64,000 nucleotides of DNA from Trueperaceae bacterium (GTDB lineage: Bacteria > Deinococcota > Deinococci > Deinococcales > Trueperaceae). The DNA lies in NCBI GenBank assembly GCA_023954415.1, contig JAMLIB010000004.1, forward strand, positions 248,001 to 312,000, written 5' to 3'. The notes under the pieces were generated by a model that saw only the letters and a program-made list of their open reading frames with translations, had not been told where the DNA came from and did not search any database. Shown here piece by piece: positions 1 through 64,000 of this stretch. The position numbers and the translations under genes are program-made. Each line of letters opens with the position of its first letter. Within the stretch, counting starts at the first letter, position 1.

Positions 1-155
1 TCCTCTACCTCGTGCCGGTCATGAGCCTGCTGTTCGCCTGGGTCATGCTCGGCGAGGTGCCGGCGCTCGTCACGGCCGTTGGTGGCGCGGTGGCCATCGG
101 CGGGATCGTGTTACTCAATTATGCGAAGGCGCGGGCTACCAGTCGGACGGTTTAG
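1..155 (+). CDS. C-terminal end of an EamA/DMT-family membrane transporter (cut by the window edge)
   Basis: Only the last 50 codons are present, read in the frame starting at base 3 and ending at the TAG at 153-155. They encode two hydrophobic stretches with the text LLFAWVMLGEVPA and GGAVAIGGIVLLNYAKAR, the usual last two helices of drug/metabolite-type (EamA) transporters, including the GE before helix 9. Substrate cannot be told. The 3' end overlaps the convergent NYN gene by 20 bases. Confidence 0.75.
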   Translation, partial: LYLVPVMSLLFAWVMLGEVPALVTAVGGAVAIGGIVLLNYAKARATSRTV

Positions 156-606
156 CGATCGGACCCTTGGTCGAACCCACGGGGTCCGGGAACTGGCATC
201 TGCTCAGTGACGGTTTTATATGCCTGACGTCGCTCACTAGCCGTGCCAAGCTTCCGACTGGCCTGTTCTCCGGAGTAAGCAGAATGACTGGCAAGCCCAC
301 CTCTTTGACCACGATGCGGACAGGCTCTGCAAGGTCGGAGTCGTTGGTGATGATCGCCGCCTGCTCGAACGCACCCAAGAAGGCATCGCGGACCAGATGC
401 GCGCCGAAGTAGAACTGTTGCCTACGCGGCATGTCAGGGTCCCGCTTACCGGAAACACGAGCCGTGTAGTAGTTGATGCGCTCAACAACGGCGGAGGACG
501 GCAGCACCGCCTCAGACAGCTTCAGGAGATCAAGCCACTTGTGGTGTGTGCCCTTAAGGGCACGGTAGTACAGGTTGAAGCCGTCGACATACACGAAGGT
601 GCGCAC
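136..606 (-). CDS. NYN-domain (PIN-like RNase) protein with an internal deletion
   Basis: The start is GTG at 604-606 with an AGGAGA ribosome site six bases upstream. The N-terminus (FVYVDGFNLYYRALKGT) and the later IITNDSDL segment are classic for NYN/DUF88 RNases, whose fold resembles PIN nucleases. Between RRQQFYF and GAHLVRDAF about 60 residues of the normal family are missing. That segment includes the conserved EEKGSDVN stretch, which carries an acidic active-site residue. The reading frame is kept, so this is an in-frame internal deletion and not a frameshift. The protein is 156 aa against roughly 210-230 aa in the family, from my memory of it. It may be stably folded but is probably catalytically dead. 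It lies downstream of plsY on the same strand, separated by a strong hairpin. Confidence 0.75.
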   Translation of the reverse strand: MRTFVYVDGFNLYYRALKGTHHKWLDLLKLSEAVLPSSAVVERINYYTARVSGKRDPDMPRRQQFYFGAHLVRDAFLGAFEQAAIITNDSDLAEPVRIVVKEVGLPVILLTPENRPVGSLARLVSDVRHIKPSLSRCQFPDPVGSTKGPIAKPSDW

Positions 607-622
607 GTCGTGTCTCCTATAG

Positions 623-658
623 CAGGAGAGCCCGCAGTTAGCGCTGCGGGCTCTCCTG
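623..658. repeat. Perfect 15-bp inverted repeat (terminator or mRNA-processing hairpin)
   Basis: CAGGAGAGCCCGCAG at 623-637 pairs exactly with 644-658 around a six-base loop. It lies between plsY and the NYN gene, both on the minus strand, just before the NYN ribosome site. No T-run follows on either strand, so it could end plsY transcripts weakly, protect the upstream mRNA, or hold the NYN leader. Confidence 0.6.
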
Positions 659-771
659 AGCCTACGGCACGCCGTAGGTGGGTTGGTTCAGAGTAGACGG
701 TCGTATCTGATGATGTCAATGAGCCATAAACAATCTCGCTTGCAGAGGTGTCTTGCTAGGAGGCGACCGGT

Positions 772-1383
772 TCAGGACTTCGCCGACCGGTCTCCCAGCC
801 GGCGCTCGTTGCCGGCCACCAGCCGCTGGATGTTGCTGGAGTGGCGGTAGACGGCCAGCCCGAGCAGGGCGGCCGCCAGTAGGAGCCGCGGGCCGATGTA
901 CTCGCCCTGCACGATGACGAAGAGGGGCAGCGCCGCCATGCCGACTAGCGAGCCGAGCGACACGTAACGGCTCAGCAGGATGGTGAAGACCCCGAGCACG
1001 AGGCACATGAGCGTCGTGAGCGGGTCGATGACCATGAACACGCCGATGCTCGTGGCGATGCCCTTGCCGCCCTTCATGCGTAGGAGGACGTTGAAGTCGT
1101 TGCCGAGCACGGCCGCGAGGCCGGCGAGCGCCGTGACCCATGGGCCCAGGCCGACGATGCCGGGCAGGAGCGTGGCCAGCGCGCCCTTCAGCGGGTCGAG
1201 GATGACGACGATGACGGCCGGCACCACGCCCAGCGCCCTGAGCACGTTCGTGGCGCCGATGTTGCCGGACCCGACCTGCTGGATGTTCACGCCCCGCACC
1301 TTGGCCACCAGGTACCCGGACGGGATGGTGCCGAGGAAGTACGCGACGACGATGGTGATTGCGGCCAACAGCACGTCCAGCAA
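772..1383 (-). CDS. plsY: Glycerol-3-phosphate acyltransferase PlsY
   Basis: PlsY is an inner-membrane enzyme that moves the acyl group of acyl-phosphate to glycerol-3-phosphate, the first acylation of phospholipid synthesis. The conserved motifs are all present: the GSGNIGATNVLR motif, the KGGKGIATSIG motif, and a hydrophobic multi-pass profile. I chose TTG at 1381-1383 because GGAGG sits six bases upstream and it gives 203 aa, the usual PlsY length. A longer reading from 1455 would begin upstream of a good -10 element (TACAAT on the minus strand, 1429-1434), so it is unlikely. The gene is divergent from the rhomboid gene. Confidence 0.93.
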   Translation of the reverse strand: MLDVLLAAITIVVAYFLGTIPSGYLVAKVRGVNIQQVGSGNIGATNVLRALGVVPAVIVVILDPLKGALATLLPGIVGLGPWVTALAGLAAVLGNDFNVLLRMKGGKGIATSIGVFMVIDPLTTLMCLVLGVFTILLSRYVSLGSLVGMAALPLFVIVQGEYIGPRLLLAAALLGLAVYRHSSNIQRLVAGNERRLGDRSAKS

Positions 1384-1526
1384 GGAAACCCTCCGGGTCC
1401 CGCCACTCGCATGTGCGGACCGTTCCTGATTGTAACGACTGCGCCTGCCCGCCACGGTGCCTCGGTGAGTGGACCTCGCTACCGGGCGGTGAGATAGGCC
1501 GCCTAGGTCCGAGGCGAGCGCCGCGT

Positions 1527-1532
1527 TACCAT
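1527..1532 (+). promoter_or_regulatory. -10 element of a leaderless promoter for the rhomboid gene
   Basis: TACCAT is followed by six bases and then the ATG at 1539, with no ribosome site. The transcript would begin at or next to the start codon. This is the same geometry as at 44225, 53513, 55247, 57920, 58622, 61503 and 61538. Confidence 0.4.
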
Positions 1533-1538
1533 CTGGCG

Positions 1539-3119
1539 ATGACCACGGCCACCCTCTTCGCGTTCGTAGTGGCGGTGACTGGCGCGTCGACCGTGCGCTG
1601 GGCCACGCGCATGGCGCCGCTGCCCGGCGAGTTCCCGCTCAAGACGCTGCTGGGTGCCATCGCCGCGGCGGCCGTCGCCGTCGCCGGCCTGGGCGACCAG
1701 CCCCTGCCGAGCACCGTTCAGTGGGCGGTGCTGGCGGTCGCCGCGTTGTACGTCTTCGCCCCCCTCGCGCTCGTCGCGGCCGTCCGCTCGGGCGCCTGGC
1801 GCTTGGCGAGGGCCGCCACCTCGCTCATGTACTGGACCCCGGGAGGCCGAGCGTCCGTCGGGCGCCTCTTGGCCCAAGCGGCCCTGCAGCAGGGCGACTC
1901 CGAGGCGGCGTTGGCCCTCACCACGCGCCACGACGCCGTCCTCCTCTCCCAGGCCCGACTCGCGAGCGGCGACTACGCCGGTGTGCTGGAGCTCGAGGAG
2001 CCGGCAGGCGCGGGCGCGGCGGACAACGGCAACCTCGTGACGGCCGCGCGCATCGAGGCGCTCATCGCCCTCGGGCGCGTGGAGGAGGCTCGGCGGGAGA
2101 CCGGCCTGCTCAAGACGCGGTTCGAGGCCGGGAGACAGGGGCCCCTCGCCTACCGTTCCCTGGTCCTGTCCGAGGCCCGCTTGGCCGCCGAGCAGGGCGA
2201 CCTGGACGGCACGCGCAAGCTCCTCGAGCAGCCGTTGGCGGGGGTGACGCCTGCCACGCTCTACGAGATCCTCGGCACGGCCGCCGAGCGCTCCGGCAGG
2301 CACGCCGCGGCCGTCCGGGCCTACCAGGCGGCGTACACGGCCGCCACAGGGGCGTCGCGGAGGCGGCTGGAGGCCAGGTTGAAGAGCCTGGGTGCCACAC
2401 CACCGACCGCGACCGCCCTGCTGGCGCGGCGCCCGCTCGCCACCTACCTGTTGGCGGGCGCCATCGCCCTTGCTTACCTGGCGCAGGTGCTGGCGGACCG
2501 CTACTACGGCGTCGTCTCGGTGCGCGGCCAGGGGCTGTACGTGAGCAACCTGGTCGCGGCGTTCACCCAGGGCCTGCCGGGCGTGCCCGACGCGGGCGCC
2601 TGGTGGCGCTACCTCACCTACGCTTTCCTGCACGGCAACCTCGTGCACATCGGCATGAACCTGTGGGTGCTCTTCGACATCGGCCGCCTCTACGAGCGCA
2701 GGCGCGGCTGGGGCGACCTGCTGGCCGCCTTCACCGCCGGCACGGCGGCAGGCGCCTACCTCACGACCGTGTTCCAGGCCGGCGTGCCCGTCGTGCTGGT
2801 CGGGGCCTCCGGCGGCATCCTCGGCGTGGCCGGCGCGCTGCTGGCCGAGGCGGCGCTCGGCAAGTCGGCGTCGGACAGGCTGCTCCTGCGCAGCCTCCTG
2901 CAGTGGGTCGCCATCCTCATCGTCTTCAGCCTGGCCGTGCCGGGCGTCTCGCTCTGGGGCCACGTGGGCGGCATCGTCGGCGGGTTCGCCTACGGCGTCA
3001 TCCGACTGCGCACGCGCCTCGGCGCCCGGTTCTCGCAGGCGGTCGGCTGGTTCTGCCTGGGCCTGCTGGCGCTGGCGCTGGTGAGCGCGCTGACCACCGT
3101 GGTGCCGCTCCTGCCGTGA
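1539..3119 (+). CDS. Rhomboid-family intramembrane serine protease with N-terminal TPR-like region
   Basis: The 526-residue protein begins with a membrane helix pair and then a soluble alpha-helical stretch of about 200 residues. That stretch has TPR-like periodicity (alanine-rich pairs such as LLAQAALQQGDSEAALALT). A rhomboid core follows at about residues 300-520. The core shows HGNLVHIGMNLW in helix 2, the nucleophile motif GASG near residue 421, and the catalytic histidine in WGHVGGIVGG near residue 474. Rhomboids cut other membrane proteins inside the bilayer; the substrate here is unknown. The start at ATG 1539 is preferred because a TACCAT element lies six bases upstream (leaderless). 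A longer frame upstream would run across the plsY promoter. Confidence 0.88.
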   Translation: MTTATLFAFVVAVTGASTVRWATRMAPLPGEFPLKTLLGAIAAAAVAVAGLGDQPLPSTVQWAVLAVAALYVFAPLALVAAVRSGAWRLARAATSLMYWTPGGRASVGRLLAQAALQQGDSEAALALTTRHDAVLLSQARLASGDYAGVLELEEPAGAGAADNGNLVTAARIEALIALGRVEEARRETGLLKTRFEAGRQGPLAYRSLVLSEARLAAEQGDLDGTRKLLEQPLAGVTPATLYEILGTAAERSGRHAAAVRAYQAAYTAATGASRRRLEARLKSLGATPPTATALLARRPLATYLLAGAIALAYLAQVLADRYYGVVSVRGQGLYVSNLVAAFTQGLPGVPDAGAWWRYLTYAFLHGNLVHIGMNLWVLFDIGRLYERRRGWGDLLAAFTAGTAAGAYLTTVFQAGVPVVLVGASGGILGVAGALLAEAALGKSASDRLLLRSLLQWVAILIVFSLAVPGVSLWGHVGGIVGGFAYGVIRLRTRLGARFSQAVGWFCLGLLALALVSALTTVVPLLP

Positions 3120-3176
3120 GGGCGGTTGGCCGCGCTGAGCAGTGGCGCGCTCCTGCCGGGGGCGGTTGAGGTAAGG

Positions 3177-3191
3177 TTGTACTCAGTACAA
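3177..3191. promoter_or_regulatory. Perfect 15-bp palindrome upstream of the acyl-CoA dehydrogenase gene
   Basis: TTGTACT-C-AGTACAA is a perfect inverted repeat 59 bases before the ATG at 3251. Its position, in or near the promoter of a fatty-acid oxidation gene, fits an operator for a TetR- or GntR-type repressor. Which regulator binds cannot be told. Confidence 0.45.
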
Positions 3192-3250
3192 AAGTGACCA
3201 GCGGGTGGGCGAGCTCCGATCACCCGTCAGCACCGCATGGAGGCTCCAGG

Positions 3251-5032
3251 ATGTCCACGCCAGACCGCAACCCGCAGACCGCCGGCGCCACGCCGAGCGC
3301 CCACGTGACGGCCCCGACGGGCGGAGCCTTCCTCGTCGAGCGCCAGGACGCCGCCACGGTCCTCATCCCCGAGGCGTTCGACGACGACCTCAAGATGTTC
3401 GCCACCACGGCGCGCACGTTCGTGCAGCGCGAGATCGTTCCGGACTTCGCCAAGCTCGAGGGCCTGGATTACGAGCTCTCGCGCGAGAAGATGGCCAAGG
3501 CCGGCGAGCTCGGGCTGCTGGCCGTCGAGGTGCCCGAGGTCTACGGCGGCCTCGGCGCTGGCAAGGCGGCCGCCTCGGTCGTCACCGAGGCCGTCGCGGC
3601 CTCCGGCTCGTTCAACGTCACGTTCAACGCGCACGTCGGCATCGGCACACTGCCCCTCGTCTACTTCGGCACGGAGGAGCAGAAGGCGCGCTACCTGCCC
3701 AAGCTCGCGACGGGCGAGTGGGTGGCGGCCTACTGCCTGACAGAGCCGGGCTCGGGGTCCGACTCGCTCGCCGCCAAGGCGCGCGCCGACCTGGACGGCG
3801 ACGAGTGGGTCCTGAACGGTACGAAGATGTGGATCTCGAACGCCGGCTTCGCCGACCTCTTCACCGTGTTCGCGCAGGTGGACGGTGACAAGTTCAGCTG
3901 CTTCCTCGTCGAGAAGGGCGCGCCCGGATTGAGCCTCGGGGCCGAGGAGCACAAGATGGGCATCAAGGGCTCCAGCACGCGGCAGGTGATCCTCGAGAAC
4001 GTGCGCGTGCCCAAGGGCAACCTGCTCGGCGAGGTCGGCAAGGGCCACCGGATCGCCTTCGGCATCCTCAACATCGGGCGCTTCAAGCTCGCCGTCGGCG
4101 CTGCCGGCGGTGCGAAGCAGCTCATCGGCCTGGCGCAGGCGTACGCGAAGGAGCGCCAGCAGTTCAAGGCGCCCATCGCCACGTTCGGCCTCATCCAGGA
4201 GAAGATCGGGCGCATGGCGGCCGACACGTACGCGCTCGAGAGCGCCGTCTACCGCCTAGCCGGCAGCATGGACGCCGCCACCGCCGGCAAGCCGGACCCC
4301 ACCGCGCAGCTCGCGGCTCTCAACGACTACGCTGTGGAGTACTCGTTCATCAAGGTGTTCGGCTCGGAGATCCTCGACTACGTGGTCGACGAGGCCCTGC
4401 AGGTCTACGGCGGCTACGGCTTCTCGGCGGACTATCCGATCGAGCTCGCCTACCGCAACAGCCGCATCAACCGCATCTTCGAGGGCACCAACGAGATCAA
4501 CCGCGAGCTCACCGTCGACCAGCTCCTGAAGCGCGCCATGCGCGGCGAGCTCGACCTCCTCGGGCCTGCGCAGGCGGCGATGCTGGGGCGGCCCGTCGAG
4601 AAGGTGGCCGCGCCCGAGGCCCAGGCCGACGCCGAGCTGGCCCTCGCCAACCTCAAGCTCGGCACGCTGATGGTGGCGGGCATGGGCGCCATGGCGTACA
4701 TGCAGGGCCTCGAGCGCGAGCAGGAGCTGCTGGCGCGCGTGGCGGACATGGTCGGGCTCGCCTACCTGGCCGAGGCGGCGCTGCTGCGCGCCGAACGCCT
4801 TGCCGGCGCGCGCGGGGGCGAGGTCGCCCTCCTGCTCGCCCGGCTCTACACGTTCGCGGCCGTTGACCGCGCGCGCGACCTCGGCACGGAGGCCCTGCGC
4901 CGGATCCCGCGCGGCGAGGAGACGCTCCCGCGCTTCCATGCCTACCTGGCCGAGCACGGCGTCGACCTCGTTGAGCTGCGGCGCCAGGCGGCGCAGGCCG
5001 TGTACGCGGCGGACGGGTACCCGTTGGGTTGA
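3251..5032 (+). CDS. Acyl-CoA dehydrogenase (long FadE/AcdA type)
   Basis: This flavoprotein makes the 2,3 double bond in acyl-CoA at the first step of beta-oxidation. The 593-residue product has the three acyl-CoA dehydrogenase domains: the FAD and substrate signature near YCLTEPGSGSDS, NGTKMWISNAG, and QVYGGYGFSADYPIE followed by RIFEGTNEINRE. The last of these contains the glutamate usual in this subfamily. About 160 extra C-terminal residues follow, as in the 590-600 aa Bacillus-type enzymes, which are longer than the 380-aa class. ATG at 3251 follows GGCTCCAGG; longer in-frame readings start inside the promoter palindrome region. Chain-length preference cannot be read from the sequence. 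The gene stands alone, with recA next but under its own promoter. Confidence 0.93.
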   Translation: MSTPDRNPQTAGATPSAHVTAPTGGAFLVERQDAATVLIPEAFDDDLKMFATTARTFVQREIVPDFAKLEGLDYELSREKMAKAGELGLLAVEVPEVYGGLGAGKAAASVVTEAVAASGSFNVTFNAHVGIGTLPLVYFGTEEQKARYLPKLATGEWVAAYCLTEPGSGSDSLAAKARADLDGDEWVLNGTKMWISNAGFADLFTVFAQVDGDKFSCFLVEKGAPGLSLGAEEHKMGIKGSSTRQVILENVRVPKGNLLGEVGKGHRIAFGILNIGRFKLAVGAAGGAKQLIGLAQAYAKERQQFKAPIATFGLIQEKIGRMAADTYALESAVYRLAGSMDAATAGKPDPTAQLAALNDYAVEYSFIKVFGSEILDYVVDEALQVYGGYGFSADYPIELAYRNSRINRIFEGTNEINRELTVDQLLKRAMRGELDLLGPAQAAMLGRPVEKVAAPEAQADAELALANLKLGTLMVAGMGAMAYMQGLEREQELLARVADMVGLAYLAEAALLRAERLAGARGGEVALLLARLYTFAAVDRARDLGTEALRRIPRGEETLPRFHAYLAEHGVDLVELRRQAAQAVYAADGYPLG

Positions 5033-5184
5033 GGCGGCGGCTCCCGCTGGGCGCGTTGGCGGGCTAGACGAAGTTGTTGACGGGGCGTACCGCACGGCGT
5101 GGGTGCGCGAGTCCGCCCTTGTTCTGTACTGCGGGCGAGCGCCGTAGGCCCGCCCGCCGCCTAGCCGTTCTAGTCCGCAGTCGC

Positions 5185-5213
5185 TTGCGGACCCTCCCCC
5201 GATGCCTTATTAT
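5185..5213 (+). promoter_or_regulatory. Sigma-70-type promoter of recA
   Basis: TTGCGG (5185-5190), a 17-base spacer and TATTAT (5208-5213) form a strong housekeeping promoter about 70 bases before the recA start. I see no LexA-box or Deinococcus RDRM-like palindrome beside it. The rest of the 252-base gap (5033-5284) holds nothing else recognisable. Confidence 0.65.
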
Positions 5214-5284
5214 TTAAGGTACATCTGAGGTAGTGGGTCCGCGGTCGCGTCCGACCGGCCCAGCGCCCGGACGGAGGCAGGACC

Positions 5285-6349
5285 ATGGAGAAGGAACGTG
5301 CTAAGGCTCTTGATTCTGCGTTGTTGCAGATTGAGCGGCAGTTTGGGCGTGGGGCGGTTATGCGGTTGGGGGCGGTGCCGGTTGGTGTGGGTGGGGGTGG
5401 GGTGGTTTCTACTGGGTCGTTGAGTGTGGATGTGGCGTTGGGGGTTGGTGGGTTGCCTCGGGGTCGGATCGTTGAGGTTTATGGTCCTGAGTCTGGGGGT
5501 AAGACGACTCTGGCTTTGCATGTGGTGGCTGAGGCGCAGGCGGTTGGTGGGGTGGCGGCGTTCGTGGATGCTGAGCATGCGTTGGATCCGGTGTATGCGG
5601 CGGCGTTGGGGGTGGATGTGAATGAGTTGTTGGTGTCGCAGCCGGATACGGGTGAGCAGGCGCTGGAGATCGTTGAACTACTCACGCGTTCGGGTGCGGT
5701 GGATGTGATCGTGGTGGATAGTGTGGCGGCGTTGGTGCCGCGCGCTGAGATCGAGGGTGAGATGGGGGATTCTCACGTTGGGTTGCAGGCGCGGTTGATG
5801 AGTCAGGCGCTTAGGAAGTTGACGGGGGTGTTGGCTAAGTCGAATACGACGGCGATCTTCATTAATCAGATTCGCGAGAAGATCGGGGTGATGTACGGGA
5901 ATCCGGAGACGACGCCTGGGGGGAGGGCGTTGAAGTTCTATGCGAGTGTGCGTTTGGAGGTTAGGCGTAAGGGGGATGTGAAGGTGGGGGTTGAGCGGGT
6001 GGGGTCTAGGGTGCGGGTGAAGGTGACGAAGAACAAGGTGGCGCCGCCGTTCAGGGAGGCGGAGGTGGACATCATGTTCGGGCGGGGTATCGATAAGTTG
6101 GGGGACTTGGTGGGGATAGCTAGTGATCTGGGGGTGGTGGTGAAGAGCGGTTCGTGGTTCTCGTACGCTGGTGAGCGTTTGGGTCAGGGTAAGGAGCGTG
6201 CGGTGGAGTTCCTTGCCGCGCGTCCTGAGTTGGTGGCTGCCATCCGGCAGCAGGTCATGCAGGCACTCAACCAAGGAACAAAGACCCGGGGTGCCGGTAG
6301 CGATAGCGAGGAGATCGATACGGATGATGTGGGGGTCATGGAGGCGTAG
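5285..6349 (+). CDS. recA: Recombinase RecA
   Basis: RecA forms the ATP-dependent filament on single-stranded DNA for strand exchange and LexA cleavage. The 354-residue protein has Walker [10 protein letters not shown] near residues 67-75 (glycine where many bacteria have serine, as in Deinococcus), the DAEHALDP segment, [20 protein letters not shown], the loop L1/L2 regions ([28 protein letters not shown]) and the C-terminal domain. ATG at 5285 follows GGAGGCAGGACC. The codon use is extraordinary: from the start to about 6240 nearly every codon ends in G or T (GTG, GGG, TTG, GCG, GGT, GTT, GAT), with C-ending codons almost limited to ATC and TTC. Neighbouring genes instead use C- and G-ending codons. 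Protein identity is not in doubt; the composition is the anomaly. Confidence 0.98.
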
Positions 6350-6414
6350 AGGTTAAGGCGGATACCTTAGTTGCTAAGGAAGCACTAGATGGCAACGGTC
6401 TTATCCAAGAATGA

Positions 6415-6591
6415 TGTGAGCTCGTTGCCGACCACGTTCACCACTCGGCTATAGCTCTGGCCGACGGCCTGCATCCGCGGAAGCTGTATCGGCTCAGGGA
6501 CGACGGCGTGATGATCGAGTTGTCGCGAGGGGTGTTCCGGCGAGCAGATGCTCCGCCAGCGACGTGGCCGGACCTCTTTCACCTCAGCTGA
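6415..6591 (+). pseudogene. Relic of an AbiEi-type (type IV antitoxin-like) winged-helix domain
   Basis: The frame from 6415 to the TGA at 6589-6591 reads IALADGLHPRKLYRLRDDG then VMIELSRGVFRRADAPPA. This resembles the N-terminal wHTH of AbiEi-family antitoxins (GL.PR.LYRL...G...RGVYR). There is an in-frame stop just upstream (6412-6414), no usable start before the conserved part, no C-terminal domain and no AbiEii partner. I read it as a decayed fragment; the similarity is from memory of the family and is short. Confidence 0.4.
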
Positions 6592-6622
6592 CCATGACTC
6601 GGACACCGCGCCGGAGGATGCG

Positions 6623-6838
6623 ATGCGAACGATGGTCCACATGAGTGATGCGCAGGTCGAGGCCCTCGACGCCCTTGCCAAGCGAGGGCGTCGGTCTCGC
6701 GCCGCCCTCATCCGGGCGGCGATCGACGATTATCTCGAACGCCATCGTTGCGAACAGGTCGAGGAGGGCTTCGGTCTGTGGGGCGAGCGCGAGGTCGACG
6801 GCTTGGCTTTTCAGGAGAACGCACGCCGTGAAGGGTAG
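6623..6838 (+). CDS. Ribbon-helix-helix antitoxin, VapB-like, without its toxin
   Basis: The 71-residue protein starts at ATG 6623 with CCGGAGG five bases upstream. MRTMVHMSDAQVEALDALAK followed by RSRAALIRAAIDDYLERH is a CopG/Arc-type ribbon-helix-helix DNA-binding domain. The tail (FGLWGEREVDGLAFQENARR) matches the toxin-binding tail of VapB antitoxins, which normally overlap a vapC gene. No PIN-domain VapC frame follows; the next bases read a short non-VapC frame and then the efflux operon. It is therefore an orphan antitoxin, perhaps kept as a free regulator or protective antitoxin. It sits directly after the AbiEi relic, in a small graveyard of toxin-antitoxin genes. Confidence 0.7.
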   Translation: MRTMVHMSDAQVEALDALAKRGRRSRAALIRAAIDDYLERHRCEQVEEGFGLWGEREVDGLAFQENARREG

Positions 6839-7900
6839 GCGCGCCGTTCGCCGACCGGCCCACGCCCGGCACCTACACAAGGTCTACACATTCGCTGCCT
6901 AACATGTTGAGGTTGCGACCGGCGTGGCTCTTGAAGTGGAGCCGGCCGCGTTAGGGAGTGTATGTGATGGAGACAACCGCGCCCCGCTTGTCCACGGGCC
7001 GCTCGCGCCTCAGGTGGTGGTTGGTGGGCCTGGTGCTCGCCCTCGCCGGAGGTGCCGTGGCCTACGTACTGCTCACGAGGCCAACGGCGGCCACTACGAC
7101 AGCGGTGCAGTCGCCCCAGACGTTGCCCATCGTCTTGCGGCCGCACGCCGTCACCGTCGCCGGCCCCGGGACGCTGGAAGCGAGCACGTCGCTCAACCTG
7201 ACGGTGGCGGCCGGGCTCAGCGGGCGCATAGCCGCCATCGCCTCCGTCGGCGACAGGGTGAGCGCAGGCGATCAGCTCGCCAGCCTCGACCCCACCGCGT
7301 TCGAGCGCTCCCTCAAGCTCGCGCAGTTCGACCTGGAGCGCGTGCAGGCGCAGCTGCGGTCGTTGGAGTCGAGCCAAGCCCAGGCGCAGGCTTCGGCGGC
7401 GCAGCAGAGGGCCTCCGCGGAGGCGACCCTCGCGACCGCCCAGCGCACGGCCGAGACCAAGGCGGAGGACCTCGCGCTCGTGCAGAACCTCCGCGGCCTC
7501 GGCGCCGAGAGCGACGAGGCGCTCCGTAACGCCCAGGTGGCCAACACCGATGCCTCGCAGGCCGCCGCGACCGCAGCGTCCGACCTCGAGGCGCTCAAGA
7601 ACACCCTGGCGCTGCAGGCGGCGGCGCGGCAGAACGACCTGACCAACTCCCAGCTCAGCGTCGCGCAGGCCGAGTTGGACGTCGAGGAGGCCGAGGCCGA
7701 CCTCGCGTCGCTGACCGTGTCCGCGCCGTTCGGCGGGGTCGTATCGCAGGTCAACGTCGTGGTCGGCACGGGCGTGAACGACGCGACGAACCTGCTCACG
7801 TTGATCGACGACTCCAGCCTCTCCCTGATAGTGCAGATCGACGAGACGCAGGTCGGGACGGTCAAGAAGGGCCAGTCGGCGACCGCCACCCTCGACGCCT

Positions 7901-7924
7901 TGAAGCGTCCTGGGTTTCGTAGAG
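7901..7924 (+). repeat. IS3-family element, right terminal inverted repeat (orfB end)
   Basis: The first 24 bases of the element match the reverse complement of bases 9208-9231 at 22 positions; the two mismatches fall at positions 17 and 18. The target triplet CCT lies just outside. Confidence 0.85.
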
Positions 7925-7933
7925 GGTCTTCTC

Positions 7934-8857
7934 TCACGCGGCCTGCCTCGGCAGGTCCAGGTTCTGATTGTAAGCAGCCTCGTACTTCACGGGGCTGAGG
8001 TAACCGAGTTTCGAATGCAGGCGGCGCTCGTTGAACCACGCCACCCACGCCGTGGTGGCGGTCTCGATCTCCTGCCGGGAGGTCCACGCCCGGCCGCCGG
8101 GGCGGATGAGCTCCGCCTTGTAGAGCCCGATGGTGCTCTCGATTAGCGCGTTGTCGTAGGCGGTGCCGACCCTACCGATGCTGCCGGCCATGCCGTGATC
8201 GAGCAGCTTCTGGCTGAAGGCCAAGCTGGTGTATTGACTGCCGGCATCGCTGTGAACTATGACGCCCTGCCCGGTGAAGCTGGGGTTCGTGCGCTTCCTG
8301 ATGCTGATGGCTTGATCCAGCGCCTTGGTAACGAGCTGCGCGCCCATGCTGGTGGCCACCGTGAAGCCCAGGATGCGCCGGGAGAACACGTCCTGCAGGA
8401 ACGACACGTACACCGTGCCCTCGCGGCTGGGGACGTAGGTGAAGTCCGACACCCACACCGTGTCGGGCGCCTCCAGGCTCCAGTTGCGCTGCACCAGGTC
8501 AGGCGCGCGGGCAGCGCCTACCTCCGGGTAGGTGGTGCGCACGCGCTTCAGGCGCGTGGCGCCCCTGAGGCCGGCTGAGCGCATGATGCGCGCCACCTGG
8601 TCGCGGCCCGCTGCCACGCGCCTGTGCCTGAGTTCCTGCCACACCTTGCGGACGCCGTAGCACTCGTAGTTGGCGTAGAACACGCACCTGACCTCGGCCA
8701 GCAGCCGCTCATCGGACAGCGATCGAGCCGAGGGCGGTCTCTTCTTGAAGGCGTAGTAGGTGCTGGGGGTGATCTGGTAATCGTGGTCCCTAAGGACACG
8801 GCAAATCGGCTCGACCCCGAACGAAGCCTTGTAGGCATCGATGTACGCGACGATCAC
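7934..8857 (-). CDS. IS3-family transposase OrfB (DDE integrase domain)
   Basis: The 307-residue catalytic half of the IS3 transposase carries an N-terminal HTH_21-like segment (FGVEPICRVLRDHDYQITPS) and the rve integrase core. The DDE triad is intact: D in WVSDFTYV, D in VHSDAGSQYTS and E in NALIESTIGLYK, with the downstream basic residues. GTG at 8857 overlaps the orfA stop as GTGA. The orfB frame is also open further upstream, so the active OrfAB fusion may be made by -1 frameshifting before that point, as in other IS3 elements. Confidence 0.93.
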   Translation of the reverse strand: MIVAYIDAYKASFGVEPICRVLRDHDYQITPSTYYAFKKRPPSARSLSDERLLAEVRCVFYANYECYGVRKVWQELRHRRVAAGRDQVARIMRSAGLRGATRLKRVRTTYPEVGAARAPDLVQRNWSLEAPDTVWVSDFTYVPSREGTVYVSFLQDVFSRRILGFTVATSMGAQLVTKALDQAISIRKRTNPSFTGQGVIVHSDAGSQYTSLAFSQKLLDHGMAGSIGRVGTAYDNALIESTIGLYKAELIRPGGRAWTSRQEIETATTAWVAWFNERRLHSKLGYLSPVKYEAAYNQNLDLPRQAA

Positions 8858-9174
8858 TTCAGTTTGCGGTCGAGCTCCGCGGCGGCGAAAAACGCCGAAG
8901 CGGTCTTGAGAATCTCGTTAGCGCGCTTCAGCTCGGCGTTCTCGCGCCTGAGGCGCTTCAGCTCCTCGTGTTCGCTGCTCGTCACGCCTGCTCGTTCGCC
9001 GGCGTCGACCTCGGCGCGTCTGACCCAGCCGCGCATGGTGTCGATGGGGATGCCTACCAACTCATGAACGCGCCGGAACGAAGCCGTAGCTGACTCCTCG
9101 GGCGCCTCGCCGCGGCGCTCCTTGAAGAGCCTGATCACTCGTTCTCGCGTCTCGGGATCGTACTTGCTCGCCAT
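8854..9174 (-). CDS. IS3-family transposase OrfA (helix-turn-helix / leucine-zipper protein)
   Basis: The 106-residue protein begins MASKYDPETRERVIRLF and carries an HTH (SFRRVHELVGIPIDTMRGWV). A heptad leucine-rich stretch follows (HEELKRLRRENAELKRANEI) that serves for dimer formation in the family. It binds the terminal repeats and regulates transposition. It ends four bases into orfB. Confidence 0.92.
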   Translation of the reverse strand: MASKYDPETRERVIRLFKERRGEAPEESATASFRRVHELVGIPIDTMRGWVRRAEVDAGERAGVTSSEHEELKRLRRENAELKRANEILKTASAFFAAAELDRKLK

Positions 9175-9207
9175 GACCCATTCTCTCCAATCGTGGGAGA
9201 AAAGAGT

Positions 9208-9231
9208 CTCTACCGAACCCAGGACGCTTCA
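9208..9231 (-). repeat. IS3-family element, left terminal inverted repeat (orfA end)
   Basis: This is the reverse complement of the 7901 end, followed by the second CCT copy at 9232-9234. The transposase genes read away from this end. Confidence 0.85.
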
Positions 9232-9659
9232 CCTTGCCCGGACAGGTCTTCAGCGGCACCGTGACCTCCGTGTCGCCCGTCGCTCGCCTCGAGAGCAACA
9301 TCGCGATCTTCGACGTGGTGATCACGCTGCCCAACCCCGATCTCCTGCTGCGCCCCGGCATGACGGCCGAGGCCGAGATAGCCGTCAAGGAGGTCGCCGA
9401 GTCGCTCACCGTCCCGAGCCAAGCCCTCGTCACGGGGCCGCGCGGCAGCTCCATCACGGTCATGACGGAAGGCGGCACGACCGAGAGCCGCCCGGTCGAG
9501 GTCATCGAGACGGTCGGCTTCCAGAGCGTGGTGACCGGCGATTTCACCGGCGCTACCCAGGTCGTCATCCCGAGCGGCGTGGCGGTCGTCGGGCAGGGCC
9601 AGGCGACCGGCGGCCAGGGCGCCACCCAGCTCGGGCTGCCCGGCGCGGCCGGCGGTAAC

Positions 9660-9755
9660 TTCGGCTTCGGCGGGGCCGGGGGCGGCTTCCCCGGTGGCGG
9701 GGGCGGCGGCTTCCCGGGCGGCGGTGGTGGCTTCCCAGGTGGCGGCGGGGGTCAA
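9660..9755 (+). repeat. Glycine-phenylalanine tandem repeats at the 3' end of the macA-like gene
   Basis: Repeated GGCGGCTTCCCnGG-type units encode a tail of GGGFPGGGG repeats after the last beta-barrel segment. The tail is low-complexity and probably disordered; its length may vary between strains. Confidence 0.7.
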
Positions 9756-9757
9756 CG

Positions 9758-10461
<704 letters not shown>

Positions 10462-10465
<4 letters not shown>

Positions 10466-11769
10466 GCTCGCACCAGGGGGCGGCGACCGTTCGGGGCGTC
10501 GCCCGGTCTTCCCGCGCCGGGCAGGGGCGCTCGGCCAGGCACGGGCTCGGCCCGATCCAGGTGTTCCTCATGGCGTGGCGCAGCCTCAGCGGCAACGTCA
10601 TGCGCTCCGTTCTGACGACCCTTGGCATCATCATCGGGGTGGCGTCCGTCGTCGCGCTCACCGCCGTCGGCACGGGCGTGAACGCCGGCGTGGAGCAGAG
10701 CATCACCAACCTCGGCACGAACCTGCTCACGGTGAGCGGCTCCTTCGGTGGCTTCGGCGGCGGTCTCGTGCGCGGCGGTCCGAGGCAGAGCGTGACCGTG
10801 GCGGACGCAGAGGCCATCCGCGACGCCGGCTGGGAGTCGGTGGCCGCCCTGGCCCCCGTCGTGCAGACGAACTCCCAGCTCAAGAACGGCAGCCTCAACG
10901 TCAACGCCACGGTGATCGGCACCTGGCCCGAGTTCGCCGAGGTGCGCAACACGCCCCCAGAGTCGGGCACGTTCTTCAGCCAGGCCGACGTAGACGGGCG
11001 CAACCGCGTCGTCGTCCTCGGCAGCGACATCGCCTCCGAGCTCTTCCCGGACGGCTCGGCGATCGGGGGGACCGTCAAGATCGTGGGCGTCAGCTACACG
11101 GTCCTCGGCATCCTGCCGGACAAGGGCGCAGGCGGCAACAGCACGAACAGCAACGTGCTCATCCCCCTGTCGACCTACCTCCAGCGCGTCGGCCGCTCGT
11201 CGGCGGTGGGCCAGCCGACCGTGCAGAGCGTGTACGTGCAGGCGCGCTCAGCCGACGACCTCAAGACGGCGCAGACCCTCATCAAGAACCTGCTCGACGT
11301 GCGGCACGGCACGCAGGACACCCGCGACTTCCAGGTCCAGAACCAGGGCGACGTGCTGGCCAGCTTCTCCGAGATCACCGGCACCCTGACCCTCTTCCTC
11401 GGCTCCGTTGCCGGCATCAGCCTCCTCGTCGGCGGCATCGGCATCATGAACATCATGCTCGTCTCGGTGACGGAACGCACCAGGGAGATCGGCATCCGCA
11501 AGGCCCTGGGCGCCAAGCCGCGCGACATCCTCGCGCAGTTCCTCACGGAGTCGTCGCTCCTCTCCGTCGGCGGCGGCCTGATCGGCATCGGGCTCGGCCT
11601 CCTGCTGGCCTTCGTCGTGCTGCCGCGCTTCGGCCTGAACGCGGTGGCCACGCCCGGCTCCATGATCGTGGCGTTCGGGTTCTCGGCGTTCGTCGGCGTC
11701 TTCTTCGGCTTCTACCCCGCCAGACGCGCGGCCTCGCTCGATCCGGTCGACGCGCTGAGGTACGAGTGA
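10462..11769 (+). CDS. ABC transporter permease, MacB/FtsX type
   Basis: The 435-residue protein has a MacB periplasmic core between a first membrane helix (SVLTTLGIIIGVASVVALTA, about residue 50) and three C-terminal helices. The FtsX signature NIMLVSVTERTREIGIRKAL lies before the last pair. A basic N-terminal extension of about 30 residues precedes the usual start; a later start is possible. It is the membrane half of the tripartite efflux pump with the preceding ATPase. Substrate cannot be told (family members export antibiotics, lipids or peptides). It overlaps its neighbours by four bases at each end. Confidence 0.94.
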
Positions 11770-13235
11770 TGCCGTCACGCCTGCTCAGGTTCATCCGTGC
11801 CGGCCGCGCCTCGTGGGTGTTCGCCATCTTGACCTGCCTCTCGTTGGCCGCCGTGCCGGCCGCGTTCGCCCAGGGCGCGGCCGCGAGCAGCGAACCCGCC
11901 GGCGCGCAGGGCGCGTCGGAGGGCGCGTCGGAGAGCGCGTCGGAGGGCACGGTGCAGGGCGCGGCGGAGGTCGCCGGCGAGGTCGTCACCTTCGCCAGGG
12001 CGGTCGAGCTCGCGACCGACGCCAGCTCCGTGCGCACGGCCGAGGCGCAGCTCGAGCTGGCCAACCTGTCGCTCCAGTCGGCCCTCTACCCAGTGTCGGC
12101 GACGGCCACCGGCGGCCTTAGCACCAACACCGACTTCACGGGCGACGGCACGACCCTCGGCCTCGACGTCTCGGTCAACGCCAGCCTGAGGTTGGGGTGG
12201 GGCTCGTCCGGCGACTCCATCGCGGCCGCCAGGCGCACGGTCGAGGCGGCGGAGGCGGCCGTGCTGAGCGCGACCTCCGACGCCGTCCAGCAGGCCGTGC
12301 GCCTGTACTCCGACGCCCTGGCCGCCGTCGACGCGCGCGACGTGGCGCGGCTCCAGGTGGACGTGGCCAAGCTCCAGGCCGACGCCGCCCACGCGCGCCG
12401 GGCGGCCGGCGCCGTGCTGCCGTCGGACGTCACACAGGCCGACCTGACTCTGAAGAGCGCCGAGCTCGACCTGAGCGCGGCGGAAGCGACGCTGGCGGCG
12501 GCCTACACCGACCTCTCGATCGCGCTCGGCGTGAGCGTGAGCGGCGTGGCGAGCGAGGTGCCCGACGCGCAGGAGCCCGCCGTGGACGACCTCGTCGCGG
12601 CCGTGGCCGCGCGCGACGACGTGCGCGCCGCCCAGCGCGACCTCGCGTCGGCCGCGGACGCCGTGGACCAGGCGGTCAGGGCGAGCGGCGTGAACGTCTC
12701 CGCTAACGCCTCCGTCTCCGCCACCTCCGGCGCCACGTCGCTGAGCCTCGGCGCCTCGCTCGACTCGCGCGATCAGACGCCCTCCCTCACCAGCCGCCTC
12801 GCCACCTCTACCGGCGGCTCCAGCACCGGCGGCGCGGCGTGGCGGGCGAGCCTCGGCGTGAGCGCCAGCGTGCCTCTCGGCCCGCCGGACACGCGCGTAG
12901 CGTCGGCCGAGCTGAGCTACGCCCAGGCGCAGGCCAAGCTCGAGCAGACGATCGCGAGCGCGAACGTGGAGGTAGGGGCCCTGCGGGTCCAGGTCGAGGC
13001 GGACGCGGCCAAAGTGCAGGTGGCCGAGGCCCGCTCGGCGCTGGCCGGCGACGCCAGCGCCGCCGCCGACGTGCGCTACGGCCTTGGCGTCGTCGGCCAA
13101 GTCGAGGTCGTCCAGGCGCGCATCGCTAGCTTGCAGGCTGACGGTCAACTCAGGAGCGCACGCTTCACTCACTTGCTCGACCTCATGGCGCTCGCTAGGG
13201 CCCTGGGTCGTCCTGCCACGGAGGTCATCAGATGA
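11769..13235 (+). CDS. TolC-family outer-membrane efflux protein (first of two)
   Basis: The 488-residue protein starts with a signal peptide (FAILTCLSLAAVPAAFAQG), then a low-complexity GASEGASE linker, then long alanine-rich alpha-helical hairpins typical of the TolC/OEP barrel-tunnel proteins. The two OEP repeats fall roughly at residues 75-270 and 290-480. ATG at 11769 overlaps the permease stop by one base (TGATG). It presumably forms or assists the outer channel of the pump encoded upstream. A Gram-negative type envelope is implied. Confidence 0.85.
   Translation: MPSRLLRFIRAGRASWVFAILTCLSLAAVPAAFAQGAAASSEPAGAQGASEGASESASEGTVQGAAEVAGEVVTFARAVELATDASSVRTAEAQLELANLSLQSALYPVSATATGGLSTNTDFTGDGTTLGLDVSVNASLRLGWGSSGDSIAAARRTVEAAEAAVLSATSDAVQQAVRLYSDALAAVDARDVARLQVDVAKLQADAAHARRAAGAVLPSDVTQADLTLKSAELDLSAAEATLAAAYTDLSIALGVSVSGVASEVPDAQEPAVDDLVAAVAARDDVRAAQRDLASAADAVDQAVRASGVNVSANASVSATSGATSLSLGASLDSRDQTPSLTSRLATSTGGSSTGGAAWRASLGVSASVPLGPPDTRVASAELSYAQAQAKLEQTIASANVEVGALRVQVEADAAKVQVAEARSALAGDASAAADVRYGLGVVGQVEVVQARIASLQADGQLRSARFTHLLDLMALARALGRPATEVIR
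11911..11946 (+). repeat. Three 12-bp tandem repeats in the tolC-like gene
   Basis: The unit GCGCGTCGGAGR occurs three times in a row and encodes GASE repeats in the linker after the signal peptide. Weaker copies follow. Such repeats can expand or shrink in frame. Confidence 0.75.
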
Positions 13236-14272
13236 GGTCAGTTCGCCAGGCGCGGCGGGTCTTCGCGCTCACCCTTACGCTCTTCCTCTCGCTCTTCTCC
13301 CTCCACGCCGGCGCGCAGGCCCCGAACGCCCTCACGCTCGCCACGGCCTTGACCGACGGCAGCGAGGCCGCCACCGGCGTCGTGAGCGCTCGCACGGCGC
13401 TGAGCAAGGCCCAGCGCGACCTGGAAGTGGCGGCCGCGGACCCGAGCACCACCCCCATCGCGCGTGCCTCGGCCGAGCGGACCGTGGCCGGCGCGGAAGG
13501 CGACCTCGCCGTCGCCCTCGCGACCGCCGCGAGCGACGTGGTGAGCGCGTACACGGACGTCCTGCAGGCCGAGACCACGAGAGCGCTTGCCGAGCGTCAG
13601 CTCGACATCCTCACCCGGACGCTCGAGGCCACCAAGGTCCGCTTCGGCGCGGGCGCCGTGACGAGCGTCGACGTCTCCAAGGCGGAGAGCGACGTCGCCG
13701 GCCAGCAGCGCACGCTGCAGGAGGCCGAGACCGACCTCATGTTCGCCAAGGACTCGCTCGCCGCGCTGCTCGGCAAGGACGTCGGCGCCCTCGAGCCCGT
13801 GACGGAGGCCGACCTGCTGCCCGACGCGGACATCGAGGCCGCGAGCGCCAACGCCCTTGACGGCAGCGCCCGCGTGGCGACCGCGAGGCGCAGCCTCGAG
13901 GCGGCGCGCCTGCAACTCGCCGCGGTCGACAACGCGCTGAGTGCCAGGGCGGACATAGACACGGCCAGGACGGCGGTGGGCACGGCGGAGGACACGCTGA
14001 GTGACACCGAGGCCACCGTGACGCGCGACGTCCAGCGCGCGCTTGCCTCCGTGACGGCCGCCAAGAACCGCTACCGCGGCGCGCTCGACTCGGCCGCGGC
14101 CGCGGCCACCGACCTGGCCGCCCAGCAGGTCCGGCTCTCCGCCGGCACGATCTCGGAGCTGGCCTACGCGCAGGCCCAGCTGACCTTGGCGAACTCGCGG
14201 GCGTCGGCCGCCAGCGCGCTCCACGCCCTGCTGTCGGCGCAGTACGCGCTGCTGCTCACGGCGGCGCGCTGA
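13232..14272 (+). CDS. TolC-family outer-membrane efflux protein (second, shorter)
   Basis: The 346-residue protein has a signal peptide (FALTLTLFLSLFSLHAGAQA) and OEP-like helical repeats (ALAERQLDILTRTLEATKV, LAAQQVRLSAGTISELAYAQ). It overlaps the first tolC-like gene by four bases. It is short for a TolC protomer and has no clear beta-strand insert, so it may be a partner subunit or a divergent, partly reduced copy. Confidence 0.8.
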   Translation: MRSVRQARRVFALTLTLFLSLFSLHAGAQAPNALTLATALTDGSEAATGVVSARTALSKAQRDLEVAAADPSTTPIARASAERTVAGAEGDLAVALATAASDVVSAYTDVLQAETTRALAERQLDILTRTLEATKVRFGAGAVTSVDVSKAESDVAGQQRTLQEAETDLMFAKDSLAALLGKDVGALEPVTEADLLPDADIEAASANALDGSARVATARRSLEAARLQLAAVDNALSARADIDTARTAVGTAEDTLSDTEATVTRDVQRALASVTAAKNRYRGALDSAAAAATDLAAQQVRLSAGTISELAYAQAQLTLANSRASAASALHALLSAQYALLLTAAR

Positions 14273-14313
14273 AGGACCGGCGAACCGCGAGAGCCCCGAT
14301 AGCGGCGTCCAGA

Positions 14314-14345
14314 CGACCCCGGCCGGAGACCTTCGGCCGGGGTCG
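14314..14345. terminator. Bidirectional terminator-like hairpin
   Basis: CGACCCCGGCCG at 14314-14325 pairs perfectly with 14334-14345 over an eight-base loop. It sits between the convergent tolC-like and ABC permease genes. It has no long T-run, as is usual at high GC. Confidence 0.7.
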
Positions 14346-14361
14346 CTCTTCGCCGCGATGA

Positions 14362-15345
14362 TCAACTACGGCGCGGGTCGAAGGCGTCCCTGAGCCCGTC
14401 GCCGACGAAGTTGATCGCTATGACCGTGATCATGATCGCCAGGCCGGGGGCGACGGCGAGGAGCGGAGCGGAGAGCGCGAACTGCTGCGCCTGGTTCAGC
14501 ATGTTGCCCCATGTGGGGGTGGGGGGTTGGATGCCAAGCCCGAGGTAGCTGAGCGCGGACTCTGTCAGGAGGGCGCGGCTGGCGATGAGGGGCGCGGCCA
14601 CAAGCAGCGGGCCCTGCACGTTCGGGAGGATGTGTCGGAACAGGATCCGGAAGTTCTTCGCGCCGAGGGCCTTGACGCCCTCGACCTGGTCGCGTTTGCT
14701 CAACGAGATCGTCTCCACCCTGACGATCCGCGCCAGGTCCATCCAGGCGAGCAGACCGATGACCACCACCAGGACCGTGACCGTGGGGCGCATGACCGCG
14801 GCGATGGTCAGCAACAGGAAGATGGCCGGGATGGCCAGCAGCGCGTCGGTCACGCGCATCAGGAGCTGGTCGAGCCAACCGCCGAAGTAGCCGGAGACGA
14901 TCCCGAGCGTCGACGCGGTCAGCAAGGCGATCACCATCGCGGAGAGCGAGACCGGCACGGAGACGCGCCCCGCGTACAGCAGTCGTGCCGCGACGTCCCG
15001 GCCGATCTCGTCCGTGCCGAGCAGGTGCTGGGCCGACGGCGTCATGAGCATCTGACGGGGGTTCGGCTTCACGGCGAGGCTGGCCGGCACGAAGTACGGC
15101 CCGATGACGACGGCCGCCACGATGAGCACGAGCAGCACCACGCCGATCAGGGCCAGGCGGTTCCGCAGGAACGCGCGCAACGCGCGCCGCCCGGGGCGCT
15201 GAGAGCGCTCGCGGCGGCGGTCCGCGCTCGCCGCGGCCTCATCGCTCGGAGCGGAGCCCGGCCCGCCGCTGGCGCCGTTGCCCCCTAGCGCTTGATCGGT
15301 CACGCGCTGGACGGGGTCGGGCTTGGTACGGGCCGAGGGGTTCAT
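14362..15345 (-). CDS. ABC transporter permease, DppC/OppC type
   Basis: The 327-residue inner-membrane protein has an OppC N-terminal helix (LALIGVVLLVLIVAAVVIG), the HLLGTDEIGRDVAARLLYAG segment, and the EAA loop EGVKALGAKNFRILFRHILP that contacts the ATPases. Its first 50 residues are a charged extension. ATG at 15345 overlaps the DppB-type gene by four bases. It pairs with that gene and the binding protein at 17826. No ATPase gene lies in the cluster, so the ATP-binding subunits must be encoded elsewhere or shared. Confidence 0.94.
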   Translation of the reverse strand: MNPSARTKPDPVQRVTDQALGGNGASGGPGSAPSDEAAASADRRRERSQRPGRRALRAFLRNRLALIGVVLLVLIVAAVVIGPYFVPASLAVKPNPRQMLMTPSAQHLLGTDEIGRDVAARLLYAGRVSVPVSLSAMVIALLTASTLGIVSGYFGGWLDQLLMRVTDALLAIPAIFLLLTIAAVMRPTVTVLVVVIGLLAWMDLARIVRVETISLSKRDQVEGVKALGAKNFRILFRHILPNVQGPLLVAAPLIASRALLTESALSYLGLGIQPPTPTWGNMLNQAQQFALSAPLLAVAPGLAIMITVIAINFVGDGLRDAFDPRRS

Positions 15346-16304
15346 CGATACTCTACCCTCGGATCGATGAACGTGTAGACGACGTCGGCGACGATGGTGA
15401 GCAGCGTCACCAGCAGGGCCACGAACACGAGGATCCCCATGAGGACCGGGAAATCGGCCCGCGCCGCGTGGTCGACCATCAGCCTCCCCATGCCGGGCCA
15501 GGCGAAGACCTGCTCGGTGATGAGCGAGCCGCCCATGAGCTGCGGCATGTCGACGGCGATGATCGTCACCACCGGCAGTAGCGAGTTCTTCAGGCCGTGC
15601 TTGAACAGCACGCGCCACTCGCGCAGCCCCTTCGCGCGGGCTGTGCGTATGTAGTCCTGCGAGAGCACCTCGATGAGGCTGCTTCTCACGTAACGCACGT
15701 AGCGGGCGAGCATGGAGAACGCCAGGATGCTCGCCGGCAGGATCAGGTGCCGCGCGATTCCGGCGAGGGTCGGGCCCTCGACGAAGTCGTACATGCCGCC
15801 GGACGGCAGGTAGGGCAGACCGCGTTGCCGCGTCCAGAGCGAGAAGAACACGATCGCGAGGATCCCCGTCCAGAAGGTCGGGGCGGAGAACGAGATGATG
15901 GAGACGGTCGTGATGGCGTAGTCGGCGCTCTTGCCGCGGCGCACCGCGGACAGCACGCCGAGCGGTATCCCCATGACGATGGTCAGCGCGAACGCCGTCC
16001 CCATCAGGATCAGGGTGTTCGGGAAGTGGGTGGCGATCAGGTCCGTGACCTTGCGTCCCGAGACGAGCGACGCCCCGAAGTCGCCCGTGGCGATCTTCGT
16101 CAGCCAATCCGCGAAGCGCACCGCGATCGGCCTGTCGAGGCCGAACTGCTTGGTCAGCCTCTCCAGGTCCGCCGCCGTCACGTTGCCTTGCAGGTAGAAC
16201 GACAGGGGGTTGCCCATGTACTGGAGCAGCACGAAGGTGAAGACGGAGATGATGAGCAGGAGCGGGACTATCGACAGTAGCCGCCTCAACACGTACGTGA
16301 GCAT
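15342..16304 (-). CDS. ABC transporter permease, DppB/OppB type
   Basis: The 320-residue protein has the DppB start (MLTYVLRRLLSIVPLLLIIS), a periplasmic loop with LTKQFGLDRPIAVRFADWL, and the EAA motif RTARAKGLREWRVLFKHGLKN. An AGGAGAGG ribosome site lies eight bases before the ATG. The gene is co-transcribed with the HIBADH-type gene upstream and the DppC-type gene downstream. Substrates of this family include peptides, nickel and varied small nitrogenous compounds. Confidence 0.95.
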   Translation of the reverse strand: MLTYVLRRLLSIVPLLLIISVFTFVLLQYMGNPLSFYLQGNVTAADLERLTKQFGLDRPIAVRFADWLTKIATGDFGASLVSGRKVTDLIATHFPNTLILMGTAFALTIVMGIPLGVLSAVRRGKSADYAITTVSIISFSAPTFWTGILAIVFFSLWTRQRGLPYLPSGGMYDFVEGPTLAGIARHLILPASILAFSMLARYVRYVRSSLIEVLSQDYIRTARAKGLREWRVLFKHGLKNSLLPVVTIIAVDMPQLMGGSLITEQVFAWPGMGRLMVDHAARADFPVLMGILVFVALLVTLLTIVADVVYTFIDPRVEYR

Positions 16305-16342
16305 CGGTATCCCCTCTCCTGCGTCACCGACACAGGGCCGCT

Positions 16343-17287
16343 CTAAGCTGGCTTGACCTGCCTTAGGCCGTCGTCGACCGGAGCCGGGTCCGGCGCGAGC
16401 TGGAGGCCGGCGCCCTCGGCCGTCAGCAGCAGGAGGGTGGCGAAGTCGTCGGCGGTGTGCCCGCGCCCGATGAGGGCCTGCACGGCCTCGCGCGTCGCGG
16501 CCGTCACCGGCATCGGCACGTTCAGCTCCCTGCCGGCCGCGAGACCGAGGTCCAGGTCTTTCCGGAGCAGCGGCGGGGTGAAGGTCGGCTTGAAGTCCAG
16601 GTTGACCAGCGCGGGGGTCTTGTACTTCGTGAACACGGAGCCCATCACGCTGTTGTTGATGAAGTCCAGGAAGGCGCGGCGCTCGATGCCGCCCTTCTCG
16701 GCCAGCACGGTGATCTCGGCCAGCGCCTGGGTCACGACCCCGAGCAGGACGTTGTGCGCGATCTTTACGGTGCGGGCCAGCTCCCCCGTGCCGACGTAAG
16801 TGACGCCCTCGCCCAGCGCCTCGAGGTATGGCAGCGCCCGCTCGAACGCGGACCGGTCGCCGGAGACGGCGACGCTCAGCCGCCCCGCCTTCACGACCTT
16901 GCCGTTGCCGCTCACGGGGGCCGCCAGGAGCTCGGTGCCGACCGTGGAGGCCTTCGCCCTGACCTTGGCCGAGGTCTCCGTGTCTACCGTTGACGAATCG
17001 ATCAGGATCCTCGGAGCCTTGCCGGGGACGGAGAGGACCCCGTCGGGTCCGGTCGTCACGGTCAACAAGGTCGCGGGGTCCGCGACCATCGTGAACACGA
17101 TGTCCCGGTCCGCCAGCTCCGCCACGCGGTCGACGACGGTCGCCCCGTACTCCGTGAGGGGCTCGGCCTTCGACCGCGTGCGGTTGTAGACGGCCACGTC
17201 GAACCCGGCCTTCAGGAGCCGCGCTGCCATGGGGAAGCCCATGTTGCCCGTGCCTATGAAGCCCAACCGGTCTCTGGTGTCACTCAT
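16343..17287 (-). CDS. NAD(P)-dependent oxidoreductase, 3-hydroxyisobutyrate dehydrogenase family
   Basis: The 314-residue beta-hydroxyacid dehydrogenase begins with the Rossmann motif GFIGTGNMGFPMA. It has the substrate motif around LLAAPVSGNGKVVKAG and the catalytic lysine in ARTVKIAHNVLLG. The C-terminal all-alpha domain ends with KDLDLGLAAGRELNVPMPV. It oxidises a 3-hydroxy acid or reduces a semialdehyde; the exact substrate is not evident. It is the first gene of the minus-strand operon with the two permeases. A near-match to the TGGT-N3-ACCA operator lies 60 bases upstream, which suggests control by the FadR-type regulator at 25141. Confidence 0.9.
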   Translation of the reverse strand: MSDTRDRLGFIGTGNMGFPMAARLLKAGFDVAVYNRTRSKAEPLTEYGATVVDRVAELADRDIVFTMVADPATLLTVTTGPDGVLSVPGKAPRILIDSSTVDTETSAKVRAKASTVGTELLAAPVSGNGKVVKAGRLSVAVSGDRSAFERALPYLEALGEGVTYVGTGELARTVKIAHNVLLGVVTQALAEITVLAEKGGIERRAFLDFINNSVMGSVFTKYKTPALVNLDFKPTFTPPLLRKDLDLGLAAGRELNVPMPVTAATREAVQALIGRGHTADDFATLLLLTAEGAGLQLAPDPAPVDDGLRQVKPA

Positions 17288-17347
17288 CGTGGAGTTGCCC
17301 CTCTCGTGGCCGCTGCATGGCGAAGCGCGACCCGCCAGGTTGAATGA

Positions 17348-17358
17348 TGGTCATACCG
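17348..17358. promoter_or_regulatory. Putative FadR/GntR-type operator (one mismatch) before the HIBADH-permease operon
   Basis: TGGTCATACCG matches TGGT-N3-ACCA except for the last base. Its surroundings (ATGATGGTCATACC) are almost the same as the site before the regulator gene at 25054 (ATGATGGTCACACC). Confidence 0.5.
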
Positions 17359-17568
17359 CGCTATGCGTACAAGGGTCCCTTCTCGGGGCGGCCGTCGGCG
17401 ATGGCTGGCATGATTGCACGGGACTCCGCGGGTGTCAACGACGGCGGCGAGGGGCGGATAAACACGGCTAAGACGCGTTTAGTGTGCGAAACGGGCGCCC
17501 GGCGGCCTTGACGCCTCCGACCACCCGTGCTAGCTTGCTGCGCAAGGTGGACAGCGCGCTCCTGCGCC

Positions 17569-17587
17569 ACGGTGGTATAACCACCGT
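17569..17587. promoter_or_regulatory. Putative FadR/GntR-type operator overlapping an extended -10 promoter
   Basis: ACGGTGGT-ATA-ACCACCGT has perfect 8-bp arms and the FCD-GntR core TGGT-N3-ACCA. Within it, TGGTATAAC is an extended -10 element reading toward the binding-protein gene, so a bound repressor would block polymerase. The rest of the 538-base gap 17288-17825 holds the second site at 17348 and no gene that I can support. Confidence 0.6.
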
Positions 17588-17825
17588 ACCGAGATGCTTC
17601 GCGTCACGAGCCGACCCCAGGTCGTGCGGGACGCGCGCAGCACGGGCGCCGGCGGTCTTCGAGGCGCCTCGCGCCCGGCGCGCGGTCGTGAACCGTCCTA
17701 GCACGCTAGTCCGTAGGCAGGGAGGTGCGACGAGTCGGCTGCAAGACCGGAGTTATCGCGAGGGTCCCAATTGCTCGGGCTGGCCGGTTCAGGCCAGCGA
17801 GTCATGACGAGCGTAGAGGAGCTGC

Positions 17826-19508
17826 ATGAAGACCAACGGTGGACGGTATCTGGTAGTGACCCGGTTGCTGGTCGGGATGATGGTGGCGGGGCTGTTCCTC
17901 GCGGCTGCGAGCGCGCAGGACGGCCGCGCCGAGGGCAAGTCCGGGGGAACCCTGATCATCGGTCAGCTGCAGGAACCCGCGAGCATGGTGCTCGCCGAGT
18001 CGAGCACGCCCGTGTCGGCGCAGTACTACACGGCCTTCCTGGTGAACGAACCGCTGCTGAAGGTCGACCACGACTTCAACCTCGTCCCCGGCCTACTGGC
18101 CGAGGTACCGACGCTCGAGAACGGCGGCATCAGCCCCGACTTCCGCGTGTACACGCTGCAGCTGCGCCCCGGCCTGCTGTGGGACGACGGCACGCCGATC
18201 ACCGCCAACGACATCGCCTTCACGTGGCGGTGGGTGAACGACACCACCAACGCCGCCTACACCACCCACGGCTGGGAGAAGGTCGAATCTGTGGCCGTGA
18301 GCGAGGACGGGCTGACGGCGGTCGTCACGCTCAAGGACGCTTTCGCTTTCTGGCTCGACGAGGCCGTGATCGGCATGGGCATCGCCCCACAGAGGGCGCT
18401 CGAGGCCGCGGGCAGCAAGGACGCCTTCAACCAGCAGGTGGTCGGCAACGGTCCGTTCAGGATGCTCGAGTGGCGCGTCGGTGACGTGCTCATCTTCGAA
18501 CGCAACCCCCACTACTACCGCGGACCGGCCAAGCTCGACCGGATCGTGGTGAGGATCATCCCCGACTCCAACGCCCTCAGCGCCGCCCTCAGGGCAGGCG
18601 ACGTGCAAGTGGCCATCGGCCTCGGCACCTCGGACGCCGCCCAACTGCAGTCCGCCGCCGGCGTCGACGTCATCAAGACGACCTGGCCGCAACTCGAGCG
18701 CGTTTTCTTCAGCCAGACGGTGCCCGGGGAGCCCAACACACCGCACCCGATCCTCACCGACAAGGCCGTGCGCAAGGCGCTCGTCATCTCGGTCGACATG
18801 GACGAGATCCTCGACAGCATCTACTTCGGCATCAACCCGCGCGCCGTCAACGAGCTCTCGGGCACGGGCTACTTCAACCAGGACCTCCAGCCTTACCCCT
18901 ACGACCCTGAAGAGGCGAAGCGGACGCTCGAGGAGGCCGGTTGGGTCGATACCGACGGCGACGGCGTGCGCGAGAAGGACGGCGTGCGGCTCAGCCTCAC
19001 GTACTCCACGGCGGCCGGCAACCGGCCGCGCGAGTCCACCCAGGCCATCGTGCAGCAGGCGTGGGCCGAGATCGGCGCGGAGGTCAGCATCCAGAACTAC
19101 CCGGCCCCCAGCTTCTTCGGCGGGTGGCAGGGCGTCGCGTGGGGTAGGCGTTACGACCTGGCCCAGTTCAGCAACGGCATCTTCGCGCTGCAGCCGAACC
19201 TGTCCGACTGGTGGCACTCCGACTCCATCCCCACACCTGAGAAGCCCTTCGGCAACGGCCACTCTGGGTGGTCGAACCCGCGGGTGGACGAGCTGCTCGA
19301 CGAGCACCGTCACGGCGTCTCCGAAGCGCGGGCGCGCGAGATCCTCGACGAGGTGCAGCAGATCATCTACGACGAGTACGCGATGTTCCCGCTCTTCAGC
19401 GCCGCGACGATCTTCGGGGTGAGGACCAGCGTACACAACGTGCACCCGACGTCCTTCGGCGTGCACGCCGGCCTGTTCTGGGACGTCTACGACTGGTGGA
19501 TCGACTGA
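17826..19508 (+). CDS. ABC transporter substrate-binding protein, family 5 (peptide/opine/nickel type)
   Basis: The 560-residue secreted protein has a signal peptide ending near LFLAAASAQD and the SBP_bac_5 fold. Recognisable segments are FLVNEPLLKVDHDFNLVPGL, GNGPFRMLEWRVGDVLIFER and DTDGDGVREKDGVRLSLTYS. GAGGAG lies four bases before the ATG. The extracytoplasmic binding protein feeds the DppB/DppC permeases encoded divergently at 14362-16304. The neighbouring amidohydrolases, not peptidases, suggest a small nitrogen compound as ligand instead of a peptide (inference). Confidence 0.93.
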   Translation: MKTNGGRYLVVTRLLVGMMVAGLFLAAASAQDGRAEGKSGGTLIIGQLQEPASMVLAESSTPVSAQYYTAFLVNEPLLKVDHDFNLVPGLLAEVPTLENGGISPDFRVYTLQLRPGLLWDDGTPITANDIAFTWRWVNDTTNAAYTTHGWEKVESVAVSEDGLTAVVTLKDAFAFWLDEAVIGMGIAPQRALEAAGSKDAFNQQVVGNGPFRMLEWRVGDVLIFERNPHYYRGPAKLDRIVVRIIPDSNALSAALRAGDVQVAIGLGTSDAAQLQSAAGVDVIKTTWPQLERVFFSQTVPGEPNTPHPILTDKAVRKALVISVDMDEILDSIYFGINPRAVNELSGTGYFNQDLQPYPYDPEEAKRTLEEAGWVDTDGDGVREKDGVRLSLTYSTAAGNRPRESTQAIVQQAWAEIGAEVSIQNYPAPSFFGGWQGVAWGRRYDLAQFSNGIFALQPNLSDWWHSDSIPTPEKPFGNGHSGWSNPRVDELLDEHRHGVSEARAREILDEVQQIIYDEYAMFPLFSAATIFGVRTSVHNVHPTSFGVHAGLFWDVYDWWID

Positions 19509-19600
19509 CCGGCCCGTCCCTTTAGGGTCATGAGCTCTCGTTCCGGGCATGGGCGCGCGCAAGCGTCGCCCATGCCCGTCGCCTAGAAGGGAAGGTTGTC

Positions 19601-21421
19601 ATGGAGCGCGACGAACTCGTCGCAGTGGCTCTGGGTGAGCGGCCAGCCGGCTTGGTCATCCGCGGCGGCAGGCTGGTGAACGTCTACTCGGGCGAGATCT
19701 ACGCGGCGGACGTCGCGGTCATGGGGGAGAGGATAGCGGCCGTCGGGGACGTCGACCGGTGTGTTGGCCCCGACACCGCGGTCGTCGACGCGAGCGGTAG
19801 GTACCTCGTCCCCGGGTTCATCGAGACGCACTTCCACGTCGGTGCCACGTCGCTCGGTTCCACCGAGCTGGCCAAGCTGCTCGTACCGTACGGAACGGCG
19901 GCGATAGTCACCGACTTCACCGAGGCCACGAAGCTGAAGGGCGCCAAGGCCGCGCGCTTCTTCCTCGACGAGGCGAACCGGACGCCCCTCAAGGTCTATT
20001 TCTCGCCTTTCTACACGGCCATGCTCGGCACCGCCGAGCGCCCCGGCGTGTCGCCGGAAGAGTTCGAGGAGATGCTCGCCTGGCCCGAGTGCCTCGAGTT
20101 ACGCGAGTGGAACGTGCAGTCGCAGCGCCACGCCTCCCCGCTCGTGCGCGCTGCGGGCGAGAGCGCGCTGCGGCGCGGCAAGCTGCTGGCCGGCCATATG
20201 CGCGCGCAGCTGGGGGCCGTCCTGCAGGCGTCCGTCTCGGCGGGCACCCGGTCCGACCACGAGGCGTACACGCTGGAGGAGGCGGTCGAACGCATCCGCG
20301 CGGGCGTCGCCGTGCAGATCCGCTTCGGTTCGGCGCACTGGACCGAGACGTGGGACCTCCTGCGCGTGGTGACTGAGCGGCGGCTCGACCCGAGCCTCGT
20401 GATGTTCAGCACGGACGAGCAGGAGGTGGTCGACATCCGCGACCTCGGCTTCATGGACCATCGCGTAAGGCTGGCCATCGAGGCGGGCGTCGCGCCCGTC
20501 GAGGCCGTTCGGATGGCCTCGCTGAACCCGGCGCGCTACCTCGGGGTGACGGGCGACCTCGGCGGCGTCGCCCCCGGCCGCCTCGCCTTCGTCTCGCTCG
20601 TCGACGACCTCAGGTCGTTCGAGGTCACCGCGGTTGTCCACGGCGAGCAGGTCGTCGCGCGCGACCGGCGCTACCTCGGTGAGCTCGAGCGGCCCGAGTA
20701 CCCCGCCGACTACTACGGCACGGTCAAGCTCCGCGCCCCCCTGACGGCCGAGGACTTCCGCGTCCCCGTGGCGGCGGGCAGGACGACCGCGACGGTGCGG
20801 ACGATCGGCTTCGATCAGGCGGCCAGCGGCACCCGCGAGGTCTTCGTGGACGTGCCCGTGGTGTCGGGCGGCGCGGCGGCCGATCCGGCGAACGACGTGG
20901 TGAAGCTCGCCTCGTTCGAGCGGCTGGCGCGAAGCGGGAAGCGCGGTGTCGGCTTCGTGCGCGGGCTGGGCATGCGGCGCGGCGCGCTCGGCTTCACCTA
21001 CCATCCCGGCTCGTGCGACCTGGCGATCATCGGCTCCGACGACGCCGACATGGCCCTGGTCGGCAACCGGATAGCCGAGCTCGGCGGCGGGCTCGTGGTC
21101 GCGATCGACGGCGAGGTCGTCGCCGAGGTCCCGATGGGGCTCCTCGGCATCGTGTCTGACCGCCCCGTGGACGAGGTCGAGGCCGGCATGCGTCGCGCCA
21201 AGGAGATCATCGCCGGGGACCTAGGTATCGACTTCCCCGGCAACGTCTACCGCCTGGCGGTCCTGTTCATCCCGGGCGTCGCGCCCGAGCTGCGCATGGC
21301 GATCGACGGGCTGCTACGCATCGCGTACGCCGGGGACCGGCTCGACGTGAACGTCGTCCCGGTCGTGGTCGACGCGCCGGACGCCGGCGCCTCCGCGACC
21401 GCGGCCGAGAAGGGGAGATAG
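19601..21421 (+). CDS. Adenine-deaminase-family amidohydrolase, copy 1 of 3
   Basis: The 606-residue protein begins with an amidohydrolase beta-sandwich (LVIRGGRLVNVYSGEIYAAD), then the HxH metal motif in ETHFHVGATS, the RSDHEAYT motif, FSTDEQEVVDIRDLGFMDHR and the NPARYLGVTGDLGGVAPGR segment. A C-terminal adenine-deaminase-type domain ends it. It departs from true adenine deaminases: the DPHE motif reads DFTE, and GHxPGL reads GHMRAQL. The substrate is thus probably not adenine. SD GAAGGGAAGG precedes the ATG. It is the first of three tandem paralogues separated by 3 and -4 bases. Confidence 0.85.
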   Translation: MERDELVAVALGERPAGLVIRGGRLVNVYSGEIYAADVAVMGERIAAVGDVDRCVGPDTAVVDASGRYLVPGFIETHFHVGATSLGSTELAKLLVPYGTAAIVTDFTEATKLKGAKAARFFLDEANRTPLKVYFSPFYTAMLGTAERPGVSPEEFEEMLAWPECLELREWNVQSQRHASPLVRAAGESALRRGKLLAGHMRAQLGAVLQASVSAGTRSDHEAYTLEEAVERIRAGVAVQIRFGSAHWTETWDLLRVVTERRLDPSLVMFSTDEQEVVDIRDLGFMDHRVRLAIEAGVAPVEAVRMASLNPARYLGVTGDLGGVAPGRLAFVSLVDDLRSFEVTAVVHGEQVVARDRRYLGELERPEYPADYYGTVKLRAPLTAEDFRVPVAAGRTTATVRTIGFDQAASGTREVFVDVPVVSGGAAADPANDVVKLASFERLARSGKRGVGFVRGLGMRRGALGFTYHPGSCDLAIIGSDDADMALVGNRIAELGGGLVVAIDGEVVAEVPMGLLGIVSDRPVDEVEAGMRRAKEIIAGDLGIDFPGNVYRLAVLFIPGVAPELRMAIDGLLRIAYAGDRLDVNVVPVVVDAPDAGASATAAEKGR

Positions 21422-21424
21422 GCA

Positions 21425-23221
21425 GTGGAACGAGACGAACTGGTCGCGGTGGCGCTGGGCGAGAAGCCCGCCGGGCTCGTGATCCGTGGTGGGCGCCTTG
21501 TGAACGTCTACTCGGGTGAGATCTACTCCGCCGACGTCGCCGTTCTCGGCGATCGCATCGCGGCCGTTGGCGACGTCGACCGCTGCGTTGGCGAGGGCAC
21601 GAGGGTCGTCGAGGCCGGCGGCCGTTACCTCGTCCCGGGCTTCATCGAGGGGCACATCCATGTGGGGGCCACGTCCCTGGCGGTCACGGAGATGGCGAGG
21701 CTACTGGTGCCTTACGGCACCGCCGCCATCGTCACGGACTTCAACGAGGCCACCAAGGTCCAAGGGCCGCAGGTGGCGCGCTACTACCTCGACGAGGCCA
21801 AGCGCACGCCGATGACGGTCTACTACTCGCCCTTCCACACGAGCTTGATCCCCACGGACGGCCGCGAGGGCGTGACGCTCGAGCAGCTGGACGAGATGAT
21901 GAGTTGGCCGGAGGCCAAGGAGCTGCGCGAGTGGAACGTGCAGCAACACCGTAGTCCGAACGAGAAGGTGCGGCGGGCCGGCGAGATGGCCAGGGCGCAC
22001 GGACTGCGGCTGGCCGGGCACCTGCGGCTCTTCATGGACGGGCTGCTGCACGCCTCGGTCGCTTCCGGGGCCGTGTCCGACCACGAGACCTACACCGTCG
22101 AGGAGGCGGTGGAGAGGATCAGGGCCGGCGTGGCGCTCCAGATGCGCTTCGGCTCCGCTCACTGGCACGAGATCCACGACATCCTGCGGGTGGTCACCGA
22201 GCGCCGGTTGGACTCCAGCCTGATCATGTTCAGCACGGACGAGCAGGAGATCGTCGACGTGCGAGACCACGGTTTCCTCGACCACCGCGTCCGCATGGCC
22301 ATCGAGGCTGGCGTGGCTCCCATGGACGCCGTGCGCATGGCGTCGCTCAACCCGGCGCGCTACCTGGGCGTCACCGGCGACCTGGGCGGCATCGCGCCCG
22401 GTCGCAAGGCGTTCGTCAACCTCGTCGACGACATGCGCTCCTTCACCGTCACGGAGGTCGTCTACGGCGAGGAGGTCGTCGCCAAGGACCAGCGGTACGT
22501 GGCCGCGCTCGAGCGGCCCGAGTACCCGCGCGAGTTCTACGGCACGGTGAGGCTGAAGCGGCCGCTCACGGCGGAGGACTTCGCCATCGCCGCGCCGAGC
22601 GCCGCGGCCGCCACCGCCAAGGTACGCGTCATCGGTTTCCACCCGGAGGCCATGGGCACGAAGGAGGTCCACCTCGATCTGCCCGTGGTCGACGGCAAGG
22701 TGCAGGTGGACCTGGGCAGGCAGGTCGTGAAGCTCGCGTCCGTCGAGCGCATCGGGGGTATCGGCAAGCACGGCGTCGGCTTCGTGCAGGGCCTGCCCCT
22801 GCGGCGTGGCGCGTTGGGCTTCACCTACCACCCCGGGCCGTCCGAGCTCGCGCTCATCGGCACCAACGGGGAGGACATGGCGCTCGTCGGCAACAAGATC
22901 GCCGAGCTGGGCGGGGGCCTGGTGGTCGCCGTCGACGGCGAGGTCCTAGCTGCGGTGCCGATGCCCTTGCACGGCGTCGTGTCGGACGCCTCCGCCGAGG
23001 AGGTCGAGGCCGGCATGCGGCATGCCAAGCGGGTCATCGCCGACGTTCTCGGCATCGACTTCATCAGCAACTACTACCGGCTCACGGGCTTCTTCATCCC
23101 GGGCGTGTCGCCCGAACTGCGCATGTCCGTCAAGGGGTTGCTGAAGGTCGCCTACGCCGGCGACCAGCTGAAGGTCGAGCCCATCCCGGTGGTGATCGAC
23201 GGAGCGGGGCCGTCGGCATGA
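21425..23221 (+). CDS. Adenine-deaminase-family amidohydrolase, copy 2 of 3
   Basis: The 598-residue paralogue shows the same layout. The HxH reads EGHIHVGATSL, the DPHE position reads DFNE, the GHxPGL position reads GHLRLFM, and VSDHETYT and FSTDEQEIVDVRDHGFLDHR are kept. It is closest to copy 1, sharing the RFGSAHW stretch in the barrel. GTG at 21425 follows GGGGAGATAGGCA. It probably acts on the same or a related ring or amide compound, perhaps as a second subunit or with different specificity. All three genes are one transcription unit. Confidence 0.85.
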   Translation: MERDELVAVALGEKPAGLVIRGGRLVNVYSGEIYSADVAVLGDRIAAVGDVDRCVGEGTRVVEAGGRYLVPGFIEGHIHVGATSLAVTEMARLLVPYGTAAIVTDFNEATKVQGPQVARYYLDEAKRTPMTVYYSPFHTSLIPTDGREGVTLEQLDEMMSWPEAKELREWNVQQHRSPNEKVRRAGEMARAHGLRLAGHLRLFMDGLLHASVASGAVSDHETYTVEEAVERIRAGVALQMRFGSAHWHEIHDILRVVTERRLDSSLIMFSTDEQEIVDVRDHGFLDHRVRMAIEAGVAPMDAVRMASLNPARYLGVTGDLGGIAPGRKAFVNLVDDMRSFTVTEVVYGEEVVAKDQRYVAALERPEYPREFYGTVRLKRPLTAEDFAIAAPSAAAATAKVRVIGFHPEAMGTKEVHLDLPVVDGKVQVDLGRQVVKLASVERIGGIGKHGVGFVQGLPLRRGALGFTYHPGPSELALIGTNGEDMALVGNKIAELGGGLVVAVDGEVLAAVPMPLHGVVSDASAEEVEAGMRHAKRVIADVLGIDFISNYYRLTGFFIPGVSPELRMSVKGLLKVAYAGDQLKVEPIPVVIDGAGPSA

Positions 23222-25053
23222 GCAGCGTGGTCGGTATGGGGGCGGTCCCGGCGGACGACCGCGACGCCCTCGTCGCGGTGGCGCTCGGAGAACGGCCCGC
23301 CGACGCCGTGATCCGTGGCGGCAGGCTCGTGAACGTCTACACGGGCGAGGTACACCCGGCCGACGTGGCCATCCTCGGCGACCGGATCGCCGCCGTCGGC
23401 GAGGTAGGGCGTTGCCTCGGCCAGGACACGCGCGTAATCGAGGCGGACGGACGCTACCTGGTGCCAGGCTTCATCGAGACGCACATCCACGTGGGCGCCA
23501 CCTCCCTGACCATGACGGAGCTGGCGCGCCTGCTCGTGCCGTTCGGTACCGCTGCCCTGGTCACCGACTTCACGGAGGCGGGCAAGATGCGCGGCAAGCG
23601 GGCGATGCGCTTCTTCCTCGACGAGGCGAACCGCACGCCCCTCAAGGCCTACTTCTCGCCCTTCTACACGACCCTCATGGGCATCGAGGGGCGTCCGGGC
23701 GCCAGCATGGAGGACCTCGTCGAGATGCTCGAGTGGCCGGAGTGCGTCGAGCTGCGGGAATGGAACGTCTTCGCGCAACGCAACGACAACCCCGCCCTCG
23801 CGGGGCTCGGCCGGCTCGCTCGCAGCTACGGCAAACGCCTCTGCGGGCACCTGGACGGGCAGGCCGGACCGACCCTCCAGGCGAGCGTGGCGGCCGGCAG
23901 CCTCTCCGACCACGAGGTCGCCACCGAGCGGGAGCTCTTGGAGCGGCTCCGCCTCGGGCTCGCCGTGCAGGTGCGGTTCAGCTCGGGCGCCGACAACCTC
24001 GGGGTGCTAGCGGCGCTCGCCAGGGAGTGGGTCGACACGCGCAACGTCATGTTCGCCACGGACGAGGAGGACATCGACGACCTGGCGCGCCTGGGGCATC
24101 TCGACCACCGGATCCGCGCCGCCATCGGGATGGGCATACCGCCCGTCGCGGCGGTGCAGATGGCGACCATCAACGCGGCCACCTACCTAGGGATCGGAGG
24201 CGACCTGGGCGGCATAGCGCCGGGCCGGCGCGCGTTCGTGAACCTGGTCGACGACCTGCGGCGGTTCGCGGTCACCGAGGTGGTCGCCGGCAGCGCGGTG
24301 GTGGCGCGCGCGGGTCGGTACGTAGGCGAACTCGCCGCCCCCGAGTACCCCGGCGATTTCAGGGACACGATCAGGCTGAAGGCGCCGCCGAGCGCGGCCG
24401 ACTTCGTCGTCCCGGCGCCGGTCCCTTCCGACGAGGACGGCGTCGCGGCGCTCGTCATCGACATCCGGCCCTACGACGTGCGTACCGAGGCCCTGACCAT
24501 GACGCTGCCCGTGACCGCTGGCGCCGTGACGGCCAGTCCGGGGCTCGGGGTGGCCAAGGTCGCCATAGCGGAGCGGCACTTCGCCAGCGGGAAGATCGGT
24601 CGCGGGTTCGTCAGGGGGTTCGGGATAGCGCGTGGCGCCTTCGGGTCCTCGTACCACCCCGGCCCCCTGCACCTCGCCGTCGTGGGCATGGACGACCACG
24701 ACATGGCCGTGGTGGCCGCGCGGGTGGCCGAGCTGGGCGGCGGGTTCGTAGCGGCCGTCGGCGGGGAGGTGGTCGCCGAGGTGGCGCTGCCGATCCTGGG
24801 CTTCCTGACCTCCGAACCGGCCGAGGAGGTCGTCGAGGCGTTCCGCGTCGTCAAGCGGGCCGTTCGGGACGAGCTCGGCGGCGAGTTCGACGGTCTGTTC
24901 ACCGGCCTCGCCTACCTCTGCATGCCCGGGGTGCTGCCCGACGTGCGGATGACGGTCGACGGCCCCGTGAACGTCCGGCTGGGACGAGATCGCCTGACCG
25001 TCACCTCGGCGGACGCGTTCCCGAGTCCTGGCGCGGTAGGGCTAGAGGTATGA
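23218..25053 (+). CDS. Adenine-deaminase-family amidohydrolase, copy 3 of 3
   Basis: The 611-residue, most divergent copy has HxH in ETHIHVGATSL, DFTE at the DPHE position, GHLDGQAGP at GHxPGL, and LSDHEVAT. The histidine-tryptophan stretch shared by copies 1 and 2 (RFGSAHW) is replaced by RFSSGADN, so its active site probably differs. The ATG overlaps the copy 2 stop by four bases. It has 14 or so extra N-terminal residues compared with the others. The stop codon TGA at 25051-25053 abuts the operator of the next gene. Confidence 0.85.
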   Translation: MSSVVGMGAVPADDRDALVAVALGERPADAVIRGGRLVNVYTGEVHPADVAILGDRIAAVGEVGRCLGQDTRVIEADGRYLVPGFIETHIHVGATSLTMTELARLLVPFGTAALVTDFTEAGKMRGKRAMRFFLDEANRTPLKAYFSPFYTTLMGIEGRPGASMEDLVEMLEWPECVELREWNVFAQRNDNPALAGLGRLARSYGKRLCGHLDGQAGPTLQASVAAGSLSDHEVATERELLERLRLGLAVQVRFSSGADNLGVLAALAREWVDTRNVMFATDEEDIDDLARLGHLDHRIRAAIGMGIPPVAAVQMATINAATYLGIGGDLGGIAPGRRAFVNLVDDLRRFAVTEVVAGSAVVARAGRYVGELAAPEYPGDFRDTIRLKAPPSAADFVVPAPVPSDEDGVAALVIDIRPYDVRTEALTMTLPVTAGAVTASPGLGVAKVAIAERHFASGKIGRGFVRGFGIARGAFGSSYHPGPLHLAVVGMDDHDMAVVAARVAELGGGFVAAVGGEVVAEVALPILGFLTSEPAEEVVEAFRVVKRAVRDELGGEFDGLFTGLAYLCMPGVLPDVRMTVDGPVNVRLGRDRLTVTSADAFPSPGAVGLEV

Positions 25054-25064
25054 TGGTCACACCA
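25049..25064 (+). promoter_or_regulatory. -10 element with overlapping FadR/GntR-type operator (autoregulatory site)
   Basis: TATGAT at 25049-25054 is a good -10 element. TGGTCACACCA at 25054-25064 is a perfect TGGT-N3-ACCA site, 77 bases before the regulator start at 25141. This is the usual place for a repressor controlling its own gene. Confidence 0.55.
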
Positions 25065-25140
25065 GGCGATGGAGCTCCGCTCAGCGCAGCGCAGGGATCG
25101 CTGCTGCTCCGCTAGCGCGTGCCTGTGGCTGGGGGAAGGG

Positions 25141-25860
25141 ATGACCGTGATCGAACCACTCAAGCAACAGCGGTTGTACGAGAAGGTGGCGGAGAAGTTG
25201 CAGGACCTGATCAGCACGGGCGAGTTGTCCGCGGGGGATCGCCTGCCGAACGAGCGCGCGCTCGCGGAGCAGTTCGGCGTGAGCCGCACCGTCATCCGTG
25301 AGGCCAGTAAGGCGCTCGCGGTCAAGGGCCTCATCGAGGTCCGGCCCGGCCAGGGCACGTTCGTCGTCGACGCCACGGGGGACACCCTGTCGCAGTCGTT
25401 CCAGACCATGCTTGGCCTCGACCCGGGGGTCGGCTCCCAGGAGAACCTGGTGGAGGTGAGGGAGATCCTCGAGCCGGAGATCGCCTACCGGGCCGCTCTC
25501 AGGGCCCGGCCGGAGGACATCCGGGCGCTGCAGCAGGCCGTCGCCGCCATGGACAAGTGGATGAACGACATGCCGCGCTACATCCAGGCGGACAACGCCT
25601 TCCACCTGGCGCTGGCCGTTGCCACGCAGAACGTCTTCGTGCCGCGCCTCATGGCGTCGGTCGTCGACGTGCTGCAGGAGCACCGCGGCCGCATCTTCCA
25701 CACGGACGGCGGCCCGGCTCGCGGGCAGGACCACCACAAGCGCATCCTGCGAGCCGTCGAGGAGGGCGCTCCCGAGGCGGCGCGCGAGGCGATGCGGAGT
25801 CATCTGGCGCAGGTACGTAGGGACAGCACGCAGCCCAAGCAAACCGCGGGGGTCCCGTGA
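25141..25860 (+). CDS. GntR-family transcriptional regulator, FadR (FCD) subfamily
   Basis: The 239-residue protein has an N-terminal winged helix (ISTGELSAGDRLPNERALAE, SRTVIREASKALAVKGLIEV). A C-terminal FCD domain follows, with its helical histidines in NAFHLALAV, DHHKRIL and MRSHLAQV that bind a metal and a carboxylate effector. ATG at 25141 has GGGGGAAGGG in front and is preferred over a longer reading that begins inside the operator. Three TGGT-N3-ACCA-like sites in the window (17348, 17573, 25054) flank exactly the genes around it. It probably represses the cluster until the substrate or a metabolite is bound. Confidence 0.9.
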   Translation: MTVIEPLKQQRLYEKVAEKLQDLISTGELSAGDRLPNERALAEQFGVSRTVIREASKALAVKGLIEVRPGQGTFVVDATGDTLSQSFQTMLGLDPGVGSQENLVEVREILEPEIAYRAALRARPEDIRALQQAVAAMDKWMNDMPRYIQADNAFHLALAVATQNVFVPRLMASVVDVLQEHRGRIFHTDGGPARGQDHHKRILRAVEEGAPEAAREAMRSHLAQVRRDSTQPKQTAGVP

Positions 25861-25918
25861 GGCATTCGACCGGAGAACGGCGGAGAACGCCACGGAACCG
25901 GAGAGCGCGAGGAGTGAA

Positions 25919-26920
25919 GTGATCGAGACCAAGGAACCGTCCACTCACGGCGTGCCGCAGGTCGGCGCCGAGGTCGGCAGCCGCCTCTACAAGCAGATGT
26001 GGAGGATCCGCGTGTTCGAGGAGCACGCGAACGAGCTCTACCTGGCGGGCAAGATGCCCGGGCTGACGCACCTCTACACCGGTCAGGAGGCCGTCGCGGT
26101 GGGCGTCTGCGAGGCGCTGGAGCGCGCGGACTACATCACGAGCACGCACCGCGGGCACGGTCACTGCGTGGCCAAGGGCGCCAGGCTCGACCTGATGTTC
26201 GCCGAGCTCCTCGGCCGCAGTCCGGGCTACAACCGCGGCAAGGGCGGCTCGATGCACATCGCCGACCAGGAGAACGGCAACCTCGGCGCCAACGCCATCG
26301 TGGGCGGCAGCGCCGGCATCGCCACTGGCGCCGCCCTCTCGGCGAAGATGCGTGGCAGCGGCCAGGTGGCCGTCTGCTTCTTCGGGGAGGGCGCTCTCGG
26401 TCAGGGCCTGCTCAACGAAGTGATGAACATGGCTCAGCTTTGGAAGCTACCCGTCATCTACGTGTGCGAGAACAACCGCTACGGTGAGTACACGCACTTC
26501 AGCGAGACCACCGCCGGCACGGTTCGCGGCCGGGCCGAGGCGCTCGGCATGCGGGCCTTCGAGGTCGACGGGCAGGACGTCATCGGCGTCAACGAGCTGC
26601 TGACGCGGCTGGTGGCTTCCGCCAGGACCGGTGGCGGCCCGGCGCTCGTCGAGTGCCACACGTACCGCTACCACGGCCACCACGTGGGCGACATCAACCG
26701 CGAGTACTACCGGCCCAAGGCCGAGGAGCTCGAGTGGCGCGAGCGGCGCGACCCCATCAAGCTCTTCGGGGAGCGGCTCGTGGCGGCCGGTCTGGCGAGC
26801 GCCGAGGAGTTGGCCGCGATGCAGGCCGCCGTGCGTGAGGAGGCGGCCGCCGCGCTGGCCTTCGCTCTCGCCGCGCCGTTCCCGGACCCGAGCGAGGTGA
26901 CGCTTCATGTCTACGCTTGA
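25919..26920 (+). CDS. Thiamin-diphosphate dehydrogenase E1 alpha subunit (pyruvate/acetoin dehydrogenase type)
   Basis: The 333-residue protein has the E1 alpha fold: HLYTGQEAVAVGVCEAL, STHRGHGHCVAKGA, YNRGKGGSMHIAD and the ThDP/Mg motif GEGALGQGLLNEVMN ending in VCENNRYGEYT. GTG at 25919 follows GCGAGGAG. Such enzymes decarboxylate a 2-oxo acid or cleave acetoin and pass the acyl group to lipoyl-E2. The Y-R-Y-H-G-H-H stretch (CHTYRYHGHHVGD) is the usual phospho-loop region. It overlaps the beta gene by 14 bases and lies directly behind the regulator, so it belongs to the same regulon. Confidence 0.9.
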   Translation: MIETKEPSTHGVPQVGAEVGSRLYKQMWRIRVFEEHANELYLAGKMPGLTHLYTGQEAVAVGVCEALERADYITSTHRGHGHCVAKGARLDLMFAELLGRSPGYNRGKGGSMHIADQENGNLGANAIVGGSAGIATGAALSAKMRGSGQVAVCFFGEGALGQGLLNEVMNMAQLWKLPVIYVCENNRYGEYTHFSETTAGTVRGRAEALGMRAFEVDGQDVIGVNELLTRLVASARTGGGPALVECHTYRYHGHHVGDINREYYRPKAEELEWRERRDPIKLFGERLVAAGLASAEELAAMQAAVREEAAAALAFALAAPFPDPSEVTLHVYA

Positions 26921-27935
26921 AGCCCTGATCGCCGCGGCCCCACGGGACGCCGCGCGCGTCATCACGTTCTCGCAAGCCGTGCGCGAGGCGCTCGCCGAGG
27001 AGATGCGCCGCGACGAACGCGTCTTCATCATCGGCGAGGACGTCGCGGAGGCGGGCACGCCCTTCAAGGTCCTCTCGGGTCTGGTCGAGGAGTTCGGGCC
27101 CGGCCGGGTCATAGACACGCCGATATCCGAAGCGGGCTTCACCGGCCTCGCCGTCGGCGCCGCCATGACCGGGATGCGGCCGGTCGTCGACCTGATGTTC
27201 GGCGACTTCCTCACCCTGGTCATGGACCAGCTGGTCAACCAGGCGGCCAAGACGCACTACATGTCGGGCGGGAAGCTCAAGGTGCCGATGGTGCTCCGCA
27301 CGACCCTCGGCGCGACGCGGCGCTCGGCCGCGCAGCATAGTCAGAGCCTCCAGGCCTGGGTCAGCCACGTGCCGGGTCTCATCGTGGTCACCCCCTCCAC
27401 GCCGTACGACGCGAAGGGGCTCCTCAAGACGGCCATCAGGAACGACAACCCGGTGGTCTTCTTCGAGGACAAGATGGGCTACACGGACAAGGGCGAAGTG
27501 CCGGAAGGCGACTACTCGATCCCCTTCGGCGTCGCCGACGTGAAGCGCGTCGGCGAGCACGTCACGCTCGTCGCCACGAGCAGCATGGTGCAGGTCGCGC
27601 TCAAGGCGGCGGAGCGGCTCGAGCAGCTCGGCATCAGCGCGGAGGTCGTCGATCCGCGGACGCTCTTCCCGCTCGACAAGGAGACCCTCGTCGCGTCGGC
27701 GAGGAAGACGGGCCACGCGATCGTCATCGACGAAGGTTACGAGCGTTACGGGGTGACGGCGGAGCTCGCCGCCGTCATAGCGGACGGCGCCTTCTACCAC
27801 CTGGACGCCCCCGTGAAGCGCCTAGGCGCCATGGACGTGCCGGTGCCCTTCTCTCCCACGCTGGAGGACGTGACCGTCCCCACCCCCGAAGTAGTCGTCG
27901 CGCTCACCAAGCGGTTGCTGGCCGGAGAGGCCTGA
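26907..27935 (+). CDS. Thiamin-diphosphate dehydrogenase E1 beta subunit
   Basis: The 342-residue partner of E1 alpha is recognisable from ITFSQAVREALAEEMRRDER, IIGEDVAEAGTPFKV, DTPISEAGFTGLAVGAAM and the transketolase C-terminal domain (STSEVVD-type region ISAEVVDPRTLFPLDKETL). It binds the pyrimidine side of thiamin diphosphate at the alpha-beta interface. GAGGTGA lies before the ATG. The first 17 residues are an extension. With E1 alpha it forms an alpha2beta2 tetramer. Substrate could be acetoin or a 2-oxo acid released by the amidohydrolase pathway (inference). Confidence 0.92.
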   Translation: MSTLEALIAAAPRDAARVITFSQAVREALAEEMRRDERVFIIGEDVAEAGTPFKVLSGLVEEFGPGRVIDTPISEAGFTGLAVGAAMTGMRPVVDLMFGDFLTLVMDQLVNQAAKTHYMSGGKLKVPMVLRTTLGATRRSAAQHSQSLQAWVSHVPGLIVVTPSTPYDAKGLLKTAIRNDNPVVFFEDKMGYTDKGEVPEGDYSIPFGVADVKRVGEHVTLVATSSMVQVALKAAERLEQLGISAEVVDPRTLFPLDKETLVASARKTGHAIVIDEGYERYGVTAELAAVIADGAFYHLDAPVKRLGAMDVPVPFSPTLEDVTVPTPEVVVALTKRLLAGEA

Positions 27936-27961
27936 GGCGCGCCCAAAGGAGTCTGTCAGCC

Positions 27962-29323
27962 ATGGCTATCCATACCTACGGCACGATGGGGGTCGACTGG
28001 GAGCAGAGGATCGACTTCGAGCGACTCCGCACCCAGCGCCTCGAGCGCATCAAGGCGGTGTTGGAGCGGTCGGAGGCCGGCGCCCTGCTGCTCTTCGACA
28101 TGAACAACGTGCGCTACGTGACCTCCACGCACATCGGTACGTGGGCGCAGGACAAGGTCGCGCGCTTCACCCTCCTGACCCGGGGTGGCGCTCCGATCCT
28201 CTGGGACTTCGGTTCCGCCGCCAGACACCACCAGCTCTACGCGCCGTGGCTGGACGGCGCCGAGCGTTCGAGGCCGGGCGTGTCCATGCTGCGCGGGACC
28301 ATCTCGCCGCAGATGGGCAGGGCCGAGAAGGTCGCGGCCGACATCTACCGGGAGCTGGCCGCGCGCGGCCTCGAGCGCGAGCCGGTCGCCATCGACCTGG
28401 TGGAGCTTCCGGTCCTCTTCGCCCTGCAGAAGCTCGGGCTCGAGGTCGTCGACGGGCAGCAGCTCATGCTCGAGGCCCGCAAGATCAAGACGGTCGACGA
28501 GATCTCGCTCCTGACGCACGCGGCCGGGATGGTGGACGGCGCGTACCAGCTCGTCTACGAGAACCTGCGTCCTGGTGTCAGGGAGAACGACATCGTCGGG
28601 CTCGTCACGAAGTTCCTGTACGAGCACGGGTCCGAGATGGTTGAGGGCGTGAACGCCATCAGCGGCGAGCGCTGCAACCCGCACCCGCACGTCGCCTCCG
28701 ATCGCATGTTGAGGCCGGGCGACCCGGCTTACTTCGACATCCTCCAGAGCTACATGGGCTACCGGACCTGCTACTACCGGACCTTCGTGGTGGGGAGCGC
28801 GTCGCGCGCGCAGGTGAGCGCCTACGACAAGTGCCGCGACCTGCTTGACCACGCCATCAGCCTCATCCGGCCCGGCGTCACGACGGCCGAGGTCGTCGAA
28901 GTGTGGCCGCGCGCGCAGGAGTTCGGCTTCCCGGACGAGGAGCTGGCATTCGCCCTGCAGTACGGTCACGGCATCGGCCTGAACATCTGGGAGAAGCCCA
29001 TCTTCAGCCGCCTCGTGTCGTTCGACCATCCGGAAGTGATCGAGGAGGGGATGGTCTTCGCGCTCGAGACGTTCTGGCCGGCGAGCGACGGCTGGTCCGC
29101 GGCCCGGATCGAGGAGGAGGTCGTCGTCACGAGCGACGGTTGCGAGATCATCTCGCGCTTCCCCGCCGAGCAGCTCATGGTCACCGGTCCCAGGTACTAC
29201 AGCACCGCGGGGCCGCTCCCCACGGTCAGGGACACCCAGTCGGCGCTCAACAACCCGAGGGTGGCCCCGCGCCTGCCGGCCGCGGACGCCGGTGCGGCGG
29301 GCGCCGGCGGCGCCGAGGGATGA
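27962..29323 (+). CDS. M24-family (creatinase/prolidase-like) protein with altered metal site
   Basis: The 453-residue protein has an N-terminal creatinase-type domain (ALLLFDMNNVRYVTSTHIG) and a C-terminal pita-bread domain. In metallopeptidases of this fold the two metals are held by D-x10-D, H, E and E. Here the first Asp is present in YFDILQSYMGYRTCYY, but the second Asp position, 11 residues on, is Cys. The His (YGHGIGLNIW) and both Glu (FALETFWP, ARIEEEVVV) remain. Such loss is like creatinase, which works without metal. I therefore favour a C-N hydrolase or lyase on a small molecule over an aminopeptidase. AAGGAG precedes the ATG. It sits between the E1 and E2 genes. Confidence 0.8.
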   Translation: MAIHTYGTMGVDWEQRIDFERLRTQRLERIKAVLERSEAGALLLFDMNNVRYVTSTHIGTWAQDKVARFTLLTRGGAPILWDFGSAARHHQLYAPWLDGAERSRPGVSMLRGTISPQMGRAEKVAADIYRELAARGLEREPVAIDLVELPVLFALQKLGLEVVDGQQLMLEARKIKTVDEISLLTHAAGMVDGAYQLVYENLRPGVRENDIVGLVTKFLYEHGSEMVEGVNAISGERCNPHPHVASDRMLRPGDPAYFDILQSYMGYRTCYYRTFVVGSASRAQVSAYDKCRDLLDHAISLIRPGVTTAEVVEVWPRAQEFGFPDEELAFALQYGHGIGLNIWEKPIFSRLVSFDHPEVIEEGMVFALETFWPASDGWSAARIEEEVVVTSDGCEIISRFPAEQLMVTGPRYYSTAGPLPTVRDTQSALNNPRVAPRLPAADAGAAGAGGAEG

Positions 29324-29341
29324 CCGGGTCGGCGGAGGCGG

Positions 29342-30661
29342 GTGAGCCGGAGCATGGCTAAGGACGTCATCATGCCTGCCCTGGGCATGGCGCAGGAGAG
29401 CGGCGTCCTCGTGAAGTGGCTCGTGGCCGAAGGCGCGAGCGTCAGCGAGGGCGACCCGCTCATGGAGGTCGAGACCGACAAGGCGATCGTCGAGGTACCG
29501 GCGACCGCCTCCGGGGTCCTCTCGTCCGTCGCCCACCGCGAGGGGGCCGAGGTCAAGATCGGCACGGTGCTGGCCGTGCTCCTGGCGCCGGGAGAGGAGG
29601 CGGGTGGCCCGTCACGAACGCCGAGCACGCCGCGCCCCTCCGCCGGGCTGGCCGCAGCGGTGGCAGCCCCCGCCGTCGCCACTTCACACGCCGTGGCGCT
29701 TACGCCGCCGCCCCTTCCCGCGCCGAGGGAAGCCAGCGGGCCTGGGGCGAGCGGCGGACGTCCGCTCGGCTCGCCGAAGGCCAAGCGGCTCGCCCGCCAG
29801 CGCGGCATCGCGTTGGAGGGGGTCGTCGGCACCGGCCCCGGCGGCGCGGTCAGGGCGGTGGACCTGGGCCTGCGCGCGCAGGCCGCGGCCGCGGGTATGC
29901 CGCGCACCTCAGCGGCATCCGCCCTCGACCCGCGCACGCACGCCGCGACCGCGGTTCCGGTGCCGGAGGCCGTACACGCCGTCGTCCCTGCCCCCGTCAC
30001 CGCGGCGGCGGTGCGCCGGTCGACCGAGGCGGCCGCCCTCGCGAGCGGCACGGCGTGGTGTCAGACGAGGCTCGATGCCGCGCGACTCATGGAGTTCCTC
30101 GAGAGAGCCAACTCTTCCGGGGCGCATGCCAAGCTCGGGACCGCATGGCCCGAGAGGATCGTGGCTGCCGACGTGTTGGTCAAGGCCCTCGTCGGTGCCT
30201 TGAGTCGCTCTGCTGGCCCGGACGCCGGAGCTTCGGCGGGCGGCGTCACGATCAACGTCTACTCCGCCACCGGGGAGGGGCGCGGCGTGGCCATCGGCGC
30301 CACGCAGACGCGTTCCGTCCTCGACGTCTCCCTCGCGCGCGAGGGTGCGGAGCCGGCGAGTGCCGGTGACGGGCGACGTCGGGACGAGGCCACGCCGCCC
30401 ATCGTCGTCGACGACCGCAGCGCGCAGGCCTTCGAGCAGTCGTCGGGGACGACGCTGCCCGCAGGGGTGCTGCTCAGGCTCACACTCGGACCCATCGCCG
30501 GCCCGGGCTCCGGACCGGGCGGTCCGGATGGCGGTCGGCGCGAAGCCAGCCTGCGGCTGGACTACGACTCGCTGGCACTGGGCGACCCCAAGGCGGCCGC
30601 CATCTTCTCCCACCTCGGCCGCGTCCTGGAGGACCCGTTCTCCTTGGCCGTCTACGGTTGA
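29342..30661 (+). CDS. Lipoyl-bearing E2-like protein with degenerate acyltransferase domain
   Basis: The 439-residue protein has an intact lipoyl domain (VETDKAIVEVPATASGVL, lipoyl lysine in TDKA), then a proline-alanine linker. A peripheral-subunit-binding domain follows (SPKAKRLARQRGIALEGVVG, GTGPGGAVRAVDL), then a C-terminal domain about 200 residues long. The catalytic HRxxDG motif of E2 enzymes should lie near the C-terminus; the aligned stretch reads RLDYDSLALGDPKAAAIF, so both the histidine and the Asp-Gly are lost. The core of the catalytic domain is also low-complexity. It may act only as lipoyl carrier and scaffold, or the gene may be decaying. No E3 gene is nearby. GTG at 29342 is used; ATG at 29354 is possible. 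Confidence 0.8.
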   Translation: MSRSMAKDVIMPALGMAQESGVLVKWLVAEGASVSEGDPLMEVETDKAIVEVPATASGVLSSVAHREGAEVKIGTVLAVLLAPGEEAGGPSRTPSTPRPSAGLAAAVAAPAVATSHAVALTPPPLPAPREASGPGASGGRPLGSPKAKRLARQRGIALEGVVGTGPGGAVRAVDLGLRAQAAAAGMPRTSAASALDPRTHAATAVPVPEAVHAVVPAPVTAAAVRRSTEAAALASGTAWCQTRLDAARLMEFLERANSSGAHAKLGTAWPERIVAADVLVKALVGALSRSAGPDAGASAGGVTINVYSATGEGRGVAIGATQTRSVLDVSLAREGAEPASAGDGRRRDEATPPIVVDDRSAQAFEQSSGTTLPAGVLLRLTLGPIAGPGSGPGGPDGGRREASLRLDYDSLALGDPKAAAIFSHLGRVLEDPFSLAVYG

Positions 30662-30685
30662 GCCTGAACGCAGGAGGTTCGGTAG

Positions 30686-32131
30686 GTGAAAAGCATCTTC
30701 GAAGTCGAGGGGCGTTACCTCGGTCACGAGTGGGTCGCCGGCGACCGTACGTTCGACGTCACGAGCCCAGCTACGGGCGAGGTGATCGCCAGGGCCGCCG
30801 ATTGCGGTGCCGCCGAGGCCGCGGAGGCGGTGGACGTGGCCGAGCGGGCGTTCGCCGACTGGCGCGCTACCACCGCGTTCGCCCGCTCCGCGTTGCTTGA
30901 GCGGTGGGCCGACCTCATCCTCGAGCGGCAGACGGAGCTGGCCGAGCTGATGAGCGCGGAGATGGGCAAGCCGATCCGGGAGTCGCGCGGGGAGGTCGCC
31001 TACGCCGCCGGCTTCGTGAAGTGGTACGCGGAGGAGGCCAAGCGCGTCTACGGCGAGGCGTTCCCCAGCCACGTCGGCAACAAGCGCCTCTACGCCTTGA
31101 GGCAGCCGGTCGGGCCGGTGTTCGGCGTCACGCCGTGGAACTTCCCGGTGGCGATGGTGACCCGCAAGGCAGCGCCCGCCCTCGCGGCGGGCTGCACCTT
31201 CATCCTCAAGCCGGCCGAGCAGAGCCCCCTCTCGGCGTTGCTGACGGCCAAGCTGTGGCTGGACGCCGGCGGACCCGCGGGCACGCTGCAGGTCCTGACC
31301 GCCAGCGACCCCGTGCCGTTGTCCGACGTGCTGATCGCCGATCCGAGGATCAGGAAGGTGACCTTCACCGGGTCCACTCCGGTCGGCAAGATCCTCTACC
31401 GCAAGTCCGCCGAGACCGTGAAGCGCATCTCCCTCGAGCTCGGCGGGCACGCGCCGCTCATCGTCTTCGACGATGCCGACCTCGACGTGGCGGTCAGGGA
31501 GGCGATCGCCTGCAAGTACCGCAACTCCGGGCAGACGTGCGTCTGCACCAACCGCATCTACGTGCAGCGCGGCGTCCACGACGCGTTCGTGACCGCGTTC
31601 GCCGCGGCCAGTGAACGGCTGCGGGTCGGCGACCCGGCGCTCGATACCACGGACATAGGGCCACTGGTGGACGCCCAAGGCCTGACGAAGGTGCAGGAGC
31701 ACATGCGGGACGCCCTCGCCAAGGGGGCGTCCGTGGTCACTGGGGGCTCGGCGATCGAGGGGCTCTACTTCCGACCGACCGTCGTCACGGGGGTCGCGTC
31801 GGACATGCTCATGATGAACGAGGAGACGTTCGGTCCCGTCGCGCCGGTGAGCGTGTTCGACGACGAGACGGAGATCGTGCGCCTGGCGAACGACACCCCT
31901 TACGGCCTCGCCGCCTACGTCTTCACGAACGACCTGTCGCGCGCCCACCGCATGGCCGAGGCGCTGGATTACGGGATCGTCGGTATCAACGACGGCGTGC
32001 CGTCCACGCCGCAGGCCCCCTTCGGCGGCGTGAAGCAGTCGGGCATCGGTCGCGAGGGCGGCCCGTGGGGCATCGAGGAGTACCTGGAGATCAAGTACGT
32101 CTCCGTCGGGATCCGCACCAGCCCGAGCTGA
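30686..32131 (+). CDS. gabD: NAD(P)-dependent succinate-semialdehyde dehydrogenase family aldehyde dehydrogenase
   Basis: The 481-residue aldehyde dehydrogenase has the cofactor segment TPWNFPVAMVTRKAAPALAA, the general base glutamate in ISLELGGHAPLIVF, the catalytic cysteine in NSGQTCVCTNRIYVQ, and the GGVKQSGIGREGG C-terminal motif. Overall wording is that of GabD-type enzymes, which oxidise succinate semialdehyde to succinate; the exact aldehyde is inferred. The cysteine two residues after the nucleophile (TCVC) is usual in GabD. GTG at 30686 follows AGGAGG. It is the last gene of the catabolic operon, so the pathway probably yields a four-carbon semialdehyde or similar. Confidence 0.9.
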   Translation: MKSIFEVEGRYLGHEWVAGDRTFDVTSPATGEVIARAADCGAAEAAEAVDVAERAFADWRATTAFARSALLERWADLILERQTELAELMSAEMGKPIRESRGEVAYAAGFVKWYAEEAKRVYGEAFPSHVGNKRLYALRQPVGPVFGVTPWNFPVAMVTRKAAPALAAGCTFILKPAEQSPLSALLTAKLWLDAGGPAGTLQVLTASDPVPLSDVLIADPRIRKVTFTGSTPVGKILYRKSAETVKRISLELGGHAPLIVFDDADLDVAVREAIACKYRNSGQTCVCTNRIYVQRGVHDAFVTAFAAASERLRVGDPALDTTDIGPLVDAQGLTKVQEHMRDALAKGASVVTGGSAIEGLYFRPTVVTGVASDMLMMNEETFGPVAPVSVFDDETEIVRLANDTPYGLAAYVFTNDLSRAHRMAEALDYGIVGINDGVPSTPQAPFGGVKQSGIGREGGPWGIEEYLEIKYVSVGIRTSPS

Positions 32132-32148
32132 GAGCGCACCGTCGGTCG

Positions 32149-32177
32149 ACCGGCGGGTCGGTACTCGGCCCGCCGGT
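32149..32177. terminator. Hairpin between convergent gabD and Gfo/Idh/MocA genes
   Basis: ACCGGCGGG at 32149-32157 pairs perfectly with 32169-32177 across an 11-base loop. It serves either strand. Confidence 0.65.
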
Positions 32178-32195
32178 GTGGCGGGGGCTGGGGCG

Positions 32196-33251
32196 CTAGC
32201 CGCCCACCGCCACGGGCCGTCCCCCGCTAGCGACCGAGCGGTACACGGCCTCGATCAGCGCGACGGAGCGGAAGCCCTCGTGCCCGTCGATGGCGGGCCT
32301 GCGGCCCTCGGCCAGCGCGGCGAAGAGGTCGGCGTACTGCCTGCGGTGGTTCTCGAACGAGATGGCCATGGGGTCGCTGGAGCCGCCCGTCGCCTGACCG
32401 CCGTGCGCGGCGAGGACGCTCGCGCGCTCCGCGTCGCCGCCAGCGCGCGTGCGCCAGTCGACGAGCACGTCGTCGTGCACGACAGCGAGGCCCTCCGAGC
32501 CGTACACCTCGAGGGCCTTCGGTCGGCCGGGCCATAAGGACGTGGCCGCGCCTATCTGCCCGAGGGCGCCGTTCTCGAAGCGGAGGCTCGCCACGAGCGT
32601 GTCCTCGACCTCGATGCGCTCGTGCGCCAGGGTGGCCGCGTAGGCGCAGACCTCGCGCACCGGGCCCAGCAGCCACAGGAGGAGGTCGACCTGGTGGATG
32701 GCCTGGTTCATGAGCGCGCCGCCGCCGTCGAGCGCCTGCGTGCCGCGCCAGGCGGCGCTGTCGTAGTACGCCTGCGTGCGGTACCACGGCACGTAGGCGT
32801 TGCCCTGGAGGAGCGCGCCGAGCCGGCCCGCGTCCACCGCCTGCTTGACGTACGCGTTAGCGTCCGCGAAGCGGCTCATGAACACCGTCGCCAACGCCAC
32901 GCCCGCCTCCTCGGCGGCGCGGATGAGCCGCCTGGCGCGCTCCGTGGTGACCTCGAGCGGCTTCTCGACGATCACGTGCTTGCCGGCGGCGATCGCCGCC
33001 AACGCCGGCTCCAGGTGCGCGCCCGACGGGGTGCAGACGGCCACGACGTCGACCTCCGGGTCCGCGACGGCCTCCGCGACCGAGGCGAACGCCTTCACGC
33101 CGTGCTTCTCGGCCAGGGCGCGGGGCTTCTCGGGCGTGCGGCCGGCCACGCCGACCAACCGCCCTTCCGGCAGACCCGTGACGGCGGCGATGTGCGCCGC
33201 CGCGATGTTGCCGGCACCGATGACGGCAACGCCGAAGCGGCGCTCGACCAT
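32196..33251 (-). CDS. Gfo/Idh/MocA-family oxidoreductase
   Basis: The 351-residue NAD(P)-dependent dehydrogenase starts with a Rossmann fold (VAVIGAGNIAAAHIAAV). It carries the family lysine in VIVEKPLEVTTERA, and a C-terminal alpha/beta substrate domain with the HQVDLLLWLLG histidine. Family members oxidise sugars, inositols and related polyols; the substrate is unknown here. ATG at 33251 overlaps the stop of the upstream small envelope gene by one base (TGATG), so the two are translationally coupled, which is unusual for this pairing. Confidence 0.93.
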   Translation of the reverse strand: MVERRFGVAVIGAGNIAAAHIAAVTGLPEGRLVGVAGRTPEKPRALAEKHGVKAFASVAEAVADPEVDVVAVCTPSGAHLEPALAAIAAGKHVIVEKPLEVTTERARRLIRAAEEAGVALATVFMSRFADANAYVKQAVDAGRLGALLQGNAYVPWYRTQAYYDSAAWRGTQALDGGGALMNQAIHQVDLLLWLLGPVREVCAYAATLAHERIEVEDTLVASLRFENGALGQIGAATSLWPGRPKALEVYGSEGLAVVHDDVLVDWRTRAGGDAERASVLAAHGGQATGGSSDPMAISFENHRRQYADLFAALAEGRRPAIDGHEGFRSVALIEAVYRSVASGGRPVAVGG

Positions 33252-33739
33252 CAGAAGTGGTAGTTGACGCCCAGCGCGGCGCCGAACGTCGGGATCCGCG
33301 CCGGCGAGCCGTTGCCGAGGCCGAACGAGCCGCCCAGCGTCGCCTCGAGGAAGAGCCCCAAGGGCGCGAGACCGAAGTCGACGAAGCGGAACTCGCCGCC
33401 CGCCAGCGCGTGGATGTCGAGCCAGGCGCCGCCGTTGCCGAACTCGATGGCCGGCCCGGCCCCGAGGTAGACGGCGAAGGGGCCCTCGGCGGCCACCGTC
33501 GTCATGGCGTCGACGCCGATGCCGAAGTGCGCGCTGCCGCCGCTGGCCGTCACGCGGCCGCTGACGCGCAGGTCGAAGCCGTTGGACAACGCGTTCGCGA
33601 TGCCGTAGTGGAGCGTGACGCCGAGCGGGTAACCGCTCCTGACGCCGAACCAGTTCTGGGCGTTGGCGTTGCCGAAGAGGGCGAGGAGACAGAGGAGAGC
33701 TAGGGGGGCGAACACCCGACGGTGAGAGGTGAGGTTCAT
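33251..33739 (-). CDS. Small secreted beta-barrel-like outer-membrane protein
   Basis: The 162-residue product has a signal peptide ([20 protein letters not shown]). It then shows alternating hydrophobic/polar strands rich in glycine ([37 protein letters not shown]) and ends in the aromatic residue of ALGVNYHF, as outer-membrane barrels do. I do not recognise a named family. About eight strands fit the length. ATG at 33739 was chosen because it gives the signal peptide directly; a longer frame runs into the prpD promoter region. Confidence 0.7.
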
Positions 33740-33917
33740 GCCCGCCATTCTCCCGGATGTTCGGATGAGGTGGTGCCAAGAGTTCCACGTCTGCGGTCTC
33801 GTTGCGGCCTTCGCGTCCACGTGCCGTGGCGTGATCGCCGCGGCCTCGTCCCGGTCTTCCGCCCCGCTCGCCGCGGGGAGTTCGCCCGGACGGGCGGATG
33901 CTATCGTCCGTGAGACG

Positions 33918-35420
33918 ATGAAGTCCCATCAGGTCCGCACTTACAAGTCCGCCGAGCACCTGCCGCGCGAGGAGCAGCTCGCCTGGAAGCTCGCCGCGGT
34001 GGCAACCGACCCCGTTCCCCTCGAGCCTGCCGTGCTGGAGATGATCGGCAACCGGATCATCGACAACGCGTCCGTGGCCGTCGCCTCCCTGGCGAGGCGC
34101 CCGGTGGTGACCGCCCGCACGCAGGCGTTGGCTCACCCGCGCGCTCCCGGCGCCGCCGTCTTCGGCGTCGGCAACGCGCGCACGTTCTCGCCGGAGTGGG
34201 CCGCCTGGGCCAACGGCGTGGCCGTGCGCGAGCTCGACTACCACGACACCTTCCTGGCCGCCGACTACTCGCACCCCGGCGACAACATCCCGCCCATCCT
34301 CGCCGTCGCTCAGACGAAGGGGCTCGGCGGGCGCGACCTGGCGCGGGGCTTGGCCGCCGGCTACGAGCTGCAGATCGACCTCGTGAAGGGCATCTGCCTG
34401 CACGAGCACAAGATCGACCACATCGCCCACCTCGGCCCGTCGGCCGCCGGTGGCATCGCCGCCCTCCTCGACCTGAGCACGGAGACGGCCTACCAGGCCA
34501 TCCAGCAGGCCCTGCACGTCACCACCACCACGCGCCAGTCGCGCAAGGGCGAGATCTCGTCCTGGAAGGCCTACGCACCCGCCTTCGCGGGCAAGATGGC
34601 GATCGAGGCCGTCGACCGCACCATGCGCGGCGAGGGCGCGCCGTCGCCCGCGTACGAGGGCGAGGACGGCTTCATCGCGTGGCTCCTCTCCGGGCCGCAG
34701 GCGCGCTACACGGTGCCGCTGCCGGAAGCGGGCGAGCCGAAGCGCGCCATCCTCGACTCCTACACGAAGGAGCACTCCGCGGAGTACCAGAGCCAGGCGC
34801 TCATCGACCTCGCGCGGCGCATGGGGGCGAGGATCGCGGACACGGACGCCGTCGAGTCCGTCGTCATCCACACGAGCCACCACACCCACTACGTGATCGG
34901 CACCGGCTCGAACGACCCGCAGAAGTTCGACCCGACCGCCAGCCGGGAGACCCTCGACCATTCGATCATGTACATCTTCGCCGTCGCCCTCCAGGACCGC
35001 GCCTGGCACCACGAGCGCAGCTACGCTCCTGAGCGCGCGCAGCGGCCCGACACGGTGCGGCTGTGGCGCAAGGTCGGCACGGTCGAGGACGAGGAGTGGA
35101 CGCGGCGTTACCACTCGACGGACCCGAACGAGAAGGCCTTCGGTGGCCGCGTGGTGGTCACGCTGACGGACGGCACGGTCGTCGAGGACGAGATCGCTGT
35201 CGCCGACGCCCATCCGCTGGGCGCCAGGCCGTTCGCGCGGCAGCAGTACGTCGCGAAGTTCAGGACGCTGGCGGAAGGCGTGGTCGCCGAGGCCGAGCAG
35301 GCCAGGTTCCTGGAGCTGACGGCACGCCTCGGCGAGCTGACGCCCGCCGAGGTCGCGCAACTGAACGTGGTCGTGGCGCCGGAGAAGCTCGGTGGCGAGG
35401 CGCCGGCCGGGATCTTCTGA
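33918..35420 (+). CDS. prpD: 2-methylcitrate dehydratase, PrpD/MmgE family
   Basis: The 500-residue protein has the MmgE/PrpD fold: [43 protein letters not shown] with the conserved D-x-H-D motif, and [12 protein letters not shown]-like text. It dehydrates 2-methylcitrate to 2-methyl-cis-aconitate in propionyl-CoA oxidation. The ATG at 33918 follows a possible TATCGT element by ten bases and there is no ribosome site, so a very short leader is likely. A longer in-frame reading overlaps the divergent gene and is rejected. prpC and prpB follow. Confidence 0.93.
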
Positions 35421-35512
35421 ATGGAACGCCCTCCCGCTGCGGTCTTCGCGGCAAGGGCACTTCGGACGCAGGGGCCTACCAGCGGCCGCCCGTCCGAGCG
35501 GAGGTGAGTGAA

Positions 35513-36673
35513 GTGCGTCCAGAACCCGAGAGCGCGGCGCAGCAGCCGCGCGCCAAGAAGTCCGTCGCCCTATCGGGCGTGGTGGCCGGCAACACGGCCC
35601 TGTCAACGGTCGGCGCCAGCGGCGACGAGCTCCGCTACCGCGGCTACGACGTCAAGGAGCTGGCGGGCGCCTGCGAGTACGAGGAGGTCGCGCACCTCCT
35701 CATCCACGGCGCGCTGCCCGACGCGGCCCGACTGCGGGCCTACAAGGAGAAGCTGCGCTCCCTGCGGGGCCTGCCTGCCGCCGTCAAGACGGTGCTCGAG
35801 GCCATCCCGGCCGCCGCCCACCCGATGGACGTCATGCGCAGCGGCGTCTCGGCCCTCGGGTCCGTGCTGCCCGAGAACGAGGCGCACCCGGAAGCGGGCG
35901 CGCGCGACATCGCCGACCGCCTCATCGCCTCGCTCGGCTCCATGCTCATGTACTGGTACCACTGGGCCCACAAGGGCGAGCTCATCGACGTCGAGACCGA
36001 CGACGACAGCGTCGGCGGCCACTTCCTTAGGCTCCTGCGCGGCAAGGAGCCTAAGGAGAGCTGGGTGCGCGCCATGCACCGCTCGCTCATCCTCTACGCG
36101 GAGCACGAGTTCAACGCCTCCACCTTCACGTGCCGGATGATCGCCGGCACGGGCTCGGACGTCTACTCCGCCGTCTGCGGCGGCATCGGCGCCCTGCGCG
36201 GGCCCAAGCACGGCGGGGCGAACGAGGTCGCGTTCGAGATCCAGCGGCGCTACGCCTCGCCTGACGCGGCCCAGGCCGACATCCTCGCGCGCCTCGAGAA
36301 GCGCGAGGTCGTGATCGGCTTCGGGCACCCCGTATACCGCGTCAGCGACCCGCGTTCGGACATCATCAAGGCGGTGGCCCTCGGGCTGGCCGAGGAGGCC
36401 GGCGACGAGCGCACGTACCGCGTCGCCGAGCGGATCGAGACGGTCATGCACGACTCCAAGCGCATGTTCCCGAACCTCGACTGGTACTCGGCCGTCGCGT
36501 ACTCAGCCATGAACGTGCCGACCGCCATGTTCACGCCGCTCTTCGTCATCGCCCGCACGGCGGGCTGGGTGGCGCACGTCATCGAGCAGCGCGAGGACGG
36601 CACGATCATCCGCCCCTCGGCCAACTACACCGGCCCGGGCGACCGCGCCTTCGTGCCCGTCGGCGAGCGGTAG
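35513..36673 (+). CDS. prpC: Citrate/2-methylcitrate synthase
   Basis: The 386-residue citrate-synthase-family enzyme has the active-site histidines in [10 protein letters not shown] and GPKHGGANE and the [13 protein letters not shown] segment. The aspartate is expected in the [15 protein letters not shown] region (NLDWYSA). It joins propionyl-CoA (or acetyl-CoA) to oxaloacetate. Its place between prpD and prpB argues for 2-methylcitrate synthase. GTG at 35513 has GGAGGTGA in front; a GTG nine bases earlier is a second choice. About 25 residues before the fold are an unusual charged extension. Confidence 0.92.
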
Positions 36674-36680
36674 GCGGCGC

Positions 36681-37583
36681 GTGCCCTACCTGGTCGCCGC
36701 CGACCTCCCGAGCGAGCGCCCCGGCGCCCGGCTGCGGGCGCTCCTGGCCCGGCCGGGCATCGTGCCCATGCCGGGCGCGCACAACGGCATGGCCGCGCTT
36801 CAGGCGCGCGCCGCGGGCTTCGACGCGCTCTACCTCTCGGGCGCCGCCATGAGCGCCTCCATGGGCCTGCCCGACCTCGGCATCATCACCATCGACGACG
36901 TCTGCTTCTTCATCCGCCAGGTCGCGCGCGCCGGGCTGCCCGTGCTCGTGGACGGCGACACGGGCTACGGCGAGGCGCTCAACGTCATGCAGATGGTCCG
37001 CGCCTTCGAGGCCGCCGGCGCGGCGGCGGTGCACATCGAGGACCAGCAACTCCCCAAGAAGTGCGGTCACCTCAACGACAAGCGCCTCGTGAGCGCGGAC
37101 GACATGGCCCTGAAGGTCGCCGCCGCGCGCAAGGCCGCCACCGACCTCGTGGTCGTGGCCCGGACGGACGCCGTGGCCAGCGAGGGGCTGAGCGCCGCCA
37201 TCGCGCGGGCCGAGCGCTACGTCGCCGCCGGCGCCGAGGTCGTCTTCCCTGAGGCCCTCACCACGCCGGCCATGTTCCGTGAGTTCGCGGCCGCCCTCCC
37301 TGGCGTGGCGCTCCTCGCCAACATGACCGAGTTCGGGCGCACCCCCATGCTGAGCGCCGCCGAGTTCGAGGAGCTGGGCTACAAGATCGTCATCTGGCCC
37401 GTCACGTCATTGCGCATGGCCAACAAGGCGCAGGCCGAGCTGTACGCCACGCTGAAGCTAGAGGGCAGCGCGCAGGCGCTCCTGCCGCGCATGCAGACGC
37501 GCGCCGAGCTGTACGCCACGATCGATCTGGAAGCGTACGAGGCTCTCGACGCCGCCATCGTGAGGACCGTGCTTCCCTCCTAG
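36681..37583 (+). CDS. prpB: 2-methylisocitrate lyase
   Basis: The 300-residue isocitrate-lyase-superfamily enzyme has the PrpB hallmarks: MPGAHNGMAALQARAAGFDA, LVDGDTGYGEALNVMQ, the catalytic loop QQLPKKCGHLNDK, and VVARTDAVASEGL. It cleaves 2-methylisocitrate to pyruvate and succinate, the last step of the methylcitrate cycle. GTG at 36681 lies seven bases after the prpC stop. With prpD and prpC this gives the dedicated methylcitrate enzymes apart from propionyl-CoA synthetase, which is not in the window. Confidence 0.95.
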   Translation: MPYLVAADLPSERPGARLRALLARPGIVPMPGAHNGMAALQARAAGFDALYLSGAAMSASMGLPDLGIITIDDVCFFIRQVARAGLPVLVDGDTGYGEALNVMQMVRAFEAAGAAAVHIEDQQLPKKCGHLNDKRLVSADDMALKVAAARKAATDLVVVARTDAVASEGLSAAIARAERYVAAGAEVVFPEALTTPAMFREFAAALPGVALLANMTEFGRTPMLSAAEFEELGYKIVIWPVTSLRMANKAQAELYATLKLEGSAQALLPRMQTRAELYATIDLEAYEALDAAIVRTVLPS

Positions 37584-37642
37584 CCCCGAACCGTTGGCGA
37601 TCCGGTCGTAGCAGCCCTGCCATGGCGGCCCGGTAGTAGCGG

Positions 37643-37663
37643 TACTATTGCCGGTAATACCGG
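37643..37663. promoter_or_regulatory. -10-like element and 13-bp palindrome upstream of korA
   Basis: TACTAT (37643-37648) resembles a -10 element. CCGGTA-A-TACCGG at 37651-37663 is a perfect palindrome just downstream of it, placed to act as an operator for the kor operon. A smaller inverted repeat, TAGTA-GCGG-TACTA, precedes it. Confidence 0.4.
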
Positions 37664-37729
37664 GTCGCCCTCAAAGCACCCGAACTAAGGCGGCCGGGCT
37701 CCGTGCCCGACCCGGAGGTGCGTGAGCGC

Positions 37730-39556
37730 ATGGGTGTAACCGTTCCTGTCGACCGCCCGCATTCGGAGCGCGGCGCCGGCTTGAGAGTCAACGATTTCTC
37801 GATCGTCGTCGCGACCGCCAACGGAACGGGCAGCCAGACTGCCAACCTCACGCTACTGCGGTCCTTCTTCAAGATGGGCATCCCCGTCCACGGGAAGAAC
37901 ATCTTCCCGTCGAACATCCAGGGCCTGCCCACCTGGTACCACATCCGCGTCAACAAGGACGGCTACATCGCGCGCAAGCCCTCCGAGCTCCTCGTCGCCT
38001 TCAACCCCGCCACCCTGCACGAGGACGTCGCCACCCTGCCGAGCGGCGGCGTCGTGGTCCACAACCTCGACCTGCACCTCAAGCCGGAGCGGGCCGACCT
38101 CACCTACTACCCCGTGCCCGTCAAGCAGCTCCTCGCCGGGGTGGAGGTCAAGGGCAAGATCAAGGAGTACATCGCGAACATGACGTACGTCGGGGTGGTC
38201 GCCCACCTCCTCGGCGTGCCGCTCGACGTCATCGAGGAGGCGCTCGAGCACCACTTCGGCAAGCGCAGGAAGCTGGTGGACAGCAACCTCGAGGTCGTGC
38301 GCCTCGCCCACGCCTGGGCCGTCGAGAACCTCGTCAAGACCGACGAGTTCAAGGTCGAGCCCATGAACGCCACCGCGGGGCTCATCATGATGACGGGCAA
38401 CGAGGCCGGCGCGCTCGGCGCCGTCTTCGGGGGCGCGAGCGTGTCCGGCTGGTACCCGATCACCCCCTCGACGAGCTTCATCGACGCGCTGCGCGAGTAC
38501 CTCGGCAAGCTGCGCCACGACGTCGACGGCCGCCCGACCTACGTGGTCATCCAGGCCGAGGACGAGCTGGCGGCCATCGGCATGGTGGTCGGCGCCGGCT
38601 GGGCGGGCGCGCGCGCCGTCACGGCGACGAGCGGACCCGGCCTCTCCCTGATGGCCGAGTTCCTCGGCCTCGCCTACTACGCCGAGGTGCCGGCCGTCGT
38701 GTGGGACATCCAGCGGGTAGGCCCCAGCACCGGCCTGCCGACGCGCACGAGCCAGGGCGACGTCGCCTTCGCCTACTACCTCGGCCACGGCGACACGAAG
38801 CAGGTGCTCCTCTTCCCGTCGTCCATCGAGGAGTGCTTCGAGTTCGGCTACCGCGCCCACGACCTGGCCGACGCCCTCCAGACGCCCGTCCTCGTCCTCT
38901 CCGACCTCGACCTCGGCATGAACAACTGGATGGGCGAGCCGTTCGTCTACCCCGACGCGCCCCTGAACCGCGGCAAGGTCCTCTCGGCAGAGGAGGTGGC
39001 GGCGCTGCCGGACTTCGGCCGCTACAAGGACGTCGACGGCGACGGCGTCCCGTACCGCACCCTGCCCGGCAACGAGAACCCGCGCGCCGCCTGGTTCGGC
39101 CGCGGCACGGGCCACGACGAGAACGCCAGGTACTCCGAGCGTGCCGACCACTGGGTGCAGAACATGGACCGGCTGGCCCGCAAGTTCGAGACCGCCCGCG
39201 CCATGGTGCCGACGGCCGTCAGCGACGAGCGGCCGGGCGCCGAGCTCGGCATCATCGCCTACGGCACCACGCGCTACGCCATCGAGGAGGCGCGCGACCT
39301 GCTCGCGGCGAACGGGGTGGTCACCGACTTCATGCGCGTGCGGGCCCTCCCGATCGGCGCCGAGGTGCGCGACTTCGTGGCCAGGCACGAGCGCCTGGTG
39401 GTCATCGAGATGAACCGCGACGCGCAGCTGACCGCCATCTTGCGCGACGAACTGCCGGAACACGCCGCCAAGCTCAAGCCGATCGCGTACCTCGACGGCA
39501 TGCCTCTCACCGCCGCTTGGGTGGCGGAGCGCCTCGCCGCGCACCTCGGGGAGTAG
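37730..39556 (+). CDS. korA: 2-oxoacid:acceptor oxidoreductase, fused gamma/alpha subunit (KorA)
   Basis: The 608-residue protein joins an N-terminal gamma domain (ATANGTGSQTANLTLLRSFF) to the alpha domain. The alpha domain carries GNEAGALGAVFGGASVSGWYPITPST, QAEDELAAIGMVVGAGWAGAR and TSGPGLSLMAEFLGLAYYAE. Together with KorB it decarboxylates 2-oxoglutarate (or another 2-oxo acid) to the acyl-CoA with ferredoxin as electron acceptor. GGAGG at 37714-37718 precedes the ATG at 37730; GTG at 37703 would give a longer form. The two-gene form without separate delta subunit is the aerobic-bacterial type. It may process 2-oxo acids formed by the prp genes next to it. Confidence 0.92.
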   Translation: MGVTVPVDRPHSERGAGLRVNDFSIVVATANGTGSQTANLTLLRSFFKMGIPVHGKNIFPSNIQGLPTWYHIRVNKDGYIARKPSELLVAFNPATLHEDVATLPSGGVVVHNLDLHLKPERADLTYYPVPVKQLLAGVEVKGKIKEYIANMTYVGVVAHLLGVPLDVIEEALEHHFGKRRKLVDSNLEVVRLAHAWAVENLVKTDEFKVEPMNATAGLIMMTGNEAGALGAVFGGASVSGWYPITPSTSFIDALREYLGKLRHDVDGRPTYVVIQAEDELAAIGMVVGAGWAGARAVTATSGPGLSLMAEFLGLAYYAEVPAVVWDIQRVGPSTGLPTRTSQGDVAFAYYLGHGDTKQVLLFPSSIEECFEFGYRAHDLADALQTPVLVLSDLDLGMNNWMGEPFVYPDAPLNRGKVLSAEEVAALPDFGRYKDVDGDGVPYRTLPGNENPRAAWFGRGTGHDENARYSERADHWVQNMDRLARKFETARAMVPTAVSDERPGAELGIIAYGTTRYAIEEARDLLAANGVVTDFMRVRALPIGAEVRDFVARHERLVVIEMNRDAQLTAILRDELPEHAAKLKPIAYLDGMPLTAAWVAERLAAHLGE

Positions 39557-39558
39557 AG

Positions 39559-40605
39559 ATGACGATGGAACGGCCGACACCGGCAGTCAAGCTCAACCGC
39601 GCCGGGCTCAGCAAGAACGACTACGTGGGCAGCCCCTCGACCCTCTGCAAGGGCTGCGGGCACAACTCCGTGGCCAGCCAGCTCATCCAGATCGCGTACG
39701 AACTCGACCTGCGCCCGCAGGAGATCATCAAGCTCTCCGGCATCGGCTGCTCGAGCAAGTCGCCCGCGTACTTCCTCGGCCAGTCGCACGGCTTCAACTC
39801 GCTGCACGGCCGCATGCCGTCGCTCGGCACGGGCGCCCTCGTCGCCAACCACGCGGTGCGCGCCATCGGCATCAGCGGCGACGGCGACACGGGCTCCATC
39901 GGCCTCGGCCAGTTCAAGCACATGCTCAGGCGCAACGTGCGCATGGTCTACATCGTCGAGAACAACGGCGTCTACGGCCTCACGAAGGGGCAGTTCTCCG
40001 CCACTTCCGACGAAGGCGCCAAGCTCAAGTACGCCGGCACCAACCCGTTCCCGGGCATCGACATCTGCATGGAGGCCCTCGTCGCCGGGGCCGGGTTCGT
40101 GGCGCGCACGTTCGCGGGCGACGCCAAGCAGGTCCGCGAGGTCATCAAGGCCGGGCTTTCGTACCGCGGCACCGCGGTCATCGACATCATCAGCCCGTGC
40201 GTCGCCTTCAACGACGAGCCGGACTCGCGCCACAGCTACGCCTACGGGCGCGAGCACGAGCAGGCCCTCCAGGAGGTCGGGTTCATCCCGGCTCAAGAAG
40301 AGATCTACATCGACGACTACGACCCCGGCACCACGCAGGTCGTGGAGCTGCACGACGGGTCGCGCATGACGCTGCGCAAGCTGGAGGCCGACTTCGACCA
40401 GGCCGACCGCCTGGCGGGCATGGCGCGCCTCGAGCGCGCGAACGCGGCCGGCGAGCTCCTCACCGGCATCGTCTACTACGACGACCGCCGCCCCAACTTC
40501 GCCGAGCTGAGCGAGCTGGGCGAGACCCCGCTGAGCATGCTGCCCGACGCGAAGCTGCGCCCGTCCGCCGACCAGCTGCAAGCGTTCCTGGCCGGTTACG
40601 CCTGA
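39559..40605 (+). CDS. korB: 2-oxoacid:ferredoxin oxidoreductase beta subunit (KorB)
   Basis: The 348-residue thiamin-diphosphate subunit has STLCKGCGHNSVASQL, the CSSKSPAYFL segment, and the ThDP motif GDGDTGSIGLGQFKHMLRRN with VENNGVYGLTKGQFSATS. The C-terminal 70 residues follow the KorB pattern. Cysteines at C-x2-C and further on fit the single iron-sulfur cluster of this type. Start ATG at 39559 lies two bases after the korA stop, so they are coupled. Confidence 0.94.
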   Translation: MTMERPTPAVKLNRAGLSKNDYVGSPSTLCKGCGHNSVASQLIQIAYELDLRPQEIIKLSGIGCSSKSPAYFLGQSHGFNSLHGRMPSLGTGALVANHAVRAIGISGDGDTGSIGLGQFKHMLRRNVRMVYIVENNGVYGLTKGQFSATSDEGAKLKYAGTNPFPGIDICMEALVAGAGFVARTFAGDAKQVREVIKAGLSYRGTAVIDIISPCVAFNDEPDSRHSYAYGREHEQALQEVGFIPAQEEIYIDDYDPGTTQVVELHDGSRMTLRKLEADFDQADRLAGMARLERANAAGELLTGIVYYDDRRPNFAELSELGETPLSMLPDAKLRPSADQLQAFLAGYA

Positions 40606-40616
40606 GCGGTAGCGGC

Positions 40617-41870
40617 GTGGGGGAGAGCAGCGAGGCCGCCGCCGCGGTGGCGCGGGCGGGGTCGAGGGCCTCGCGCCGCGACCGCCCCCTGCGCGTCGCC
40701 TGGGTGAGCGAGACGTTCCTCCCCAAGGTCGACGGGGTGGTCACGCGCCTCACGGCCACGCTGACGGCGCTCGCCGAGCAGGGGCACGAGGTCCTCGTGC
40801 TCGCCCCGCCCGGCGCGCCGGACGAGCACGCCGGCCACCGCGTCGTGTCCGCGCCCGGCGTCCGCTTCCCGTGGTACCCGGCGCACAAGGTCGCGCTGCC
40901 CGCGCCGCGGCTGGAGGCCGCGCTGCGCGGCTTCGCGCCCGACCTCGTGCACGTGATCAACCCGATCCTCTTCGGCTCGTGGGGCGCCGTGCTCGCGCGC
41001 CGCGCCCGCCTGCCCCTCGTCGCCAGCTTCCACACGGACCCGAAGGTCGTGAAGGACCTCGGCCTCGGCGTCATGCATCGGCCCCTCGAGGTACTCGACC
41101 GGGAAGTGCACAACCTGGCGCATGTGAACCTCTGCACAAGCCCCCAGATGGTCGAGCTCGCGCGCGGCCTCGGCATCAGGCGCGTGCGCCTGTGGCACAA
41201 GGCGGTCGATACCGAGCGGTTCAATGCCCGCTACTGGTCGACCGAGATGCGCGCGCGCCTGACCGACGGGGAGCCGGACGCGCCGCTCGTCGTGTACGCG
41301 GGCCGCGTGTCGTTCGAGAAGCGCGTGGAGGTGCTGGCCGACGCCGCGGACCGGCTCGCCGCCGCCGGAGCCCGCCTGGCCGTCGTGGGCGAAGGCCCGG
41401 CCCTGGCCTGGTTGCGCGAGCGCCTGGCCGGCACGAAGACCGTGTTCACCGGCTTCCTGGCCGGGGAGGAGCTCTCGGCCGCCTACGCCAGCGGCGACGT
41501 GTTCGCCTTCCCCTCTACCTCGGAGACGCTCGGCTTCGCGGCGTTGGAGGCGATGGCCTCGGGCGTTCCGGTCGTGGCGGCCGACGCCGGGGGCCTGCCG
41601 CACGTCGTGCATGACGGCGAGACCGGCGTGCTCGTGCCGCCGGGCGACGCGGTCGCGTTGGCGACGGCCATCGAGCGGTTGATCGCCGACCGACGCGAGC
41701 GCGAACGGCTGGCCCTCGCCGGCCGGGCGGAGGCCGAGCGCTGGTCGTGGGGCGCCGCCACCGAGGACCTGGTCGCCCGGTACCGGCAGGCGGTGCGGGT
41801 GGCGGGGCTGGCCAAGGCACGCGCGGCGGGCCCCGGCTCTCGCGCGTCCGCCGCTGTCGGTCGCGCCTAA
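40617..41870 (+). CDS. GT4-family glycosyltransferase
   Basis: The 417-residue protein has the GT-B fold with an N-terminal acceptor domain starting LRVAWVSETFLPKVDGVVTR. The nucleotide-sugar domain contains VVYAGRVSFEKRVEVL, VVGEGPALAWLRERLAG and the EX7E motif in TSETLGFAALEAMASGVPVV. This wording is that of diacylglycerol/phosphatidyl-type alpha-glycosyltransferases (MgtA/SQD2 group), which put a hexose on a lipid. Membrane glycolipid synthesis is therefore likely, but the acceptor is inference. GTG at 40617 is weakly supported; it follows korB by 11 bases. About 20 N-terminal and 20 C-terminal residues are low-complexity. Confidence 0.88.
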   Translation: MGESSEAAAAVARAGSRASRRDRPLRVAWVSETFLPKVDGVVTRLTATLTALAEQGHEVLVLAPPGAPDEHAGHRVVSAPGVRFPWYPAHKVALPAPRLEAALRGFAPDLVHVINPILFGSWGAVLARRARLPLVASFHTDPKVVKDLGLGVMHRPLEVLDREVHNLAHVNLCTSPQMVELARGLGIRRVRLWHKAVDTERFNARYWSTEMRARLTDGEPDAPLVVYAGRVSFEKRVEVLADAADRLAAAGARLAVVGEGPALAWLRERLAGTKTVFTGFLAGEELSAAYASGDVFAFPSTSETLGFAALEAMASGVPVVAADAGGLPHVVHDGETGVLVPPGDAVALATAIERLIADRRERERLALAGRAEAERWSWGAATEDLVARYRQAVRVAGLAKARAAGPGSRASAAVGRA

Positions 41871-41941
41871 CGCGCGGCGTACGCTCCCCGAGCGTACTCG
41901 CGTCCCGCCTGGCCGCCAGTGTTAGCATCCCCGTTACCCGC

Positions 41942-43177
41942 ATGCTCCTAGCCATCTACCTGCCAGCGATCCTCATAGCCATCTGCGACGGGTTGCTGAT
42001 CCCGACGTTGCCCATCTACGCGGACGGCTTCGGCGCCTCCGTCGCCGTCATCGGCCTCGTGCTGGCGGCCGAGGGGATCGGCACGCTGATCGCCGACCTG
42101 CCCGCGGGTCGGATCGTGAGCGGCATGCGCGTCCGCGACGCCATGGTCCTCGGCACCCTGATCCTGGCGGTGGCCGTGCTCGGCGCCGGCCTCGCGCCCA
42201 ACCTCGGGTGGCTGCTCGTCTCGCGGCTCGTCTCGGGCGCGGGCCTGGCGATCTGGAACATCTCGCGCCACGCGTTCATGGTCGAGGCCACGCGCGGCAC
42301 CAACCGCGGGCGCGCCATGAGCACGCTGGGCGGCCTGACGCGCCTCGGCGGCTCCATGGGTCCGGCCGTCGGCGGCCTCCTAGCGTCGGCGCTCGGGCTG
42401 CGCGTGCCGTTCATGCTCTACGCCGCCGTCGCCATGGCGACGGTCGTGCTGCTCCTCAGCGCCCTGCCGGCCGGCGCGCGGGGCGGGGCGGCGCACGGTC
42501 GGTTGGCTGGCTCGCACGCCGAGGAGCGCGCCAAGCGCCGCGCCGCCATGGCCGGAGTGCGCGTGACGCTCTTCAACGCCGGCGGGGCGCAACTCCTCGG
42601 CCAGGCCGTGCGCACGGGGCGACGCGTGCTCGTGCCGCTGTACGCCGCGCAGGTCCTCGGGCTGGACGTCGGGGTGGTAGGCCTCATCGTGAGCGTGTCG
42701 TACCTAGCCGACATGTCGCTCTTCTACCCAGCCGGTCTGATCATGGACCGCCTGGGCCGCAAGTTCGCCATCGTCCCCTCCTTCGTGCTCCAGGCGGTCG
42801 GGATGGCGCTTGTACCCCTGACGACGGGGGCGACGGGGCTCACGCTCGCCGCGCTGCTCATGGGCTTCGGCAACGGCATCAGCGCCGGCACCATGCTGAC
42901 CCTCGGCGCCGACCTGGCCCCGAAGAACGCCGTCGCGACCTTCGTGGGCTGGTGGCGTCTCATCGGCGACGCCGGCTTCGTGGCCGGGCCGCTGATCACG
43001 GGTGCCGTGGCGAGCGGCTTGGGCCTCGGCCCGTCGGCGCTCGTCATCGGGGCGCTCGGCGCCGGCGCGGCCGCCTGGTTCGCGTTCGGGGTGCCGGAGA
43101 CGCTCGGGCGGCCGCTGGCCGAGCCGAGCGCCCGCGTCGCGCCGCTTACCGGCACCGACCCCGGGGCCAGCGACTAA
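41942..43177 (+). CDS. Major facilitator superfamily transporter
   Basis: The 411-residue membrane protein has twelve predicted helices. The first repeat starts LLAIYLPAILIAICDGLLIP with the conserved PAGRIVSGMRVRDAM loop after helix 2. The second starts ARVTLFNAGG-like text after a 30-residue cytoplasmic linker and contains PAGLIMDRLGRKFAIVPSF. This is the drug:proton or sugar efflux branch; substrate is unknown. ATG at 41942 has no ribosome site; an extended -10-like TGTTAGCAT lies about 13 bases upstream. It converges on the dipeptidase gene 11 bases later. Confidence 0.88.
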   Translation: MLLAIYLPAILIAICDGLLIPTLPIYADGFGASVAVIGLVLAAEGIGTLIADLPAGRIVSGMRVRDAMVLGTLILAVAVLGAGLAPNLGWLLVSRLVSGAGLAIWNISRHAFMVEATRGTNRGRAMSTLGGLTRLGGSMGPAVGGLLASALGLRVPFMLYAAVAMATVVLLLSALPAGARGGAAHGRLAGSHAEERAKRRAAMAGVRVTLFNAGGAQLLGQAVRTGRRVLVPLYAAQVLGLDVGVVGLIVSVSYLADMSLFYPAGLIMDRLGRKFAIVPSFVLQAVGMALVPLTTGATGLTLAALLMGFGNGISAGTMLTLGADLAPKNAVATFVGWWRLIGDAGFVAGPLITGAVASGLGLGPSALVIGALGAGAAAWFAFGVPETLGRPLAEPSARVAPLTGTDPGASD

Positions 43178-43187
43178 CTAGCCGCGC

Positions 43188-44225
43188 TCACTCTCCCCAC
43201 GTAAGCCTCAGCACCCGCAGCCAGTTGCGGTAACCGATCTTGTGTAGGGCCTCGTCGTCGTAGCCGGCGTCTGCCAACGCGCTCATGAGGTTGGGCAGGT
43301 GCGCGGCGTCCTTGACGCCGTCGGGCATCGTCGCGCCGTCGAAGTCCGAGCCGAGCGCCACGCCGTCGATGCCGAGCTTGTCGACGAGGTGGTCGACGTG
43401 CCTGACCATCACCGCGAGTGGCATGCTGGTGGCGTAGCTGCCGTCCGGGCTCAGGAAGCCCGTGTTGTAGTTGAGACCAACGACGCCGTTGGAGGCGCGC
43501 ACGGCCGCCAACTGCTCGTCGGTCAGGTTGCGCGGCGACGGGCAGACGGCGTAGGCGTTGGAGTGGGTGGCGACGAGCGGCGCGTCGCTCGTGTGCGCCA
43601 CGTCCCAGAAGCCCTTCTCCGTGATGTGCGAGAGGTCGAGCATGATCCCGAGCTCGTTGCACCGCCTCACCAGCGCGAGGCCGTGCGGCGTGAGGCCCGG
43701 GCCCATGTCGGGGCTGTGCGGGAACTCGAACGGGACGCCGAAGCCGAAGAGGTTGGGTCGGCTCCACACGGGCCCGAGCGAGCGCAGGCCGGCCGCGTGG
43801 TACGTGTCGAGCGCGCACAGGTCCGGCCCTATGGCTTCCGCCCCCTCGAAGTGCATGATGCCGGCCAGCACGCCGTCGTCGATGGCCCGTTCGAGTTCCG
43901 CCGCCGTCTTGACGAGGCGGAAGCGTGGGTCGCGGTCCCAGGCCAGGAGCTGGGCCACGCAGCGGTCGGCGTGCGCCCTGGCGCCGGCCGGGTCGACGGC
44001 GCCCGCCGGGGCGGACTTCGGCGGGGCGTCCGTCAAGGACTCCTCGGCCACGTGCGGCAGGGGGGCGGAGTGCGCCCAGATCGCGAAGAAGCCGCCGACC
44101 ATGCCGCCCTCGCGCGCGCGGACGTAGTCGACGTGGCCGTCGGCCTGGCGCGAGAAGAAGTCGCGCTTCGGGTCTTCGATGTGGTTGAGGAGGGTGTCGT
44201 TGTGGCCATCGAACACTGGGATCAT
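43188..44225 (-). CDS. Membrane dipeptidase family (M19) zinc peptidase
   Basis: The 345-residue renal-dipeptidase-like enzyme has the metal motif FDGHND at residues 4-9, the bridging glutamate in IMHFEGAEAIG, and histidines in MLDLSHITEKGFWDV and LVATHSNAYAVCPSPRN. The aspartate lies in ALGSDFDGATMPDG. It cleaves dipeptides, including those with D-residues. On the minus strand a TAGCCT element lies seven bases before the ATG, so its mRNA is probably leaderless. It follows a peptide ABC transporter on the same strand, which fits uptake and then hydrolysis of dipeptides. Confidence 0.93.
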   Translation of the reverse strand: MIPVFDGHNDTLLNHIEDPKRDFFSRQADGHVDYVRAREGGMVGGFFAIWAHSAPLPHVAEESLTDAPPKSAPAGAVDPAGARAHADRCVAQLLAWDRDPRFRLVKTAAELERAIDDGVLAGIMHFEGAEAIGPDLCALDTYHAAGLRSLGPVWSRPNLFGFGVPFEFPHSPDMGPGLTPHGLALVRRCNELGIMLDLSHITEKGFWDVAHTSDAPLVATHSNAYAVCPSPRNLTDEQLAAVRASNGVVGLNYNTGFLSPDGSYATSMPLAVMVRHVDHLVDKLGIDGVALGSDFDGATMPDGVKDAAHLPNLMSALADAGYDDEALHKIGYRNWLRVLRLTWGE

Positions 44226-44341
44226 GGCCGCAAGGCTACCGCTTCGGGGGCGGTGCGTATGCGCGGGCGCTGGTTCGCGCCGACCGGTGGTCCGAGCGGG
44301 CCTCGGGGCTGCGCGGCCGGCGCGGCCGCCCGGCCGCCGGC

Positions 44342-45205
44342 TCAGTCGCGCGGGTCCAGCGCGTCGCGCAACCCGTCGCCCAGGAGGTTGAAGGCGAGGA
44401 CCGTCAGCGAGATGGCGGCCCCCGGGTAGAGGAGGAGCCAGGGCGAGCCGGGGAGGTAGCGACGGCCGCGGGCGAGCATCTCGCCCCAGTCGGCGGTCGG
44501 CGGCTGCACCCCAAGGCCGAGGAACGACAGCCCGGCCATCGAGAGGATGGCGAAGCCGATCCCGAGCGTCGCCTGCACGCTCAACGCGCCGAGCGCGCTC
44601 GGCAGAACGTGCTTGAGGAGGAGGCGCGGGTCGCGGGCGCCGAGCGCCTTGGCCGCGACGACGAAGTCCTCCTCGCTCGCGGCGATGACGACGCTGCGCA
44701 CGATGCGCGCGTAAGACGGTATGCCCACGATGGCGACGGCGATGACGGCGTTCTCGAGCCCGGGGCCGAGCGCTCCGACGACCGCGAGGGCGAGGAGCAG
44801 CGAGGGGAACGCCAGGAGCACGTCCATGACGCGCATGAGGACGGCGTCGAGGCGGCCGCGGTAGAAGCCGGCCACGAGCCCCAGCGCGCTGCCGATGAGG
44901 GCGGCGACCAGCACGGGAACGAGGCCCGTGAGGAGCGAGACGCGCGCGCCGAACAGCACGCGGCTGAGGATGTCGCGGCCGAACTCGTCCGTGCCGAACC
45001 AGTGCGCTTGTGACGGCGGGCGCAAGCGAGCCCGCAGGTTCTGGGCGTCGGGAGCGTACGGCGCGAGCACTGGGGCGAGGAGCGCGACCGCCACGAGCAC
45101 GACGACGAGCGCCAGCCCCACGAGCGCGGCCCGGTTGCGCGCGAAGCGCCGCACGGCGGGCGAGCGCAACCAGGCCCCGAGCGGGTTCGCCCGGGCGCTA
45201 GTCAT
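44342..45205 (-). CDS. Peptide ABC transporter permease, DppC type
   Basis: The 287-residue inner-membrane subunit has the OppC start (NRAALVGLALVVVLVAVALL), HWFGTDEFGRDILSRVLFGA, and the EAA loop VAAKALGARDPRLLLKHVLP. It overlaps the DppB-type gene by eight bases and forms the permease with it. The two ATPase subunits are not encoded here, as in the first transporter at 14362-16304; both systems may share a common ATPase pair. Confidence 0.94.
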   Translation of the reverse strand: MTSARANPLGAWLRSPAVRRFARNRAALVGLALVVVLVAVALLAPVLAPYAPDAQNLRARLRPPSQAHWFGTDEFGRDILSRVLFGARVSLLTGLVPVLVAALIGSALGLVAGFYRGRLDAVLMRVMDVLLAFPSLLLALAVVGALGPGLENAVIAVAIVGIPSYARIVRSVVIAASEEDFVVAAKALGARDPRLLLKHVLPSALGALSVQATLGIGFAILSMAGLSFLGLGVQPPTADWGEMLARGRRYLPGSPWLLLYPGAAISLTVLAFNLLGDGLRDALDPRD

Positions 45206-46127
45206 AACGCACCTTCGGGTTCAGGAAGGCGTACGACACGTCCACGAGCAGGTTCATGACGATGAAGACGGCGGCTATGAAGAGGACGCTCCCCTGCACG
45301 AGCGGCAGGTCGCGGGACGTGATGGCGTCGACCAGCATGCGCCCGATGCCCGGCCACGCGAACACCGTCTCCGTCAGGACGGCGCCCCCGAGCAGCCCGC
45401 CGAACTGCAGGCCAACGACCGTGACGACGGGCAGGAGGGCGTTGCGCAGCGCGTGCCTCAGGCGCACGGCCGCGGCGCCGTGGCCCTTGGCCGTCGCCGT
45501 GCGCACGTAGTCCTGCCTGAGCGTCTCGATCATGCTGGCGCGCGTGATGCGCGCGATGAAGGCGGCGGACGAGAAGCCGACGGCGGCGGCCGGTAGGACG
45601 AGGTGCCGCCACGTGCCGTAGCCGGAGGCCGGCAGCCAACCCAGGTCGAGCGAGAAGAGGAGCATGAGGAGGAGCCCGGACCAGAAGACGGGCACGGACA
45701 CGCCGAGGAGCGCCACGAGCACGGCCAGGTGGTCGACCCACGTGCGGCGGTAGACGGCCGCGAGCACCCCGAGCGTCATGCCCAGCGCTATGGCGACCGC
45801 CATCCCACTGCCGGCGAGGAGGAGCGTGGCGGGGAAACGGCTCAGGACCTCGCCGGCGACGGGCTGGGAGCTCCTGACGGAGGTGCCGAGGTCGCCCCGC
45901 ACGAGGCCGTACAGGTAGTCGAGGTACTGGACGATGGGCCCGCGGTCGAGGCCGTGCGCCTTGCGCAGCGCGTCGAGGGCCTCCTTGCTCATGCCCTGCG
46001 CCGACTCGCCGACGAGGGCGAGGACGGGGTCGCCCGGCGCGAGCCACAGCATGGCGAAGACCACGAGGGTCACGCCGAGCAGCACGGGCACGGTGGCGGC
46101 CAGGCGGCGCAGGACGTAGAGGGTCAT
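45198..46127 (-). CDS. Peptide ABC transporter permease, DppB type
   Basis: The 309-residue protein starts MTLYVLRRLAATVPVLLGVT and has the periplasmic LRKAHGLDRGPIVQYLDYLY loop and the EAA loop RTATAKGHGAAAVRLRHALR. The last residues FLNPKVRYD are typical. It lies 114 bases after the binding-protein gene, with a strong hairpin between, which would let the binding protein be made in excess. Confidence 0.94.
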   Translation of the reverse strand: MTLYVLRRLAATVPVLLGVTLVVFAMLWLAPGDPVLALVGESAQGMSKEALDALRKAHGLDRGPIVQYLDYLYGLVRGDLGTSVRSSQPVAGEVLSRFPATLLLAGSGMAVAIALGMTLGVLAAVYRRTWVDHLAVLVALLGVSVPVFWSGLLLMLLFSLDLGWLPASGYGTWRHLVLPAAAVGFSSAAFIARITRASMIETLRQDYVRTATAKGHGAAAVRLRHALRNALLPVVTVVGLQFGGLLGGAVLTETVFAWPGIGRMLVDAITSRDLPLVQGSVLFIAAVFIVMNLLVDVSYAFLNPKVRYD

Positions 46128-46181
46128 CGTGGGCGCGGGTGGTGGGGCGTCATCGGTTTAGTGAGTGGGCCGGTCAACCAG

Positions 46182-46212
46182 GCGCGTGGCCGCCGGGGAG
46201 GCGGCCACGCGC
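46182..46212. terminator. Strong hairpin between binding-protein and permease genes (partial terminator / mRNA stabiliser)
   Basis: GCGCGTGGCCGCC at 46182-46194 pairs perfectly with 46200-46212 over a five-base loop. It lies 29 bases downstream of the binding-protein stop on the minus strand and before dppB. Confidence 0.7.
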
Positions 46213-46240
46213 GCGTAGGTTACTTACTCCGGGCCGGCGC

Positions 46241-47725
46241 TCAGCGCGCCAGCGTGGCGTTGCGCAGGTCGAGGTTGATCCAGGAGAAGCGCACGACCTC
46301 GCCCTTCAACACTGGCCACTTGGCGATCGTGGAGAGCGGGTAGTAGAGCGTCACCATGGGCACGTCGCCGAGCACGGCTTCCTGCACCTCGCGGTAGTCG
46401 GCGGCGCGCACGGCGTCGTCGGGCGTGGAGCGGGCCTCCTCCAAGAGGGCGTCGATGGAGGCGACCTGGTAGCGCGCGATGTTGTTGGCCGGGATCTCGC
46501 TCGAGTGGAAGAAGGCGTAGAGCGTGTAGTCGGCGTCGAGCGTCACGGTGCCCCAGCTGGAAGCGTAGAGCTCGAGGTCGTCCTTGGCCGTCTGCTCGAC
46601 GTACGCGGCGTAGTCCTGCACGCGGATCGTCAGGTCGATGCCGACCTCGGAGAGCATGAACTGGAGGACCTGCGCCACGGCCTCGAGGTCGGGGTTCTGG
46701 TAGATGTCGAGGGTCAGCTTCAGGCCCTCGGCGCCGGCCTCGGCGAGGAGCGCGCGCGCCGCCTCGGGGTCGTAGGGGTACGGCTCGGCGAGGTCGGAGG
46801 CGGCGAAGCGGACGGTCGGCGGGATGGGCACGACGCCCGGCTCGGCGAGGCCGCGGAGGAACTCGTCGATGATCAGGCTCTTGTCGATGGCGTGGGCGAT
46901 GGCCTGGCGCACGCGCAGGTCGTGCAGCTTGGCGTTGGCCGTGTTCAGGCCGAGCATCATGCTGCCCCAGCCGAGGTACGCGCTCGTCTCGAGCTGCGAC
47001 TCGCTCGCCAGCGCCTCGAAGGCGTCCGGCGGGATGTTGAAGAGGATGTCGATGCCGCCGGAGCGGAGCTCGATGAGCTGCGTGCTCACCTCGGGGATGA
47101 TGCGGTACAGGACCTCTTCGATGGCCGGCGCGCCGCCCCAGTAGTCGGCGTTGGCGTGCAGGAGCACCTGGTTGCTCTGCTCCCACGACACGAGCGTGTA
47201 CGGGCCGGAGCCGACAGGGTTGCGGGCGAGGTCGTCGCCGTGCGCCACGGGCACGATGGCGGTGACGGGGTGCGCGAGGTGGGCGAGGAGGGGCGCGAAC
47301 GGCTCGGCCGTCTTGATCTCGACCGTGGTCGCGTCGACCGCGGTGACCTCGCTGATGGCGCTCACGACGAAGCGCCCTGGCGCGGCGGTGGCCGGGTCGA
47401 GCAGGCGCTCGAGGGACGCCTTGACGGCGGCGGCGTCGAGCGGGGTGCCGTCGGTGAAGCTCACGCCGGCGCGGAGGGTGACGCGCAGCGTGCTCGGGTC
47501 GAGGTACTCCCAGCTCGAGGCGAGGAGCCCCTCGATCTCGCCTTGCGGGGTGACCCGGAAGAGCGTCTCGTAGACCTGGTTGGTGACGGCGAAGGAGAAG
47601 CCGTTGAACGTCTTCTGCGGGTCCAGCGTCGGCGGGTTGGAACCGATGGCGGTGGTGAGGCGTCCTTGGGCCGCGGCGACCGCGGGTAGGAGTAGGACTA
47701 AGGCCAGCAAGACGATTCTTCTCAT
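46241..47725 (-). CDS. ABC transporter substrate-binding protein, family 5 (peptide type)
   Basis: The 494-residue secreted protein has a signal peptide (LLALVLLLPAVAAAQG). SBP_bac_5 segments follow: ETLFRVTPQGEIEGLLASSW, NPVGSGPYTLVSWEQSNQVL and VRQAIAHAIDKSLIIDEFLRG. GGGAGGGTGC precedes the ATG. It is the ligand-binding part of the transporter with the DppB/DppC genes downstream; with the M19 dipeptidase it suggests dipeptide or short peptide scavenging. Confidence 0.94.
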   Translation of the reverse strand: MRRIVLLALVLLLPAVAAAQGRLTTAIGSNPPTLDPQKTFNGFSFAVTNQVYETLFRVTPQGEIEGLLASSWEYLDPSTLRVTLRAGVSFTDGTPLDAAAVKASLERLLDPATAAPGRFVVSAISEVTAVDATTVEIKTAEPFAPLLAHLAHPVTAIVPVAHGDDLARNPVGSGPYTLVSWEQSNQVLLHANADYWGGAPAIEEVLYRIIPEVSTQLIELRSGGIDILFNIPPDAFEALASESQLETSAYLGWGSMMLGLNTANAKLHDLRVRQAIAHAIDKSLIIDEFLRGLAEPGVVPIPPTVRFAASDLAEPYPYDPEAARALLAEAGAEGLKLTLDIYQNPDLEAVAQVLQFMLSEVGIDLTIRVQDYAAYVEQTAKDDLELYASSWGTVTLDADYTLYAFFHSSEIPANNIARYQVASIDALLEEARSTPDDAVRAADYREVQEAVLGDVPMVTLYYPLSTIAKWPVLKGEVVRFSWINLDLRNATLAR

Positions 47726-47949
47726 GCACCCTCCCAGGTATGCGTCGCGTCCGGCAGGGGCGTTGTCGCCCCTGATCTCGACCGCGTGCAGTCGATGCTA
47801 AGGGATATACCCCGCGCCATATAGTCGGCCGGAAAGCATGAAGCCTTGGTAAAGGCCTGAGCGGGCTGGCATATATACTGGCGGCCGACTCCTCGCCGGA
47901 GGGCCTGCTCGCTCGGCCCGAAGCCGGGCGAGCGCGGAACCGGTGACCG
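47726..47949. promoter_or_regulatory. Divergent promoter region of the peptide transporter and GGDEF genes
   Basis: The 224-base gap holds AT-rich boxes unusual for this genome: GGATATACC near 47807, CATATAG near 47818 and CATATATACT near 47871. The last would serve the plus-strand GGDEF gene. No well-spaced -35 partner is obvious. Confidence 0.35.
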
Positions 47950-49788
47950 ATGCTGGAAGATCACACGCAAGCGCCGCGCGACGAGGCGGCGCCGGTCGGC
48001 CTCGCGGCCGAAGCTTGGAGCGAGCGTTCCCGCGGGCCACGCGTGGCGCTCGGCTTGGCGCGCGACGCCCTTGACGCCGGCGCGGCCGGGACGGTCGCCG
48101 GGGTCGCGTTGGCCGCGCGGGCGGTGGCCGGACTGGCTTTGGACGAGCCGGCCGAGGCCCTCGCGGCGGCGCGGCGGGCGTTGGCGGCGCTCGAGGCGGA
48201 CGAGCAGGATGCGGGCGTCTGGCCGACCGACAGCGGCGTGGACCTCGCGGAGGTCAAGGTCGAGGCGCTCCTGAGCGCGCTGCGCGCCTCGTTCCTCCTC
48301 GACGAGCCCGTGGGCGCGGCGCGCTACGGGCAGGAGGCCCTCGCGCTCGCCGAGGCGAGCGGCCTGACGCGCCTCGCCGCGCGCGCTCACTCCGACCTCG
48401 CCGCCGTCTACGGCTCGCGCGACATCCTCGACGTCGCCTTGCGTCACCTCACGGCCGGCATCGCCGTGCTCGAGCAGGCCGGCCTCCCCGTGGCCCCCGC
48501 CCTCCTCAACAACCTCGGCAACGTCTACCGCGACACGAACAGGGTGGACGAGGCCCTCGCCTGCTTCACCAGGGCCAGGGAGGCGTTCCAGGAGGCAGGC
48601 GACCTGTTCGGCACGGCGCTCGCCCGGTCGAACGAGGGCGTCGCCTACATGCGCCAGCGGCGCTTCGGGTTCGCGGTGGAGGCCCTGGAACGCGCCCTCG
48701 TCGAGCTGGCCGAGGCGGGCAACCGCACCTACGCCGCCGCCACCCTCGCCAAGGTCGCCCAAGCGCACGGTCTGGCGGGCGACGAGCGCCTCGCCGACGA
48801 GAAGTTCTCCGAGGCGATCCAGGCCCTGCGCCCCGACCACGACCCGTGGGAGGCGGAAGTGCGGGACGCTTACGGCGAGCACTTGCTGAGCGCCGGGCGG
48901 CACTCCGAGGCCCTCGCCGAGTTCGAGCGCGCCGAGCGCCTGTACCGCGCCGCCGGCGCCCCCATCCCCGCGACCGGCCTCGGGCGGTCGCAGTCCGTCG
49001 CCCTCGCGGCCCTCGGGCGGTTCAAGGAGGCGTACGAGCGCCTGACCGACTACCTGGCCGAGCGCGAACGCGGCTCCGCCGATCGCAACGAGGTGCTCCT
49101 GCGCCTGCTGCTCGTGGAGTTCGAGGCCGGCCTCGGTTCGCACCACGAGCTCCATGTCGTAGCGCGGCAGGCGATCATCGAGGCGAACAGGGCCTTGCGG
49201 GAGCAGGCCATGAAGCTAGAGGGCCTCTCCATCACGGACGACCTGACGGAGCTCTTCAACCGTCGCTACTTCAGGCGCCGCTTGCAGGAGGAGTTGGTGC
49301 GCGCGCACCGGGACGGCTCGGAGGTCGTCGTGCTCCTGGCCGACGTCGATCACTTCAAGCACGTGAACGACAGCTACTCTCACACCGTCGGCGACGCGGT
49401 CCTCACGACGGTCGCGGGCATCCTGCGGCGCAACTTCCGCGCGTCGGACGTGGTGGCCAGGTGGGGCGGCGAGGAGTTCGCCGTGCTCATGCCGGGGACC
49501 ACGAGGGTGACGGCGTTCGAGGTCGCCGAGCGCGCCAGGCGCGCGGTGGCGGAGCACCCGTGGCACGACCTCGCGCCCGGGGTGGCGCCGGGGCTCGCGC
49601 TCACGGTCAGCATCGGCCTCGCGTCGACGGCGGACCTGGCGGGGTTCGCGAGCGGAGACGGGCACGGGGATGACGAGCCCGCGGGTCGCGCGCCGGATAC
49701 CGAGCTGCAGCGGCTCGTCGACGAGCGCCTTTACCTCGCCAAGCGGGGCGGTCGCAACCGCACGGTGGCCACGGGGCGCGAAGACTAG
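47950..49788 (+). CDS. TPR-repeat diguanylate cyclase (GGDEF) protein
   Basis: The 612-residue protein has no signal peptide or membrane helix. Residues about 20-400 are tetratricopeptide-like helical repeats (LARAHSDLAAVYGSRDILDV, NLGNVYRDTNRVDEALACFT, SNEGVAYMRQRRFGFAVEAL). A GGDEF domain follows at about 425-610: DDLTELFNRRYFRRRL, LADVDHFKHVNDSYSHTVGD and the active GGEEF near residue 505. The inhibitory I-site RxxD (RASD) is present five residues before GGEEF, so it should make c-di-GMP with product inhibition. A 20-residue Gly/Asp-rich insert sits before the last helix. TPR input suggests control by a protein or peptide partner. It is divergent from the peptide-binding protein gene. Confidence 0.92.
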   Translation: MLEDHTQAPRDEAAPVGLAAEAWSERSRGPRVALGLARDALDAGAAGTVAGVALAARAVAGLALDEPAEALAAARRALAALEADEQDAGVWPTDSGVDLAEVKVEALLSALRASFLLDEPVGAARYGQEALALAEASGLTRLAARAHSDLAAVYGSRDILDVALRHLTAGIAVLEQAGLPVAPALLNNLGNVYRDTNRVDEALACFTRAREAFQEAGDLFGTALARSNEGVAYMRQRRFGFAVEALERALVELAEAGNRTYAAATLAKVAQAHGLAGDERLADEKFSEAIQALRPDHDPWEAEVRDAYGEHLLSAGRHSEALAEFERAERLYRAAGAPIPATGLGRSQSVALAALGRFKEAYERLTDYLAERERGSADRNEVLLRLLLVEFEAGLGSHHELHVVARQAIIEANRALREQAMKLEGLSITDDLTELFNRRYFRRRLQEELVRAHRDGSEVVVLLADVDHFKHVNDSYSHTVGDAVLTTVAGILRRNFRASDVVARWGGEEFAVLMPGTTRVTAFEVAERARRAVAEHPWHDLAPGVAPGLALTVSIGLASTADLAGFASGDGHGDDEPAGRAPDTELQRLVDERLYLAKRGGRNRTVATGRED

Positions 49789-49895
49789 CCCCGTCCGCGG
49801 GGGTAGACTGACCCTCACGACATGCGTGCCCAGGCGACGCGGCGGCCCTCCGGCCGGCGCGTCGCCGCCGTACCAGCAGTCCAGCAGGAGGTCGT

Positions 49896-51134
49896 ATGAG
49901 CCCGCTCGATCCGAAGCGCACCGTGCAAGAACTCAAGGACCTGCGCGCCCTGACGGGCGACGAGAACGGCGCTTGGCGCGTCGCCTGGACGGACACGTGG
50001 CTGAGGGCCAGGGAGTTCATGCGCGAGAAGACGGACGCGCTCGGCCTCGAGACGCACATGGACGCCGCCGGCAACGTCTGGTCGACCTTGCCTGGCGAGT
50101 CGCCCGTAGAGCTCCTCATCGGCGGGCACATCGACTCCGTGCCGGGCGGCGGCTGGCTCGACGGCTGCCTGAACGTGCTGGCCGGGCTCGAGGTCGTGCG
50201 CCGCATCAAGGACGAGTACGGCGGCAGGCCGCCCGTGACCGTACGGCTCGTCGACTGGGCCGACGAGGAGGGCGCCCGCTTCGGCCGCAGCCTCCTCGGC
50301 TCGAGCGCCGCGGGTGGCACCCTCGTGCCCGACGAGGAGCGCCATCGCAAGGACGCCGACGGCGTGCTGCTCGTAGAGGCCCTGAAGCGCTGCGGCGTGG
50401 ACCTCGACACCATGAACGACGCGCACGCCGAGCTGAGGAACGCGGGCGCCTACCTGGAGCTCCACATCGAGCAGGGGCCCGTCCTCCTCGACCTCGACCT
50501 GCCGCTCGGCGTCGTGCTCGGCACGTTCGGCGTGGAGCGCCACGGCATCCACTTCCGCGGCCAGGCGGCGCACTCCGGCTCCACCCCCATGAACCGCAGG
50601 CGCGACGCCTTCCTCGCCGCCGGCAAGATGAGCCAGGAGATCTACGCGATCACGGACGAGCTGGGCGGCGTGTGCACGATCGGCTCGTGCGTCACGCGCC
50701 CCGGCATCGTCACGTCCGTCGTGGCCGAGTGCGACATCACTCTCGACCAGCGGCACCTCGACCGCGTGGCGTTGACGAGGATGTACGAGCGCGCCGTCGA
50801 GGCGTCCGAGCGTTTCGCCGCCGAGGGGGGCGTCGAGGTGACGTGGAGCAAGATCTGGGGCATCGACCCCATGCCGTTCCACCCCGAGCTCATCGAGCTG
50901 GCGGACGAGGCCGTGCGCGAGGCGAGCGGCGCCTCGCACCGGCTGCCCAGCGGCCCGTTGCACGACGCCGCCGAGGTGGCCCGGGCCGGCATCCCGACGG
51001 TCATGCTGTTCGTGCAGAGCCTGCACGGCATCTCGCACAACAAGATCGAGGACACGAAGGAAGAGCACATCGAGCAGTCGGTCGTCGCCCTGGACCGGCT
51101 CGCCAGCAAGACGATCGCCTGGCTGCGGCGCTGA
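49896..51134 (+). CDS. M20-family Zn-dependent hydrolase (N-carbamoyl-amino acid amidohydrolase / AllC type)
   Basis: The 412-residue enzyme has the two-metal site of the hydantoinase/carbamoylase group: GGHIDSVPGGGWLDG, WADEEGARFGRSLLGSSA, ELHIEQGPVLLDLD, and the downstream LHGISHNKIEDT. The usual GAGHDA reads SGPLHDAAEV, which keeps the His-Asp. The dimerisation lid lies at about residues 210-330. It hydrolyses N-carbamoyl amino acids, allantoate or ureidoglycine-like amides; which one is not decided. AGCAGGAGG precedes the ATG. It converges on an amine-oxidase gene with a hairpin between. Confidence 0.92.
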   Translation: MSPLDPKRTVQELKDLRALTGDENGAWRVAWTDTWLRAREFMREKTDALGLETHMDAAGNVWSTLPGESPVELLIGGHIDSVPGGGWLDGCLNVLAGLEVVRRIKDEYGGRPPVTVRLVDWADEEGARFGRSLLGSSAAGGTLVPDEERHRKDADGVLLVEALKRCGVDLDTMNDAHAELRNAGAYLELHIEQGPVLLDLDLPLGVVLGTFGVERHGIHFRGQAAHSGSTPMNRRRDAFLAAGKMSQEIYAITDELGGVCTIGSCVTRPGIVTSVVAECDITLDQRHLDRVALTRMYERAVEASERFAAEGGVEVTWSKIWGIDPMPFHPELIELADEAVREASGASHRLPSGPLHDAAEVARAGIPTVMLFVQSLHGISHNKIEDTKEEHIEQSVVALDRLASKTIAWLRR

Positions 51135-51141
51135 GGGGCGC

Positions 51142-51170
51142 CCGCGGGGCGGCGTGAGCCCCGCCCGCGG
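51142..51170. terminator. Hairpin between convergent M20 hydrolase and FAD oxidase genes
   Basis: CCGCGGG at 51142-51148 pairs with CCCGCGG at 51164-51170, with further GC pairs inside. Confidence 0.5.
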
Positions 51171-51220
51171 TGCTCGCGCGGTCTTGGTCCTGGCGGGCGG
51201 CCCGGCGCTCCCCCTTGGCC

Positions 51221-52618
51221 TCAGGCCACCTTCCCCCTGAGCCGGTTCCCGAGCTTCGCCCGCGGGCTGGGCCGGCCCGTGCGCGCCTCCTCGCGGTCGG
51301 CCGAGCGGGTCAGCCACAACCCTGTGTTCACACCGACGTAGCGCAGCGGCTCCGGCTCCCAGCGGGGCCAGCGGTGTTGGACCCACGGGAGGTCGGTGCG
51401 TTCGCTCGTGCGCCCCAGCACGAGCTCGGCGAGGGTGCGCCCGGCCAGGTTCGAGAGGGCCACGCCGTCGCCGACGTACCCGCCCGCGTGCCCCAGCGCC
51501 GTGACCCGGTCGTACGTCACGCTCGGCCGCCAGTCGCGCGGCACCCCGAGCGGCCCGCCCCAGCGATGGGTGACACGCACGCCGTCCAGCTCCGGGAAGA
51601 GGTCGACGAGGAGCTTCGCCAGGTGGCCGTGCACCACCTCGTCCTGGTCGAACTCCGGGCGGATGGCGGAGCCGAAGTGGTAGGGCGCGCCGCGGCCCCC
51701 GAGCGCCACGCGCCCGTCCGCGGTGCGCTGGCCGTAGATGACCATGTGGCCGTAGTCCGCGAAGAGCTGCCGGTCCTGGAAGCCGACCGAGCGCGCCTGC
51801 TCGTCGGAGAGGGGCTCCGTCGCGATCATCAACGAGTACAGGGGGATGAGCGTCCGGTGCTCGCCGGGGAGGTCGCGCGTGTACCCCTCGGTGGCGCGCA
51901 GGACGGTCCGCGCCCTCACGGTGCCCGCGCCGCCTTGGCTCCGGAAGCGCACGGCGCCGGTCTCGATGGCGGTCGCCTCGGTGGCCTCGAACAGCCGCAC
52001 GCCCAAGCGCTCGCAGGCGCGAGCCAGGCCGTGGGCGAGCAGCGCCGGCTGCAGGGCCGCCGCCCGCGGCATGAAGCTGGCGCCCAGCACGTTCGTCATG
52101 CCGGTGAGGGCGCGCGCTTCCGCCGCGTCCAGGTAGCGGACGTCCTCCTCGCTCAAGCCGAGGGCGTGCTGCTCCTCCACGTCCGCGCGGGCGCGCTCGG
52201 CCTGCAGCGCGCTGCGGGCCGCGATGAACCTGCCGCCCAGCGCGTAGCGGCAGTCGATGCCCTCCGCCTCGCACACGCGGCCGACCTCGCCGACGGCGTC
52301 GAGCGCCGCGAGTTGGAAGCGCAGCGCCGCCTCCTCGCCGTGGCGGAACGCGAGCGTGGCGAGTCCGAGCGGGTACTCGGGGTGGCACCAGCCGCCGTTC
52401 CGACCGGAGGCGCCGAACCCGACGTGCTCGCGCTCCAGCACGACCACGTCCAGCCCGGGATCGAGGCGCTTGAGATAGTAGGCGGTCCACAGGCCCGTGA
52501 AGCCCGCGCCGACGATCGCGACGTCGGCCCGCTTGTCCTCCGTCAGGTGCGGACGCGCTGGTCCTATGGGTACGTCCTCCCACCACAAGGGGGAGGGCTT
52601 GGCGAACTCCAACGACAT
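51221..52618 (-). CDS. FAD-dependent amine oxidase (DAO family, gamma-glutamylputrescine oxidase-like)
   Basis: The 465-residue flavoprotein has the FAD motif VAIVGAGFTGLWTAYYL, VVVLEREHVGFGASGRNGGW (the RNGGW of DAO/PuuB enzymes), and the C-terminal VTALGHAGGYVGDGVALSNL that closes over the flavin. Members oxidise secondary amines such as gamma-glutamylputrescine, sarcosine or amino acids. An N-terminal LWWEDVPIGPARPHL stretch is shared with PuuB-like proteins. The substrate is not certain. No flanking polyamine genes are present. Confidence 0.9.
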   Translation of the reverse strand: MSLEFAKPSPLWWEDVPIGPARPHLTEDKRADVAIVGAGFTGLWTAYYLKRLDPGLDVVVLEREHVGFGASGRNGGWCHPEYPLGLATLAFRHGEEAALRFQLAALDAVGEVGRVCEAEGIDCRYALGGRFIAARSALQAERARADVEEQHALGLSEEDVRYLDAAEARALTGMTNVLGASFMPRAAALQPALLAHGLARACERLGVRLFEATEATAIETGAVRFRSQGGAGTVRARTVLRATEGYTRDLPGEHRTLIPLYSLMIATEPLSDEQARSVGFQDRQLFADYGHMVIYGQRTADGRVALGGRGAPYHFGSAIRPEFDQDEVVHGHLAKLLVDLFPELDGVRVTHRWGGPLGVPRDWRPSVTYDRVTALGHAGGYVGDGVALSNLAGRTLAELVLGRTSERTDLPWVQHRWPRWEPEPLRYVGVNTGLWLTRSADREEARTGRPSPRAKLGNRLRGKVA

Positions 52619-52757
52619 GCCTGCTCCAAGGGGCCTCGGGAGGCCGAGTTTCGGTTAGTGATAAGGATACCCGGCGGCGCTCCGTGAGACGGCGTGCGTG
52701 AAGCCTGGGCTCGTCGGCTGCGCCGTGGCGCGTGTGCCAGATGGGCCTTCCTCCTCG

Positions 52758-53513
52758 TCAGCCCGGCCGCCGGGCCTCGATGAGGTGCCGGGTCGAGTGC
52801 GCCACCAGTGGCTCGCCGCCGCGCAACTGGGCGTCAAGGCCTTCGAGCACCTCCCGGTACTTGACGACGGAGAAGCCCGGCACCCACCAGACGCACTTGC
52901 GCAGTAACCACACGACGGCACCCACGTCGTGGAGCTCCATGCGGCAGCGTGCCGTGCGCAGGTCGGTGACGACGAGGCCGGCCCGCCGAGCGGCGCCCGC
53001 CTCGGCCTCCGGGTCGCGCAGCAAGCGCTCCCTGGGCAGTGGCCCGAGGAAGTGCTCGATCAGCTCGAAGGCCGAGGCGGGCCCCACGTGCTGCGCGAAG
53101 TAGCGACCGCCCGGCTCCAGCACGCGGTGGATCTCCGACCAGTCCGGACGCACCGGATGCCGCGAGGTGACGAGGGCGAAGGACCCCTCACGGAACGGGA
53201 GCGGCGCTCCCGCCTCCGTCTCGACGACCTCGACCCCTCGCGGACCGAGCAGCTTCCTAGCCCGCTCGGCGTTCGGCGGCCAGGGCTCCGTTGCCACCAT
53301 GCGCGGCGGGAAGACGGGAGACTCCGAGAGGACCTCGCCGCCGCCCGTGTCCAGGTCGAGCGCCGAGGGAACTCGCCCCAGGCGGTCGGCGAGGAGCCTG
53401 GCGTAGCCCCAGGGCGGGCGCTCCTCCGTGGCGCGGCCGTCGAGGAAGCCGAAGCCCCAGCCCGTCACGTCTGCCGCCTCGGCCTCCGCGATCAGGTCGT
53501 CGAAGGGGCGCAT
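52758..53513 (-). CDS. Class I SAM-dependent methyltransferase
   Basis: The 251-residue protein has motif I SALDLDTGGGEVLSES, the acidic end of strand 2 in MVATEPWPPNAERARKLL, motif IV/post-I FREGSFALVTSRHPVRPDW, and HRVLEPGGRYFAQHVG. The methyl acceptor is unknown; relatives are annotated only as class I methyltransferases. ATG at 53513 is preferred over GTG at 53522 because a TAGAGT element sits seven bases upstream (leaderless), which would place the GTG inside the promoter. Confidence 0.88.
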   Translation of the reverse strand: MRPFDDLIAEAEAADVTGWGFGFLDGRATEERPPWGYARLLADRLGRVPSALDLDTGGGEVLSESPVFPPRMVATEPWPPNAERARKLLGPRGVEVVETEAGAPLPFREGSFALVTSRHPVRPDWSEIHRVLEPGGRYFAQHVGPASAFELIEHFLGPLPRERLLRDPEAEAGAARRAGLVVTDLRTARCRMELHDVGAVVWLLRKCVWWVPGFSVVKYREVLEGLDAQLRGGEPLVAHSTRHLIEARRPG

Positions 53514-53573
53514 CCGGGACACTCTACCGAGGGCGCTCCGGCGTGGGTGCCGTGCGCCCCTCGCCGCCGTGCG

Positions 53574-54380
53574 TCACGGCAACCGTCGGTAGGCGCGCAC
53601 GGCCAGAGGAACGAACACCGCCGTCAGCGCCAGCGGCCAGAGCGCCGCGAACTGGACGGCGTGGTCCGCCATGAGCGTTAGGCCGGGTGTCTGCGCGCCG
53701 GACAGTAGCTCGCGAACGGCGGACGTGGTCGCCGATAGGGGGTTCCACTCCGCGACCATGCCGAGCCAGGTCGGCATGGTGCGCGGGTCGACGAACACGG
53801 TGGAGAGGAACGCCACGGGCCAGACCGCGAGCTGCGCGGCCGACAGCGCTTCCGGAGTCCCGGCCTTCAGGCCGATCCACACGCCCGCCCACAGGAGGCC
53901 GAACCTCAGCGACAGCAGGAGGAGGTAAGCCTGGGCGATCTGACCTGGACCGGCGTCAGGCCGCCATCCGAGCGCGAGACCGGCGGCGCTGACGATCGCC
54001 AGTTCGACAGCGGCGGTGAGCATGTCGGCGAAGACGCGCCCGAGCAGCACGGAGCCGCGCGAGATGGGCAGGGTCCGCAACCGGTCGGTCACCGTCTTGG
54101 CCGCGTCGTTCGTGACCGCACCGATGGTCGACTCGATGCCGGAGAGCATCGTGAAGGCGAGGATCCCCGGCACGACGAAGACGATGTAGTCGCCGGTCGT
54201 GCCCGCGATCGCCCCGCCCAGCAGGCCGCCCATGAGCAGCATGACGAGGACCGGGAACAGGAGCTGGATGCTGAACGCGACCGGGCGTGCGCGCCAGTGC
54301 GCGATGGCCCGGCTTGTGAGGATCAGCGCCTCGCGCAGCAGGCGCCGGCGTGGGGCGCGTTCGACGTCTGTCACGGTCAT
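53574..54380 (-). CDS. ABC-2-type exporter permease (DrrB-like)
   Basis: The 268-residue protein has six predicted membrane helices and the ABC-2 pattern: FSIQLLFPVLVMLLMGGLLG, FVVPGILAFTMLSGIESTIG and the C-terminal EWNPLSATTSAVRELLSG just before the last loop and helix. It forms a drug or lipid exporter with the ATPase gene one base upstream. It is the distal gene of a TetR-controlled operon. Confidence 0.92.
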   Translation of the reverse strand: MTVTDVERAPRRRLLREALILTSRAIAHWRARPVAFSIQLLFPVLVMLLMGGLLGGAIAGTTGDYIVFVVPGILAFTMLSGIESTIGAVTNDAAKTVTDRLRTLPISRGSVLLGRVFADMLTAAVELAIVSAAGLALGWRPDAGPGQIAQAYLLLLSLRFGLLWAGVWIGLKAGTPEALSAAQLAVWPVAFLSTVFVDPRTMPTWLGMVAEWNPLSATTSAVRELLSGAQTPGLTLMADHAVQFAALWPLALTAVFVPLAVRAYRRLP

Positions 54381-54381
54381 G

Positions 54382-55158
54382 TCACCGCTCCTTGCCGTGC
54401 AGGTGGAGGTAGACGTCTTCGAGGGTCGGTTCCCGCAACTCCATCCGGGGCTCGCCGACGAGCGCCTTGAGGCTGGCTGTCGTTCCCGTGGCTAGCACCT
54501 TCCCCTCGCTCAAGATCACGACGTCGTCGGCGAGCTCGTCGGCCTCCTGCAGGTACTGGGTCGTGAGCAGCACGGTCGTGCCGTCGGCGACGAGGCCTCG
54601 CACCGCGTCCCAGATCGTGCGCCGCGCGACGGGATCGAGGCCTGTGGTGGGCTCGTCGATCAGCAGGACCGAGGGCCGGGTGATGAACGAGGTCACCAGG
54701 TCGAGCCGGCGCCGCATGCCGCCGGAGAAGGCGGACACCCGTTTGTCGGCGTGTTCGCCGAGCCCGCCCTGCTCGAGCAGCTCCAGCGCGCAGGCGCGCG
54801 CCTCGGAGCGGGATAGCCCGATCAAACGCGCGAACAGCACGAGGTTCTCGCGGGCGGAGAGCACGTCGTCCAGCGCGGCGTACTGCCCCACGACGCCGAT
54901 CGAGGCGCGCACCTCGCGGGGGTGGCGGTCGACGTCCCAGCCGTTCACCTCGACGGTGCCAGCGTCCTTGCGGGTCAACGTCGTGAGGATCCGGAGCAAG
55001 GTGGTCTTGCCCGCACCGTTCGCTCCCAGGAGGGCACAGACCCGGCCGGGGTCAACGGTCAGGCTCACGTCGTCGAGCGCGGGGCGGTCCGCGCCCTCGA
55101 ACGACTTGCGCACCCCTCGCGCGCTGATCGAGCCACGGTTGTGCTTAGGACGGCTCAT
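54382..55158 (-). CDS. ABC exporter ATP-binding protein (DrrA-like)
   Basis: The 258-residue ATPase has Walker A GANGAGKTT, DrrA-type text QYAALDDVLSARENLVLFAR, signature FSGGMRRRLDL, Walker B SVLLIDEPTTGLDP and H-loop LLTTQYLQEADELADDV. Such pairs export hydrophobic drugs. It lies divergently from a TetR gene with a 23-bp palindrome between, so the exporter is very likely repressed by that TetR protein and induced by its substrate. Confidence 0.94.
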   Translation of the reverse strand: MSRPKHNRGSISARGVRKSFEGADRPALDDVSLTVDPGRVCALLGANGAGKTTLLRILTTLTRKDAGTVEVNGWDVDRHPREVRASIGVVGQYAALDDVLSARENLVLFARLIGLSRSEARACALELLEQGGLGEHADKRVSAFSGGMRRRLDLVTSFITRPSVLLIDEPTTGLDPVARRTIWDAVRGLVADGTTVLLTTQYLQEADELADDVVILSEGKVLATGTTASLKALVGEPRMELREPTLEDVYLHLHGKER

Positions 55159-55205
55159 GCTCGTTCCCTTCGTTCATCGCGCCATACCTCCTCGCCCCCT
55201 GGGCT

Positions 55206-55228
55206 ATACGATGTACTATACAACGTAT
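55206..55228. promoter_or_regulatory. TetR operator between exporter and regulator genes
   Basis: ATACGATGTACTATACAACG plus TAT forms a 23-bp inverted repeat in which 9 of 11 pairs match. It covers the region just before the TAGAAT -10 of the TetR gene (55235-55240), and the upstream region of the divergent exporter operon. Confidence 0.7.
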
Positions 55229-55234
55229 ATAAGA

Positions 55235-55240
55235 TAGAAT
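55235..55240 (+). promoter_or_regulatory. -10 element of a leaderless promoter for the TetR gene
   Basis: TAGAAT ends six bases before the GTG start at 55247, with no ribosome site. It is the best-matching -10 of the set. Confidence 0.6.
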
Positions 55241-55246
55241 GAGGCT

Positions 55247-55993
55247 GTGCCCACGCGCGCCGGCATCGACGAGCTGAGGCTGCTCGGGCTCCTGTGGCGC
55301 GAGTCGCCGCCCGGCCCTCGCAGCGGTGTCGGCACGCGCGCCGTCACGGCGCTGGCCGTTGAATTGGCTGACCGAGAGGGGCTTGAGGTGGTGACCATCC
55401 GGCGGCTGGCCGCGGAGGCCGGCGTCACCGCGATGGCGCTCTACCCGCACATAGGCGGACGCGCCGAGCTCGTCGAACTGATGCTCGACCACGTGGCGGG
55501 CGCCACCTACGCGCGAGCCGGGGAACCCGACGATCCAGATTGGCGCCTGCGCCTCACAGCCGTCGCAGAGGCGAACTGGGCTAGCTGCCTCGCGCACCCC
55601 TGGGTCACCGACGTCGCCCCGGGCCGCTCGGTGCCCGGTCCCGGCGCGTCGACCAAGTACGAGACCGAACTCCGCGCGCTGAACGGGATCGGGCTCACGG
55701 ACATCGAGATGGAGTACACGCTGACCGCTCTCCTTGCCCTCGTCCAAGGCGCGGCGCGCGCCGCCGTAGCCGACCGTCGCTCGCGCGAGCCGGGGGAGCA
55801 GAACGACGCGGGATGGTGGTCGAGGTTGGAGCCGGCCCTGGCCGCGGTCATCGGCGACGCCGGCAGGTTCCCGACCGCCGCGCGCGTGTCCCGGGCGCTG
55901 GGCGAGGCGACGGGGAAGGCCAGCGACCCGGAGGGGGCCTACCGGCATGGTCTGGACCTGTTCCTCGACGGTCTGGCTCGTCGGCTTCGGTGA
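55247..55993 (+). CDS. TetR-family transcriptional repressor of the adjacent exporter
   Basis: The 248-residue protein has an N-terminal HTH (LEVVTIRRLAAEAGVTAMAL then YPHIGGRAELVELML) and a long helical C-terminal domain as in the TetR(C) class that senses hydrophobic compounds (YTLTALLALVQGAARAAVAD). GTG at 55247 is leaderless. It is divergent from the DrrAB-type operon with the operator in between, the classic arrangement for a drug-induced repressor. Confidence 0.9.
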   Translation: MPTRAGIDELRLLGLLWRESPPGPRSGVGTRAVTALAVELADREGLEVVTIRRLAAEAGVTAMALYPHIGGRAELVELMLDHVAGATYARAGEPDDPDWRLRLTAVAEANWASCLAHPWVTDVAPGRSVPGPGASTKYETELRALNGIGLTDIEMEYTLTALLALVQGAARAAVADRRSREPGEQNDAGWWSRLEPALAAVIGDAGRFPTAARVSRALGEATGKASDPEGAYRHGLDLFLDGLARRLR

Positions 55994-56103
55994 AGTCGGG
56001 CGGCGGCCGAGCCGCAGTGGCCCGGTAACCGAGAGCTACTCGTCGGGTACAGGTGCAGTACCGTGCGGCATGAACCCCGACCTTCGGAACCCCGGGAGCC
56101 AAG

Positions 56104-56391
56104 ATGCTTGACGAAGGCGAGCCGATCATCGAGCGCCCCGAGCCCGGCGAGGTCGTGTGGCGCGACGCGGAGGGCGTGACGTGCCGCCGGTGGAACTGGC
56201 GGCAGGGGCGCAGAACGCAGCTGACGGACGAGACGACCTCGGCGCTCTTCATCCTCGATGCCCTCGGTGCCGTGGACGACCTGGCCTTGCGGGCGGCCGT
56301 CGATGATCTGGTCGGGCGTTTGTGCGGGCTGGGAGCTGCGGTGCGGGTGGCGCGGCGGGTGTTGGCGGTCGGCAGCCACCGGCGTGTCTAG
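56104..56391 (+). pseudogene. C-terminal fragment of a B3/4-domain (PheT-like) protein
   Basis: The 95-residue frame reads EVVWRDAEGVTCRRWNWRQG and TQLTDETTSALFILDALGAV followed by a helical end. This is how B3/B4-domain proteins, the editing-like domain of the phenylalanyl-tRNA synthetase beta chain, end; the full proteins are about 220-240 residues. The N-terminal half is absent: an in-frame TGA lies just upstream and only 110 bases separate the frame from the TetR gene. It may be translated from the ATG at 56104, but the fold would be incomplete. Confidence 0.6.
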
Positions 56392-56403
56392 CGGATCGGA
56401 ATA

Positions 56404-56422
56404 GTTATCTTATTGTGATAAC
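56404..56422. promoter_or_regulatory. Inverted repeat in the promoter of the TumE/HTH toxin-antitoxin pair
   Basis: GTTATC-TTATTGT-GATAAC lies 9 bases before the GTG start of the toxin gene, in an AT-rich patch that looks like a -10 region. It suits autorepression by the HTH antitoxin. Confidence 0.5.
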
Positions 56423-56430
56423 ATAGGGCG

Positions 56431-56784
56431 GTGGCCGAGGTCCGCGACTCAAGCCTTGACACCCTTCTGGACCTTGACGGCCAAGTGCTGGTTGTCGATC
56501 CGGTGGGTGGACACTGGGTGAAGTTCGTCGTCACTCGTGTTCCCGTGTCTACGGCGAAACCCCACGGTCTCGACTATTCGTTGACGCTCCATGGGCCAGC
56601 TGGTGAGCGGCTCGTGGGCTTCGATAACGCTCACCCTGTTGGACGCGGCGCACTCGGCGCGCCGTCGGACCACCGCCACCGTCTCAAGGCGGTAAGGGCC
56701 TACACCTACCAGGATGCCGCCACCCTGTTGACCGACCTCTGGCAAGCGGTCGACGCGATGCTGAGAGAACGAGGTGTGCTATGA
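56431..56784 (+). CDS. TumE-family toxin
   Basis: The 117-residue protein matches the TumE/DUF6516 pattern: an N-terminal beta-rich half (KFVVTRVPVSTAKPHGLDYS, LTLHGPAGERLVGFDNAHP) with conserved D-N-A-H, and a C-terminal helix after HHRH-like text (SDHRHRLKAVRAYTYQDAAT). Family members are the toxin of type II toxin-antitoxin pairs; the target is not known to me. GTG at 56431 overlies the promoter repeat closely, so the mRNA may be near leaderless. It overlaps the antitoxin gene by four bases. Confidence 0.75.
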   Translation: MAEVRDSSLDTLLDLDGQVLVVDPVGGHWVKFVVTRVPVSTAKPHGLDYSLTLHGPAGERLVGFDNAHPVGRGALGAPSDHRHRLKAVRAYTYQDAATLLTDLWQAVDAMLRERGVL

Positions 56785-57155
56785 CGATCTTGAGAGTCGG
56801 AATCGCTGATTACGAGGAGATGAAGGCGAGAACCCTGCGAATCGCACGCGGGGAGGAGGAGCTGACAGAGAACGCCCCGAAGGTCTGGTTCACATCTATC
56901 GAGTCGTTCGCTCGAGTCCTGTCTGCCGGGAATAGAGAACTGCTCCGCGTCATCGACGAGCGGACACCGGGCTCCCTCGAAGAGTTGTCAGAGATGACTG
57001 GGCGTGCGAAGTCCAACCTCTCACGCACGTTGAAGAAGATGGTCAGTTACGGGCTCGTGCGTATGGAGAAAGGCGAAGGACGACGACTCGCGCCGCGTGT
57101 TGCCCATGACAGGGTCGAGCTGGACTTGCAGTTGACGGGACGCACCCGAGAGTAG
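56781..57155 (+). CDS. MarR/HVO_A0114-like winged-helix antitoxin
   Basis: The 124-residue protein has a winged helix at about residues 45-105 (NRELLRVIDERTPGSLEELS, TGRAKSNLSRTLKKMVSYGL). It is the usual partner type of TumE toxins. It probably binds both the toxin and the repeat at 56404 to repress the operon. The ATG overlaps the toxin stop (ATGA). A toxin-first gene order is usual in TumE pairs. Confidence 0.75.
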   Translation: MTILRVGIADYEEMKARTLRIARGEEELTENAPKVWFTSIESFARVLSAGNRELLRVIDERTPGSLEELSEMTGRAKSNLSRTLKKMVSYGLVRMEKGEGRRLAPRVAHDRVELDLQLTGRTRE

Positions 57156-57230
57156 GTTTCATGCGGCGATGGTCAATCAAGATCTTGCGCCGAGCCGCAC
57201 GACCTTCAGCGCGCACGACGAGCGCCAAGC

Positions 57231-57920
57231 CTACGCGAACACGAGGGTGCCAGCGACTACGAACATGAGCACCGCGATCAGCCCGTCCAGCACGCGCCAT
57301 GCGCGCTTACCGCGCAGCACGGGGGAGAGGTAGCGGGCTCCGAAGCCGAGGGCCGAGAACCACAGGACGCTTCCCAACATCGCCCCAGCCGCGAAGAGCC
57401 ACCGGCCCGGACCGTAGGTCGCGGCCACGGACCCGACCAGGAAGACCGTGTCGAGGTAGACGTGCGGGTTGAGCCAGGTGAAGGCGATGGCGGTGAGGAG
57501 TACCGGTGCCAGGGGCGTGCCCGTCGACGGCCTCTTCTCGTCGGGGCCGTGACGCGCGTCCGTGTCTCCGGCTGACGGGCCGATGCCCGCACGTGACCGT
57601 GGGCCGTTGCCGGTGTCTGCCTCGAGCCCGCCGCCGCTCGGCCGCCAGGCGCGCCTGGCGGCCAGCAGCCCGTACGCGACGAGGAAGGCGGCTCCAGCCC
57701 AGCGCGCCGCGGTCGTGAGCCAGGGCAGCGCTTCGAGCGCGAACCCCAGCCCCGCCACGCCCGCCAGGATCAGGAGCGCGTCGGAGAGCGCGCAAACGAG
57801 CACCACGGCGCCGATATGCTCCCTACGGATACCTTGCCGCAGCACGAAGGCGTTCTGGGCCCCGATCGCGACGATGAGGGACAGGCCTAGGCCGAGGCCT
57901 GCTGCGACCGTTGCGAGCAC
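57231..57920 (-). CDS. LysE/ArgO-family amino-acid exporter
   Basis: The protein of 229 residues begins MLATVAAGLGLGLSLIVAIG and continues AQNAFVLRQGIRREH, the ArgO/LysE N-terminus. It has five to six helices and a conserved TWLNPHVYLDTVFLVGS in the second half. A 35-residue polar loop (GGLEADTGNG...) sits in the middle, longer than in E. coli ArgO. I prefer GTG at 57920 over a longer frame to 57995 because a TAAAGT element sits five bases upstream and the shorter start aligns with ArgO. Export of arginine, lysine or similar is expected. Confidence 0.85.
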   Translation of the reverse strand: MLATVAAGLGLGLSLIVAIGAQNAFVLRQGIRREHIGAVVLVCALSDALLILAGVAGLGFALEALPWLTTAARWAGAAFLVAYGLLAARRAWRPSGGGLEADTGNGPRSRAGIGPSAGDTDARHGPDEKRPSTGTPLAPVLLTAIAFTWLNPHVYLDTVFLVGSVAATYGPGRWLFAAGAMLGSVLWFSALGFGARYLSPVLRGKRAWRVLDGLIAVLMFVVAGTLVFA

Positions 57921-57995
57921 GGATAACTTTACCCATGCCGGCGGGGGAAGTCTCGTGAGGCGTTGCCTCTCGCGCCACCGATGCCGCCAGGGCAA

Positions 57996-58310
57996 GAAGT
58001 GGAGGCGAGGCCCAGGCCCGGGGAGAGGAGCCGGGCTTCGTGGTCAGCACGGCGTCCACTCGCGAGAATGAGACCGCCCACGACATGACGTCGTCGTTTA
58101 TCCACCCAAGCACTTGATAGATGATGGCCACGTCTGCGTGCAAGTCGCGGCTATGGATCGGTTCGTGATGGGCTACACGGTTGCGCAAATGATGGAGGCG
58201 GTGTAGGGCGGCATAGGAAGAGCCACGCTTTTGCGGATGAAGGTTCGGGAACGCGTGCCGGAGGGACCGAGACGCTCGCGAGACAGTGCATCTGCGATCA
58301 CGCGTAGATG
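57996..58310 (-). pseudogene. C-terminal relic of an Abi-like (HEPN) protein
   Basis: On the minus strand from about 58265 the frame reads LRHAFPNLHPQKRGSSYAAL then HRLHHLRNRVAHHEPIHSRD and ends QVLGWINDDVMSWAVSFSRV. This is the C-terminal pattern of Abi-like proteins, whose RNRVAH carries the RxxxxH motif of HEPN RNases. The N-terminal part is gone: the frame meets unrelated text, and a second frame (VIADALSRERLG) suggests a frameshift. Past the conserved end the frame reads on into lysE. I take it as a broken gene. The similarity is from memory of the family. Confidence 0.4.
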
Positions 58311-58621
58311 CTCGGTGGGCTCTGTCACCGTGGCCTCCTCGTGTCGTAAAGTGTAGCGAAGACCCCGGAAGGCCTCTGCGAGAGCATGTCTCCGGGGTTG
58401 TTACGTTCTAGGCAAGAACCGTCCATGACTAGGCATTGCGCCAGCGGCTCTGAGCGGTAAGCACGATCACCGGTTTGCTCGACACAGGCTCCACCAGTCG
58501 CATGACTACGCCACGCCCTCCCGGGGCGGCAGTGAAGCATCCATCCAGTGCTGTGTTGGTACGACTACATAGGCTAAGTTTGGCCCTATATACAGGACCA
58601 TGCTGCAGTTAGGGTAGCGGC
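58311..58621. other. Intergenic stretch without a supportable gene; one hairpin
   Basis: No frame here resembles a protein that I recognise. It contains a hairpin (CCCCGGA at 58363-58369 pairing with TCCGGGG at 58391-58397, with an inner CTCT/AGAG step). AT-rich bases near 58580-58596 (CCTATATACAGG) lie before the LysE-type gene. It may be worn mobile-element DNA. Confidence 0.35.
58610..58615 (+). promoter_or_regulatory. -10 element of a leaderless promoter for the LysE/RhtB-type gene
   Basis: TAGGGT is followed by six bases and then the ATG at 58622. There is no ribosome site. Confidence 0.5.
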
Positions 58622-59245
58622 ATGACCACGGCCTTCTGGCCGACCTCACTGGTGGTGACCGCGACGCCCGGCACGGGGGCGCTGTTCACGATCGCCGCCG
58701 GCATGGCGCGTGGGACGCGGGCCGGACTGGTCGCCGCGCTCGGCTGCACGCTCGGGATCGTGCCCCACATGATGTTGGCGTTGACGGGCGCGGCAGCACT
58801 GCTTGCTGCCAGCCCCGTGGCGTTCCAGGCGGTCAAGTGGCTCGGGGTTGCCTACCTCCTCTACATGGCGTGGGGTCTATGGCGGCAGGCCGGCGCTCTT
58901 GCCCCCGCTGCCGGGCAGGGAGTAGCCGGTGCGGCGCCATCGGTGGGGCAGGTGATAGGCGGCGCGGTGCTCGTGAACCTGCTGAACCCGAAGCTCACGC
59001 TGTTCTTCTTCGTCTTCCTGCCCCTGTTCGTCGACCCTGCGGCGGACGGAGCGGTGTTCAGGATGGCCGGTCTCGGCGCCGTGTTCATGGCGATAACGCT
59101 GGCGATCTTCTCCGTCTACGGAGTGTGCGCGGCCTGGCTGGGGCGGTTCGTGACCGGCAGGCCGCCCGTCATGCGGTGGCTCGGCCGCGTGTTCGCCGCC
59201 TCGTTCGTGGTCCTGGCCGGCATTCTCGCCTTCGCCGGCCTCTGA
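58622..59245 (+). CDS. LysE/RhtB-family amino-acid exporter
   Basis: The 207-residue protein has six hydrophobic stretches and the RhtB pattern: TATPGTGALFTIAAGMARGT, GCTLGIVPHMMLALTGAAAL, WLGVAYLLYMAWGLWR and VNLLNPKLTLFFFVFLPLFV. It exports amino acids or derivatives. ATG at 58622 fits a leaderless mRNA. It faces a MocR regulator convergently. Confidence 0.93.
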   Translation: MTTAFWPTSLVVTATPGTGALFTIAAGMARGTRAGLVAALGCTLGIVPHMMLALTGAAALLAASPVAFQAVKWLGVAYLLYMAWGLWRQAGALAPAAGQGVAGAAPSVGQVIGGAVLVNLLNPKLTLFFFVFLPLFVDPAADGAVFRMAGLGAVFMAITLAIFSVYGVCAAWLGRFVTGRPPVMRWLGRVFAASFVVLAGILAFAGL

Positions 59246-59257
59246 CTTGGTGACGCC

Positions 59258-60652
59258 TCAGGTCGGTAGGAGCCCCGCGAGCGTGCCGAGGGTCTTGAGC
59301 GCCTGCTCGAGCCTTGCGGGAGGATGGGGACCGTAGCCGATGACCAGCCCTGGCGGTCCTGGAGCGAAGCGGTGCTCGGATAGGGGTTTGACGGCGATCC
59401 CTTCCGCCGCGGCCCGCGTCGCGAGCGCGGCGTCGTCGATGCGATCTGGGAGCCGAACGAGGAGGTGCAGCCCGGCCGCGACGCCCTCGACCCTGCAGCC
59501 GGGGAGGTGACGCCCGATCGCCGCCACCGCCGCGTCCCGGCGCTCCCTATGCCGGAGGCGGAGACGGCGCAGGTGGCGCTCCAACACGCCGGTGTCGATG
59601 AGCTCGGCGAGAGCTAGTTGCGGCAGAACGGGGGAGCCGAGGTCGGTGGCCCAACGTTTGCGAACGAGCTCGTAGTGCAGGCCGGCGGGTGCGATCAGCC
59701 AGCCGATCCTCAGCGCGGGTGCGAGGACCTTGGAGAGGCTGGAGACGTGAACGGTCCGCTCGGGTGCCGTTGCCTGCAGCGCGCGCACGGGTGCGCGGTC
59801 GTAGCGGTACTCGGCGTCGTAGTCGTCTTCGATCACGAACCCGTCGACCTGCTCCGCCCATGCGACCAACGCCCGGCGACGCTCCGGCGAGAGCACCACG
59901 CCGGTCGGGAACTGGTGCGCGGGGGTCACGAGGACGGTGCGAGCCGCGGTGCGCGCGAGGGCGTCGACGTCCAGGCCCTGCTCGTCGACCCGGACCGGAT
60001 GGAGCGCGTCGAGCCAGTGGTCGAGGATGCGGCGGTTGCCTTCCGCTCCCGGGTCCTCTACGGCGCACTCGGCGATTCCCAGGCCACGGAGCACCTGCGC
60101 GAGCAGGCTGAGGGCTCCGGTGACGCCGGCCGTGACGACGATCCGGTCGGCGTCCGCAATGACCCCGCGGCTTCGCGCCAGCCACCGGGCGAGCGCGGCC
60201 CGCAGGGCCAACGCACCTTGTGGCGGGGCGTATCCCAGCTCCCTGACGGTCGCGGTGGCCAGCACCTTGCGCTCCGCCCGCAGCCACGCTGCGCGCGGGA
60301 ACGCGGTCAGGTCCGGAACGCCCTCGGAGATGTTCAGCAGCTCCCGCGCGGCTGTAGCTTCCGGGAGGCTCGCGAGCCTCGCTTCGTTTCCGGTAACCAG
60401 GTCGGCGACAACGGTGCCTCCCCCGTGGTTGGTGACGACGAGGCCTTCCTCATAGAGCCGCTCGTAAGCCTCCACCACGGTTCCGCGCGCCAGCGCGAGC
60501 TCGCCGGCCAACACCCGGCTGGCCGGCAGGCGCGTGCCTGGCGCCAACGCGCCGTTGGCGATGGCGGACCGGAGCTGGTCGGCGAGCCACGCCGTCCGAC
60601 CGCGCGCCGGCGCCGCGCTCGGATCCAGGTTGAGGAAGTCGGAGCCGGCCAT
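59258..60652 (-). CDS. MocR/PdxR-type regulator (GntR DNA-binding domain fused to aminotransferase)
   Basis: The 464-residue protein has a winged helix at about residues 15-85 (LRSAIANGALAPGTRLPASR, LARGTVVEAYERLYEEGLVV). A class I aminotransferase-like domain follows. In it the PLP lysine lies in HVSSLSKVLAPALRIGWLIA, and the conserved FVIEDDYDAEYRYDR aspartate is present. MocR proteins sense PLP or an amine and control vitamin B6, GABA or taurine genes. The gene is next to an arginase-family gene on the same strand and converges on a LysE-type exporter; either could be a target. ATG at 60652 was chosen by domain length. Confidence 0.92.
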   Translation of the reverse strand: MAGSDFLNLDPSAAPARGRTAWLADQLRSAIANGALAPGTRLPASRVLAGELALARGTVVEAYERLYEEGLVVTNHGGGTVVADLVTGNEARLASLPEATAARELLNISEGVPDLTAFPRAAWLRAERKVLATATVRELGYAPPQGALALRAALARWLARSRGVIADADRIVVTAGVTGALSLLAQVLRGLGIAECAVEDPGAEGNRRILDHWLDALHPVRVDEQGLDVDALARTAARTVLVTPAHQFPTGVVLSPERRRALVAWAEQVDGFVIEDDYDAEYRYDRAPVRALQATAPERTVHVSSLSKVLAPALRIGWLIAPAGLHYELVRKRWATDLGSPVLPQLALAELIDTGVLERHLRRLRLRHRERRDAAVAAIGRHLPGCRVEGVAAGLHLLVRLPDRIDDAALATRAAAEGIAVKPLSEHRFAPGPPGLVIGYGPHPPARLEQALKTLGTLAGLLPT

Positions 60653-60672
60653 GCGCCGGCGCTCTGGCGAGC

Positions 60673-61503
60673 CTATGGAAGCACCGGGGAGAGCGCCTCC
60701 AGCAACGTCGCGAGCCCTCCATGCGTGCCCGGTCCGGCCCCCTCGGCGTCCTCGCGCGCCTCGAACTCGGCTACCTCCAGGCCGACGACGCGCTCCCGCG
60801 GCAGCCCGGCCAGCACCGCCCTGAGCGTGGTGGGTGCGAGACCGCCCGGCACCACGTAGTCCGCGGGCACGTGGCCGGGTTCGAGCGCGTCGCAGTCGAG
60901 GTGCACCCAGACCGGGCCGTCCCCCAGTGCGGCCTCGACGGCCCTGGCGACGGCCTCGTCGCTGCCCGCCCTTGGGGGCACCACGGTCGCTCCGGCGACG
61001 GCGAGGAGCCTCGACTCCTCTGCGTCCAGGTCGTGGCCGCCAAGGACCACGACGTTCGAGCCAGAGAGGCCGGCGCCGTGGCCGCTGTCCCAGAGCCCGC
61101 AGGCGGCCGCCAGCACCATGCCGCCGAGGTAGCCGGACGTCGTCGTGGCCGGCGTGTTGAAGTCCCCGTGCGCGTCGATCCACAGCACCTTCAGGTCCGG
61201 CCAGCGCGCGGCGGCCACCGGCAGGGTCCCCAGGCTGGCCGGGCACTTGTTGAGGGCCAACAGGGGAGTCAGGTCGTCGTCGAGGGCCTCTCGAACCGCC
61301 CTCGCGAGCTCGACGAGCGTCGGCTCGGCCTGCGCCAGTGCCGCGGGCCAGGCGTCGTCGACAGGCGCCGTCGGCGTGCCGCACTTCCGCACGCTCACGC
61401 CGAGGCGCTCGGCCACCGCCGCACCTACGGCGGCGGCGCCCGGGATCGCCCCCGCGGTCCTGTCCGCGACGCGGCCCTGCGACACGATCACGGTGTAAGG
61501 CAT
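60673..61503 (-). CDS. Arginase/agmatinase-family (ureohydrolase) protein
   Basis: The 276-residue protein keeps the two main Mn motifs of ureohydrolases: LWIDAHGDFNTP and VHLDCDALEPG, and the late glutamate in GLEVAEFEAREDAEG. The first motif, normally GGDH (or GGDC in some branches), reads ALNKCPASLG, so the first ligand loop is altered. It may act on an amide other than arginine or be impaired. On the minus strand TAGTCT lies six bases before the ATG (leaderless). It is divergent from a TetR gene, with the two -10 boxes 10 bases apart. Confidence 0.88.
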   Translation of the reverse strand: MPYTVIVSQGRVADRTAGAIPGAAAVGAAVAERLGVSVRKCGTPTAPVDDAWPAALAQAEPTLVELARAVREALDDDLTPLLALNKCPASLGTLPVAAARWPDLKVLWIDAHGDFNTPATTTSGYLGGMVLAAACGLWDSGHGAGLSGSNVVVLGGHDLDAEESRLLAVAGATVVPPRAGSDEAVARAVEAALGDGPVWVHLDCDALEPGHVPADYVVPGGLAPTTLRAVLAGLPRERVVGLEVAEFEAREDAEGAGPGTHGGLATLLEALSPVLP

Positions 61504-61509
61504 GCGCCC

Positions 61510-61531
61510 AGACTAGCGCGGCGGGTAGGCT
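61510..61531. promoter_or_regulatory. Two divergent leaderless -10 elements (arginase-family and TetR genes)
   Basis: On the minus strand TAGTCT (61515-61510) lies six bases before the start at 61503. On the plus strand TAGGCT (61526-61531) lies six bases before the start at 61538. The elements are so close that the two promoters must compete for polymerase. Confidence 0.55.
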
Positions 61532-61537
61532 GACCCC

Positions 61538-62146
61538 ATGCCTGATTACGCCGTGCCGAAGGCGAAGCGGCGGCGGGGTCGGCCCAAGGGCGGGGCCACC
61601 GACGCGCGCGGTCGCATCCTGGCCGCCGCGGCGGAGGAGTTCGGCGCGTTCGGGTACGACGCCGCTACCGTTCGCGGCATCGCCGCGCGCGCCGGCGTCG
61701 ATCCGGCGCTCGTGCACCACTACTTCGGGACGAAGGCCGACCTCTTCGCCGAGACGATCGAGATCCCGCTCCGGCCCGACCTCGCCATCCCGAGGATCCT
61801 CGCCGGTCCGCGCGAGGCTGTAGGCGAGAGCGTCGTGCGGTTCGTGCTCGGCCACCTGGAGGACGCCGATACACGTAAGCGCACCGTGGCGCTGCTCCGC
61901 AGCAGCCTGGGCAACCGGCTCGCGACGCCGCTCGTGGCCGGCTTCCTGCAGCGCGAGCTCATCGACCGCCTTGCGGCGGGCCTCGGCGCTCCCGACGCGA
62001 AGCTGCGCGCCTCCCTCGCCGCGAGCCAGATCGCGGGGCTGTTGATCGCGCGTTACGTCGTGCAGCTGCCGACGCTCGCGGAGGCGCCCGTCGAGGAACT
62101 CGTCGCGCGCGTCGGCGCGACGGTGCAGCGCTACCTCGTGGAGTAG
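61538..62146 (+). CDS. TetR-family transcriptional regulator
   Basis: The 202-residue protein has a basic N-terminus (KAKRRRGRPKGG). The HTH reads ILAAAAEEFGAFGYDAATVR and IAARAGVDPALVHHYFGTKA. The TetR C-terminal domain has the LLIARYVVQLPTLAEAPVEE end of the PsrA/AcrR-like group. It lies directly before an ABC-2 exporter operon on the same strand, with a palindrome over that operon's start, so it most likely represses it. Confidence 0.93.
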   Translation: MPDYAVPKAKRRRGRPKGGATDARGRILAAAAEEFGAFGYDAATVRGIAARAGVDPALVHHYFGTKADLFAETIEIPLRPDLAIPRILAGPREAVGESVVRFVLGHLEDADTRKRTVALLRSSLGNRLATPLVAGFLQRELIDRLAAGLGAPDAKLRASLAASQIAGLLIARYVVQLPTLAEAPVEELVARVGATVQRYLVE

Positions 62147-62162
62147 GCCGACCGGCGCCGTC

Positions 62163-62191
62163 TTGACAGGCGTCGGTCGACGGCGCACAAT
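62163..62191 (+). promoter_or_regulatory. Promoter of the second exporter operon (leaderless)
   Basis: TTGACA (62163-62168), a 17-base spacer and CACAAT (62186-62191) form a strong sigma-70-type promoter. The ATG at 62199 begins seven bases after the -10, so transcript and gene start together. Confidence 0.7.
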
Positions 62192-62207
62192 TCATCGCAT
62201 GATGAAT
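62190..62207. promoter_or_regulatory. Putative TetR operator over the start codon of the exporter ATPase gene
   Basis: ATTCATC-GCAT-GATGAAT is a perfect inverted repeat (7-bp arms) that covers the end of the -10 element, the transcription start and the first codons. Confidence 0.6.
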
Positions 62208-62972
62208 AATGATCGCGGGCCCGCGTTGACCGTCCGCGGCCTGCGCGTGATGCGGGGCGGAACGGTCGTGTTCGACGGGCTCGATGTCGTCGTCCCCCGC
62301 GGTCAGATCACGGGCCTGCTCGGCCCGTCCGGGTGCGGGAAGACGACGCTCATGCGCTCCATCGTGGGAGTGCAGAAGACCGAGGGAGGGAGCGTTACGG
62401 TCCTCGGGGAGCCGGCCGGGGCCAGGACCCTGCGGCGCCGGGTCGCTTACGACACGCAGTCGGCCTCCGTGTACGCGGACCTCACCGTGCGACAGAACCT
62501 CAGGTACTTCGCGCGGCTCGTCGGGGCGCCGGCCACCGACGTCGACCGCGTCGTGGCCCAGGTGGGGCTCGCGGCGCAGCGCGACCAGACGGTCGGCTCG
62601 CTCAGCGGCGGCCAGGAGAACCGCGTCTCGCTCGCGGTAGCCATGCTCGGCAGCCCGGAACTGATCGTGCTCGACGAGCCGACGGTCGGGCTCGACCCGG
62701 TCCTGCGGGCCGAGCTGTGGGACGTGTTCAGGGCCCTCGCCGACGCGGGCGCCACCCTCATCGTGTCGAGCCACGTGATGGACGAGGCCTTGCGTTGCGA
62801 CCGGCTCTTGCTGATGCGCGCCGGTCGGATCATCGCCGACCTGACCCCGGCCGACCTGTTGGCGGAGACGGGAACGACCGATCCGGACACCGCGTTCCTC
62901 ACGCTGATCGAGCGCGACGCGGCGCCTCGGCCGCTCGCTCGACGGGCGTTGGGGCCGGAGACGGCGGCGTGA
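62199..62972 (+). CDS. ABC exporter ATP-binding protein
   Basis: The 257-residue ATPase has Walker A GPSGCGKTT, DTQSASVYADLTVRQNLRYF (ABC-2 exporter type), signature LSGGQENRVSL with an unusual E-N after GGQ, Walker B LIVLDEPTVGLDP and H-loop IVSSHVMDEALRCDRLL. It forms a DrrAB/NodI-type exporter with the next gene. Two ATG codons stand at 62199-62204; the first fits the leaderless promoter. Confidence 0.93.
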   Translation: MMNNDRGPALTVRGLRVMRGGTVVFDGLDVVVPRGQITGLLGPSGCGKTTLMRSIVGVQKTEGGSVTVLGEPAGARTLRRRVAYDTQSASVYADLTVRQNLRYFARLVGAPATDVDRVVAQVGLAAQRDQTVGSLSGGQENRVSLAVAMLGSPELIVLDEPTVGLDPVLRAELWDVFRALADAGATLIVSSHVMDEALRCDRLLLMRAGRIIADLTPADLLAETGTTDPDTAFLTLIERDAAPRPLARRALGPETAA

Positions 62973-63703
62973 CCGGCTCCCGTACCCTCGCCACCGCCGG
63001 GCGCGTGCTCCGGCAGCTGAGCCACGACCACCGGTCCGTCGCGCTCATGCTCGCCGCCCCCAGCCTGCTCGTCGGGCTGTTCGCATGGCTGTATAGCGGC
63101 CAGCCCGGCGTGTTCGACCGGCTGGGCGGCGCCATCCTGGTGCTGTTCCCGTTCACGGTGATGTTCCTGGTGACATCGATAGCGACGTTGCGCGAACGTC
63201 GGTCCGGCACGCTCGAACGGCTCATGACGACGCCGCTCGGCAAGGCCGACTTCATCGTCGGCTACGCGCTGGCGTTCGGGCTGGTGGCCGTGCTGCAGGC
63301 CGTCGTCACCGTGACGTTCTCCGTGTGGGTGTGCGGGCTCGACGTCGCGGGGTCGCTGCCGGCGATGATGCTCGTCGCCGTCGTCGCCGCCGTCCTCGGC
63401 ACGGCGCTCGGGCTCCTGGCCAGCGCCTTCGCGCGCACGGAGTTCCAGGCCACGCAGTTCATGCCCGTGCTCGTGTTCCCGCAGGTCCTGCTGGGCGGCC
63501 TGTTGATGCCGCGCGCCAGCATGCCCGGCGCGCTGCGCGCGTTCAGCGACTGGCTGCCGCTCAGCTACGCGATCGACGCCGTCACGGCCGCGACCACGGG
63601 GGACGATGGCTGGAGCCTCTGGCGGCCGTTGCTGGTGGTCCCGGCCTTCGGGGTCGGGTGCCTCGCGCTGGCCTCGCTCACGCTTCGCAGGCGTACTCCC
63701 TGA
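62969..63703 (+). CDS. ABC-2-type exporter permease
   Basis: The 244-residue protein has six hydrophobic helices: SVALMLAAPSLLVGLFAWLY, VLFPFTVMFLVTSIATLRER and MPVLVFPQVLLGGLLMPRAS, followed by LPLSYAIDAVTA, the ABC-2 C-terminal signature. RERRSGTLERLMTTPL is the elbow motif. GTG at 62969 overlaps the ATPase stop (GTGA). Substrate is unknown (drug, lipid or peptide). Confidence 0.93.
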   Translation: MTGSRTLATAGRVLRQLSHDHRSVALMLAAPSLLVGLFAWLYSGQPGVFDRLGGAILVLFPFTVMFLVTSIATLRERRSGTLERLMTTPLGKADFIVGYALAFGLVAVLQAVVTVTFSVWVCGLDVAGSLPAMMLVAVVAAVLGTALGLLASAFARTEFQATQFMPVLVFPQVLLGGLLMPRASMPGALRAFSDWLPLSYAIDAVTAATTGDDGWSLWRPLLVVPAFGVGCLALASLTLRRRTP

Positions 63704-63826
63704 GGCGCGGTCGTCGCCTCGTTGGGACTGGGCGTCCCACGGGTCGGGCCTTGCTGGGTCAACCGCACGGGCTCTCCCCTCGGAAGTAGTGCGCGCGGTA
63801 GCGTTGGCACGCAGTTCGGAGGAGAC

Positions 63827-64000
63827 ATGAGACTCATCCAGGTCGCCCAGCGTGCCACCGATCTCGACCGCGCCACGGCGTTCTACGCCGACCTGCTCGG
63901 CGCCCCGCCCGCTGCTCGCTTCGACCAGCCCGGCCTCGTGTTCTTCGATCTTGGCGGGGCGCGACTGCTGCTGGACCGAGGTGCCCGAAGCGCGTACCTG
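63827..64000 (+). CDS. VOC-family (glyoxalase/bleomycin-resistance) protein, start only
   Basis: The first 58 codons are present, after CGGAGGAG. MRLIQVAQRATDLDRATAFY and ADLLGAPPAARFDQPGLVFF are the first beta-alpha-beta unit of vicinal-oxygen-chelate proteins. The gene runs off the window. Function is not decided from this part. Confidence 0.8.
   Translation, partial: MRLIQVAQRATDLDRATAFYADLLGAPPAARFDQPGLVFFDLGGARLLLDRGARSAYL

Follow-up and report, generated by a model that had tools for sequence, protein, structure and literature searches.

The window, a 64,000-nucleotide stretch of Trueperaceae DNA, encodes a pseudo-E2, an E2-like lipoyl carrier that lacks the catalytic transferase domain, within a conserved cluster that also encodes E1-alpha and E1-beta. 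The lipoyl arm and the transferase of 2-oxoacid dehydrogenase complexes are normally located on one E2 chain. Homologous clusters in Rhodobacterales feature a comparable lipoyl protein and, two genes downstream, an E2 with an intact catalytic domain and no lipoyl domain. This arrangement suggests that E2 is divided into an E3BP-like lipoyl carrier and a separate transferase, and that acyl-CoA is probably still made.

The pseudo-E2 and its C-terminal domain

The cluster genes and the features of the pseudo-E2 are as follows.

25141..25860, + strand: GntR/FCD-type regulator, first gene of the conserved Trueperaceae cluster (Pfam GntR 86 bits, FCD 96 bits)
25919..26920, + strand: E1-alpha, thiamine diphosphate-dependent (PF00676, 248 bits; start at 25919, 25952 or 25997)
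26907..27935, + strand: E1-beta (Pfam transketolase pyrimidine and C-terminal domains)
27962..29323, + strand: M24-family hydrolase with a creatinase/prolidase fold, the best synteny marker of the cluster (PF00557, 130 bits)
29354..30661, + strand: pseudo-E2, a lipoyl carrier similar to E2 but lacking the catalytic transferase domain
29363..29581, + strand: lipoyl domain (Biotin_lipoyl, PF00364, 68 bits in Pfam; dN/dS 0.19 against the orthologue G005)
29480-29482, + strand: lipoyl-accepting lysine, within VETDKA
29771..29863, + strand: peripheral subunit (E1/E3)-binding domain (E3_binding, PF02817, 33 bits; dN/dS 0.25)
30032..30658, + strand: degenerate remnant of the acyltransferase domain (no PF00198; weak profile match in the last 34 residues; dN/dS 0.42)
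30560..30586, + strand: DYDSLALGD at the place of (S)YDHRVI(N/D)G in intact E2 (profile alignment; Ser at the position of the catalytic His)
30686..32131, + strand: aldehyde dehydrogenase, succinate-semialdehyde-dehydrogenase-like (PF00171, 559 bits)

The reading frame from 29342 to 30661 on the + strand is intact and open along its full length. The true start is probably the ATG at 29354, which gives a protein of 435 amino acids, because the homologues begin MAKDVIMP. The original prediction described the lipoyl and E1/E3-binding domains as intact, and the Pfam scores of 68 and 33 bits confirm this, the latter being above the PF02817 cut-off of 23.7 bits. The 2-oxoacid_dh domain (PF00198) is absent from the pseudo-E2 in Pfam even at E-values up to 10, and the NCBIfam E2 models match mainly the N-terminal part of the protein. 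A profile alignment of the C-terminal part, using 3 Trueperaceae sequences and 40 intact E2s, places LDYDSLALGDPKAAAIFSHLGRVLEDPFSL on LSYDHRVINGADAARF...ADP with an E-value of 1.3e-4 over 34 columns, and the homology of the window's C-terminal part to intact E2 rests on 34 residues. In this alignment DHRxx(D/N)G aligns as DSLALGD, the catalytic His is replaced by Ser, and the Asn/Asp-Gly is lost, which is the same replacement of DHRxxDG by DYDSLALGD that had been read from the letters. The original prediction depended on there being no alternative placement of a His-x3-Asp-Gly motif, and none of the six His residues of the pseudo-E2 has the H-x3-(D/N)-G spacing.

The window protein therefore resembles an E2 in its lipoyl domain with a lipoyl lysine and in its subunit-binding domain, and it lacks both features of the E2 catalytic domain, PF00198 and the DHRxx(D/N)G motif. 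The predicted loss of acyl transfer to CoA by this polypeptide itself is strongly supported at the level of sequence. A frameshift or a misread frame behind the motif loss is ruled out by a frame that is open along its whole length and by the same loss in relatives. The catalytic core had also been described as low-complexity; this holds for the window protein and for its 70% identical relative, but the more distant orthologue L010 is less simple in sequence and the motif is equally absent from it. AlphaFold2 models of the window and L010 pseudo-E2 have a mean pLDDT of 33 and are unusable.

Orthologues and selection in Trueperaceae

Orthologues with the same loss, for which a search had been proposed, were found as two full-length Trueperaceae proteins and 44 Rhodobacterales homologues. 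The protein from G005 (L016), of the same genus, is 70% identical to that of the window, and the protein from another Trueperaceae genus (L010, on the same contig as G028 C34) is 36% identical. Both feature the same architecture and lack the motif. The same cluster is present in a fourth Trueperaceae genome, G019, where a contig end falls inside the pseudo-E2 gene. The M24 hydrolase was detected at an E-value of 1e-90 in only 4 of 111 Deinococcota genomes, and the same four carry the pseudo-E2. Homologues of the GntR/FCD regulator are located at the equivalent position in L066, L065 and L010, and nearly all homologous loci have the aldehyde dehydrogenase after the pseudo-E2.

Three tandem adenine-deaminase-like amidohydrolases, mutually 52-69% identical, lie before the cluster (19601-25053) and are preceded by a family 5 solute-binding protein (17826-19508). 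Two such amidohydrolases are present in the G005 stretch that was fetched, and none at the L010 and G019 cluster loci. Downstream, prpD-, prpC- and prpB-like genes of the 2-methylcitrate cycle (33729-37583) occur in the same order in G005 and not in L010.

Comparison of the window with G005 determined a dN/dS of 0.43 for the whole pseudo-E2, versus 0.04-0.12 for the neighbouring M24, E1-beta and aldehyde dehydrogenase genes. Within the protein the lipoyl domain has a ratio of 0.19 and the binding domain 0.25, compared with 0.42 in the C-terminal part and 0.57-0.81 in the linkers. The much faster evolution relative to the neighbours is what would be expected of a gene in decay, in which a formerly complete E2 is being lost. 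Decay is nevertheless highly improbable, given that the frame is still open at 70% and 36% protein identity, that the lipoyl and docking domains are under purifying selection, and that the 44 Rhodobacterales homologues have the same loss. The pattern of dN/dS and the retention of the motif loss in orthologues therefore indicate that the pseudo-E2 is not a pseudogene but a functional protein that evolves fast and is weakly constrained in its C-terminal part.

Rhodobacterales clusters and their kinship to the window

Rhodobacterales plasmids with related clusters were found by using the M24 neighbour as a marker. Their gene order is M24, E1-alpha, E1-beta, lipoyl protein, aldehyde dehydrogenase and E2, with E3 in some. 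In the lipoyl protein, which corresponds to the pseudo-E2 of the window, one or two lipoyl domains are combined with a subunit-binding domain and with a C-terminal domain that is shortened and lacks the motif, whereas the E2 located two genes downstream, of ~292 amino acids, features an N-terminal subunit-binding domain, a full PF00198 domain (253 bits) and the motif DHRVING, and has no lipoyl domain. At an E-value of 1e-40 the lipoyl protein is present in 60 of 391 sampled genomes of the order to which G111 (Pseudophaeobacter) belongs. The pairing was determined at 44 loci, of which 40 are from genomes and 4 from plasmids. All 44 lipoyl proteins have one or two lipoyl lysine motifs, versus none of the 41 lipoyl-less E2s, and HRxxDG is absent from every one of the 44 lipoyl proteins. 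The order M24, E1-alpha, E1-beta, pseudo-E2, aldehyde dehydrogenase, catalytic E2 is found at 41 of the 44 loci, and DHRxxNG is present in each of the 40 complete lipoyl-less E2s from the 41 loci with the gene. The three remaining loci are one cut by a contig end (L137) and two second copies beside a complete cluster (L140 and L141). All 18 plasmids with a full-length pseudo-E2 also carry the catalytic E2. Judged by gene and domain content, E2 function in Rhodobacterales is cleanly divided between two genes. The second copies at L140 and L141 have a single-lipoyl pseudo-E2, and their host genomes, G331 and G377, hold another complete cluster.

The short 'E2 subunit' matches on Phaeobacter DOK1-1 and Aminobacter plasmids are really E2s of ~420-430 amino acids that adjoin mdeB. 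Actinobacterial plasmids carry M24 homologues of ~63-67% identity with no adjoining E1-E2 cluster; those on L049, L050, L051 and L054 are located near RidA, enoyl-CoA hydratase or lipoamide dehydrogenase. The M24 marker was not found in viral contigs. The C-terminal profile matched no more than four genomes among 385 Alphaproteobacteria, and two of these had also come up in the Rhodobacterales search.

The Trueperaceae and Rhodobacterales clusters are related through their E1 genes. The window E1-beta shares 71-73.5% identity with its counterparts on exactly the 18 pseudo-E2 plasmids, and the next best plasmid match is 57.5% identical. In the tree the cluster E1-betas of both groups form one clade (96/98) apart from that of Priestia, in which the E2 neighbouring the E1-beta is intact and features FDHRVIDG. 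The gene content is common to both groups and the position of M24 has moved. The C-terminal domains of the two groups match weakly in a profile alignment (E-value of 0.002), and because this homology is weak the motif could have been lost independently in each.

Proposed working and relation to known systems

The pseudo-E2 derives from E2 and would serve a dedicated E1 complex as its lipoyl carrier and docking subunit. E1 would cleave its substrate, presumably a 2-oxoacid or else an acyloin (for example acetoin), and acylate the lipoyl arm of this subunit. Acyloin cleavage yields an acyl group and an aldehyde, and the aldehyde dehydrogenase might, as a guess, fit such a reaction. The acylated arm would pass to a separate acyltransferase, which would form acyl-CoA, and the arm would then be re-oxidized by E3. 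The carrier and the transferase would work jointly, and in Rhodobacterales the latter would be the operon's own lipoyl-less E2. The most likely transferase in the window's genome would be the pyruvate dehydrogenase (PDH) E2 in trans, with a housekeeping E3.

By gene neighbourhood an active E2 stands beside the lipoyl protein in Rhodobacterales, while the window's genome has E2s of other complexes only. These number three, each of them intact and lipoyl-bearing, and no lipoyl-less E2 was detected in that genome. As originally noted, no E3 is adjacent; an E3 query has no match in the window, and three lipoamide-dehydrogenase-like genes are located elsewhere in the genome, two of them above the family cut-off. 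One of the E2 genes follows an E1 of ~940 amino acids whose position and length suggest the PDH AceE type. Among the Trueperaceae E2s, those of this PDH type come nearest to the Rhodobacterales transferase (~42% identity; 218-222 bits, with the others at 132-154 bits; in the window's genome 218 bits versus 136-154 bits), and the counterpart in the cluster-bearing genome G028 is the sole E2 detected there. A second E2 could be missing from the G028 assembly, because it is only ~95% complete. The PDH E2 is the most likely partner in trans in Trueperaceae, since it is both the nearest to the Rhodobacterales transferase and the sole E2 detected in G028. Two E2s of G019 were not counted as lipoyl-less because both are cut at contig edges: the apparent catalytic-only E2 on contig C95 is really a PDH-type E2 truncated where the contig ends, and the E2 on C96 begins at the contig edge. 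The latter (L064, 1-1320) is an intact E2 with DHRASDG and two subunit-binding domains, and an acyl carrier protein gene directly follows it.

The original prediction held that the lipoyl arm could deliver its acyl group to water or to another acceptor and that the E1-E2 pair may not make acyl-CoA. In Trueperaceae the complex would then be an oxidative decarboxylase or a lyase that releases the acid, and the absence of a catalytic E2 from the window, G005 and L010 clusters, together with the presence of an aldehyde dehydrogenase and a hydrolase, is consistent with such a fate. The intact lipoyl-less transferase of the homologous Rhodobacterales clusters and the three intact E2s of the window's genome weaken this proposal, and neither a thioesterase nor another acceptor protein is among the conserved genes of the cluster. 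Nothing in the data favours delivery to hydrolysis or to another acceptor, and this outcome is unlikely; it ranks below a divided E2 that forms acyl-CoA.

A stricter form of the divided E2 is a structural role similar to that of E3BP, in which the degenerate C-terminal domain joins or plugs into a core of active E2 and recruits either E1 or E3, the lipoyl arm being an addition. The terminal segment is conserved in the 44 Rhodobacterales sequences (26 columns at at least 85%, ending PLRHLL), the C-terminal part of the window protein evolves more slowly than its linkers, and the core domain of fungal E3BP is likewise reduced and inactive (PMC10156792). The domain is, however, strongly truncated in Rhodobacterales and of low complexity in the window protein, and this stricter form is less likely than not. 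The divided E2, with the pseudo-E2 as lipoyl carrier and a separate transferase, is the preferred reading. A broader proposal, plausible but tentative, is that an E3BP-like division of E2 evolved independently in bacteria into an inactive lipoyl-bearing and an active lipoyl-less E2, the inactive half plugging into the PDH transferase in Trueperaceae.

Clusters with a divided E2 resemble acetoin dehydrogenase and PDH in their E1-alpha, E1-beta, lipoyl E2-like subunit and, in some, E3. They differ in the division of E2, with the lipoyl carrier separate from the catalytic protein where the latter is present, and in the extra M24 hydrolase. Actinobacterial OdhA is a transferase without a lipoyl domain that is served by lipoyl groups in trans (PMC7568260, PMC10415282). 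In the OdhA/KGD system with AceF, a transferase without its own lipoyl domain relies on the lipoyl groups of another protein. The transferase likewise has no lipoyl motif in all 41 Rhodobacterales loci with the partner gene, and there it would rely on the pseudo-E2. The OdhA transferase is fused to E1 and its donor, AceF, is itself an active E2, whereas the divided clusters have an inactive donor, a free-standing E2 as the transferase, and separate genes for E1 and E2.

An inactive E2-like subunit, E3BP, is established in eukaryotic PDH (PMC10156792). The window protein shares with E3BP (PDHX, protein X) the order of lipoyl, subunit-binding and C-terminal domains and the loss of the catalytic His in an inactive C-terminal domain, which is reduced in fungi. 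The pseudo-E2 differs in being bacterial, and its active Rhodobacterales partner has no lipoyl domain, whereas the eukaryotic E2 keeps its own. In phmmer searches PDHX is matched through the lipoyl and binding domains only, and no better than E2. The likeness is assumed to be by convergence, and the window protein would be E3BP-like in its working and not a member of E3BP. Open-licence PubMed Central papers on lipoyl-less E2, bacterial E3BP and split E2 do not describe the pair. If the division is correct, the arm and the active site need no covalent link and E3BP-like subunits can arise outside eukaryotes. The reason that E3BP is catalytically dead is called unresolved in the study of fungal E3BP (PMC10156792), and the Phaeobacter plasmid cluster would then provide a small, genetically tractable test of it. 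The window E1-alpha is 65% identical to the E1-alpha of the Phaeobacter cluster.
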